In this document: positions 1 through 36,609 of the stretch, piece after piece
Layout: each line of letters starts with the position of its first letter
Numbering within the stretch: position 1 is the first letter of the stretch
Assembly: GCA_013140605.1 (NCBI GenBank)
Contig: JABFSL010000087.1
Location: 1 to 36,609 of the forward strand
Direction: 5' to 3'
DNA: 36,609 nucleotides
Origin: Anaerolineales bacterium
GTDB taxonomy: Bacteria; Chloroflexota; Anaerolineae; Anaerolineales; Villigracilaceae
The notes under the pieces: generated by a model
What the model saw: the letters and a program-made list of their open reading frames with translations, nothing else
Databases searched by the model: none
Told to the model about the DNA's origin: nothing
Position numbers and translations under genes: made by a program

Positions 1-456
1 AAATCCCCGCCAGCCGATTTCTTCGCCCAAGCCATCAAATCCCAACGTAAAGACTAAAAACAATATGACAAGTTTCTGTAAAAACGGCGTCTCAGGCGGA
101 CCAAAAGGGAAAACTGCGGACGAAAAGTCAGGCGCAGTGCCTCCTGTCCATTTGTTTATGTTGATTGCAAGGAGAATCACGAACGCGGGCATGAACAGGG
201 CGATGAGATACCATTGAATTCCCACACGCCATCTTAACAGTCTGCCAAAAAGTTCGCGCAGACCTTGCCGTCCATACGTCAGTGACACAATAACGATGGC
301 TGCAAGTGCGGGACCATAACCCGAAAGAATAGCCAGAAAACCAGGAACTTGAATTGAAGTGATGCCGCGCGAAGCGAGTGCTTGGGGAAACCAGTTGGAC
401 CAGGTAAATAGATATGCAAGAAAGAAGAAAAACACGAGCGCGTATTTTTTTATCAT
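1..456 (-). CDS. CPBP-family intramembrane metalloprotease, partial (3' end beyond window)
   Basis: The frame is open for 152 codons from an ATG at 456 and runs off the left edge. The protein begins MIKKYALVFFFFLAYLFTW and has several hydrophobic helices. The last visible residues are GEEIGWRGF, which matches motif 1 (EExxWRG) of the CPBP/type II CAAX protease (Abi) family, where the paired glutamates are part of the metal-dependent active site. The rest of the catalytic domain, including the FxxxH motifs, lies outside the window. Family members cleave substrates within the membrane, but no substrate can be inferred here. It is read away from the ABC-exporter relic upstream. Confidence 0.85.
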   Translation of the reverse strand, partial: MIKKYALVFFFFLAYLFTWSNWFPQALASRGITSIQVPGFLAILSGYGPALAAIVIVSLTYGRQGLRELFGRLLRWRVGIQWYLIALFMPAFVILLAININKWTGGTAPDFSSAVFPFGPPETPFLQKLVILFLVFTLGFDGLGEEIGWRGF

Positions 457-594
457 TTTGTTTTCTCCAAAGGTACCGTTAATTTGAATAAATAAATATG
501 ATAAGGAAACACATTTTACAGATAAAAGTTATTGGTTTTTCTCGGTTAACTCAAGTTCATATCTGTTCCAGCCATACAATCACTAAATAGTCAT

Positions 595-708
595 CTACAA
601 CCTTTCCCCTCTAAACTGTGTTTCATACAACTGACTATATAGCCCGCCTGTCGCGAGCAACTCATCGTGAGTTCCTCATTCGATGATCTTGCCTCGTTCC
701 GTATTTTC
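595..708 (-). pseudogene. Decayed C-terminal tail of a second ABC exporter
   Basis: On the minus strand this stretch encodes a close match to the last ~33 residues of the intact exporter at 843-2789 (RGKIIE-stop-GTHDELL...ETQFRGERL). The nucleotides are clearly alike over about 100 bases. An in-frame TGA at 678-676 replaces the CGA arginine codon of the intact gene, and no upstream exporter sequence precedes it. The block is separated from the intact gene by a palindromic repeat (709-831). It is best read as a relic of a tandem exporter paralogue or a duplicated 3' end, not as a gene. Confidence 0.75.
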
Positions 709-831
709 GTCATTGCGAGGGCGTTCTCCCTGGCACCGCCCCGCCAGGGCAGGTGTGTTTTTTGCCCGAAGCAATCTCCCACACTATACCGGAGATTGCT
801 TCGTCGGAAAGAGCATCCTCCTCGCAATGAC
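709..831. repeat. Dispersed palindromic repeat, family A (copy 1)
   Basis: The ends are inverted: GTCATTGCGAGG on the left and CCTCGCAATGAC on the right. Inside, GAAGCAATCTCC pairs with GGAGATTGCTTC. A related copy lies at 33639-33722 with the same core (GGAGATTGCTTCGTCGG, then an AGAGCA...CTCCTCGCAA run). It is a non-coding REP/MITE-like element able to fold into a long hairpin. It sits exactly between the ABC-exporter relic and the intact exporter. Confidence 0.75.
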
Positions 832-842
832 GGAATTATTTC

Positions 843-2789
843 TTACACCCTCTCCCCTCGAAACTGAGTTTCATACAACTGACTATATAACCCGCCCGTC
901 GCGAGCAGTTCATCGTGAGTTCCTCGTTCAACAATCTTCCCTCTATCCATCACCAAAATTAAATCAGCGGCCAGGATTGTACTCAAGCGATGCGCGATGA
1001 CGATGCTGGTTCTGCCTGCCATGACTCGTTTCAGCGCGTCTTGAATCAATGACTCAGATTCGCTGTCGAGGGAACTGGTGGCTTCGTCTAAAACCAAAAT
1101 CCTTGGGTTCTTCAAAATAACTCTGGCGAGGGCGACGCGTTGTTTTTCGCCGCCGCTCAGGCGATATCCGCGCTCACCGACGATGGTGTCGTAGGTGTCG
1201 GGCAGTCCCATCACAAAGTCGTGGATGTTGGCGGCGCGCGCGGCGGATTCGATCTCGGCTTGCGTCGCATCCATTTTTGCGTAGGTCAGATTCGTGCGGA
1301 TCGTGTCGTGGAAGAGATGCGTCTCCTGCGTCACCATGCCGATCGCGGCGGCCAGCGAGTCGAGCGTCACATCGCGCAGGTCGTGCCCGTCAATGCGGAT
1401 GACTCCGCTGGTGGGGTCATACAGTCGCGGGATGAGATAGGTCAGCGTGGTTTTACCAGCGCCAGATGGGCCGACGAGGGCGATCAACTGTCCAGGGGCG
1501 GCGGTAAAGGAGACTCCCTCCAAAGCGACTTCCCGTGCCTGGGATTTCGGATCAGCCTCCCCGACGATTGATTCGGCGTCCTTCATCCCGTTCTTGCCTT
1601 TGGGCTTTTCAGTTAAAGACATCACGGCGGTCACATCCGCCATGCTTCCATAACGTTTGACTTCCTTGAGCATTGTGTTTTCGTTGACCGCATATTTGAA
1701 GTTGATGTTTTCAAACGCGAGTTCGCCCTGTGCATTGGTAAGAACGAGCGCATCTTTTTTCTCGACGATGTCGTGCGGCAGGTCTATGATCTCAAAAACA
1801 CGTTCGAATGAAACCATGCTTGTTGAAAATTCAACGGGCGCGCCCGCGAGACCTTGCAGCGTGCCGTATAGATTTCCCAAATAAGAACCGAAGGCCACGA
1901 TGGTGCCGACGGTGAATGAGCCTTGAATAACATACCAGCCGCCGAGGCCGTAGACGAGCGCCGTGCCCACCGCGGTGATTAGCCCGAAGATGACGAAGAA
2001 CGACGAGCCGACCACTGCGCGGCGGATGCCAATATCGCGCACACCCGCGGCGCGTTCACGGAAACGCTGTTCCTCTTCGAAGGCGCGGCCAAATAATTTA
2101 ACGAGCAATGCGCCGCCGATGTTGAGGGTCTCACCCATGTGCGCGTTCATCTGCGCATTCATGTCCATGGCCTTGCGCGCAATATCTCGCAACACAACGC
2201 CCAGTCTCTGGGCGGCAATGATGAACAACGGCAGGATCAAAATACTGATGAGGGTCAGCCGCCATTCGAGCGTGAGCATGACAGCCAATAACGCGATGGC
2301 TTCAATTAAATTTGTGACGATGTTGACGATGGTATTGCTGATGGCATTTTGCGCGCCGACCACGTCGTTGTTGAGGCGGCTCATCAACTCGCCAGATTTT
2401 GTGTTCGTAAAAAATCGTAATGACATGCGCTGTAACTGCGAGAACAGAGTCGAACGCAGGTCATAGATCACGCCTTCACCAACGGTCGCATTCAAGCGCC
2501 GCTGAATGACATTAATTCCCCCAGTCAGCGCGGGGATGAACAACAGTGCCACGCCGAGGAGCACGAGTCGATTCACATCCTTGGCGGGCAGCACCACGTC
2601 GATCATATTGCGAAAAATTAGCGGCGTCAGCAGGGACAAGCCCGTGGTCAGCAAAATCGTGGCCAACATGCCTGCAATATGCCACCAATATCCGCGCGCA
2701 TAAGTAAGGACGCGTAACAATAATTGACGAGTCACCTTGGGCTTCTCGTCTCCTGAACGCATGTATTGAAACCAGCCACCGTAGTGCAT
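843..2789 (-). CDS. ABC exporter half-transporter (fused membrane and ATPase domains, MsbA/LmrA-like)
   Basis: The 648-residue protein has an N-terminal six-helix exporter membrane domain (about 30-330) fused to a nucleotide-binding domain. Visible ATPase motifs are Walker A GPSGAGKTT (about 439), signature LSGGEKQRVALAR (about 540), Walker B ILVLDEATSS (about 563) and the switch histidine IVIAHRLSTI. It should act as a dimer exporting lipid, drug or peptide. About 50 extra charged residues (about 368-420, including EKPKGKNG) lie between the first NBD strand (FENINFKY) and the usual VALEGVSF strand; most exporters continue there within about ten residues. The ATG at 2789 follows an AGGAGA site. 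A decayed copy of its 3' end lies downstream. Confidence 0.93.
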   Translation of the reverse strand: MHYGGWFQYMRSGDEKPKVTRQLLLRVLTYARGYWWHIAGMLATILLTTGLSLLTPLIFRNMIDVVLPAKDVNRLVLLGVALLFIPALTGGINVIQRRLNATVGEGVIYDLRSTLFSQLQRMSLRFFTNTKSGELMSRLNNDVVGAQNAISNTIVNIVTNLIEAIALLAVMLTLEWRLTLISILILPLFIIAAQRLGVVLRDIARKAMDMNAQMNAHMGETLNIGGALLVKLFGRAFEEEQRFRERAAGVRDIGIRRAVVGSSFFVIFGLITAVGTALVYGLGGWYVIQGSFTVGTIVAFGSYLGNLYGTLQGLAGAPVEFSTSMVSFERVFEIIDLPHDIVEKKDALVLTNAQGELAFENINFKYAVNENTMLKEVKRYGSMADVTAVMSLTEKPKGKNGMKDAESIVGEADPKSQAREVALEGVSFTAAPGQLIALVGPSGAGKTTLTYLIPRLYDPTSGVIRIDGHDLRDVTLDSLAAAIGMVTQETHLFHDTIRTNLTYAKMDATQAEIESAARAANIHDFVMGLPDTYDTIVGERGYRLSGGEKQRVALARVILKNPRILVLDEATSSLDSESESLIQDALKRVMAGRTSIVIAHRLSTILAADLILVMDRGKIVERGTHDELLATGGLYSQLYETQFRGERV

Positions 2790-2960
2790 GTTTTGTAGTC
2801 TCCTGGTCGTTTTGTCTTCTGGTCTGCTGGTCGTTGAACAATAAGGTTTTGACGAGCAGACTAGTCGACTATAAGGCTATCCGACTAAATCCGCAACTGG
2901 AGAAATGGGGAGGGGTCTTTAGTGTGAAGTGAGGAAATATCCATTTCATGAGCTATTTGA

Positions 2961-2989
2961 TTGACAATTAAACCCAAAAATACTAAAAT
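2961..2989 (+). promoter_or_regulatory. Sigma-70-type promoter of the CBS / deoxyribosyltransferase-like pair
   Basis: TTGACA at 2961-2966, a 17-base spacer and TAAAAT at 2984-2989 give a near-consensus promoter. It would start transcription near 2996, about 40 bases before the CBS-protein ATG. The upstream stretch 2800-2900 holds degenerate CTGGTC/GACTA repeats and no gene. Confidence 0.7.
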
Positions 2990-3036
2990 CCATTCAGCTT
3001 TCAAGCGGCTTCTTATAAGGTAGTGAGGACATAAAT

Positions 3037-3426
3037 ATGGCAAAATTAGTAAAAGACATAATGACACCGCGTAAACGGCTTATTATTTTAGAGCCTCAGA
3101 GCACCATTGAAGAAGCCCGCCGAATTATGCATGACCGTGGAATAAATAGTGTGCTTATACCTCCAGCTGGTTCGAGTAGAGGAGTAATTTGGCGAATTTT
3201 TACTTCTACAGATTTGTTATTAGTACTCTCGCAAGGAATTGATTTGAATAGTGTTTCTGTTCAGGAATTTGCGTCTTTTGCTAGATATTATGCTGGGCCT
3301 GAATGGACCGTTGCAAAAGTAATTGGTGAAATGGCACGTAATGGAGTTCAGCATATGCCTGTTTTAAGTGACAAAGGCGAGTTAGTGGGCTTATTAAGTA
3401 GTCACGATTTATTTGATAATTATTAA
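3037..3426 (+). CDS. CBS-domain pair protein
   Basis: This 129-residue protein consists of two CBS motifs. The first starts VKDIMTPRKRLIILEP and includes IEEARRIMHDRGINSVLI; the second contains VIGEMARNGVQHMPVL with GELVGLLSSHDL. Such pairs usually bind adenosine-containing nucleotides (AMP, ATP, SAM, NAD) and act as energy or ligand sensors. No catalytic domain is attached. The start follows a GAGGA-like site. It lies 17 bases ahead of the deoxyribosyltransferase/TIR-like gene and shares its promoter, so a sensor-effector pairing is plausible but inferred. Base composition is AT-rich compared with the flanking genes. Confidence 0.88.
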   Translation: MAKLVKDIMTPRKRLIILEPQSTIEEARRIMHDRGINSVLIPPAGSSRGVIWRIFTSTDLLLVLSQGIDLNSVSVQEFASFARYYAGPEWTVAKVIGEMARNGVQHMPVLSDKGELVGLLSSHDLFDNY

Positions 3427-3443
3427 ATTATTATGCTTTAAGG

Positions 3444-4184
3444 ATGCACATGATGAAAGCTCAAAAGAAAACCTGTTTTTTTATTGCGCCGATTGGGGAA
3501 GAGGGTTCGGAGTCGCGAAAATGGTCGGACAAAGTTTTGAATTATATAGTAGCTCCAGCAATTAGGTCTCTTGGTTATCAAAAACCTGAAAGGTCAGATA
3601 CGCTTTCAATTCCAGGGTCAATAACGTTAGATATTATCCATCGGTTAGTCGAATATGATCTGGTTATTGCTGATCTAACAGGCCGTAACCCAAATGTGTA
3701 TTATGAACTTGCTATTCGTCATGCCTCACAAAAACCGGTAGTACATTTAATCCGAGAGGGGGAAGATATTCCATTTGACTTAAAAGACTCTCGTACTATT
3801 AAGATATCAGATGATATTGCTAAATCAAAAGTAATTATACAAAGTCTACGTAATCAAATTAAAGAATCAGAAAAAGCACCGATGGTATACACACCTATAA
3901 CTATTTATGCTAAATTGAAAAGTCTCTCGGAAACTAAAGAACCAATCGAAGAAAAACAAGCATTGTTTGAACTTTTGACGGAATTTCATTCTGCCATTAG
4001 TGGAATAGATGCTCGTATAGCGGACTTAGACAAAATTATTAATGATATTAAAGGTGATGTTCAAACTATTAAAGTTTCATCTTTGCCTTCACCATTTGTT
4101 GAGAGGCGGTTGGCAAAACTTGATTTAATTAAGTACAAAGCACAACAAAAAGGCTATATCAAGAATACTACAAAAGACAGCTAA
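3444..4184 (+). CDS. Nucleoside 2-deoxyribosyltransferase/TIR-like fold protein with C-terminal helical tail
   Basis: Residues about 8-125 form a Rossmann-like domain of the nucleoside deoxyribosyltransferase/TIR-like type: KTCFFIAPIGEE near the N-terminus, a basic substrate-region segment, then VIADLTGRNPNVYYELA. In this fold the glutamate of the ELA motif is the position of the catalytic nucleophile, and related enzymes cleave N-glycosidic bonds of nucleosides or NAD. The C-terminal 110 residues are charged and helical, probably coiled coil, suggesting oligomerisation or partner binding. A second possible start (M4) lies nine bases in. It is cotranscribed with the CBS protein. Function is inferred; a nucleotide-depleting defence effector is one possibility. 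Confidence 0.75.
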   Translation: MHMMKAQKKTCFFIAPIGEEGSESRKWSDKVLNYIVAPAIRSLGYQKPERSDTLSIPGSITLDIIHRLVEYDLVIADLTGRNPNVYYELAIRHASQKPVVHLIREGEDIPFDLKDSRTIKISDDIAKSKVIIQSLRNQIKESEKAPMVYTPITIYAKLKSLSETKEPIEEKQALFELLTEFHSAISGIDARIADLDKIINDIKGDVQTIKVSSLPSPFVERRLAKLDLIKYKAQQKGYIKNTTKDS

Positions 4185-4369
4185 ACATCTTGTGCAATCT
4201 TGATTCCGAAGTTATCCTATTTTGGATTTTTTTATTAATTTAAATGTGCTTTTTTACTAGACGAGCGGGTGATAATTGAAAAGTCTGGCATACAATGTAA
4301 ATGCTGCAGTTATCTTAAATCAGTTGATATTAACTGTTCATATGTCTATCTCAACGAGAGGTTTTTAAA

Positions 4370-5203
4370 ATGAAAAAAATTACTGTTCCTGCTTTGCAAA
4401 TTACTCAGCAAAAAAGAACCTTTTGGGTAACCCGAATTTTAGCAAAGGTACTAGTAGATATCAGCTATGTAGCCATTCGCAGAAAATCAGATGAACCGGG
4501 GGCAGTGCAACGAGTCTTAAACGAAGGCAGAATAAATAGCATCAAAGAATTTACACTAAAGGTTGGAGAATTTCCAGGAGCAATAATATTGAACTGGAAT
4601 AACTTAGAAAATCCCATAGAAAAGAATGAAAACAATATCTCCTTCGAGCAAATATCCGCATCGGCTCAAGTTGTCGACGGACAACATAGATTAGCAGGCA
4701 TAAAGGCGGCAATAAAGGAGAATCAAAAAATCGAATCCCTAGAATTACCGGTGGTGATTTACGAAAACCTAAATACTCAGGAATGCGCCGATATTTTCTT
4801 GTCAATTAATACTGAACAGAAACCAGTCTCACGCAGCTTGGTTTTTGATTTATATGGAGTTGCTAGTGAAGCATTAATTGACTTGGCTGCTCAACGTGCA
4901 AGAGATATTTCACTTTATTTAAATGAAGACCAAGATTCTCCCTATTTTGCAAGTATTAAATTACCAAATGCCCCTGTAAGAAAAGGCGGGATTGCACTCT
5001 CAACCGCAGTAAGCGCTTTGAAACCTTTAGTAGAAGAAAAGGGTGATTTTGATCGTGTAGATGTGGAAGAGCTCGAATCGCAAAAGAAAATTTTAACAAA
5101 TTTCTTTGCGGCATTAAGAGAAAAATATAGTGACCAATGGTATGAAAACACCAATACTTTCATGTATGGAGCCGGTTTTACAGGAGCTATCGATTTTTTT
5201 TAG
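4370..5203 (+). CDS. DGQHR-domain protein (DndB-like), main reading frame
   Basis: The 277-residue product carries the family hallmark VDGQHRLAGI (about 104-113), followed by ADIFLSINTEQKPVSR. This is typical of DGQHR proteins, which include DndB, a regulator of DNA phosphorothioation, and DpdB of 7-deazaguanine DNA modification. The frame stops at a TAG directly after a run of eight Ts (5194-5201). Removing one T lets translation continue for 68 more residues to 5408, giving a ~345-residue protein, so this frame is probably truncated. The ATG follows a GAGAGG site. No modification enzymes are next to it, so its role is open. Confidence 0.8.
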   Translation: MKKITVPALQITQQKRTFWVTRILAKVLVDISYVAIRRKSDEPGAVQRVLNEGRINSIKEFTLKVGEFPGAIILNWNNLENPIEKNENNISFEQISASAQVVDGQHRLAGIKAAIKENQKIESLELPVVIYENLNTQECADIFLSINTEQKPVSRSLVFDLYGVASEALIDLAAQRARDISLYLNEDQDSPYFASIKLPNAPVRKGGIALSTAVSALKPLVEEKGDFDRVDVEELESQKKILTNFFAALREKYSDQWYENTNTFMYGAGFTGAIDFF

Positions 5204-5408
5204 ATTTAAAATTATTCCATATTGCAACCTAAAAAAATCATACACAATTAAAACTATAAGTGAAGTCATTAATTTAAGGAAAGAGAACCTTATATATCAA
5301 GAGGTAGTAAAAAAATTAAGCGGAAAAGATGCTCCAAAATTGATTTATGAAAAACTCGTAGCTGTCTTTGAACCTAAAACGGATACAAGCAAAAAAATTG
5401 AATACTAA
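5202..5408 (+). pseudogene. C-terminal remainder of the DGQHR protein after a frameshift at T8
   Basis: Read one base forward of the upstream frame, this stretch continues as RFKIIPYCNLKKSYTIKT and ends KKIEY at TAA 5406-5408, two bases before the next gene. It has no ribosome site of its own, and its composition is lysine-rich like the gene before it. The simplest reading is one gene with a one-base insertion in the T run, by mutation or as an assembly error. Programmed slippage is possible but unsupported. Confidence 0.65.
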
Positions 5409-5410
5409 TT

Positions 5411-6157
5411 ATGCATCAATCTCAGGCTTATATCGACAAGATTGCTTTAAAGATTCAGCCAACAAATATAACTGATTATGTGTTCGACCCAATATCTGCA
5501 AGTGCAATGCAAACTTGTTTATTAACGGATGCGTCTGATTATATTTACTCAGCATCGGTGTCAATAGCAGATGCAATTAATGGCGTTAGACGTGGTTTAT
5601 TAAGTTGGGCGACTGTAAAGCTATACTATTCGGTTTACTATGCGTGCAAGGGAATTCTTGCTGTAAATAGTGTAGGAATAATTTATCTTAATAGGAAACC
5701 ATATATCGTTACCGCAATCTCTGGAACCAAAATTGCGAAGAAAAACGGGCAAACTCATAAAGTTGTGTTAAATGAATTTCATAACCGCAACATAGATAGA
5801 GGCTTATTATCTCAAGAAATTGAATTGCAGTCTCCACTATTTTGGTTAATGGAAAAGCGCGAAACCGCAAACTACAAGAATTCGAGATTCTGGGAACCAG
5901 ATCCCCCCGATCATTTCAAGAAAATCCTTGATGTTGGGATTCGAAAGGCAGTCAATGCTTATGTTACGGATTTTGATTTATATGCATTTGACCCAGAACA
6001 TGCTATCTTGGCATATCCGATAAAAAGTTTGGTAATAGCTTACGACCTGTTAAAGTCAAAAGGCGGACAATGGAGTGATGATGATAAAAAATATGTTGCC
6101 AATCTCTTCAAGGACGACAATGGCATTCTTACTGAACTTCATAGAGTGTTTCGATAA
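5411..6157 (+). CDS. HEPN-like protein of unknown function, paired with the DGQHR gene
   Basis: This 248-residue protein starts two bases after the DGQHR frame ends and is therefore probably cotranscribed. Residues about 60-80 read LLSWATVKLYYSVYYACKG, which resembles the helix of HEPN domains (AYYAxFxAxxAL pattern). A basic patch with GTKIAKKNGQTHKVVLNEF follows. I do not see a clear RX4-6H ribonuclease motif, so the HEPN call rests on this helix and on context. HEPN proteins are frequent in defence and toxin-antitoxin modules as RNases or scaffolds. It is AT-rich like its neighbours and closes the island. Family assignment is tentative. Confidence 0.6.
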   Translation: MHQSQAYIDKIALKIQPTNITDYVFDPISASAMQTCLLTDASDYIYSASVSIADAINGVRRGLLSWATVKLYYSVYYACKGILAVNSVGIIYLNRKPYIVTAISGTKIAKKNGQTHKVVLNEFHNRNIDRGLLSQEIELQSPLFWLMEKRETANYKNSRFWEPDPPDHFKKILDVGIRKAVNAYVTDFDLYAFDPEHAILAYPIKSLVIAYDLLKSKGGQWSDDDKKYVANLFKDDNGILTELHRVFR

Positions 6158-6226
6158 ACTATCATAAATCGAATCTTCCCCCCCTTTGTGACATAATTAT
6201 TTTCGATGGCACTGGAGACAAATCAT

Positions 6227-6898
6227 ATGTTTGAAGTAACCTCTGCATGGAAGTCGGCTTTTCCCGAAGCCCACGCGGGGGTGTTGGTGATGCGTGATGT
6301 GGTCAACCCTGCGCATCAGCCTGAACTGGAAAAACATAAAACAGAAATAGAGGCGGGACTGCGTTCTCAATTTTCCGGGCTGGATCGCGTGGCGATGTCA
6401 GACCTTCCCATTTTGCAGGCGTATAGCGCCTATTATCGCCGCTTCAAAAAGACGTATCATGTTCAACTTCAACTCGAATCAATTGCCTGGAAGGGAAAGT
6501 CGATTCCAAGTGTGTCGGCTCTGGTCGAAGCCATGTTCATGGCAGAAATGAAAAACATGCTGCTAACAGCGGGGCATGATCTGGATGTTCTTCATCTGCC
6601 TCTCACGCTGGATGCTTCAAACGGAACCGAAAGCTATACACTAATGAGAGGGAATGAGCAGGTTCTTAAAGCAGGCGATATGAGCATCAGCGACAGAGTG
6701 GGCATTGTTTCAAGCATTGTGTATGGTCCCGACCAGCGGACGCAGATCACAGATGCAACACGCAATGTGGTATTTACCGTCTACGCGCCCGCTGGAATCA
6801 ATGAACAGACAGTGATGCAGCACCTGCAGGATATTCGGGAATACGTGATGATAATTGCTCCACAGGCACGAGTTGATTTGCTCAAAGTTTACGGGTGA
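6227..6898 (+). CDS. B3/B4 tRNA-binding-domain protein
   Basis: The product of about 223 residues matches stand-alone B3/B4 domains, the fold that makes up part of the PheRS beta subunit. Segments such as LPILQAYSAYYRRFKKTYHVQ, together with SVSALVEAMFMAEM, are characteristic. Stand-alone members are thought to take part in amino-acid or tRNA editing, but most are uncharacterised. An ATG exists at 6206. I prefer 6227 because a GGAGA site lies about eight bases before it and the family begins near FEVTSAW. GC content returns here to the chromosomal level, marking the right border of the AT-rich island. Confidence 0.75.
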   Translation: MFEVTSAWKSAFPEAHAGVLVMRDVVNPAHQPELEKHKTEIEAGLRSQFSGLDRVAMSDLPILQAYSAYYRRFKKTYHVQLQLESIAWKGKSIPSVSALVEAMFMAEMKNMLLTAGHDLDVLHLPLTLDASNGTESYTLMRGNEQVLKAGDMSISDRVGIVSSIVYGPDQRTQITDATRNVVFTVYAPAGINEQTVMQHLQDIREYVMIIAPQARVDLLKVYG

Positions 6899-6937
6899 GA
6901 TGAATACGTTACCAGCTTATAATCTTAGTGGTAAATC

Positions 6938-7311
6938 ATGAAACTCGAATTCAAACGCATGAGCAAAGTAGATTCTTCTGAATACGTCGCCCTGAACACC
7001 AATCCGCTGGTGATGCGGCAAATGCCTTTATCTGATGACAGTTTTGATGAAGCGGTTTGCAGCCAGAAGAAGGCGATGCCGATCTCGGACTTGTCCTTCA
7101 CCCTGATTACTGGGGCATGGGAAAGATGATCTACGAAGAGCTCATCCGCCGCACGTTCGGCGAAATGGGTATGGAATCTGTCACGATCCTGGTCCCGCCC
7201 ACCCGCACACGCATCAAAGGCATTCTGCGTCTTGGCTTTCAACCCAATGGAGAGGTGGAAGTGGGTGGCGAGCGATTTATCCACTACAGGTTGTATGCGC
7301 CGAAAAAATAA
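6938..7311 (+). pseudogene. GNAT acetyltransferase, broken by an internal deletion
   Basis: The first frame gives an N-terminal GNAT segment ending near DDSFDEA. The rest of the domain (QPEEGDADLGLVLHPDYWGM, GILRLGFQPNGEV, RYRL-type end HYRLYAPKK) is in a different frame from about 7050. At the junction (about 7050-7056) the two frames are fused, and the ~25-30 residues that normally hold the central strands before the GGLQ motif are missing. This points to an out-of-frame internal deletion, not a simple base error. GNAT enzymes acetylate amines with acetyl-CoA; this copy should be inactive. Confidence 0.75.
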
Positions 7312-7342
7312 AAAATTCCCTGGCATAAGTCAGGGAATTTTT
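7311..7342. terminator. Bidirectional intrinsic terminator
   Basis: A perfect 12-base inverted repeat (AAAAATTCCCTG / CAGGGAATTTTT) with an 8-base loop lies between the converging GNAT pseudogene and the cysteine-desulfurase-like gene. It gives U-tracts on both strands. Confidence 0.9.
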
Positions 7343-7345
7343 ATG

Positions 7346-8653
7346 TTATTCACTAATTTTTATCAACGCTTCTTTCAACCGTTGCACTTCTTCCAATGTG
7401 TTGTAATGTGCTGCTCCCACGCGCACCATGCCGCCGTTGTCTTCCAGTCCTAATCGCTCAGTCACGTTGATGGCGTAATAATTTCCGTCCCAAACATAGA
7501 TCCCATTTTCAGCAAGTTTCTCAGCCACAACGCGCGGCTGCATATCCCTCAAGCGGAATGAAAATGTGGCTACGCGGTCGTCAAGGCGGCGTTCGTCGGT
7601 GAGGCCAAATAACGTTAAACCGGGAACAGCTTGCAGGGCCGAAAGAAGCGCGCGTCCGATCTCAAATTCATAGGCACGGATGGCGGTCATCCCTTTTTTG
7701 AGTTCCAGTCTGCGGCCTTGATAACCTTCCTCTTTTAATCCTTCCATATATCTTCCGCCGAATTCTTTTCCGATCCATTCAAAATATTCGATGGCTCCAA
7801 GAACGCCCGCAATGCCCTCATGATTTTGTGTGCCGGTTTCGAACTTGCCCGGCAGTTTGTTCGTTGCAGGGCGGACTTTATATGCAAATAGTTTTTCAAG
7901 CAGATCACGTTTGCCATATAAAATTCCAGCATGTGTGCCGAAGAATTTATAGGCGGAGGAAACCAGAAAATCACAACCCAGTTTTTGCACGTCGATCGGG
8001 CCATGCGGCGCATATTGGACAGCGTCAACATAAACCAGCGTGCCCGCGTCATGCGCCATCTTGATAATTTTTTCAACGGGGTTGATGGTGCCAAGCGAGT
8101 TGGAAGCATAGCCCACAGCCAGCAGGCGCGGTTTCCTATCCAAAGCCTTTTGCATCTCGTTTAAATTGAGAGTGCCGTCCTCCATGTCGAAATCAACCCA
8201 GTTGACTTTGACGCCTTTATCCTGCGCGGCCAAAACCCAGGGAGTGACATTGGCATCGTGATCGAGTCGGGTCACTACGATCTCGTCGCCTTCCTTCCAA
8301 TCACGTGAAATGGAGCGGCTCATGTGAAGCGTGAGTGTGGTCATGTTGTTACCGAACACGATCTCTTCGGCGCTGGCGGCGTTATAGAAATCTGCCATGG
8401 CGCGATGGGCCTCATCTAACACAGCGTCAGATGCGATACTGGTGGCGAAAGCGCCTTCATGATTTGCATTGGATTCGATCAGATATTTATTGATACGGTC
8501 AAGCGAATGTTTCGCGATCTGTGTTCCGCCGGGGTTGTCAAAGAAAACGGCGGGGCGGTCAAGAGCGGGGAATTGGCGGCGGATCAAATCCAGGTTTGCG
8601 CTAAACAGGGCGCTGCCCTGAGCGTGTCGAAGGGTCGAATTGTTAACTGACAT
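7346..8653 (-). CDS. Cysteine-desulfurase-like class V aminotransferase (VC1184-type subfamily)
   Basis: The 435-residue PLP enzyme has FDNPGGTQ near residue 38, NNMTTLTLHMSRS (cofactor phosphate region), LDHDANVTPW, YVDAVQYAPHGPIDV, and SSAYKFFGTHAGILYG with the probable Schiff-base lysine. This order fits the cysteine desulfurase-like family related to SufS/CsdA. Whether it releases sulfur from cysteine here is unproven. The ATG at 8653 has an AAAGGAG site. The first ~20 residues (STLRHAQGSALFS) are encoded by a fragment of the dispersed repeat family B, so the N-terminus may be recently acquired. It ends at a shared terminator. Confidence 0.88.
   Translation of the reverse strand: MSVNNSTLRHAQGSALFSANLDLIRRQFPALDRPAVFFDNPGGTQIAKHSLDRINKYLIESNANHEGAFATSIASDAVLDEAHRAMADFYNAASAEEIVFGNNMTTLTLHMSRSISRDWKEGDEIVVTRLDHDANVTPWVLAAQDKGVKVNWVDFDMEDGTLNLNEMQKALDRKPRLLAVGYASNSLGTINPVEKIIKMAHDAGTLVYVDAVQYAPHGPIDVQKLGCDFLVSSAYKFFGTHAGILYGKRDLLEKLFAYKVRPATNKLPGKFETGTQNHEGIAGVLGAIEYFEWIGKEFGGRYMEGLKEEGYQGRRLELKKGMTAIRAYEFEIGRALLSALQAVPGLTLFGLTDERRLDDRVATFSFRLRDMQPRVVAEKLAENGIYVWDGNYYAINVTERLGLEDNGGMVRVGAAHYNTLEEVQRLKEALIKISE
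8608..8640. repeat. Repeat family B fragment inside a coding sequence
   Basis: The sequence CCCTGAGCGTGTCGAAGGGTC matches the left half of the family B palindromes at 8757-8827 and 10069-10134. Here it lies within the first codons of the desulfurase-like gene and encodes TLRHAQGS. Confidence 0.6.
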
Positions 8654-8697
8654 GAAAGGCTCCTTTATTAATTAGATCTCTTGCGAAAGTCTTTTTA

Positions 8698-8883
8698 GCC
8701 ACTGAGATCACAGAGAAAAAGAGAGTTCAGAACTTTCGCTCAACTTTGCTTTATTGTGTCGCCCTGAGCGCTAGCGAAGGGTCTCTACCCCTGAAATCAG
8801 AGATTCTTCGCTCCGCTCAGAACGACAAGCGAAAGTCCTGGAGTTAAGAGTCTTTTCTCAATGGCCTCTGTGTACTCTGTGGC
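8698..8883. repeat. Outer inverted repeat framing a family B palindrome
   Basis: GCCACTGAGATCACAGAGA at 8698-8716 is the imperfect reverse complement of CCTCTGTGTACTCTGTGGC at 8865-8883. Short direct GCGAAAGTC repeats lie nearby at about 8683 and 8829. The arrangement suggests one repeat inserted into another in the 318-base gap between two divergent genes. Confidence 0.55.
8757..8827. repeat. Dispersed palindromic repeat, family B (copy 1)
   Basis: CCCTGAGCGCTAGCGAAGG at the left pairs with TTCGCTCCGCTCAG at the right, with GGGTCTCTACC...GAAATC.GAGATT between them. It closely matches the copy at 10069-10134. The element is non-coding and hairpin-forming. Confidence 0.8.
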
Positions 8884-8912
8884 CGATGGCGCTCACTTAT
8901 GCAAGATGTCAA

Positions 8913-8941
8913 TTGAAATTCATATAAAGAGATTGTATACT
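8913..8941 (+). promoter_or_regulatory. Sigma-70-type promoter of the universal stress gene
   Basis: TTGAAA at 8913-8918, a 17-base spacer and TATACT at 8936-8941 predict a start near 8948, about 24 bases before the ATG at 8972. Confidence 0.75.
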
Positions 8942-8971
8942 GAAATTGTACCCCACACAAAAGGAGCCACC

Positions 8972-9394
8972 ATGTTTGACAGGATTCTGCTCGCAGTAGA
9001 TGGTTCAGAACACGCACTCCATGCCGCACGCAAAGCCGCCGAGATGGCGCGCACCATGAAACCCAGTGAGTTTCGAATTGTGGTCTCATACGATACCATC
9101 CCCGTTTATCTTGGCGAGCCGAATATGCAGCTTGCCATTGATGCCCGCAAGATCGAAGCGGAGGAAATTCTCAGCCGTGCTGTAAAAGAAGTTGGAAATA
9201 TTCCATGCGAAATCCACACCGAGATCATCGAAGGCGACGCCGCCGAAGCCATCATTGATGTGGCAACCACGCGCGGGAGTGATGTGATCGTGATGGGGTC
9301 ACGCGGCTTTGGCAGGCTGGCCGGTTTGTTGTTGGGCAGTACCAGTCAAAAGGTATTGGCTCATGCACCGTGCCCGGTGCTTATTGTTCGTTAG
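8972..9394 (+). CDS. Universal stress protein, UspA family, ATP-binding type
   Basis: The 140-residue single-domain protein starts MFDRILLAVDGSEHALHAA. Near the end it has GSRGFGRLAGLLLGSTS, which fits the G-2x-G-9x-G(S/T) signature of ATP-binding members, followed by PCPVLIVR. Such proteins are cytosolic dimers linked to stress and energy state. An upstream in-frame ATG at 8861 would add repeat-derived residues. The ATG at 8972 is chosen because of the AAGGAG site and the promoter at 8913-8941. Its last 14 bases overlap the convergent mobA gene. Confidence 0.92.
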   Translation: MFDRILLAVDGSEHALHAARKAAEMARTMKPSEFRIVVSYDTIPVYLGEPNMQLAIDARKIEAEEILSRAVKEVGNIPCEIHTEIIEGDAAEAIIDVATTRGSDVIVMGSRGFGRLAGLLLGSTSQKVLAHAPCPVLIVR

Positions 9395-9986
9395 CGCGGC
9401 GTTCCGCTTCCGCAAATTCTGCGGGAGTATTTAAATTCCAAAAACATAACCCCGATGGATCCAGGGATTTAACTTCATCAGGATTCAATGTCCGCACTTT
9501 AACTTGCGGAAACCAAGCGATGACTTTCCATTGATCGGAATCAATTGCTGATTCAATTGCGGGAAGACAGGTCTCACGGCGATACAACGCGTGGAGAGGT
9601 TCATAGCCCTCATCAGTTTTGGCGATGACAACATCCGCTTCATCCCTGACCATGAGCCTGCGCGCGCCTTCGAAGAACATTTGACTCGCGAAGGGCATGT
9701 CGCAGGCCACCACAGCCACCAGCGGATGCGCCGCAGATGCGATGGCAGTGTAGAGTCCGCCCAGTGCGCCGCGCCCCGGCTTGAGGTCAGGTACGAGGCG
9801 GAGATTAAGGAAAGTATATTCAGCGGGGCGATTCGTCGTTACAATGATCTCATCTGCAATTGGAGTCATCCGCTCGATCACGCGTTGAATGAGCGGCCTG
9901 CCAAGAAAAATTTTCAAGGCTTTATCTTCGCCCATGCGTGAAGATGCGCCGCCTGCCTGAATGACAACAGTTATCGCTTGTTTCAC
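9381..9986 (-). CDS. mobA: Molybdenum cofactor guanylyltransferase MobA
   Basis: The 201-residue nucleotidyltransferase has the GTP-binding motif IQAGGASSRMGEDKAL at the N-terminus, GRPLIQRVIERM, and the metal-binding VVACDMPF. MobA attaches GMP to molybdopterin to form the guanine-dinucleotide cofactor used by DMSO-reductase-family enzymes. The length fits the family. No molybdoenzyme is visible in this window, although the NrfD/Fe-S genes near 27000 belong to families that often partner one. It converges on the universal stress gene with a 14-base overlap. Confidence 0.85.
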   Translation of the reverse strand: MKQAITVVIQAGGASSRMGEDKALKIFLGRPLIQRVIERMTPIADEIIVTTNRPAEYTFLNLRLVPDLKPGRGALGGLYTAIASAAHPLVAVVACDMPFASQMFFEGARRLMVRDEADVVIAKTDEGYEPLHALYRRETCLPAIESAIDSDQWKVIAWFPQVKVRTLNPDEVKSLDPSGLCFWNLNTPAEFAEAERRANEQ

Positions 9987-10068
9987 AGATCAATCAACCT
10001 TTCATCAAAAACCAAAAGTAAATTTCGCATGAAGATTAAACATTAGGCTTACGCACCCCACCGTGATT

Positions 10069-10134
10069 CCCTGAGCGGAGCGAAGGGTCTCTACTTCTGA
10101 AATCCGAGATTCTTCGCTTCGCTCAGAACGACAC
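10069..10134. repeat. Dispersed palindromic repeat, family B (copy 2)
   Basis: CCTGAGCGGAGCGAAGGGTC pairs with TCTTCGCTTCGCTCAG. The centre (TCTCTAC.TCTGAAATC.GAGATT) is nearly the same as the copy at 8757-8827. A further inverted pair TTACGCA (10049-10055) and TGCGTAA (10135-10141) encloses it. Confidence 0.8.
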
Positions 10135-10189
10135 TGCGTAAGGTGAGTAAACAAATTATGCGATACTATGTAACACAGGTATATTATAG

Positions 10190-11302
10190 ATGAGTTCGCT
10201 CGCAAATGTATTGGATAGTTTAACGGTTGAAGGGACGTTGTACGAATCGCTGCCTGACGATTCTGTGCGCTGTTTTGCGTGCGGACATCGCTGTTTGATC
10301 CGCGAGGGCAAACGCGGAATTTGTCAGGTGCGATTTAATCAGGGCGGGAAATTGCGCGTGCCATGGGGATATGTGGCCGCATTGCAAAGTGACCCAATCG
10401 AGAAGAAACCTTTTTCACACGTTATGCCCGGTACAAACGCGTTGACGTTTGGGATGTTGGGCTGCGATTATCACTGCGGCTATTGTCAAAACTGGTTAAC
10501 GTCACAAGCCATGCGCGACCCGGCTTCTGATATTTCAGAACAATTTGTAAGAAAGATAACGCCTGCTCAAATGCTGGAATATGCGAGGAAGACGAACGCT
10601 GCCGTGGTTGTCTCTTCATATAATGAACCATTAATTACAAGCGAGTGGGCGGTTGAAATTTTCAAAACTGCAAAATCAAATGGGTTGATGTGTGCCTATG
10701 TTTCTAATGGAAATAATACGCCGGAAGTGATGGAATATATCCGTCCTTACATTGACGCATACAAGGTGGATCTAAAATGCATGGACGATAAGAATTATCG
10801 CAAGCTGGGCGGGACTTTGCAGCATACATTGGATGGCATTAAACGCGCGCGTGAAATGGGTCTATGGGTGGAGGTTGTGACTTTGGTGATCCCCGGTTTC
10901 AATGATTCAAATGAAGAGTTGTGGGATGCGGCGCGATTCCTCGCGAGTTTATCTATTGATATTCCCTGGCATGTGACGGCTTTTCATAAGGATTACAAAA
11001 TGACCGAGCCAGATAACACCGACTCGAAGACTCTTTTGCGCGCGGCGGAGATCGGGCGTGAGGCGGGGCTGCGATATGTGTATGCAGGGAATTTGCCGGG
11101 CAATGTCGGGGAGTATGAAACTACCCATTGTCCAAAATGCAGTTATCAGCTTGTGAAAAGAAGCGGGTATGTCATCCGCGAGTATAGGATTACAGGCGCT
11201 GGAAGGTGTCCAAAATGCAATGAGCAGATCGCCGGGCTTTGGCCGAAAGACCCTGCTGCAGTAGGGTTAAATGGAATTGGGCTTCCGCTACCTGTCTGGT
11301 AA
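10190..11302 (+). CDS. Radical SAM enzyme of the AmmeMemoRadiSam type
   Basis: The 370-residue protein has an N-terminal Cys-rich segment (CFACGHRC, GICQVRFN), then the radical SAM cluster motif CDYHCGYC (CxxxCxxC), VVSSYNEPLIT and YVSNGNNTPEVM. A C-terminal zinc-ribbon-like pair CPKCSYQL / CPKCNEQI ends the protein. This order is typical of the radical SAM partner of AMMECR1 and Memo proteins, related to pyruvate-formate-lyase activases. The substrate is unknown. The AMMECR1 and Memo partners are not adjacent here. No strong ribosome site precedes the ATG. Confidence 0.87.
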   Translation: MSSLANVLDSLTVEGTLYESLPDDSVRCFACGHRCLIREGKRGICQVRFNQGGKLRVPWGYVAALQSDPIEKKPFSHVMPGTNALTFGMLGCDYHCGYCQNWLTSQAMRDPASDISEQFVRKITPAQMLEYARKTNAAVVVSSYNEPLITSEWAVEIFKTAKSNGLMCAYVSNGNNTPEVMEYIRPYIDAYKVDLKCMDDKNYRKLGGTLQHTLDGIKRAREMGLWVEVVTLVIPGFNDSNEELWDAARFLASLSIDIPWHVTAFHKDYKMTEPDNTDSKTLLRAAEIGREAGLRYVYAGNLPGNVGEYETTHCPKCSYQLVKRSGYVIREYRITGAGRCPKCNEQIAGLWPKDPAAVGLNGIGLPLPVW

Positions 11303-11316
11303 GCTGCTTTTTGTTG

Positions 11317-11322
11317 TATAAT
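11317..11322 (+). promoter_or_regulatory. Consensus -10 element upstream of the binding-protein gene
   Basis: TATAAT at 11317-11322 lies 84 bases before the GTG start. The -35 region at the right distance is weak, so an activator or extended contacts may be needed. The leader 11330-11395 is pyrimidine/purine blocky and ends in AAGGAGGAG. Confidence 0.4.
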
Positions 11323-11405
11323 TTACACCTGTCGGGAGGCTCAGGAGAGAGATTCCCTTTCCCCTTACCTCCATAATTACACTTTTTCTCTAAGGAGGAG
11401 AAACC

Positions 11406-13145
11406 GTGAAACGAAACCTTTCTGTTTTACTTTCGTTAGTTGTGCTTGCGAGCATCTTGCTCGCGGCCTGTGGCGGTACCGCCGCCACCGAAGCCCCGGC
11501 GGCTACTGAAGCCCCGGCTGCGACCGAGGCCTCTGCTGCTACTGAAGCGCCTGCTGCCGCTTATGAGGGTCTGTCCGTTGTGTCACCTGATTGTGAATAC
11601 GGCGGCGAATTCAAGTCCATCGAAGCTGTGGACGAATTGACTGTCAAGATCACACTCTGCGTGCCCGACCCCGCTTTCCCATCCAAGATCGCTTTCACAT
11701 CCTTTGCTATTCAGCCCACTGAATACATCGAGGCCACTGGCGGTAACGGCGATTTGCTCGAGAAGCCGATTGGCACTGGCCCGTACATGATCGAATCATG
11801 GGAACGCGGCAACCAATTGGTACTCACCAAGAATCCCAATTATTGGGGTGAGAACGTTGGCGCAGATACCCTCGTCTTCCGTTGGGGTACTGAATCAGCC
11901 CAGCGCTTGCTTGAGCTTCAGTCCGGCACCGTTGACGGCATTGATAATGTTGGTCCCGATGATTTCGCCACCGTTGAAGGTGATTCCAACCTGGCTCTCT
12001 ACACCCGCCCGGCCCTTAACACCATGTATATCGGCTTCAACAACAATCCACAAGTTGAGGGCTTTGATAACACAACCAATCCATTGGCCAATGAGAAAGT
12101 TCGTCAGGCCATCGCCATGGGCATTGACCGCCAGCGCATCGTAGATAACTTCTACCCGGCTGGTTCTGAGGTTGCTTCCCACTTCACACCCTGTGTTATT
12201 CCGAATGGCTGCGTAGGCGATGAGTGGTACGCCTTCGATGCCACAGCGGCCAAGGCTCTTTTGACTGAAGCCGGTTACCCGGATGGTTTCGAAACCGTAT
12301 TGAACTACCGCGATGTTGTCCGTGGTTACCTGCCTGACCCGAATGTTGTGGCGCAGGATCTTCAAGCCCAGTTGAAAGAGAACCTGAACATTACTGTCAA
12401 TATCGAAGTAATGGAATCCGGTGCTTTCCTCGCCGCGGGTGATGCCGGCCAGTTACAGGGCATCCACTTGCTAGGTTGGGGCGCTGACTATCCTGACCAG
12501 ACCAACTTCGTTGGTTATCACTTCGGCGCTGGTGCTTCACTGCAATTCGGCGATAAATTCGAAGACATTACCAGCGCACTTGCCAGTGGCGCTCAATTGG
12601 CCTCCGATTCTGACCGCGAGCCTTTCTACACCACTGCCAACAACGCCATCCGCACCCACGTGCCGATGATCCCAGTTGCTCATGGTGGTTCTGCTTTGGC
12701 TTTCAAGGCCTCTGTTGAAGGCGCTTTTGCCAGCCCGCTTGGTAATGAAGAATTCTCCGTCATGTCTAATGGCACTGACACATTCGTCTGGATGCAGAAC
12801 GCTGAACCGATCTCGCTTTATTGTGCTGACGAGACCGACGGCGAATCCCTGCGTGCTTGCGAACAGGTGACACAATCCCTGTTGTCCTACGAAACCGGCG
12901 GCACCGCTGTGGAACCAGCTTTGGCTGAATCCTATGAAGTCAGCGATGACCTGACCGAGTGGACCTTCAAGTTGCGCCCGGGTGTTGTTTTCCACGATGG
13001 TTCCACGCTTGACGCGAACGATGTGGTAACTTCCCTCTCCGTCCAATGGGATGCGGCCAACCCGCTCCACACTGGTAACACCGGTGCCTTCTCCTATTGG
13101 AGCGGCCTCTTTGGCGCGTTCCTGAACGCTCCTCCGGCCCAGTAA
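11406..13145 (+). CDS. Peptide/nickel-type ABC importer binding lipoprotein, circularly permuted
   Basis: GTG start behind AAGGAGGAG. The signal peptide ends in the lipobox LLAACGG, then comes a TEAPAA-repeat linker (about 25-49). The family normally begins with the segment containing LAESYEVSDDLTEWTFKL and GVVFHDGSTLDANDVV. Here that segment lies at the C-terminus (about 465-579). The mature protein instead starts with VDELTVKITL and IGTGPYMIESWERG, which usually follow it. The usual C-terminal lobe (VPMIPVAHGGSALAFKASVE) sits in the middle. All family parts are present in rotated order, so the fold is probably intact. It should deliver a peptide or similar solute to the permeases downstream. 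Confidence 0.88.
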   Translation: MKRNLSVLLSLVVLASILLAACGGTAATEAPAATEAPAATEASAATEAPAAAYEGLSVVSPDCEYGGEFKSIEAVDELTVKITLCVPDPAFPSKIAFTSFAIQPTEYIEATGGNGDLLEKPIGTGPYMIESWERGNQLVLTKNPNYWGENVGADTLVFRWGTESAQRLLELQSGTVDGIDNVGPDDFATVEGDSNLALYTRPALNTMYIGFNNNPQVEGFDNTTNPLANEKVRQAIAMGIDRQRIVDNFYPAGSEVASHFTPCVIPNGCVGDEWYAFDATAAKALLTEAGYPDGFETVLNYRDVVRGYLPDPNVVAQDLQAQLKENLNITVNIEVMESGAFLAAGDAGQLQGIHLLGWGADYPDQTNFVGYHFGAGASLQFGDKFEDITSALASGAQLASDSDREPFYTTANNAIRTHVPMIPVAHGGSALAFKASVEGAFASPLGNEEFSVMSNGTDTFVWMQNAEPISLYCADETDGESLRACEQVTQSLLSYETGGTAVEPALAESYEVSDDLTEWTFKLRPGVVFHDGSTLDANDVVTSLSVQWDAANPLHTGNTGAFSYWSGLFGAFLNAPPAQ

Positions 13146-13168
13146 TTTCAACCTAGTACATCTATTAG

Positions 13169-13198
13169 ACCCCCGTCAAGAGTCATCTTGGCGGGGGT
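13169..13198 (+). terminator. Hairpin between binding protein and permease genes
   Basis: ACCCCCGTCAAGA pairs with TCTTGGCGGGGGT around GTCA, with one G-U pair. The following tract is only TCTCCCT, so it may act as a partial terminator or as an mRNA-stabilising 3' structure. Either would keep binding-protein levels above the permeases. Confidence 0.65.
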
Positions 13199-13213
13199 TC
13201 TCCCTAAACCGAC

Positions 13214-14293
13214 ATGACAACCTATATCATCCGACGACTCCTGCTTAGTATTCCAGTTCTATTTGGCATTTTGTTTGCCACATTTGCGCTGGCCCGCCTG
13301 ATCCCAGGCGACCCGTGCCGCGCCATGCTGGGGGAGAAAGCCACCAAAGTGGTTTGTGATGAGTTCAATCATCGTCATGGTCTGGATAGACCCATCCCAG
13401 TTCAATTTGGGGTGTATGTTAATGAAATTGCACACGGTGATTTTGGGAGTTCCTTCCGCTACTCCAAACCCATTACTGAATTATTAATGGAACGCCTGCC
13501 GATCACTGTTGAGTTAAGTTTTGCGGCGCTCCTTGTCAGTATTTTTATCGGCATTCCTTTAGGCGTGATCTCCGCAGTCCGCCACAATTCATGGGTGGAT
13601 GTTGTTACCATGATGTGGGCCAACGTCGGCGTATCCATGCCCGTTTTCTGGCTGGGATTAATGCTTGCTTATATTTTTGCGCTCGCATTAAAAGATACGC
13701 CACTTCAATTGCCGCCATCCGGCCGCTTGAGCCCCGGAATTATTACAGTTCCATTTTTTGAAACCTGGGGGATGCAATTAACCGAAGGTTCCTTTGGTTT
13801 TATTATTGTTGATTTTTTTAGCCGCATGAATATTTTCAATGCCCTTATGACAGGTAATTGGACACTGCTCAAGGATGCTGTTACTCATCTGATTCTCCCT
13901 GCGTTTGCGCTGAGCACCATCCCCATGGCGTTGATAGCCCGCATGGCACGCTCAGCCATGTTGGAGGTACTCGGTCAGGATTACATTCGAACAGCGCGCG
14001 CAAAAGGGTTGAATCGCAGGGCTGTGATTTTGAAGCACGCGTTTCGAAATGCCCTGCTGCCTCTCGCCACGGTCATTGGCCTGTCATTGGGCGGTCTGTT
14101 GGGCGGCGCGGTATTAACAGAAACCGTTTTCAATTTATCCGGCGTCGGACGTATTTTATATGACGGAATCACTGCCCGCGACTATGGTATTGTGCAGGGA
14201 TTTACAGTTGTTATTGCCATGTTCTTCGTTTTACTGAATCTGATCGTGGATGTTTCCTATGCCTATCTTGATCCCCGCATCCGCTTGAACTAG
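13214..14293 (+). CDS. ABC importer permease, DppB/OppB family
   Basis: The 359-residue membrane protein begins MTTYIIRRLLLSIPVLFGIL, the usual first helix of DppB-type permeases, and has LIPGDPCRAMLG in the first loop. The cytoplasmic coupling loop RTARAKGLNRRAVILKHAFR contacts the ATPase. It ends DPRIRL like its relatives. About 50 extra residues between 165 and 220 form a longer periplasmic loop. It would pair with the DppC-type protein ten bases downstream. No ATPase genes follow, so these must be supplied from elsewhere. Confidence 0.92.
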   Translation: MTTYIIRRLLLSIPVLFGILFATFALARLIPGDPCRAMLGEKATKVVCDEFNHRHGLDRPIPVQFGVYVNEIAHGDFGSSFRYSKPITELLMERLPITVELSFAALLVSIFIGIPLGVISAVRHNSWVDVVTMMWANVGVSMPVFWLGLMLAYIFALALKDTPLQLPPSGRLSPGIITVPFFETWGMQLTEGSFGFIIVDFFSRMNIFNALMTGNWTLLKDAVTHLILPAFALSTIPMALIARMARSAMLEVLGQDYIRTARAKGLNRRAVILKHAFRNALLPLATVIGLSLGGLLGGAVLTETVFNLSGVGRILYDGITARDYGIVQGFTVVIAMFFVLLNLIVDVSYAYLDPRIRLN

Positions 14294-14302
14294 GAACTGC
14301 TC

Positions 14303-15262
14303 ATGACCACCATCACCGCAACACCCCCGAAACTGGATTCTGAAGCCCTAACCCTCAAGTCAACGAGCCTCTGGCAGATCACTTGGCACCGGCTTTTTCG
14401 CCGTAAATCATCTATTATAGGCATGATCATTTTGGCTCTTCTGGTGACCATTGCGCTAACTGCGCCATGGATCGCTCCTTATAGTCCGACACTTTCGATG
14501 TTGGATGTGGATCCGCCTCAGGATATTCAAAAACGATCCTCCCCCTGCATTCATCTTTTGGGATGCCCGCAGGATCAGCCCCAGCATATCATGGGAACAG
14601 ACGGCAATCTCCGCGACGAATTCAGCCGTATGCTTTATGGCGCCCGCCTAAGCTTGATGATCGGCCTTTCCACCGTAAGTTTCGCCATTATTATTGGCAC
14701 TGTTCTTGGAGCATTGGCTGGCTATTTTGGCGGCTGGATCGACAACCTCATTATGCGTGTGATGGATGTGCTGCTGGCATTTCCCTCGCTTTTGCTGGCC
14801 ATTGCCATCGTGACGGTTCTTGGACCGGGCCTGATCAATGCTCTGCTTGCGATTGGCATTGTCTCCATCCCGGCATATGCGCGTGTTATGCGCGCCTCCG
14901 TGTTATCCGTCCGCGAAATGGACTTTGTTTCTGCGACCCGTTCCCTGGGCGGCAATACATATGAAATCCTCTTCAAATGTATTTTGCCTAATGCGTTGAC
15001 CCCGCTGATCGTGCAGGGAACTCTTGGTATCGCCACCGCTATTCTGGATGCTGCCGCGCTTTCCTTCCTTGGCCTTGGCGCACAGCCTCCCACGCCTGAA
15101 TGGGGTTCCATGCTTGGCGCGGAACGTAACCAGGTTTTCACCGCTCCACATCTAGTGTTCTACCCCGGGCTTGCCATCATGCTCACTGTACTTTCCTTCA
15201 ACTTGATTGGCGATGGCTTGCGTGATGCACTCGACCCAAGACTCGTGCATGTAAGTTCGTAA
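14303..15262 (+). CDS. ABC importer permease, DppC/OppC family
   Basis: The 319-residue partner permease has a cytoplasmic N-terminus, then the OppC_N helix (SIIGMIILALLVTIALTAPW), HIMGTDGNLRDEFSRMLYGA before the permease core, and a coupling loop FVSATRSLGGNTYEILFKC. It ends DPRLVHVSS. The loop with HLLGCPQDQPQH is longer than in many relatives. It is followed directly by a strong terminator, which closes the operon after two permeases and leaves out the usual DppD/DppF ATPases. Confidence 0.92.
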   Translation: MTTITATPPKLDSEALTLKSTSLWQITWHRLFRRKSSIIGMIILALLVTIALTAPWIAPYSPTLSMLDVDPPQDIQKRSSPCIHLLGCPQDQPQHIMGTDGNLRDEFSRMLYGARLSLMIGLSTVSFAIIIGTVLGALAGYFGGWIDNLIMRVMDVLLAFPSLLLAIAIVTVLGPGLINALLAIGIVSIPAYARVMRASVLSVREMDFVSATRSLGGNTYEILFKCILPNALTPLIVQGTLGIATAILDAAALSFLGLGAQPPTPEWGSMLGAERNQVFTAPHLVFYPGLAIMLTVLSFNLIGDGLRDALDPRLVHVSS

Positions 15263-15276
15263 CCTGTCTTCCAAAG

Positions 15277-15310
15277 AAAAAGCGCCGCCAATTTATTGGC
15301 GGCGCTTTTT
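15277..15310. terminator. Bidirectional intrinsic terminator
   Basis: AAAAAGCGCCGCCAA pairs with TTGGCGGCGCTTTTT around a short loop. It lies between the permease operon (plus) and the rhomboid gene (minus) and offers a U-tract on each strand. Confidence 0.92.
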
Positions 15311-15322
15311 TAATTGTCAATG

Positions 15323-16105
15323 CTACAACCCAAATAACCCAAAGGCGGCCAGCGCTCCAAAAATGAGGATAACCAGACCTGCCCCCAATGCGGTTTCTCG
15401 AAACTCACGCTCATCCTGCAAATGGAAGTTGGGGAAAATCCCCGCCACTTCCCAGCGCGGACTGGCAAACCACGCGAACATTGCGCCGCCAAGCAGACCG
15501 CCAACATGTCCCCAATTATCAATGCCGGGCGATAAGCCAATGAATAAATTCACAGCGATGATAAACACAGCGTTGCTAATAGCCTGCTTTGCCTGGCTGC
15601 CGAACAATTTTCGATTCTGGTAAAAGAAGATCACCTCCGCCGCAACCAGCCCGAACACGGCTGTGGATGCGCCAACAGAGTATCCGTTTTCGCCGGTCAA
15701 CAGGAATGAAAACACATTGCCAGAGAACGCGGCTAGAAAATACAAAAGCAAGAATCTGCCGTGTCCAAAGTGCTTCTCTAAAAATGAGCCGATGGATAAC
15801 AGCGCATACATATTGAAGAAGATGTGCGCTACGGAACCATGCAGAAATACCGGCGTGATAAATCGCCACAATTCACCGGCGCGGATGGCGGCATTAAAGC
15901 GCGCACCGTATACTTCCAGCCAGTCAATTTGACCAACCGCATATCCAAATACCACCACACTCAATTTCTGTAAAATGTAAAAAATCACAGTGACACCAAT
16001 GATCACATAGGTGGCTGTGGGCACAAGGACTGGCAGGGCGATGCGTGCTGCCTGGGGTTCAGGAGCAGGCTCAACGTTAAGAGATGATGCGGGAGTTTCG
16101 TTCAC
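15323..16105 (-). CDS. Rhomboid-family intramembrane serine protease
   Basis: The 260-residue protein has a proline/glutamate-rich N-terminal tail, one leading helix and a six-helix rhomboid core. It shows the HxxxN-type element (HIFFNMYALLSIG), the catalytic serine motif GASTAVFG, and the catalytic histidine region NWGHVGGLLGG. The protease cleaves membrane proteins within the bilayer; the substrate is unknown. The start is GTG, overlapping the TGA of guanylate kinase (TTGTGA), so the two are translationally coupled. Confidence 0.9.
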   Translation of the reverse strand: MNETPASSLNVEPAPEPQAARIALPVLVPTATYVIIGVTVIFYILQKLSVVVFGYAVGQIDWLEVYGARFNAAIRAGELWRFITPVFLHGSVAHIFFNMYALLSIGSFLEKHFGHGRFLLLYFLAAFSGNVFSFLLTGENGYSVGASTAVFGLVAAEVIFFYQNRKLFGSQAKQAISNAVFIIAVNLFIGLSPGIDNWGHVGGLLGGAMFAWFASPRWEVAGIFPNFHLQDEREFRETALGAGLVILIFGALAAFGLFGL

Positions 16106-16719
16106 AATGTCACCTTGCGATGCTGTACCTTCAAATGTTCAGCATCAATAATGGCGCGCACTTTATTTACCGTATCATCCAAATGAAAATCGTGATTGAC
16201 GATAACGTAGTCAAAGGCTTCGATGCGCTTTAATTCTTTTCGGGCAGTGGCAATTCGCAGGGAGAGGGAATCGGCGGTCTCGGTTTTACGTTCACGCAGG
16301 CGGCGTTCCAATTCATCTTCACTTTCGCATGTGATAAAGATCAGCAAAGCCCCAGGCGCAAGTTTACGCACCGTCTCTGCGCCCTGCACATCCAGCCGCA
16401 TCACCACATCCTTGCCGCTCTCAAGCGCTTCGCGTACCTGCGCCTTTGGGATGCCTTTGTAATCGCCATACACGATCGCATATTCGATCAATTCATTATG
16501 CTCGATCATGCGGGCAAATTCATCCTTGGAAAGGAACCAGTAATCTTTCCCATGCTCTTCGGTTTCGCGCTTTTCACGCGTTGTGGCGGTCACAACAAAA
16601 TGGAATGGCATGCCGCGTTCCATCATGCGCTGCACAACAGAATCCTTGCCGACACCAGACGGGCCGGATATGACGATCAAAAGAGGCTCGGGTTTGCGGA
16701 GTTCGAATGTAGTGGACAT
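16102..16719 (-). CDS. gmk: Guanylate kinase
   Basis: The 205-residue kinase starts its core with LIVISGPSGVGKDSVVQRM. The P-loop has GKDS instead of the commoner GKST/GKGT, a variant known in the family. TATTREKRETEEHGKDYWFLS is the GMP-binding part, and LDVQGAETVRK matches the family's DIDVQGA motif. It phosphorylates GMP to GDP for nucleotide synthesis and is normally essential. It heads a two-gene unit with rhomboid. Confidence 0.95.
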   Translation of the reverse strand: MSTTFELRKPEPLLIVISGPSGVGKDSVVQRMMERGMPFHFVVTATTREKRETEEHGKDYWFLSKDEFARMIEHNELIEYAIVYGDYKGIPKAQVREALESGKDVVMRLDVQGAETVRKLAPGALLIFITCESEDELERRLRERKTETADSLSLRIATARKELKRIEAFDYVIVNHDFHLDDTVNKVRAIIDAEHLKVQHRKVTL

Positions 16720-16875
16720 AAGTTTATTTTACCAAAGAGACTCGCCGCCTCGCTCCCATCTTTGGCTTGATCCTGTCTAAATGAGCTTCGTTGTGCTGTT
16801 GGCTGTTTTCCCCCAATCCCTTTTGCGCATGGATCATGTCTTCAAAATATTTTCAAGAAGCAGTAAAATTAGTCC

Positions 16876-17256
16876 ATGCCAACTTATGATTTTGTCTGCA
16901 ACGCTTGTGAAAAACGTTTTGAAATATTCATGACCTTCAGTGAATACGGAAAGAAGGCTGTTTATTGTGCGCATTGTGAAAGCGATAATGTCCGCCGCCG
17001 CATGACGAAAGTGCGCATTGCCAGGTCAGATGAAAGCCGCATGGAATCGGCTGCCGATGACCTCTCTGGTCTTGAAGGTCTGGAAGATGACCCCAAGGCT
17101 CTCGGCAGGATGATGCGAAAAATGGGCGGCGAAATGGGCGAAGACCTGCCCCCGGAATTCGATGATGTTGTGGATAGACTGGAAGCGGGCCAAAGTCCCG
17201 AAGAGATCGAATCTGCCCTGCCTGATCTTGGCGCTGATAATTCAAGTGATGAATAA
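16876..17256 (+). CDS. FmdB-family zinc-ribbon protein
   Basis: The 126-residue protein opens MPTYDFVCNACEKRFEIFM and has a second CxxC pair (YCAHCESDNVRR), forming the small zinc ribbon called FmdB/CxxC_CXXC. The acidic C-terminal half includes GRMMRKMGGEMGEDLPPEF and PEEIESALPDL. Members were proposed as regulators of amidase or formamidase genes, but most are of unknown role. It stands alone between divergent guanylate kinase and a terminator. Confidence 0.85.
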   Translation: MPTYDFVCNACEKRFEIFMTFSEYGKKAVYCAHCESDNVRRRMTKVRIARSDESRMESAADDLSGLEGLEDDPKALGRMMRKMGGEMGEDLPPEFDDVVDRLEAGQSPEEIESALPDLGADNSSDE

Positions 17257-17271
17257 TTTGATCCAATAAAA

Positions 17272-17301
17272 AAACGTCCCAAAGAATTCTTCGGGACGTT
17301 T
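17272..17301. terminator. Bidirectional intrinsic terminator
   Basis: AAACGTCCC pairs with GGGACGTTT, and a GAA/TTC extension closes the loop. It lies between the zinc-ribbon gene and the 3' end of the cytochrome operon and serves both directions. Confidence 0.85.
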
Positions 17302-17335
17302 GCTTTATTCGTGGCAGCTCATGTAGTGAAGTGCA

Positions 17336-19027
17336 TTACTTCTCCAGCGCTCCGTCATCGATCCATTGCTTGACCAGTTCCAGATCGTCAGCGGAAAGAT
17401 TGAAGAAATGCTTTTCGCTTTGGATCTTGATCAACAGGCTGTTGGCCGAATCGTTCGGCACGATCACCTCTCCATCCGTGCCGCCTTTCATCAAGTCAGC
17501 ATAAGTGGTGACGATTAATCCGCCGGATGCGGCAGCTCCGTGACAGGCTCCGCATTGGGCTTTGAGAAGCTCGCCGATATTGCCATCGTAAGTTGCTGCT
17601 CCGTTTGAAGGCGCAGCAGTGGCAGGAGCAGGAGTCGGGATTTGCTCCTTCAAAATCTCACGCAGCGCGGGAGCGTCAAAACCTGCGTATGTATAAACAC
17701 TTCCGTGACAGGCGCTGTTCGAACAGAAAGAGGTGTTGGAAACGCCGCCCATATCTTCAACACTATGGCAGGCGGAACAGGTCTGGTTGATGGACTGATT
17801 GTGCAGGCTGATCCAGTTCGGGTTAAGATGTGACTCAGGTTCAACGCCGCCGCTGTTGATCTCGATATTTGTCACCAGGTCTTTTGGACCAGTCACGATC
17901 GGGATGGAATGACACAAATTACATTCAAGGCGAACCGCTTCATTTTCCGCATTTAAATGTTTTCCGTCATGACAGCGGAAACAACCGGGCGTATTGATAT
18001 GTCCGAGATTGTTTGGGTGCGTGGTTGAATCGACTTTTTGATCGTGGAATACGGTGCGGTCATAGATCGCCTGTATTTCTGTAACCGCCTTTTGTACAGC
18101 CTCGGTGTTTTGACCGTAGAAATCAGCAAAATTGGTCTTGTAATCTTCCTCAACGGCGGCGATGGCTTTGACCGCATCATCGCGTGTTTCATATTTTACG
18201 TTGAGCACTTCCACAGCCTTTGCGCGAATGGACGGAATGGCTGGGTCAATCAGTTTGCGCGAAAGGGATTGATCCACCGAGTCCGCCGGATTCTCGAAGG
18301 CGTGGGTTACACGGTTATGACAGGTGGTGCAATCGATATCCTTGAGCTGACTCCCGGCTATGGTCGCTGTATCAAAGCCAGCTTCAACATCCACATATTC
18401 CGTGAAAGTGCCATCATCGTTATAGACGCGCACATACGGTATTTCCTGATTCAAGGGGTCTGTTGCATAGTACTGAACCTTGTTCGAAATATGCCAATGG
18501 ATGCCCTTGCCGAGTCCTTCGCGTTTATCTCCGCCGCCGGTCTTCAAAATAAGGTAGGTGGTGGATTCAGTGTTGACTTCATCATCGGCAAAGTGCTTGA
18601 TGGTGCGCAGACTGTCATTGGTGAATGTTTCAGGCAGATGGCATTTTTCGCAGGTGTCACGCGCCGGGCGCAAGGCTTTGGCACGGATCGGATATTCATA
18701 AAGCGAGAAGGTCATGTAGTAAATTTCATGCAGCGCCTGTGACTTGCGCGTGAACTGCTCAATAAATGAAGCGCGGCCAACGTGGCACTCTTCGCAGGTG
18801 ACATTAGCGTGAGGAGAATCCGAATGGCTGACGCCTTGAGGCGGCATGGTATGACAGGCAGTTCCGCAGAATTCAGAAGAGTTCGTATGTTCCCATCCAT
18901 ACGTTCCACCTGCAAATATAGCGATAAAAAGAATAACCAAAACCAGGTACGGCATGATATACGTCCAACGTGAAGAGCCTGGGGCTGGTACAAAAAAATT
19001 TCCGAGCCGTTCCATTAACTTTTTCAT
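17336..19027 (-). CDS. NapC/NirT-type membrane multihaem cytochrome c (9 haem motifs) with C-terminal cytochrome domain
   Basis: The 563-residue protein has one N-terminal helix (about 23-43), then a NapC/NirT start: FCGTACHTMPPQ, in which the first site is CX3CH, and VTCEECHVGR. Further sites are CEKCH, CTTCH, CFRCH, CNLCH, CSACH, CSNSACH (CX4CH) and CGACH. That makes seven CXXCH, one CX3CH and one CX4CH. NapC/NirT proteins take electrons from quinol. The last ~75 residues form a separate monohaem domain (CGACHG...DLMKGGTDG...WIDDGALEK) that also ends the next gene upstream. A good GGAGGTG site precedes the ATG. The best functional analogue is ImcH of Geobacter (inference). Confidence 0.87.
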   Translation of the reverse strand: MKKLMERLGNFFVPAPGSSRWTYIMPYLVLVILFIAIFAGGTYGWEHTNSSEFCGTACHTMPPQGVSHSDSPHANVTCEECHVGRASFIEQFTRKSQALHEIYYMTFSLYEYPIRAKALRPARDTCEKCHLPETFTNDSLRTIKHFADDEVNTESTTYLILKTGGGDKREGLGKGIHWHISNKVQYYATDPLNQEIPYVRVYNDDGTFTEYVDVEAGFDTATIAGSQLKDIDCTTCHNRVTHAFENPADSVDQSLSRKLIDPAIPSIRAKAVEVLNVKYETRDDAVKAIAAVEEDYKTNFADFYGQNTEAVQKAVTEIQAIYDRTVFHDQKVDSTTHPNNLGHINTPGCFRCHDGKHLNAENEAVRLECNLCHSIPIVTGPKDLVTNIEINSGGVEPESHLNPNWISLHNQSINQTCSACHSVEDMGGVSNTSFCSNSACHGSVYTYAGFDAPALREILKEQIPTPAPATAAPSNGAATYDGNIGELLKAQCGACHGAAASGGLIVTTYADLMKGGTDGEVIVPNDSANSLLIKIQSEKHFFNLSADDLELVKQWIDDGALEK

Positions 19028-19044
19028 TCACACCTCCAAAAAAT

Positions 19045-19072
19045 AAGCAGATGCACAGCCGTGCATCTGCTT
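19045..19072 (-). terminator. Terminator or attenuator before the NapC/NirT-type gene
   Basis: A perfect 12-base stem AAGCAGATGCAC / GTGCATCTGCTT has a four-base loop. Read on the minus strand it is followed by ATTTTTTGG, so it has a proper U-tract. It sits 15 bases after the cytochrome b stop and directly abuts the ribosome site of the next gene, so it should limit read-through into it. Confidence 0.8.
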
Positions 19073-19088
19073 TATTATAAACCCGTGA

Positions 19089-20321
19089 TTATTTTTCCAG
19101 TGCGCCGGCATCCAACCAGGATTTGATCTGATCCAGTTCCTCAGTTGTAAGCACAGCGTACGGATGTTTCCCGCTTTCAAACTTTATGATCATTAAACTG
19201 CCGGCAGAATCTCCGGCTGTGAATACCACGCCGGAAGCGCCGCCTTTCATCGCATCTGTATAAGCGGCTAAATTCAATCCGCCGGATGCGCCATGACAGG
19301 CTGCACATTTTTGCTGGAATAAAGGTCCGACGCTTCCATCCCAGCTGACAACTGCTGTGGCCGCGTCAGGCGTTGTCGCCGCTGACGGGGTATCTGCAAC
19401 CGTTGGCGCAATTGTTGGTTCTGCTGTTGGGGTGGAGGTTGGCCGTGGAGTGGCTGTCTGCGGGACAAAGACTTCAACCTGCTGTTCTGCCAGCGGCGGA
19501 ATGGTCGTCAGTGAGGTTTCTTCAGTGTTGATAAAGCCATAGATACCGGCCAACATACCCAGGGTCAGAATTGAAGCGATGGGGAAATATATCTTCTGGC
19601 GTTTGCGGATGGTGGCTTCGTCGGGTCTGCGGTCTGCGATCCCGGCTTTAATATCGGCAAGTTCGAGCGGGTGCTCATGCAGCATTTCCTGCTCGGTCAG
19701 TTTGCCCGTCCACATTGCTTTGTTGAAAAATTTAATATGAACGCCGTACATGTGCCAGAGAATGATAGCCAGAACGGCTAGTACAGCTTCGCCGCCGTGC
19801 GCGGCTTTGGCGGCTGGAATGAATTCGCCGGGCAGGATTTTGGCCGATGTGATCGGGTTCCACATCAGGAAGCCGGTGACGGCCATGACGATCGTTCCCC
19901 ACACGAAAGCCCAGTATTCGGCTTTTTCTTCAAATGTAAAACGTCCCATTTGCGGGCGCGATTTTGCGAATCCGATATTGTAGAGCAATGCCTGGAGCGC
20001 ATCTTTCGCATCTTGAAAACCCGGCAGCATGCTCAAACGAATGCGCAGAACGTAAGCCTGGTAGCCAAAGACGACGAGGTGATACATTGTGCCGATTATA
20101 AGAACAATGGCGGCGAAATGGTGAATGCTGCGTACACTTTCAATACCGCCCAGCAAGCCAACCAAAAACTGTGAGGTGGTGCTGGTTGCAAATTTTTGGA
20201 TCAACCCGGTTAAACCAAGCGTGGTAAAGGAAAGCAGCATTGTCAAATGTTCGATTCGCCTTGCGAGCGGGAATCGTTCATAGGTGCGTTCTGTTTGCGG
20301 AGGAGTGGATTTCTTAGCCAT
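19089..20321 (-). CDS. Cytochrome b (FdnI/HydC-like) with fused C-terminal cytochrome c domain
   Basis: The 410-residue protein has four or more membrane helices of the formate-dehydrogenase-gamma/hydrogenase cytochrome b type. Histidines in helices (RRIEHLTMLL, SIHHFAAIVLIIGTMYH, IILWHMYGVHIKFF) are likely b-haem ligands. An additional helix (about 255-273) is followed by a TPRPTSTPTAEPT linker and a monohaem c domain with CAACHGASGG and SWLDAGALEK. The final domain resembles that of the NapC-type protein downstream. With the nonahaem protein upstream (one-base overlap) it forms a quinol-oxidising bc pair. The fusion of a c domain to this b type is unusual. Confidence 0.85.
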   Translation of the reverse strand: MAKKSTPPQTERTYERFPLARRIEHLTMLLSFTTLGLTGLIQKFATSTTSQFLVGLLGGIESVRSIHHFAAIVLIIGTMYHLVVFGYQAYVLRIRLSMLPGFQDAKDALQALLYNIGFAKSRPQMGRFTFEEKAEYWAFVWGTIVMAVTGFLMWNPITSAKILPGEFIPAAKAAHGGEAVLAVLAIILWHMYGVHIKFFNKAMWTGKLTEQEMLHEHPLELADIKAGIADRRPDEATIRKRQKIYFPIASILTLGMLAGIYGFINTEETSLTTIPPLAEQQVEVFVPQTATPRPTSTPTAEPTIAPTVADTPSAATTPDAATAVVSWDGSVGPLFQQKCAACHGASGGLNLAAYTDAMKGGASGVVFTAGDSAGSLMIIKFESGKHPYAVLTTEELDQIKSWLDAGALEK

Positions 20322-21487
20322 TAATGAGTTGCTCCTTTACGGCGTTCGATCCAGCGGCGTACAAAGTCTGTGACGACAAAGACAGCCATACCGCCCAACA
20401 CTGCCGGGATGAAGAATTTGTAGAAGAGGTTGACGTAATAAACTAGCGGAAAATTATCCGGGCTGGCAACGTAATGACTCATCCACGCATCCGGGAAGTT
20501 GGCAGTCGCATCCGGATGACAGCGCTGGCATTTTATGAGCAAGTTCTGTTTCAACGCTATGCCTGTTTGGAGGTTATCCACTTTTGAAATATCATGGATA
20601 CCGTGACAGTCTGTGCAAACGGGTTTGTTGGTGGGTTGGTCTGGTGAATTCTTTTCAAACAGTGTGACTGTTGTGCCGTGGAAGTCCGCAACATAGGTGT
20701 TTAGTATGTTGGTGGAAAGTCCGTAGGCGCGCATGAGCGTTCCATTGGCATGGCACTTGGCGCATAATTGCGGTGTTTCATTTCGGAACTGGGCTGTTGT
20801 GGGGTCTTGAATATTGTGGACTCCGTGACAGTCAATACAGGTTGGCACATCAAGGTTGCCTTCTTCGGTCAACGCGGCGCCGTGGACGCTGTATTTATAG
20901 GTATCATAAATTCCGCTGTGGCATTGGGCACAGGTCTGCGGAATATGTAATTTGGCGGTAACTAAAACTTCGCCTGTATCTTTATTTGTGATGCGTGTTT
21001 GTTCGTGCGGGTCGTGGCAATCGGTGCAGACGGCGGCGTTTGTTTGTCCGCCTGCCAGTGCGCGCTGATGAACACTATCAAGTGCCTTATCGTATTGTTC
21101 GGCATGACATTGCTGGCAGGTTGTGTAATAAGTGGTCGCTATCTCACGCGGGCTGGCTGCCTTGAGTTCCGGGTGTGGAAACCCGGTAAAATCTGTATGG
21201 CAGCTTGTGCAGGCAATCTCATTTTCGCCATGGACAGATTGACTGAATTTGTCTGGATTGATGGTTAAAGAGAGGTCTTCACCATTGGCCATGGTCAAAT
21301 TGAAATCCGGTCTGCTGTGGCAGGCTAGGCACACGCTATTATCCACTTGTTGCGAATTAGGCGCAGCAACCTGGTTTATATGCGGCGCGGCGCGTACCGT
21401 CTGGGATCTGGAGCCAGCTATGGCGAGCGCGACCAGCACAATTCCTGCGAGAAGCGGCAATGCTTGCGCTATTTTTAGTCGTCTCAT
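20321..21487 (-). CDS. Membrane-anchored nonahaem cytochrome c
   Basis: The 388-residue protein has an N-terminal signal sequence (LPLLAGIVLVALAIAGS) and nine CXXCH motifs: CLACH, CTSCH, CQQCH, CTDCH, CAQCH, CIDCH, CAKCH, CTDCH and CQRCH. A C-terminal anchor helix (FFIPAVLGGMAVFVVTDF) is followed by RRWIERRKG. Additional SVHG/FHG histidines probably serve as distal ligands. It overlaps the cytochrome b gene by one base (TAATG). Geobacter CbcL carries nine haems and a cytochrome b in one polypeptide, and this pair looks like a split version (inference). The ATG follows AGGAGA. Confidence 0.87.
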   Translation of the reverse strand: MRRLKIAQALPLLAGIVLVALAIAGSRSQTVRAAPHINQVAAPNSQQVDNSVCLACHSRPDFNLTMANGEDLSLTINPDKFSQSVHGENEIACTSCHTDFTGFPHPELKAASPREIATTYYTTCQQCHAEQYDKALDSVHQRALAGGQTNAAVCTDCHDPHEQTRITNKDTGEVLVTAKLHIPQTCAQCHSGIYDTYKYSVHGAALTEEGNLDVPTCIDCHGVHNIQDPTTAQFRNETPQLCAKCHANGTLMRAYGLSTNILNTYVADFHGTTVTLFEKNSPDQPTNKPVCTDCHGIHDISKVDNLQTGIALKQNLLIKCQRCHPDATANFPDAWMSHYVASPDNFPLVYYVNLFYKFFIPAVLGGMAVFVVTDFVRRWIERRKGATH

Positions 21488-21654
21488 TGAATTCTCCTGG
21501 GAACTTATTTAATAAAAAATATAACTTTGACACATATATCCAAGTGTCATGGGGCAACGACCCCAATTTTACGGGTCGTATCATGTAAACCGTAGTGTTG
21601 AATATCATTGATTTTACATGATTTATGGACAGAAGTCATCCTAATAATTAAAGA

Positions 21655-21681
21655 GATGGCGGGCGCAATGCGCCCGCCATC
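21655..21681 (-). terminator. Terminator hairpin of the hexahaem lipoprotein gene
   Basis: GATGGCGGGCGC pairs with GCGCCCGCCATC. Read on the minus strand it is followed by TCTTTAATTATT. A nearly identical hairpin follows the decahaem gene (23056-23082). The rest of the gap 21488-21714 shows no gene. Confidence 0.75.
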
Positions 21682-21714
21682 GTAGTTCTTCCCCTATTAT
21701 TTCGATGGTAGTTC

Positions 21715-22803
21715 CTACGGAGTGTATGCTTTCATCGTTTCCAATGCTGCATCAAGAAGAGCCTTGGCATACGCCGAGTTGTGAGCGCCATTACTCTGAT
21801 CGTAGGTTACGAACTTGTAGTTCCACATCGCGTTTGCGACTGCTTCGGGAACTGTCAAAGGAGCATCTGCGGAGGGATTGCTCCATTTATCGGTCGCCGC
21901 GTCATAAATACCCCATAGATTGGATGGGTTCGCCACCTCGTCCGGGTTCATTAGCTTCTTTTCGACGAAGAGGGTATGAAGTTCTTCGAGCTTCGCCTTA
22001 ACTTCGGTCTGCACGCCGTTTACGTCAAAGTCTTTAGCATCGGCATGGCAGGCTTGGCAACGCGCCACTTTAGGCAGGTAAGTATGGTTGAATTCCTCTC
22101 CCATATGGCAACCTACACAGGTATCTTGAACAGATGAGTAGTGTACGCTTGGGCTGCCAGTTGTCTCACCCAATCCGCCTTCGCCAAGCAACATCTGGGA
22201 TTCAACACCATAGTGGGTGCCAAACCGGCTGGATGCAATCGCGACGTTTCCGCCATCGACTTTGGGCTTTGCATTGCGGATCTGATGGCAGTTGGCACAC
22301 AAGTTGCCAGCGCCGCCATCGAAGGTGCCATCGGTAAACTCCATCTTCGTCGGTTGTTCAGCTCCCGTCAGCGCCCAGTCTTCACCTGTATAAGTGGTGT
22401 GGATGTTATGGCAGGTACGGCAGTTGAACGGCGAGACGTTTACCACGCCTTCAACCGACGCATCATGCGGGAGCAGGCCGGCGTTGATGCGCGCTTTGGC
22501 GCCTTCACTGCCGTGGCAGCCGGCACAGTCGGTGCCTTCGCCTCTCTCAAAAGCTTCACCTGTTCCATGCACAGAAAGTTCCTTGAACTGCGCCTGCTTT
22601 GAGACGATCAAGGTCGTGTCATTGTGGCACTCGGTGCAGGTCAGGTCAGTAGCTGACGCTGGAGCGCCAACTGCTCCAGCAGGACCGGCAGGGCCGGCGG
22701 GGCCAACAGGACCTTCAGGACCGGGCTGTCCTGCGCACGCAGTCAAGACGACAGCGGCAAGAAGAAGGAAACCAACGAGCGAAAGTACTTTTTTAAGTGA
22801 CAT
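21715..22803 (-). CDS. Hexahaem cytochrome c lipoprotein with collagen-like linker
   Basis: The 362-residue protein has signal peptide MSLKKVLSLVGFLLLAAVVL and lipobox LTAC. Immediately after the lipid-bearing cysteine come about seven Gly-X-Y triplets (GPEGPVGPAGPAGPAGAVG), a collagen-like spacer. Six CXXCH sites follow: CTECH, CAGCH, CRTCH, CANCH, CVGCH and CQACH, with further histidines (SVHG, GTHYG). The last ~90 residues are haem-free and helical. It should sit on the outer face of the membrane, with the spacer holding the haem domain away from it. It has its own upstream region, shared with the decahaem gene. Confidence 0.87.
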   Translation of the reverse strand: MSLKKVLSLVGFLLLAAVVLTACAGQPGPEGPVGPAGPAGPAGAVGAPASATDLTCTECHNDTTLIVSKQAQFKELSVHGTGEAFERGEGTDCAGCHGSEGAKARINAGLLPHDASVEGVVNVSPFNCRTCHNIHTTYTGEDWALTGAEQPTKMEFTDGTFDGGAGNLCANCHQIRNAKPKVDGGNVAIASSRFGTHYGVESQMLLGEGGLGETTGSPSVHYSSVQDTCVGCHMGEEFNHTYLPKVARCQACHADAKDFDVNGVQTEVKAKLEELHTLFVEKKLMNPDEVANPSNLWGIYDAATDKWSNPSADAPLTVPEAVANAMWNYKFVTYDQSNGAHNSAYAKALLDAALETMKAYTP

Positions 22804-22854
22804 TTCTTTACATTCTCCTTTTTTATTTGAACAGGAACGATTGTGTTCTTTTTT

Positions 22855-22974
22855 ACAACAAATCGGACAATCTTGTCCACTATTCTATGATTTTATTGCA
22901 AAGTTAGATTAAAATCCAGTTAATTTGGTTAAAATTTAAAGTGACAAATGTCACAAAAATGAGAAAGAGATTAA
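22855..22974 (-). promoter_or_regulatory. Upstream regulatory block of the hexahaem gene with CRP/FNR-like palindrome
   Basis: AGTGACAAATGTCACA at 22940-22955 is a palindrome of the TGTGA-N6-TCACA type. A TAGAAT -10-like element lies at 22887-22882 on the minus strand. The whole block aligns with 25495-25613 upstream of the decahaem gene. The operator centre is about 72 bases upstream of the predicted start in both, a spacing suited to activation. GGACAA-TC-TTGTCC (22865-22878) is a second palindrome in the leader. The remainder up to 23050 has no gene. Confidence 0.65.
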
Positions 22975-23055
22975 TAATTCAGCTTGAATGAACTATTTCA
23001 TTGAATGCCCCAGATGTAAAAAGTTAGTTCTTTATCCCCCTGTTACTATTAAAGA

Positions 23056-23082
23056 AATGGCGGGCGCATTGCGCCCGCCATT
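23056..23082 (-). terminator. Terminator hairpin of the decahaem lipoprotein gene
   Basis: AATGGCGGGCGC pairs with GCGCCCGCCATT. On the minus strand TCTTTAATAG follows. Stem and surroundings match the hairpin at 21655-21681. Confidence 0.75.
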
Positions 23083-23110
23083 GTAGTATTCCCCTTTGAA
23101 CCAAATTTAC

Positions 23111-25390
23111 TTATGGGCGAGTGTACTTGCTTATATCGCCGCCAAGATCTTCGATCGAGTCGATCTGAATCTGGATGGCATATTTCGCATTGTGTACAAA
23201 GGTGCCCGGGATCTTGCGTAGGAAGTTGAAGTTGTAGGCGGCCTTGAGCAGGCGGGGTGTCCAGGTGGTGTAAGACACGGTCTTGCCGTCTACAACATCG
23301 GCTTTATCGTCGCCATCGGCATCAACAAACCAATATGGATAAGCATTGGTGTCGTAAACAATGCCTGTGCCAACAGTTGTCTTGGCGTAAGCCTTGATCT
23401 CGGCATACAGAGCATCGCGCAGGGCACGTACTTCCATGCGAACAGGTTCTGCAACGTCACCGTTGCCGTTCCAGTCGGTGGTGTCTGAAGCGCCGCGGAT
23501 ATCATCAACGCTCTCGATTCCTGGATGGCAGGTCGCGCATTTTGCGGTGTCCCATGAACCGTTGTGAGCATCATGGCAACCAACACAGCCGGCTTTGCCG
23601 TCTACTTCAACGTGAGTGTTGACGCCAACGTAGGTCTTACCTTCGTATTCATAGAAACCTTGCGCATCAGTACCGAACCACATGGCGCCAATACCAAAGT
23701 AATGGGCGTTAATGAAGCTGAATCTGACATCCTTGCCATTGGCATCCTTGATGGATTCAACGACTGTATCCGGGGCATCAGCAGCGCCGGGGAACAAGGC
23801 AATCTTGTCATCCACTGACTTCTTGGAGGCGCGGCCCTGATGGCACTGAATACACAGGTTGGAGTCTTCGCCTTCACCGTAGCTTACGATCATGCCGGAG
23901 GGCATGGCAACTTCATTGACTGCGTAGCGGGCCGGGAAGTTGGCACCGTCATGGCAGGTCACGCACATCAAACCATTACCAGCGGGAACACCTTCTTCAG
24001 GAATTTCCTGTCCAGCGAGGAGCAGGGGCAGGCCGGAAGCGCTGTGGCACTTGGCACAAGCAGCTTCGACTACGTAGGAGGGAGAACCATCATCGTTGAG
24101 ATCCCAGTGGCGGAAGGCTTCAGCCGCGCCATTGAAGTGACCAGGATCTTCACGGGACAGGGTAGTTGCATCGAATTTGGTGGTCAGTTTTTCGCTGGCG
24201 TTGACATCTTCGATGGAGTCAACAAGCAATTCGATGATGTACTTGCCGCCGTGGGCGAACGCACCGGGATCCTTGACGGAAACCTGGTAATTGTAGGTGG
24301 CTTTGAGCAAGCGGGCGGTGAAGGAAGCGTAATTTACATTCTTACCGTCAACCTGGTCAATAACGCCATCGCCATCATCATCAACGAACCAATAGGGATT
24401 GGTGGCAGCATCGTAAACGATGCCCTTACCAGCTACTTCAGTAGCATAAGACTTGATCGAGGCATACAAGGTTTCCTGCAGGCCGGCGATTTCAAAGGCA
24501 ACGCCTTCTTCTTTGTCGCCATCGCCATCATAGTCAGAGCTCGAGGACGGTTCGCGAACATTCTTCAGATCTTCAACGCTGGTGACGCCTTCGTGGCAGT
24601 TGGCGCAAGCTTCGACTTTAACTTCGAGGCTGTGCTGATCGTGGCAGCCGACACAGGTATTGAAACCATCAACATGGGCATGTTTGCCATCATAGTTCTT
24701 GCCTTCATACTCATAACCCATCTTAACCTGTGAGCCATAGAGTGTGCCGCCTGCGGCAAAGTAATGAACATTGGGGAAGGTGAATTTTGTAGTTGTCGGT
24801 TTGCCATCTTTGTCCAAAACGGGGGCGCCAGCGGCGTCTACTGCGGGGATGGGTTCAACAACTACATCAACATCGGTCACTGCGAAATCAGTGATCTTCT
24901 TCTCAACGCTGACCTTGGACTGGCGTCCCTGGTGACAGGTCATACAGCGAGCCTCTGGGCCGAGGTTGCTGACAACTGCGCCGGACGGGAATGTGACTGA
25001 AGTCAACGCATCAGCTGCATCATTGTGGCACATAGTACAGGTGAACGGTACGTTGGGAACTGGTGCGGCCGCATCCACTTTGCCGTCGGCGATGAAATCA
25101 ACAAAGCCGGCTTCGCTGTGGCATTTTGCACAGGTGGTGGGAACTTCAGCTTCTGTATCCCAATGAACGAAAGCTTCAGCTGCGGCATCTGCGTGACCGG
25201 AAGCAGCGAAGATGGGTTCAATTGCTGCGGCTGGATCTTCTGTGGGGGCGGCTGTCGGTGCCTCGGTTGGGGCCTCTGTAGCGACTACAACAGGCGCTTC
25301 AGTAGGGGTGGCTGCGCCGCCACAGGCTGCTAAAATAACAGCTGTTGCGAGCAATAAGCCAACTAGTATGAACATTTTTTTTAGTGACAT
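23111..25390 (-). CDS. Decahaem cytochrome c lipoprotein, internal 5+5 duplication
   Basis: The 759-residue protein has signal MSLKKMFILVGLLLATAVIL, lipobox LAAC and a TEAPTEAPTAAPTED linker. Two homologous halves follow (about 65-410 and 415-759), each with five CXXCH sites in the same order: CAKCH, CTMCH/CVTCH, C(M/I)xCHQGR, CVGCH, then CANCH/CATCH. After each set come Asp/Gly-rich loops (DYDGDGD, DDDGDGVIDQVDG; DWNGNGD, DADGDDKADVVDG) that resemble calcium-binding DxDxDG loops. It is likely a surface-exposed electron conduit at the end of the chain. No terminal reductase site was seen. Confidence 0.87.
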   Translation of the reverse strand: MSLKKMFILVGLLLATAVILAACGGAATPTEAPVVVATEAPTEAPTAAPTEDPAAAIEPIFAASGHADAAAEAFVHWDTEAEVPTTCAKCHSEAGFVDFIADGKVDAAAPVPNVPFTCTMCHNDAADALTSVTFPSGAVVSNLGPEARCMTCHQGRQSKVSVEKKITDFAVTDVDVVVEPIPAVDAAGAPVLDKDGKPTTTKFTFPNVHYFAAGGTLYGSQVKMGYEYEGKNYDGKHAHVDGFNTCVGCHDQHSLEVKVEACANCHEGVTSVEDLKNVREPSSSSDYDGDGDKEEGVAFEIAGLQETLYASIKSYATEVAGKGIVYDAATNPYWFVDDDGDGVIDQVDGKNVNYASFTARLLKATYNYQVSVKDPGAFAHGGKYIIELLVDSIEDVNASEKLTTKFDATTLSREDPGHFNGAAEAFRHWDLNDDGSPSYVVEAACAKCHSASGLPLLLAGQEIPEEGVPAGNGLMCVTCHDGANFPARYAVNEVAMPSGMIVSYGEGEDSNLCIQCHQGRASKKSVDDKIALFPGAADAPDTVVESIKDANGKDVRFSFINAHYFGIGAMWFGTDAQGFYEYEGKTYVGVNTHVEVDGKAGCVGCHDAHNGSWDTAKCATCHPGIESVDDIRGASDTTDWNGNGDVAEPVRMEVRALRDALYAEIKAYAKTTVGTGIVYDTNAYPYWFVDADGDDKADVVDGKTVSYTTWTPRLLKAAYNFNFLRKIPGTFVHNAKYAIQIQIDSIEDLGGDISKYTRP

Positions 25391-25494
25391 TTCTTTACAT
25401 TCTCCTTATTAAGACTTGGGCGAACTGTAGTGGTGAGTAGTAATTTACTGATTTTTCTGGATTGCCCTCCCAGTATTCGTTGTGGATTTTTTTC

Positions 25495-25613
25495 ACAACA
25501 AATCGGACAAACCTATCCACTATTCTATGATTCTATAGTAAAGGCAGATTAATAACTAGTTAATTTAGCTCATATTTTATGTGACAAATGTCACAAGATG
25601 AGAAAGAGATTAA
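25495..25613 (-). promoter_or_regulatory. Upstream regulatory block of the decahaem gene with perfect CRP-like palindrome
   Basis: TGTGACAAATGTCACA at 25580-25595 is a perfect TGTGA-N6-TCACA operator of the Crp/Fnr superfamily. TAGAAT at 25527-25522 (minus) is the -10-like element shared with the other copy, and TACTATAGAAT offers an alternative. The leader is about 125 bases and contains GTTGTG/CACAAC arms. The gap 25614-25698 has no gene. Confidence 0.68.
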
Positions 25614-25698
25614 GAATGAGGTTTTTGTTGAAATATCTAAAAAAGCCCGCTAAAAGGTTAATATGCTTGGATTTTGTTCGTATGCACAATGCTACATG

Positions 25699-25738
25699 CA
25701 AACAAGGGAGCCATTTATTGAGATGGCTCCCTTGTTTG
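25699..25738 (-). terminator. Terminator-like hairpin after the NrfD-type gene
   Basis: A perfect 16-base stem CAAACAAGGGAGCCAT / ATGGCTCCCTTGTTTG lies 25 bases past the NrfD-type stop. The U-tract is short, so it may instead be a stabilising 3' structure. Confidence 0.7.
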
Positions 25739-25763
25739 ACAATATGTTTCTATTTGTATGGTT

Positions 25764-27026
25764 TTATGCGTTTGCAGTTTCTCTGGATGTCACGGTTACC
25801 ACTTCATGTTCTTCGCTTGTCAGGCGGTGATCCACCACCCGCAGGTATTTCACACCGAGCGAGAAGGCCAGCAGACCGTAGGCGATGATACCCGATCCTG
25901 ATGCCCATTCCACAAGAGAGGGGGTGTAGCTTGTGTAAGTGACAGTTGCCTGGCCTGGCAGATAGGAGATCACCGCAAGCTGGCCGACAATGTTTATATC
26001 GAAGCGAAAGGCTATTACGCCGCCAACGATCATCGCGAAGGCGAGCATCCGCCAGAAGGGAGATAAACGCGCGGGGCGGTAGAGCAGGATGAAGGTCGGG
26101 ATGAGCGCGCCAAAGATCAATTCGCCAAACCAGAAGTTGAAGGAGAGCGATCCTGTGGTGAGCAGATGATAAGCCTCGGTGCGTCCAGGTTCGTAGGTGT
26201 ATCTTGAAGCCAGCCAATCCCAAAAGCGGAAGTAGAGATAGCCGATCATCAAATAGCCGAGGAATTGCGCAACACGTTCGATCAGAATGTCGTTGACTTT
26301 GGCTTTGGGAGTTAATCTTCCTGAAAGCATGGAAGCAAACAAAGTCAATGCGATGCCGCCTACAATGGCTGAGAACATAAAGAGCACAGCCATTTCAGGT
26401 TTGTACAAATAAGGGCGGGCTTTGATGACGCCATACATGGCGCCCAGTGATGATTGATGCAGACTTGAAAGCCCAAGACCGATGATCGCGAGGAAGGGGG
26501 CATAATGATGCGCGCTTTCCATTTTGTGTGCGATCTTCGGAAATTTTTTACGCAGCCATTCAAGGGATGCGAAGATCGGCATGCTTTCAAATAGCAGAAC
26601 CGTCAGGTACAACATCACGCACATGGTGACTTCCCACATCAGGGAATGTGTGTTCCAGAAAACCAGCGCTTTCCAAAAACGGTCTGGACGGCCAATGTCG
26701 AGCACGAGCGCCAGCATGGCCATGGTGTATCCGATGAGACCAATGAAGGTGGCTGTGCGCGCGATTGGCGCGTAGCGCTTGAGTCCAAAGAGATACACGC
26801 CTGCACACAAACTGAATGCACCTGCGCTGACCGCAATCGAGGAAAGATCGATTGTGATCCACAAGCCCCACGGCACGAGATCTGTCAGGTTGGTGATTAC
26901 CAGTCCCTTCCAGAATACGGTGATGCCGGCAACCAGTGCGCTGAGCAGGATCACGCCCAGAAAACCAAGCCACAATCCCCAGGGTGTAAAGATGTTTTCA
27001 CGCATGAACTTTACAATGGATTTCAT
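25764..27026 (-). CDS. NrfD/HybB-like quinol-interacting membrane subunit
   Basis: The 420-residue protein has about ten membrane helices in the NrfD/PsrC/HybB pattern: FTPWGLWLGFLGVILLSAL, PWGLWITIDLSSIAVSAGAF, MLALVLDIGRPDRFW, NTHSLMWEV, SSLHQSSLGAMYG. NrfD-type subunits exchange electrons between quinone and an Fe-S partner and may move protons. The start at 27026 is preferred to the ATG at 27047 because GGAGGG lies five bases ahead and the Fe-S gene stops one base before it. It is the last gene of the five-gene operon that begins at 29320. Confidence 0.9.
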   Translation of the reverse strand: MKSIVKFMRENIFTPWGLWLGFLGVILLSALVAGITVFWKGLVITNLTDLVPWGLWITIDLSSIAVSAGAFSLCAGVYLFGLKRYAPIARTATFIGLIGYTMAMLALVLDIGRPDRFWKALVFWNTHSLMWEVTMCVMLYLTVLLFESMPIFASLEWLRKKFPKIAHKMESAHHYAPFLAIIGLGLSSLHQSSLGAMYGVIKARPYLYKPEMAVLFMFSAIVGGIALTLFASMLSGRLTPKAKVNDILIERVAQFLGYLMIGYLYFRFWDWLASRYTYEPGRTEAYHLLTTGSLSFNFWFGELIFGALIPTFILLYRPARLSPFWRMLAFAMIVGGVIAFRFDINIVGQLAVISYLPGQATVTYTSYTPSLVEWASGSGIIAYGLLAFSLGVKYLRVVDHRLTSEEHEVVTVTSRETANA

Positions 27027-27027
27027 A

Positions 27028-27810
27028 TCAGCCCTCCACCACTTCATTTACTACATCATTATCGGCTGGTAAATAATAGACGCGGCAGCCGGTGCCTAGA
27101 TTTTCGCGCAAGCGGTAAGACACGTGCTTCTTAAGGATCTGACTCACATTTGAATGTGGATCATTGAGATCGCCGAAGATGCGAGCGCCAACAGGACAAA
27201 CTACACAGCAAGCTGGTGTGGCATCCGCGTCAATACCGGGGGTCAGTCCGAGTTCGAGACCGCGATCGATTCGTTGATAGCAGAATGCGCATTTCTCCGG
27301 CACGCCGCGCGGACGTCGTTCCACTTCGGGTTCGCCCCATTCGGGCACTGCCGGGTTATTGCCATCAAAGTTTTCCCAGTTGAAGGAGCGCGCATCGTAC
27401 GGGCAAGCCACCTGACAATACCGGCAGCCGATGCATTTATCGTAATCCATCATGACAATGCCGTCATCGCGATAATAGGAAGCTCCCACAGGACATACCT
27501 CCACGCATGGGGCGTGTTCACACTGCATACAAGGCCGTGCAAGATAAACCTTTTTGCCATCGATCTCGCCGGCATCAAGGACCTTATTCCATTGAATATC
27601 CGGGTTGACATCATTGTGAGCCTGGCAGGCCAGTGTGCAATATCCGCAGCCTGTGCATTTGGATTGGTCAATGACCATGGCCCATTGGTGCTTGCCTTTG
27701 GAGCCGCCTGAAGCCTCCACATTCTGAATTGCGCGAGTCCCTGCGGCAACTGCAACGCCAACTGCTGTCAATTTCAGAAAATCGCGGCGGTTGAAATTAT
27801 TCTCAGTCAT
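27028..27810 (-). CDS. Tat-exported 4x[4Fe-4S] electron-transfer subunit (NrfC/HybA-like)
   Basis: The 260-residue protein has a Tat signal (NRRDFLKLTAVGVAVAAG). Four cysteine groups follow: CTGCGYCTLAC, CMQCEHAPCVEVCPVG, CIGCRYCQVACPY, and CAFCYQRI with CCVVCPVGARIFGD. This is the four-cluster ferredoxin fold that links NrfD-type subunits to periplasmic partners. It overlaps the octahaem gene by eight bases and precedes the NrfD gene by one base, giving a tightly coupled c / Fe-S / NrfD set. No molybdopterin catalytic subunit accompanies it. Export through Tat puts the clusters on the outer side of the membrane. Confidence 0.92.
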   Translation of the reverse strand: MTENNFNRRDFLKLTAVGVAVAAGTRAIQNVEASGGSKGKHQWAMVIDQSKCTGCGYCTLACQAHNDVNPDIQWNKVLDAGEIDGKKVYLARPCMQCEHAPCVEVCPVGASYYRDDGIVMMDYDKCIGCRYCQVACPYDARSFNWENFDGNNPAVPEWGEPEVERRPRGVPEKCAFCYQRIDRGLELGLTPGIDADATPACCVVCPVGARIFGDLNDPHSNVSQILKKHVSYRLRENLGTGCRVYYLPADNDVVNEVVEG

Positions 27811-28822
27811 GTTTCACCTCTTCTGATTTTTTCAAAGCAAGTCGATACCAGCGGTCGAGCCAGGGAGCCATCACCACGCCGCCAGCCAGACCAAACATTG
27901 CGGCTATCATGGCATACCCAAGCGGGCTGACCGGGGTGGGAGTGTTCCTGGTGGGTTCATCAGTAGTTGCTACAGGAGACGGTTCAGGGGTTGGTGTGCC
28001 ACCCAGATGTTCAATATTGATCGCGGCAGCAGCTACAGCCTGACCGGGAGCATGCATTTGATCGGTATGGCATTTATTGCAAGTATCAATGGAAGGCATG
28101 AAATTATGATCAGGAGCCTTGTGAGCCTCTCCGATATCCTCGGCGGTTAACCCCTCAGCGTTGACATCAAAACCAAGGTGGCAGTTGACACAAGTTACGT
28201 TGGCCGCCGCATGTTTGGATGTGGGGAAGTTCGTCATCGCATCCTTATGGCAGTTCGCGCACAGCGGTGATGCATCGCCAGTTTCAACTACACCTTCAGC
28301 GCCTTCGATGGTTTTCATCCCGGCGGTGTGTGCGTTATGGCAGGTTGAACAGGTCATACTGCGCTGATAATGCATACTCAGTTTCCAGTTATCAGTGGCG
28401 AAACGCGGATCGCTATGACATTTGCCGCACAGATCAGGCGACTTATCCACCGGCATATTGTCATTTGGATGGCTCGCCGGGATCGGGCTATGACATGCTT
28501 CACAAGTCACGCCTTCCGCTTTGGATGTGCCAGTCGCCGGGTCATAACCAGTTGTATGGCAAACGAGGCAGGCGCCTGGTTTGCCCTGATTGTCCCAACT
28601 TTCAGCAAAGATCGGGTCAGAAAGCGCCTGACCATGCGGCCCCAATTCCCACGTATCGTTAATTTCCTTATGACAGCCAGCACAGGTGTCATAATTCATA
28701 TTCGTTGTTGGAGGCGGTACGGTGGGAGTTCCCTCCTGAGCCTGGGCAAAGACAAGTGTGGCCGCTGCCGCCAAAAGGGCGAATACTAAAGCGATCACAA
28801 TGCGTTCGAAACGTGAGATCAT
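27803..28822 (-). CDS. Membrane-anchored octahaem cytochrome c
   Basis: The 339-residue protein has signal IVIALVFALLAAAATLVFAQA and eight CXXCH motifs: CAGCH, CLVCH, CEACH, CGKCH, CSTCH, CANCH, CVNCH and CNKCH. After a TPTPEPSPVAT linker a C-terminal anchor helix (GYAMIAAMFGLAGGVVMAPW) follows. The spacing resembles NrfB/DmsE-like multihaem electron carriers. Joined to the Fe-S and NrfD subunits, it should take electrons outward from the quinol pool. The ATG follows AGGAGA. Confidence 0.88.
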   Translation of the reverse strand: MISRFERIVIALVFALLAAAATLVFAQAQEGTPTVPPPTTNMNYDTCAGCHKEINDTWELGPHGQALSDPIFAESWDNQGKPGACLVCHTTGYDPATGTSKAEGVTCEACHSPIPASHPNDNMPVDKSPDLCGKCHSDPRFATDNWKLSMHYQRSMTCSTCHNAHTAGMKTIEGAEGVVETGDASPLCANCHKDAMTNFPTSKHAAANVTCVNCHLGFDVNAEGLTAEDIGEAHKAPDHNFMPSIDTCNKCHTDQMHAPGQAVAAAAINIEHLGGTPTPEPSPVATTDEPTRNTPTPVSPLGYAMIAAMFGLAGGVVMAPWLDRWYRLALKKSEEVKHD

Positions 28823-28846
28823 TGATCATTCTCCTTATTAAAAAAT

Positions 28847-29191
28847 TTATACGTGCGCGTGAGTCACGGGGGCAGGTACAGGCGCATCCAGGAACACTTC
28901 ACAGCTTAGGCAGGCTTCGCTCAATCGTCCGTTATGCGAACGTTGAACCTGCCAGCAAGGTTGGGCGCTTAAAGATGCGCGCAATTTCATTTGCTCAGTA
29001 GAAATACCCTGCATCTTCAAACAGGGCATTTCATCCACTACCAGCGTTTTCATTTCATTTCTGGCTTCTTCCTGCCAGCGGGCATCCAGCTTGTGAAGTC
29101 CGTAAACGACCAGGGCGGTCACAGCAATGGGCACAAGCAGGCGGAGAACCACACCAAACAGTACAGCGAGAATTGAACTAAGAGTATCCAT
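28847..29191 (-). CDS. Small membrane-anchored protein with Cys-rich tail
   Basis: The 114-residue protein has one N-terminal helix (about 8-32: LAVLFGVVLRLLVPIAV...) followed by GLHKLDARW. The helix region parallels the 40-residue protein directly upstream. The soluble part has four cysteines (MPCLKM, QPCWQV and EACLSCEVF) but no CXXCH. It may bind metal or assist assembly, but no family was recognised. GAGGA lies before the start. The gene lies 24 bases before the octahaem gene and is likely part of the operon. Confidence 0.7.
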   Translation of the reverse strand: MDTLSSILAVLFGVVLRLLVPIAVTALVVYGLHKLDARWQEEARNEMKTLVVDEMPCLKMQGISTEQMKLRASLSAQPCWQVQRSHNGRLSEACLSCEVFLDAPVPAPVTHAHV

Positions 29192-29197
29192 ATTTCC

Positions 29198-29320
29198 TCA
29201 TGATTTCAGCCAGTAATTGGCATCGTATCGGTGTAACCATTCACCAACCAGCAGAAGCAAACCAAACGGGACAACCAGACGAACCAGGAAGAGTAGTAGT
29301 ACGATTTCAGTTGCGTTCAT
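29198..29320 (-). CDS. 40-residue single-helix membrane protein, first gene of the cytochrome operon
   Basis: The reading is MNATEIVLLLFLVRLVV..., then GLLLLVGEWLHRYDANYWLKS, with AGGAGA seven bases upstream. It stops six bases before the next start. The RL-VVP...LxR-DAxxW pattern matches the beginning of the 114-residue neighbour. Its size suggests an accessory subunit or assembly factor of the membrane complex. It is supported by the ribosome site, position and similarity, not by a known family. Confidence 0.65.
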   Translation of the reverse strand: MNATEIVLLLFLVRLVVPFGLLLLVGEWLHRYDANYWLKS

Positions 29321-29348
29321 GGCAATCTCCTTTCTTTATCTTGACTAC

Positions 29349-29377
29349 ACTATAAGACTTCCTTAAAACAAAGTAAA
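29349..29377 (-). promoter_or_regulatory. Promoter of the octahaem / Fe-S / NrfD operon
   Basis: On the minus strand TTTACT (29377-29372), a 17-base spacer and TATAGT (29354-29349) predict a start near 29342, about 22 bases before the first ATG. The stretch 29378-29498 shows no gene. Confidence 0.65.
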
Positions 29378-29498
29378 TTCGGCTCACTCCCCATCTTGCC
29401 CCCATCTTGGATGAAGGACATGCGCATCTTTCCCCGCCCAAACCTGCGTACTCCGCCCCATGCCTTTCCCACGCTGATAGGTGATTCACCCCATTAAA

Positions 29499-29526
29499 TA
29501 AAAAACTCCCGTCTTTCGACAGGAGT
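29499..29526 (-). terminator. Intrinsic terminator of the two-component operon
   Basis: On the minus strand ACTCCTGTC-GAAA-GACGGGAGT is followed by TTTTT and an AT-rich tail. It follows the response-regulator stop by 23 bases and separates this operon from the cytochrome operon downstream. Confidence 0.9.
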
Positions 29527-29548
29527 CACTTGCGATTTTCGTTTTGCC

Positions 29549-30199
29549 TTACGCCTTGATGATCCCCTTGCGGATCGCGTAGCGCACCAATTCGGCCCGC
29601 GAATGCAGATTCAACTTCCGCATAATATTCTCGCGGTGACGTTCCACCGTCTTCGGGCTGATCACCAACGCCGAAGCGATCCCATCATTGCTTGAACCCT
29701 CTGCCAGATGCGTCAACACTTCATGCTCGCGGTCGGTTAATCCATCCAGATTCGGTTTTTCCTCAGATGGGCGTTCCGTGTTCAAAAAATCACGCACCAA
29801 AAATTTTGCCAGGGATGGATATAAATACACCTCGCCAATGGCCGCGGCATTGATGGCGGTGATCAATTCATCGGGAGCGGCGCGTTTGGGAACATACCCC
29901 GATGCGCCCGCATTCAACATTTGAAAGAAATATTCCTCATCCTCGTGAATGGTCAACGCCACGATCTTCACATCAGGAAACCTCGCCTTGATCTCACGCG
30001 TGGCTTCGATACCCGTTTTATCGGGCAGACCAATATCCATCAAAATGACGGTGGGATGTGTGCGTTCCGCCTCCTGCAAGGCCTCGGCGGCGGATGCTGC
30101 CTCCCCAACGATCTCCATCCCCTTCTGGCTGCCCAAAAGCATTTTCAACCCGGAGCGTACAACGGCGTGATCATCCACCAGCAGTAATCGTATTGTCAT
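29549..30199 (-). CDS. NarL/LuxR-type response regulator
   Basis: The 216-residue protein has an N-terminal receiver domain (LLLVDDHAVVRSGL, phospho-acceptor Asp in LMDIGLPD, ALTIHEDEEYF, switch lysine in YVPKRA). A C-terminal LuxR-type helix-turn-helix follows (LTDREHEVLTHLAEG, VISPKTVERHRENIMRKL). It begins immediately after the kinase stop codon. NarL-type regulators often control respiratory genes. Its position next to the cytochrome operons makes these plausible targets, but no binding site could be assigned with confidence. Confidence 0.93.
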   Translation of the reverse strand: MTIRLLLVDDHAVVRSGLKMLLGSQKGMEIVGEAASAAEALQEAERTHPTVILMDIGLPDKTGIEATREIKARFPDVKIVALTIHEDEEYFFQMLNAGASGYVPKRAAPDELITAINAAAIGEVYLYPSLAKFLVRDFLNTERPSEEKPNLDGLTDREHEVLTHLAEGSSNDGIASALVISPKTVERHRENIMRKLNLHSRAELVRYAIRKGIIKA

Positions 30200-31666
30200 T
30201 TAAACCTCTTTCTCCACCGCATCATACGGTATCACCGCTTCCACTTCGGTGCCGTAATTTGGGCGCGAGTGAAATTCTACAGTCCCACCCAAAAGTGCGG
30301 CGCGTTCTGCCATGCCTGACAGCCCGAGTGATATTCTTCCAACGCGGTTCTGGACGGCATCCATGTCAAACCCCACCCCGTTGTCACGCACCAGAATTTT
30401 CGCTGATTTTTCCGTGTAATCCAATTTAATAGTCACAACACTGGCGCGTGAATGTTTGATAATGTTATTCAACGCTTCTTGAATGATGCGAAAGATGGCG
30501 ATCTTGACGGCTTCATCCAGTTTGTGCTCTTCGCCGAAGATGTCCACTTTGATGCTCAGGCGGGTCATCTCTTGCAGACGGTTGGTGTACCATCTCAAAG
30601 TGGCAGACAAACCCAGATCGTCGAGGTGCGCAGGCCGCAGGTCAGAAATGATGCGTTGTAATTCTCCAAGCGAATCTGATGTGAGGGACTGTAATTGTCC
30701 AAGAGTATCGCGCTGCGTTTTATTGCGCGGACTGATCTCATCCGCAAGTCCGCGCAAGCCCATACCGATGGCGGTCAGCGATTGACCGGTTTCATCATGC
30801 AGATCGCGCGCGATGCGCTGACGTTCCGATTCCTGCGCGGCGACGATCCGCCTGAATAATTCTCCGCGCAGTTCTTCGCGCTGACGCGACTCATGCAAAC
30901 GCGCTTCCTGTAATTCAGCGATCTTGTGGTCGCTTTCCACTTGAAATGCGCGCAGAAAACGGATGACAAATACCGAAGCGAAGATCGCCGTAATCGCGCG
31001 CAATAATTGAACGGGAAAACCAAATGTGGAGAGAAAAAATTCCGAGTTGAGGAAGTTGGATGGCGGTAACAGACTCGGCGTGGTAAATATCTGGCCTACA
31101 AGGCTGTACCAGCCGAATGATACAGATGCCCACAGACTATCGCGCCCAAAGCTGACCAATCCCGCATGGCGGAAGGCGCGCTGCTGGACGATCAGCCCGG
31201 CCGCCGCCAGCAGACCCGCAGGAATGGCAAGCGCATAACGCGTCCAAACATCGGAGATCACAAGAAGGTCTTCCTGCAAATATCTTCCCTTGAAAGCGAC
31301 CAGTCCGAACACCCATACTGCTTCGAGCACAAGCGGGATGATGAGACTTACCCGCCATGTGGATTCGCTTCCAAGTACGAGGTAGGAACCAAATGCGGCT
31401 AGTGATAAAAACGAGAAGGCGAGTATGCTAAATTCGATCACAGACAGCCAGGCTGGTTCTGTACTGCCATTAAACCCCGCTACGATTTCGAACATTTCAA
31501 GCCACTCGTGCGCGGCATGGACGAGACCAAACCCCGCCAGCGGACGCAGCGCCATGCGCAAACGCGCATCTGTGGAGCGGCCGCCTTCCATTGCCACCAA
31601 CAGGCCCATGCTGAAAAATGCTAGGCCGTAAAAAAAGTAGATGGCAACCAAAGGCGACATGTTCAT
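30200..31666 (-). CDS. Membrane sensor histidine kinase, NarX/DegS-type (HisKA_3)
   Basis: The protein of about 488 residues has seven predicted N-terminal helices (from LVAIYFFYGLAFFSMGLLVA to ITAIFASVFVIRFLRAF), then a coiled-coil linker and a HisKA_3 domain with QRIARDLHDETGQSLTAIG (phospho-accepting His). An ATPase domain follows (N box EALNNIIKHS; VRDNGVGFD). The frame is open to 31804, but that part overlaps the preceding gene, so the start is placed at 31666 (or 31660), with a weak ribosome site. The 7-helix sensor has no recognised ligand. It is paired with the regulator that follows without a gap. Confidence 0.88.
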   Translation of the reverse strand: MNMSPLVAIYFFYGLAFFSMGLLVAMEGGRSTDARLRMALRPLAGFGLVHAAHEWLEMFEIVAGFNGSTEPAWLSVIEFSILAFSFLSLAAFGSYLVLGSESTWRVSLIIPLVLEAVWVFGLVAFKGRYLQEDLLVISDVWTRYALAIPAGLLAAAGLIVQQRAFRHAGLVSFGRDSLWASVSFGWYSLVGQIFTTPSLLPPSNFLNSEFFLSTFGFPVQLLRAITAIFASVFVIRFLRAFQVESDHKIAELQEARLHESRQREELRGELFRRIVAAQESERQRIARDLHDETGQSLTAIGMGLRGLADEISPRNKTQRDTLGQLQSLTSDSLGELQRIISDLRPAHLDDLGLSATLRWYTNRLQEMTRLSIKVDIFGEEHKLDEAVKIAIFRIIQEALNNIIKHSRASVVTIKLDYTEKSAKILVRDNGVGFDMDAVQNRVGRISLGLSGMAERAALLGGTVEFHSRPNYGTEVEAVIPYDAVEKEV

Positions 31667-31685
31667 ATTTATGTTTAAAATATTC

Positions 31686-32588
31686 TCATTCTTCCTGGCG
31701 TCTGATTCTCGCGCCGCACACACGGCAGAAACGATCATTGGATTTTGCGCGAGTACCGCATTGGGGACAATACAATTCCTCGTCCGCTTCCTCGTTCTCG
31801 ACATTTATTGTATGCGCTCTGCGCCGCGCTCGTTTGGATGAGTTGCGGCCTGATCTTAAGTAGTAAACAAATCCGCCCACGATCAACAACACTCCCACGC
31901 CCCCGATGATGTATGGCAGGTAATTATTCAATGATACGCGGCCGGGTGTATTTTCATCCACCGGCGCGGATGGCTGGACTGTCTGCGAAGATTTGATCAA
32001 CGTATCGGTTGTTTTAGTATATTGCAGGTTTAATGCGTACTGTTCGCCGGACTTAAGCTTTACCGGCTTGCCCTCAAAATATTTGAGACCATCCGTCTGT
32101 GATATTGAACTGAGTTTTGGAACTGTCGTCAGGGAGGTTGTATCGGCAGGTTCAAGCACGCGCATATTGAATGCGCTCACCGCGTAATCGCCATTCCATA
32201 GATATGAAAAAACGCGCTGATTTCCGCTGAATGTGATCGGCTGATAATATTCAAAACGGGCGGAAGCGGCTTCCAATGTAACGGTAAAAACCTGCCACTC
32301 GCCTTGTACGGTCGGGCCTTCAAATACAGCGTTCATCAAACTTCCGTCCGCTGTGTAAGTTGCGACGGCGATCAGGTTGGCATCCAACGGAATGCGGAAA
32401 GACATATCGACGGGGAATTTTGTGCTTGCGGCTGCTGTAAAATCTGTGATCACCAACACGCTGGGCTGATCGAATTCAGGCCATAACTGCACGTTCATGC
32501 TGGTTAAAGTTATGCTGGTTTGTGCGAACGCCGAAGAAGGGAACGCCAAAAATATCCCCAATATCAAAATTAATATCCACTTGCGCAT
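31686..32588 (-). CDS. Secreted/membrane protein with cytoplasmic zinc ribbon
   Basis: The product is about 300 residues and starts at 32588, where AGGAGG precedes MRKWILILILGIFLAFP (signal); the longer frame to 32633 lacks support. The exported part (about 25-220) looks like beta-rich extracellular sequence. A helix (YIIGGVGVLLIVGGFVYYL) is followed by a basic stretch and a double-CxxC ribbon (YCPQCGTRAKS, FCRVCGARI). It lies 19 bases before the sensor kinase and is probably cotranscribed, so it could be a co-sensor. The function of the exported part is unknown. Confidence 0.75.
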   Translation of the reverse strand: MRKWILILILGIFLAFPSSAFAQTSITLTSMNVQLWPEFDQPSVLVITDFTAAASTKFPVDMSFRIPLDANLIAVATYTADGSLMNAVFEGPTVQGEWQVFTVTLEAASARFEYYQPITFSGNQRVFSYLWNGDYAVSAFNMRVLEPADTTSLTTVPKLSSISQTDGLKYFEGKPVKLKSGEQYALNLQYTKTTDTLIKSSQTVQPSAPVDENTPGRVSLNNYLPYIIGGVGVLLIVGGFVYYLRSGRNSSKRARRRAHTINVENEEADEELYCPQCGTRAKSNDRFCRVCGARIRRQEE

Positions 32589-32710
32589 GGAAGTACCTCC
32601 TACAATAAAAGTTTCCTGTATCTTACCATGCACTATTTACACCGGGCAGAAACGAAGTCACGAACTAACGCGGAAGAATGTCACCCTTTTTATCTTGATT
32701 AGGTCACGCT

Positions 32711-33619
32711 TCAGGCGCGACCAACACTGGCGCGCACCAACTGCCAGCACGCGCGATTATACGGAGCATGAATGCCATGCTTCTCCGCCCGCCTTGCCAC
32801 CGCGCCGCAGATGGCATCAATTTCTGTGGGTGCGCCGCGCCGCACATCCTGAAACATCGAGGAATGATTCGTGGCAGTCATGCGCGCCACATCCTCCGCC
32901 GCCGTAACTGGATTACTGAATGGCAAATTCACTTGCTCCGCCGATGCCACTTCCGCAGTTTCACGCGCCAGAAGCGCCATCATTTTGCGCGCATTCGGAC
33001 GCGATAATAATTCGCCGTTTGGAACTCGCAATAACGCAGTCAACGGGTTGATCGCGGCGTTGATGACAAGTTTGCCCCACATGAGCGACTTCGCATCGTT
33101 GACGATATGCAAATTAAAGTTGGAGGAACGAAGAGCCGCTTCAAGCGGACCGAGTGCCTGATTCTGCTCAATGGAGATGACTCCGTCCCCGCCTGCCCGC
33201 ACCAAGCCCGGACCGAGCAGAGTCGCTCCAGTGGTGGTAATGCCCAATGCAACCCGAGCAGGCCCGAGGTTACGTGCGAGCGTTTCACGGTTGCCGAGTC
33301 CATTTTGAAGGGTCAGCGCAAGCCCATCGCTTGCAAGCACTCCTGTAAGTTGACCTGCCACACGTTCCGTCTGCCAGGATTTGACCAGCACCAGCGCAAA
33401 CTTCGCGCCGCTCACTTCAAAAGGATCATCCGTCGCGTGGACTTTGAATGCGCGTTCGTTTCCATTTGCATCCGTAATGCGCGCGCCGTTTTTCTGCAAA
33501 GCGTGCAGCCCATGCTTCCACGTTCCAAGCATGGACACGGAATGCCCCGCTTCACTCAATCGCGCCGCAAACAAAGTTGCCAATGCGCCAGTTCCAACAA
33601 GAAGAATATCGTTACTCAT
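32711..33619 (-). CDS. panE: Ketopantoate reductase family (2-dehydropantoate 2-reductase)
   Basis: The 302-residue protein starts with the NADP-binding motif LLVGTGALATLFAARL. It has ALVLVKSWQTE and LQNGLGN (active-site region), and a C-terminal domain with MWGKLVINAAINPLTAL, whose lysine is the family's catalytic residue. PanE reduces ketopantoate to pantoate on the way to pantothenate. The ketopantoate-forming PanB lies upstream on the same strand, separated by a repeat, which supports the assignment. Paralogues of the family with other substrates exist, so the exact activity is moderately certain. Confidence 0.83.
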   Translation of the reverse strand: MSNDILLVGTGALATLFAARLSEAGHSVSMLGTWKHGLHALQKNGARITDANGNERAFKVHATDDPFEVSGAKFALVLVKSWQTERVAGQLTGVLASDGLALTLQNGLGNRETLARNLGPARVALGITTTGATLLGPGLVRAGGDGVISIEQNQALGPLEAALRSSNFNLHIVNDAKSLMWGKLVINAAINPLTALLRVPNGELLSRPNARKMMALLARETAEVASAEQVNLPFSNPVTAAEDVARMTATNHSSMFQDVRRGAPTEIDAICGAVARRAEKHGIHAPYNRACWQLVRASVGRA

Positions 33620-33638
33620 TTTATTTACCTTTTATATG

Positions 33639-33722
33639 TCGTTGCGAGCCGTTCTTTGGCGAAGCAACCTCCTGAAAATTTGGAGATTGCTTCGTCGGGA
33701 AGAGCACCCTCCTCGCAACGAC
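33639..33722. repeat. Dispersed palindromic repeat, family A (copy 2)
   Basis: GTCGTTGCGAG at the left pairs with CTCGCAACGAC at the right. Inside are GAAGCAACCTCC and GGAGATTGCTTCGTCGG. It is a shorter relative of the copy at 709-831 and fills the gap between panB and the reductase gene. Confidence 0.8.
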
Positions 33723-33727
33723 ATGAT

Positions 33728-34606
33728 TTATTTTATTTCCTTCTGAAACATATCCCACTCATCATCGCTCATCTCAACCGTATGTTCAACAGCGGGGAAG
33801 CGTTTTGTTTCCACATCGTCAAGATATTCAGTGAAAGCCCTGTTCATCTCCGCGTGGAAGTTTGCATACTGCTTGACGAACTTCGGCGTGAAGCGCTCAA
33901 AGAGACCGAGCAGATCGTGAGTGACAAGTACTTGACCGTCACAGCCCGCGCCCGCGCCAATGCCAATGGTGGGAATTGAAATTTGTTTGGAAATATATTC
34001 CGCCAATCGCGCAGGGACAGATTCCAGCACGAGGCTGAACGCGCCTGCTTCTTCGAGAATATGCGCATCTTCGAGCAGGCGTTTTGCCGCGGATGCTGTT
34101 TTGCCCTGTGCGCGGAATCCGCCAAGTTGATGGACAGACTGCGGCGTGAGACCAAGATGACCCATGACGGGAATACCCGCTCCCACAATCGCGCGGACCG
34201 CGTCTGCGCGTTCCCGTCCGCCTTCAAGTTTGACCGCATCCATGCCAGCCTGCTGTAAAAATCGCCCCGCATTGCGGACAGCTTCTTCGGTTGAAACTTG
34301 ATACGACATGAACGGCATATCGCCCACCAGCAGCGCGGACTTCGCTCCGCGTGAGACTGCGCGCGCGTGATGCAGCATATCTTCCATGGTAACGGGCAGA
34401 GTATTTTCGTAGCCGAGGACAACCATCCCGAGCGAATCGCCGACGAGGATGGAATCAATACCAGCCTTGTCTATCGCCATTGCAGTGGGATAGTCATAGG
34501 CGGTAAGCATGGTGATCGGTTCGCCGCGTTCCTTCTTCTGGCGGAACGTGAGCGTGGTCACCTTTCTTCTTTGTGACACAGTGGTTGAAATAGTTGTTGT
34601 AGACAA
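33728..34606 (-). CDS. panB: 3-methyl-2-oxobutanoate hydroxymethyltransferase
   Basis: The 292-residue protein has the PanB core: ITMLTAYDYPTAMAIDKAGI, ILVGDSLGMVVLGYENTLPV, MPFMSYQ, AVKLEGG, IPVMGHLGLTPQSVH, and IGIGAGAGCDGQVLVTHD. It forms ketopantoate from 2-ketoisovalerate and methylenetetrahydrofolate in pantothenate synthesis. It has a serine/threonine-rich 15-residue N-terminal extension. The ketopantoate reductase lies downstream. PanC and PanD are not in the window. Confidence 0.95.
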   Translation of the reverse strand: MSTTTISTTVSQRRKVTTLTFRQKKERGEPITMLTAYDYPTAMAIDKAGIDSILVGDSLGMVVLGYENTLPVTMEDMLHHARAVSRGAKSALLVGDMPFMSYQVSTEEAVRNAGRFLQQAGMDAVKLEGGRERADAVRAIVGAGIPVMGHLGLTPQSVHQLGGFRAQGKTASAAKRLLEDAHILEEAGAFSLVLESVPARLAEYISKQISIPTIGIGAGAGCDGQVLVTHDLLGLFERFTPKFVKQYANFHAEMNRAFTEYLDDVETKRFPAVEHTVEMSDDEWDMFQKEIK

Positions 34607-34887
34607 GGTACCCTCCGATAAAGGTAGAGTCCGCTTGCGCGCTATGCCCCTGATCTGCGCGCGTTGGGTTGGGTGAGATTTTGTTCCGTCACGTTCCCAA
34701 GGATACGTGCGGTGTGGACATTATGACATAAAAAGAGAGTTTTGGGTATTAAAAATTTGTCTGAAATTGGGTGGGGACAAATTTGTAAAACTACACTAGA
34801 ATTGTATTTAGCGGTTAAGAAAAGAAATAGTCCGCTTTGATTTACTTAATGAGTGTTATCGAAAACTTGTAAAGAGGAATATCGAAA
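34607..34887. other. Divergent intergenic region at a composition change
   Basis: This stretch lies between panB (minus) and the orphan membrane protein (plus). GC falls sharply after about 34730. A weak promoter-like pair GGGACA (34774-34779), 17 bases, TAGAAT (34797-34802) may serve the plus-strand gene. I saw no gene in it. Confidence 0.4.
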
Positions 34888-35523
34888 ATGGAAAAGAAGT
34901 CCCTCTCTCGTAGTGAAGATCTAAAGCCAGTTAAACTATACCTTGATGATCTCGAAAAGATAGTCAGCATCCTCAGAACCGAATCTGCCGAGGTGAGTAT
35001 TGAGACACGTGAGTATAAATATGAGTCGTTAGAAGAATTAGCTAGGAATAGGAAAGATACTATTTATGAACTTAAACTAAAAAGTAGGTATGTGACACTT
35101 ACTTTCACAGAATATTCTGCGGAGTTGTACATACTTAATGACGAAGATAAGTTACGGGGTATATTCGAGAAGATAAAAGAAATAGTTGTGAAAAGAGAGA
35201 GGAATTATAGAAAGATTGTATCTACGTCTTGGTCGTGGGTATTTTGGATTCTCGGGGCAATTCTTTTTATAGGCAAATTCCTGCCCTCATCAATTAACAA
35301 TTCTCTTGCATTGATTTTCCTGATTCCTGCTTTGGTCATTAATATCTGGTTGTACTTAGAACAAAATAAATATTCGATTATTATACTTAGCTATCATACA
35401 GATCAAAGCTCTTTCTGGAAACAAAATAGAAATAATATTTTGATGTTAATAATTGGCGCTGGTGTTACTGCTTTTGTAGCAACCTTGTTTGAAGTAGTTA
35501 AAAATTTTCTAAATAATAAATAG
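34888..35523 (+). CDS. Unrecognised AT-rich membrane protein
   Basis: The 211-residue protein has a charged N-terminal domain (about 1-115; DDLEKIVSILRTE, YVTLTFTEYSAELYIL), two close helices (WSWVFWILGAILFIGKFL, SLALIFLIPALVINIWLYL) and a third at the C-terminus (ILMLIIGAGVTAFVATLF). The ATG follows AGAGGA. No family was recognised. The N-terminal part resembles in style other phage- or island-borne membrane proteins, but this is only an impression. The AT-rich composition, unlike panB, and the insertion sequence just behind it suggest acquired DNA. Confidence 0.7.
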   Translation: MEKKSLSRSEDLKPVKLYLDDLEKIVSILRTESAEVSIETREYKYESLEELARNRKDTIYELKLKSRYVTLTFTEYSAELYILNDEDKLRGIFEKIKEIVVKRERNYRKIVSTSWSWVFWILGAILFIGKFLPSSINNSLALIFLIPALVINIWLYLEQNKYSIIILSYHTDQSSFWKQNRNNILMLIIGAGVTAFVATLFEVVKNFLNNK

Positions 35524-35534
35524 TGATATTAATT

Positions 35535-36607
35535 GGCATTGGTGCATGAAAGGTTTGACAAAAAGGGCGTGACTGTGTAAGTTTGGTTTATGCCTAAACA
35601 AAAGAATGCACAGCCACGCCCAAAAACATTATACCGTGTCAAGAATTGGTCTGAATATGATAAAGCCTTGGTGCAACGCGGCTCAATTACGTTCTGGATG
35701 TCAGACGATTTTGAAAAGACATGGATGTATGCTGGAGAGAAACAACGCGGAAGCCAGTTTGATTATACGGATCAAGCCATCCTGGTGATGTTGACTGTCA
35801 AAGAAGTATTTCACCTGACCAATCGTGGCGTGGAAGGTTTTGTGCGTTCCTTGTTTCAAATGATGAAAATCAACTTGCCAGTGCCAGATCATTCGACCTT
35901 ATCTAAACGCGGCAAGGATTTGAAGGTGAAACTGCCGAAGAAAACCAGTCAAAGCCTGAACATTGTTATGGACAGCACAGGCTTGAAGATCTATGGCGAA
36001 GGTGAATGGAAAGTAAGAATGCACGGTGTCTCAAAACGACGTACTTGGCGCAAATTGCATGTAGGTGCAAATCCAGAAGACGGTGAAATCCAAGCCGTAC
36101 TCCTGACTGAAAACAACGTTAGCGATGATCAAGCAGTAAAAGGATTGTTAGGGCAAATCGAGCAAACCATTATTGATTTTGCGGCAGATGGAGCCTACGA
36201 TAAACGCAAGGTATACGACAGTCTCAACGCACACTCACCTGAGGTGAATATCTTGATTCCACCGCGCAAGAATGCGCGCATCTGGACACACGGCAATACT
36301 AAAACAGAACGGCTCAAACGAGATGAGAATCTACGCGCCATACGTAAAGATGGGCGTAAGGAATGGAAGAAGAATTCCGGCTATCATGTCCGTTCCTTGG
36401 CGGAGACAACCATGTTTCGCTTGAAAACCATCTTTGGCAACGAACTCTCGGCGCGTTTGCTTGAAACGCAGACAACGCAAGCTTTAGTTCGCTGTGCTGC
36501 TCTCAACAAAATGACGCATCTGGGTATGCCCCAAAGTTACAAAGTGGCATAACTTTTCGCTCCCATCAATCCAATTGCGCCTACTTCTCGATTTATGCAC
36601 CAACGCC
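35535..36607 (+). mobile_element. IS5-family (IS903-type) insertion sequence, ends at window edge
   Basis: The left end GGCATTGGTGCATGAAA (35535-35551) is inverted at the right as GGCGTTGGTGCATAAA (36607-36592). These resemble the IS903-type terminal repeat (GGC-TTG-TG-ATAAATC pattern). One transposase gene fills the ~1073 bases. The expected target duplication of about 9 bases cannot be checked because only two bases follow the right end. Confidence 0.85.
35590..36552 (+). CDS. IS5-family transposase
   Basis: The 320-residue DDE transposase has an N-terminal segment KNWSEYDKALVQRGSITFW typical of the IS5/IS903 group. The catalytic residues appear in LNIVMDSTGLKIYGEGEW (first Asp), DFAADGAYDKRKVY (second Asp) and HVRSLAETTMFRLKTIFG (Glu). 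The frame is full length and undamaged, so the element may still be active. It starts 55 bases inside the left terminal repeat. Confidence 0.93.
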   Translation: MPKQKNAQPRPKTLYRVKNWSEYDKALVQRGSITFWMSDDFEKTWMYAGEKQRGSQFDYTDQAILVMLTVKEVFHLTNRGVEGFVRSLFQMMKINLPVPDHSTLSKRGKDLKVKLPKKTSQSLNIVMDSTGLKIYGEGEWKVRMHGVSKRRTWRKLHVGANPEDGEIQAVLLTENNVSDDQAVKGLLGQIEQTIIDFAADGAYDKRKVYDSLNAHSPEVNILIPPRKNARIWTHGNTKTERLKRDENLRAIRKDGRKEWKKNSGYHVRSLAETTMFRLKTIFGNELSARLLETQTTQALVRCAALNKMTHLGMPQSYKVA

Positions 36608-36609
36608 AT

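Follow-up and report, generated by a model that had tools for sequence, protein, structure and literature searches.

Two adjoining respiratory modules in a genome of the Anaerolineales probably export electrons from menaquinol to lipoproteins on the surface of a monoderm cell, a reading to which we assign a probability of roughly 60%. The modules lie between positions 17336 and 29320 of a window of 36,609 nucleotides (the whole stretch of DNA that was analysed; contig JABFSL010000087.1 of assembly GCA_013140605.1). Electrons would enter at three points: an NrfD-type unit (H-G-F), a unit resembling a split CbcL (C-B), and an ImcH-type cytochrome (A). At each of these, quinol would be oxidised in the membrane and its electrons passed to the unit's own c-haem domain on the outside. 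They would then move to the lipid-anchored cytochromes E and D, which have a predicted OcwA fold and would reduce an extracellular acceptor (a mineral, a humic substance, a partner cell or larger cytochromes). Several points of this scheme are inferred: that quinol is oxidised and which quinone serves, the sequence in which electrons are handed on, the exposure of E and D at the surface, and the nature of the acceptor. The general idea of electron export in Anaerolineales has already been published (PMC7399161); here, parts related to known electron exporters are put together in a new way.

Six proteins in the interval carry a total of 43 c-haem motifs (A, 9; B, 1; C, 9; D, 6; E, 10; H, 8), as counted in their translations; every one of the six is encoded on the minus strand. 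These comprise 41 CXXCH, one CX3CH and one CX4CH, and the b-type haems expected in B are additional to them. Counting all six frames, the rest of the window contains just two CXXCH, so the density of haem motifs at 17336-29320 is far above chance. A preliminary description of this DNA had arrived at the same count of 43, and much of what it said about the parts was borne out. Pfam matches of B, G and F confirm its cytochrome b, Tat-exported Fe-S protein and NrfD subunit, and three different types of quinol-oxidising module are indeed adjacent. The two soluble parts it called lipoproteins, D and E, have lipoboxes (LTAC and LAAC) and predicted folds with Gram-positive surface cytochromes as top matches. 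Its comparison with Geobacter modules agrees with the published ImcH hallmarks of A and the split-CbcL likeness of C and B, and the envelope looks monoderm, as it had proposed, with no Omp85 found in a search of the genome. Its interpretation as a whole is partly supported. It had passed over two small membrane ORFs (I and J), a two-component system encoded upstream on the same strand, and CRP-type boxes before E and D, all described below.

A (17336 to 19027, minus strand) is a NapC/NirT cytochrome (PF03264, 41.5 bits; cut-off, 24.1) with a phmmer match to NrfH 2j7a (2.2e-8). It has one N-terminal membrane helix by hydropathy, a CX3CH motif (CGTACH at residue 54), seven CXXCH motifs, a CX4CH motif (CSNSACH at residue 435) and a C-terminal monohaem (PSCyt1-like) domain. 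Judged by these features, A is ImcH-like, the hallmarks of ImcH being a NapC/NirT domain, a CX3CH near the anchor and 5 to 9 further CXXCH. The CX3CH lies inside the first 140 residues, beside the membrane anchor, in all 38 A homologues. PMC6295460 gives an unusual CX3CH adjoining the membrane anchor as a trait of ImcH, names ImcH and CbcL as quinol oxidases of extracellular electron transfer, and places ImcH homologues in Fe(III) reducers only. A goes beyond Geobacter ImcH in its additional CX4CH and monohaem domain, and it has one helix, as does the published homologue from Anaerolinea thermophila, where the ImcH anchor usually has three.

C (20321 to 21487, minus strand) is a nine-haem c-type cytochrome with a signal sequence, nine CXXCH and a C-terminal membrane helix. 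B (19089 to 20321, minus strand) is an FdnI/HydC-type cytochrome b with a C-terminal monohaem c domain (PF01292, Ni_hydr_CYTB, 47.2 bits; cut-off, 30.1), whose best NCBIfam match, formate dehydrogenase gamma, falls under the cut-off of that model. There are 47 homologues of C, and 38 cases in which B is the gene immediately downstream. Nine c-haems combined with an FdnI/HydC-like cytochrome b are reminiscent of Geobacter CbcL, although CbcL is a single polypeptide and B carries an additional c-haem. The pair resembles a split CbcL and may work like CbcL, while we do not class it as CbcL.

CbcL/MtrH homologues occur in Fe(II) oxidisers as well as Fe(III) reducers (PMC6295460), which would also suit modules that run inwards and deliver electrons from Fe(II), a cathode or a partner into the quinone pool. 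A Chloroflexota isolate, Ardenticatena maritima, carries out both anodic and cathodic transfer (PMC5808234), and the present genome encodes a Cox1 oxidase on other contigs and an alternative-complex-III-like operon. We nevertheless consider inward flow highly improbable, given the reported confinement of ImcH homologues to Fe(III) reducers, and the CRP-type boxes and link to NrfHA discussed below would be better suited to anaerobic respiration.

The third proposed entry point is encoded by an operon headed by J (29198 to 29320), a 40-aa membrane peptide by hydropathy with a homologue in locus L130, and I (28847 to 29191), a 114-aa protein with one membrane helix that is kept before H in some relatives. 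H (27803 to 28822) is an octahaem cytochrome c (eight motifs) with a C-terminal membrane helix. G (27028 to 27810) is a Tat-exported 4Fe-4S protein of the DsrO/QrcC/NrfC type (NCBIfam DsrO, 205.5 bits; cut-off, 200) with 4Fe-4S dicluster matches and a Tat signal scoring 23.0 bits (cut-off, 22.7); 16 of its 18 cysteines can be arranged in four sets of four, the number that four clusters need. The QrcC model scored 179.9 bits, below its cut-off of 400. F (25764 to 27047) is an integral membrane subunit of the NrfD/QrcD type (PF03916, NrfD, 107 bits; cut-off, 25.8), for which a phmmer search of the PDB (E up to 0.01) gave no match. All five genes are on the minus strand, as are those for a LuxR/NarL-type response regulator (29549 to 30199; PF00072, PF00196), which adjoins the operon, and its partner, a HisKA_3 histidine kinase (30200 to 31804; PF07730). 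In 8 of 20 mapped stretches the response regulator directly precedes H/G/F and is encoded on their strand (69-89% identity); the kinase is 64-86% identical in 8 of 20, ahead of the module in seven of those eight.

The Qrc, Nrf (NrfBCD) and DsrMKJOP complexes combine multihaem c, 4Fe-4S and NrfD-type subunits, as does H-G-F. Unlike in these systems, H is octahaem and no catalytic or molybdopterin-like subunit adjoins the three genes. F scores far under the NCBIfam cut-offs for QrcD (its best NCBIfam match, 204.6 bits against 570) and NrfD, and although G lies above the threshold for DsrO, F reaches only 54.2 of the 350 bits set for DsrP.

E (23111 to 25390, minus strand) is a decahaem lipoprotein that arose by duplication of a pentahaem unit, the two copies lying in tandem. 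D (21715 to 22803, minus strand) is a six-haem lipoprotein with a collagen-like GPx tether that is homologous to one E repeat and resembles one pentahaem unit of E plus one haem. Aligning the E of the window with 55 full-length E ORFs, out of 77, gave 56 rows, all with ten CXXCH and 50 with a lipobox; ten non-motif histidines are conserved, nine in every row and one in 51. The predicted folds are OcwA/NrfA-like for E and OcwA-like for D. Foldseek matched the E model (pLDDT 91.2) to the S-layer cytochrome of Carboxydothermus ferrireducens (PDB 6QVM) first and to OcwA of Thermincola potens (PDB 6I5B) second; no Foldseek match reached E 0.001. VIA comparisons of E gave Z scores of 11.0 with OcwA (226 residues, 5.4 A) and 10.3 with 6QVM (221 residues, 3.7 A); the D model, which is poor (pLDDT 64.3), scored 13.2 with OcwA (216 residues, 3.4 A) and 12.6 with 6QVM. 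In the ranking of matches to the modelled folds of D and E, these two cytochromes come top, with NrfA level or a little behind. Because the best NrfA is just 1.0 (E) and 1.8 (D, from the poor model) Z units below OcwA, the comparison points to the NrfA/OcwA superfold, not to a function.

Both matches are surface cytochromes of monoderms. OcwA has an NrfA-like pentahaem core and is described as a surface terminal reductase with nine haems, in c554-like and NrfA-like parts (PMC6703420). By comparison, E has two tandem pentahaem units and a lipid anchor, D adds a haem to a single unit and has a collagen-like tether, and neither the E profile nor D matched the OcwA sequence at E up to 1. The 6QVM cytochrome of C. 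ferrireducens, an Fe(III) reducer, is presumably the OmhA of PMC7829351 and has eleven haems, as against ten in E and six in D. D matches PF22113 (MtrC/OmcA domain II/IV; 45.6 bits, cut-off 30). We rejected E as an MtrC/OmcA homologue as it fails PF22113; MtrC, OmcA and UndA are absent among the fold matches listed, which by itself excludes nothing. No description of the E family was found in listings and text passages from openly available papers in PMC.

E and D might themselves be reductases of soluble substrates (nitrite, hydroxylamine, tetrathionate or other oxyanions of sulfur), with a five-coordinate haem as the site of reaction; the superfold shared by NrfA, OcwA and MccA is rich in enzymes of this kind. 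OcwA itself has two open haems, reduces nitrite slowly and also reduces hydroxylamine (PMC6703420). Alignment of the E units with NrfA by hhalign is weak (probability 63.9, with an untrustworthy register, and 28.8); at 28.8, a conserved histidine of the second unit aligns with an NrfA region that we take to hold the catalytic histidine. For this reason we do not claim bis-His ligation at all E haems: the histidine counts permit it, but one conserved histidine per unit may occupy the place of the NrfA catalytic histidine. Against a soluble substrate, D and E contain no CXXCK (nor do A, B, C or H, by motif count in the translated ORFs), and the one conserved non-motif histidine per E haem could ligate all haems. 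Furthermore, E reads CHQGR where NrfA reads VEYYF after the third haem motif (paired by motif order), the tyrosine of which presumably has a functional role. A reductase of soluble compounds consequently appears quite unlikely, and we favour E and D as outlets for exported electrons.

The preliminary description had reported no terminal reductase. This holds within the window, but the genome encodes NrfHA (contig C111) and the cytochrome oxidase elsewhere. It had also named a reductase encoded near the cluster in relatives as evidence against its view. When 80 E loci were searched by tblastn, with queries drawn only from the present genome (NrfA, NrfH, Cox1 and six proteins of molybdopterin families), a NuoEF/NuoG-like stretch in L147 was the sole match; Pfam on nine neighbouring multihaem proteins widened the coverage in part, and the multihaem ORFs at these loci contain no CXXCK. 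An octahaem PF11783 protein, of what we take to be the tetrathionate-reductase family, does lie near E in two of the 80 loci (L107 and L128); this is in part the contrary evidence that the description had named, and it lends some weight to a soluble substrate.

A single fixed cluster was not borne out. Some relatives have H-G-F beside the two-component system without the remainder, and others have A, B, C and E without H-G-F; since the two halves are found separately, one indivisible 43-haem machine is ruled out. The neighbours of E are interchangeable. Of the 80 loci, 53 were usable (27 lacked enough flank or a called E gene): A is near E in 24 of them, at least one of C and B in 30, and at least one of G and F in 24. 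Altogether 45 loci have some member of the three modules near E and eight have none, L108 being among the eight; in the genome of L108 (G052, L077), A and C lie about 10 kb from E.

The promoters suggest a connection that gene order gives no hint of. A perfect CRP/FNR-type box, TGTGACATTTGTCACA, lies upstream of E (25580 to 25595); the genome has only three such sites, one of the others being before nrfH, and a box with one mismatch lies upstream of D (22940 to 22955). Among relatives, the box precedes E in 25 of 72 loci (from 77 E ORFs) and nrfH in 17 of 20 (from 21 nrf loci, one being cut by a contig end), in scanned stretches of different length (E, 410 bases; nrfH, 221; control genes, 311). 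It was found before none of 13 H genes and none of 24 F genes. C showed a small excess (4 of 46, versus 0.2 and at most 1 by shuffling). Another palindrome, GGACAAnnTTGTCC, lies between the promoters of D and E; with up to one mismatch allowed, it precedes none of the E genes in related loci. As the box stands before E, D and nrfHA, one regulator may govern both the surface cytochromes and nitrite ammonification, and the former may depend on nitrite metabolism. The motif that E shares with nrfHA speaks for a response to nitrogen oxides or anaerobiosis no less than for one to minerals, and we infer joint control by a CRP-type protein.

The same boxes would fit a cluster that serves nitrite ammonification itself, in which H-G-F would act as a quinol dehydrogenase like NrfBCD, while E and D would be electron stores or relays in the envelope for the NrfHA encoded elsewhere, or guards against nitrite and NO. 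In co-occurrence counts taken from hand-copied presence lists and uncorrected for kinship, NrfA is present in 21 of 24 genomes of the genus with H-G-F orthologues versus 17 of 33 without (p 0.005), and in 35 of 43 versus 3 of 14 when paralogous modules are added (p 9e-5). It also accompanies E over all 101 genomes (33/50 versus 16/51, p 0.0007), but not clearly within the genus (27/37 versus 11/20, p 0.24). Completeness was handled by a single subset of 38 genomes at least 90% complete, where, likewise uncorrected for kinship, the counts were 16/17 versus 11/21 for F orthologues (p 0.01) and 20/26 versus 7/12 for E (p 0.27). NrfA nevertheless has its own adjoining NrfH, both here and in 19 of the 20 related genomes examined (all-frames ORF scan; the twentieth stops at a contig edge), which rules out that NrfA requires H-G-F for want of NrfH. 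With no NrfA or NrfH relative at the 80 E loci and no box before H or F, we judge a role in ammonification unlikely.

If E is the surface terminal reductase that the export reading proposes, its 477 relatives in our scan would imply a widespread export route in single-membrane bacteria, resting on the NrfA/OcwA fold instead of porin-cytochrome complexes. To our knowledge, oxygen-free respiration of Anaerolineae is poorly known; many titles of E-relative records place these bacteria in sludge, sediment and groundwater. The isolate Thermanaerothrix daxensis GNS-1 has an E gene (locus L163), which makes the export claim testable. More tentatively, and with some doubt, there may be a Chloroflexota-type system in which a duplicated OcwA-fold decahaem lipoprotein is a hub fed by quinol oxidases that are interchangeable by lineage (ImcH, split CbcL, NrfD), the system being switched on along with nitrite ammonification by one small CRP-type regulon. 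Some of the genomes also encode cytochromes with between 75 and 105 haem motifs, and the present genome encodes an 81-haem protein.

All genes of the cluster lie on the minus strand of the window, which is the entire contig C86 of a 3.93 Mb genome in 132 contigs. The haem-motif counts of the preliminary description proved exact, with nine motifs in the ImcH-like cytochrome A (seven CXXCH, one CX3CH and one CX4CH), one in the cytochrome b (B), nine in cytochrome C, six and ten in the lipoproteins D and E, and eight in the octahaem cytochrome H; CXXCH occurs just twice in any frame in the rest of the window. Pfam and NCBIfam models gave A a NapC/NirT N-terminus and a PSCyt1-like C-terminus, and identified B as a cytochrome of b561/FdnI type, also with a PSCyt1-like C-terminus. 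D passes the cut-off of an MtrC/MtrF domain II/IV model and E matches generic c7/c3 models. C and H are multihaem c-type cytochromes with no NCBIfam family above the cut-off, apart from the doubled CXXCH domain of H. F is an NrfD subunit, for which the top NCBIfam model (QrcD) is below the cut-off, and the Fe-S protein G, with a Tat signal and 18 cysteines, is marginally over the cut-off for DsrO. Overlooked in the preliminary description were an adjoining response regulator and histidine kinase, and two small ORFs ahead of H that hydropathy identifies as membrane proteins (28847-29191 and 29198-29320). By eye, the latter share a run like RLxVPxxxxxLxxxxLHxxDA and look like paralogues; the 114-aa protein encoded at 28847-29191 has no Pfam or NCBIfam match.

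These genes had been taken for a single 43-haem cluster, but comparison with relatives did not bear this out: the cluster is two modules, H-G-F and A/B/C/E, each found without the other in some relatives. F had matches at an E-value of 1e-30 or below in 64 of the 101 genomes searched, and E at 1e-20 or below in 50. Among 20 stretches mapped, under an overlap rule that can hide nearby genes, those from genomes G016, G019, G022 and G058 carry the F module, accompanied by H and/or G, the kinase and the regulator, but lack A, B, C and E, and no E matches are listed for these genomes. Conversely, G009, G040, G046 and G038 have E with A and/or C-B, without F orthologues, and their F paralogues are more distant. 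Where both halves are present (e.g. G026, G029 and G032) they are convergent neighbours, whereas the window has both on one strand. A different NrfD module (F 38% and G 52-53% identical) adjoins E and A in G048 and G056. In 8 of the 20 stretches the regulator (69-89% identical) directly precedes the F module and has its orientation.

A single scan of named genomes yielded 477 relatives of E, of which 80 were kept; judged by title, these are from Chloroflexota lineages, mostly Anaerolineae, and nearly all are MAGs, the one isolate being Thermanaerothrix daxensis GNS-1, whose locus L163 carries C and B as well as E. Neighbours were counted at the 53 loci where E is flanked by at least 5 kb downstream and at least 1 kb upstream. 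A is present within 6 kb of E at 24 of these loci, C or B at 30 and G or F at 24; 45 have at least one of these and eight have none. Four loci (L127, L140, L158 and L159) encode a seven-motif cytochrome b/c fusion near E. These counts indicate that several kinds of presumed quinol oxidase pair with one decahaem protein, E, which is the hub. A has CX3CH near its start in 38/38 homologues, a feature reported for ImcH homologues (PMC6295460), and has one helix by hydropathy, like the Anaerolinea thermophila ImcH homologue listed in the same paper. C has 47 homologues in the set, and B was found directly downstream of C in 38 cases. CbcL combines a nine-haem part, with all nine haems bis-His (PMC9129911), and an FdnI-like part; in the window this layout is distributed over two chains, C and B. 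Expanded relatives also occur beside E, namely a C-like protein with 14 motifs together with a 10-motif protein (L123:13921-18360), and A-like proteins with 17 motifs (L133:12247-14343) and 14 motifs (L152:7397-9652).

All 56 aligned E sequences contain ten CXXCH motifs, and 50 have a lipobox. There are also ten conserved non-motif histidines, nine of them in 56/56 sequences and one in 51/56. The two halves of E align with a score of 665 (at most 59 in 100 shuffles) and an hhalign probability of 100, and are a duplication. Its linker is Pro/Thr/Ala-rich, with low model confidence at residues 24-37. D is approximately 25% identical to one E repeat, with tblastn E-values as low as 3e-13. Its lipid-anchor cysteine is followed by a collagen-like GPx stretch, which its two close homologues (in L130 and L065) also have.

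The model of E is of good quality (pLDDT 91.2, pTM 0.85). Foldseek ranked the Carboxydothermus ferrireducens S-layer cytochrome (6QVM) first, OcwA (6I5B) second and third, and NrfA entries next, with no match below an E-value of 0.001. VIA gave Z scores of 11.0 for OcwA (226 residues, 5.4 Å), 10.3 for 6QVM (221 residues, 3.7 Å), 10.0 to 8.0 for NrfA-type entries including octahaem nitrite reductases, and 7.6 and 7.5 for MccA, followed by a drop to 4.1. With the weak D model (pLDDT 64.3), OcwA was first in both Foldseek (E-value 0.019) and VIA (Z 13.2; 216 residues, 3.4 Å, 24% identity), where 6QVM scored 12.6 and NrfA 11.4; as the alignment behind the D model included E units, the two fold results are not independent. 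We read the models as placing D and E in the NrfA/OcwA superfold, with these two surface cytochromes, OcwA and 6QVM, as the nearest solved relatives. A PDB search with the E profile found no sequence relatives at a credible E-value (best 0.34). OcwA and OmhA are described in PMC6703420 and PMC7829351, respectively.

Electron export is the best-supported reading (probability roughly 0.6), because ImcH-type and CbcL-like quinol oxidases are beside OcwA-fold lipoproteins. Omp85 was not found in this genome by a search that was positive in 7 of 14 control genomes, which fits a monoderm envelope; in a monoderm, the lipoproteins would face outwards across the wall. We infer the export direction, the acceptor and the surface exposure of the lipoproteins. 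Anaerolineales reportedly have many multihaem cytochromes but no porin complexes, and the haem number of their largest cytochromes varies (PMC7399161). Ardenticatena maritima is capable of anodic and cathodic transfer and has a seven-haem surface candidate (PMC5808234). Anaerolineae from a ferruginous lake carry nrfA and nrfD, and the terms multiheme and extracellular electron are absent from that paper (PMC11650866). No description of the E family was found in the PMC literature searched.

The preliminary description also saw no terminal reductase. A total of 100 loci (the 20 mapped stretches and 80 E loci) were searched by tblastn, the queries being NrfA, NrfH, Cox1 and six molybdopterin-family proteins from this genome. 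Matches were confined to L070, which is an F-paralogue locus and not an E locus, and to a stretch of L147 matched by the NuoG and NuoF-like protein queries. Multihaem ORFs of the 100 loci contain no CXXCK. However, octahaem proteins of PF11783, which we take to be the octahaem tetrathionate reductase family, are encoded 0.5 kb (L107) and 3 kb (L128) from E, and this genome has NrfHA (C111) and Cox1 (C53) on other contigs. The PF11783 proteins (L107:12664-14106 and L128:15162-16589) are followed by seven-haem proteins, fused to cytochrome b at L107 and encoded by a similar-sized ORF at L128. By our reading, an ACIII-like operon is located on C132.

The cluster could instead serve nitrite ammonification, with NrfHA encoded elsewhere in the genome, and co-occurrence figures (all uncorrected for kinship) favour this to some degree. 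Within the genus (57 genomes), NrfA is present in 21/24 genomes with F orthologues and 17/33 without (p 0.005), in 35/43 versus 3/14 when paralogous modules are included (p 9e-5), and in 27/37 with E and 11/20 without (p 0.24); across the 101 genomes, the figures for E are 33/50 versus 16/51 (p 0.0007). On the other hand, NrfH adjoins NrfA in this genome and in 19 of 20 relatives (the remaining one stops at a contig edge), so NrfA should not need H-G-F.

A CRP/FNR-type box, TGTGACATTTGTCACA, is located 5' of E (25580-25595), and another with one mismatch is 5' of D (22940-22955). The pattern TGTGAYNNNNRTCACA has three sites genome-wide (before E, beginning 74 bases ahead of nrfH, and inside an ORF on C39) and its reversed control has none. 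With at most one mismatch, the box is upstream of E in 25/72 relatives (11 perfect; mean 0.55 and at most 2 in 20 shuffles) and of nrfH in 17/20 (13 perfect; mean 0.22 and at most 2 in 50 shuffles), although the loci are related and the counts are thus not independent events. Two thirds of E loci are without such a box. The control genes gave 4/46 for C (shuffles 0.2, most 1), 1/37 for A, 0/39 for B, 1/24 for G, 0/13 for H, 0/24 for F, 0/18 for the response regulator and 1/11 for the histidine kinase. A CRP-family gene adjoins nrfHA in this genome and 13/20 relatives. One CRP-type regulator may govern E, D and nrfHA, and H-G-F may respond to the adjoining two-component system. D and E are each followed by a GC-rich palindrome, almost the same in both cases (about 21655-21682 and 23057-23081), so each gene may be its own transcription unit.

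Directly downstream of the ACIII-like operon is a 1917-aa ORF with 81 CXXCH motifs (C132:13894-19647; L203, L217), which is no obvious assembly artefact as it has no internal exact repeat of at least 50 bases. Its relatives have 105 motifs in 2486 aa (G008, L253), 75 (G016, L254) and 78 in a partial ORF (G019, L255). A second multihaem cluster, on C4, has relatives of H, C and A and includes a 2266-aa protein (C4:15688-22488; L216:3689-10489) that appears to combine a subtilisin-like protease region, by our reading of its sequence, with repeat domains and a C-terminal set of 15 CXXCH. Beside this cluster, a relative of histidine kinases (C4:31518-32969; L206:11518-12969) carries two CXXCH motifs and is possibly a haem-based sensor.
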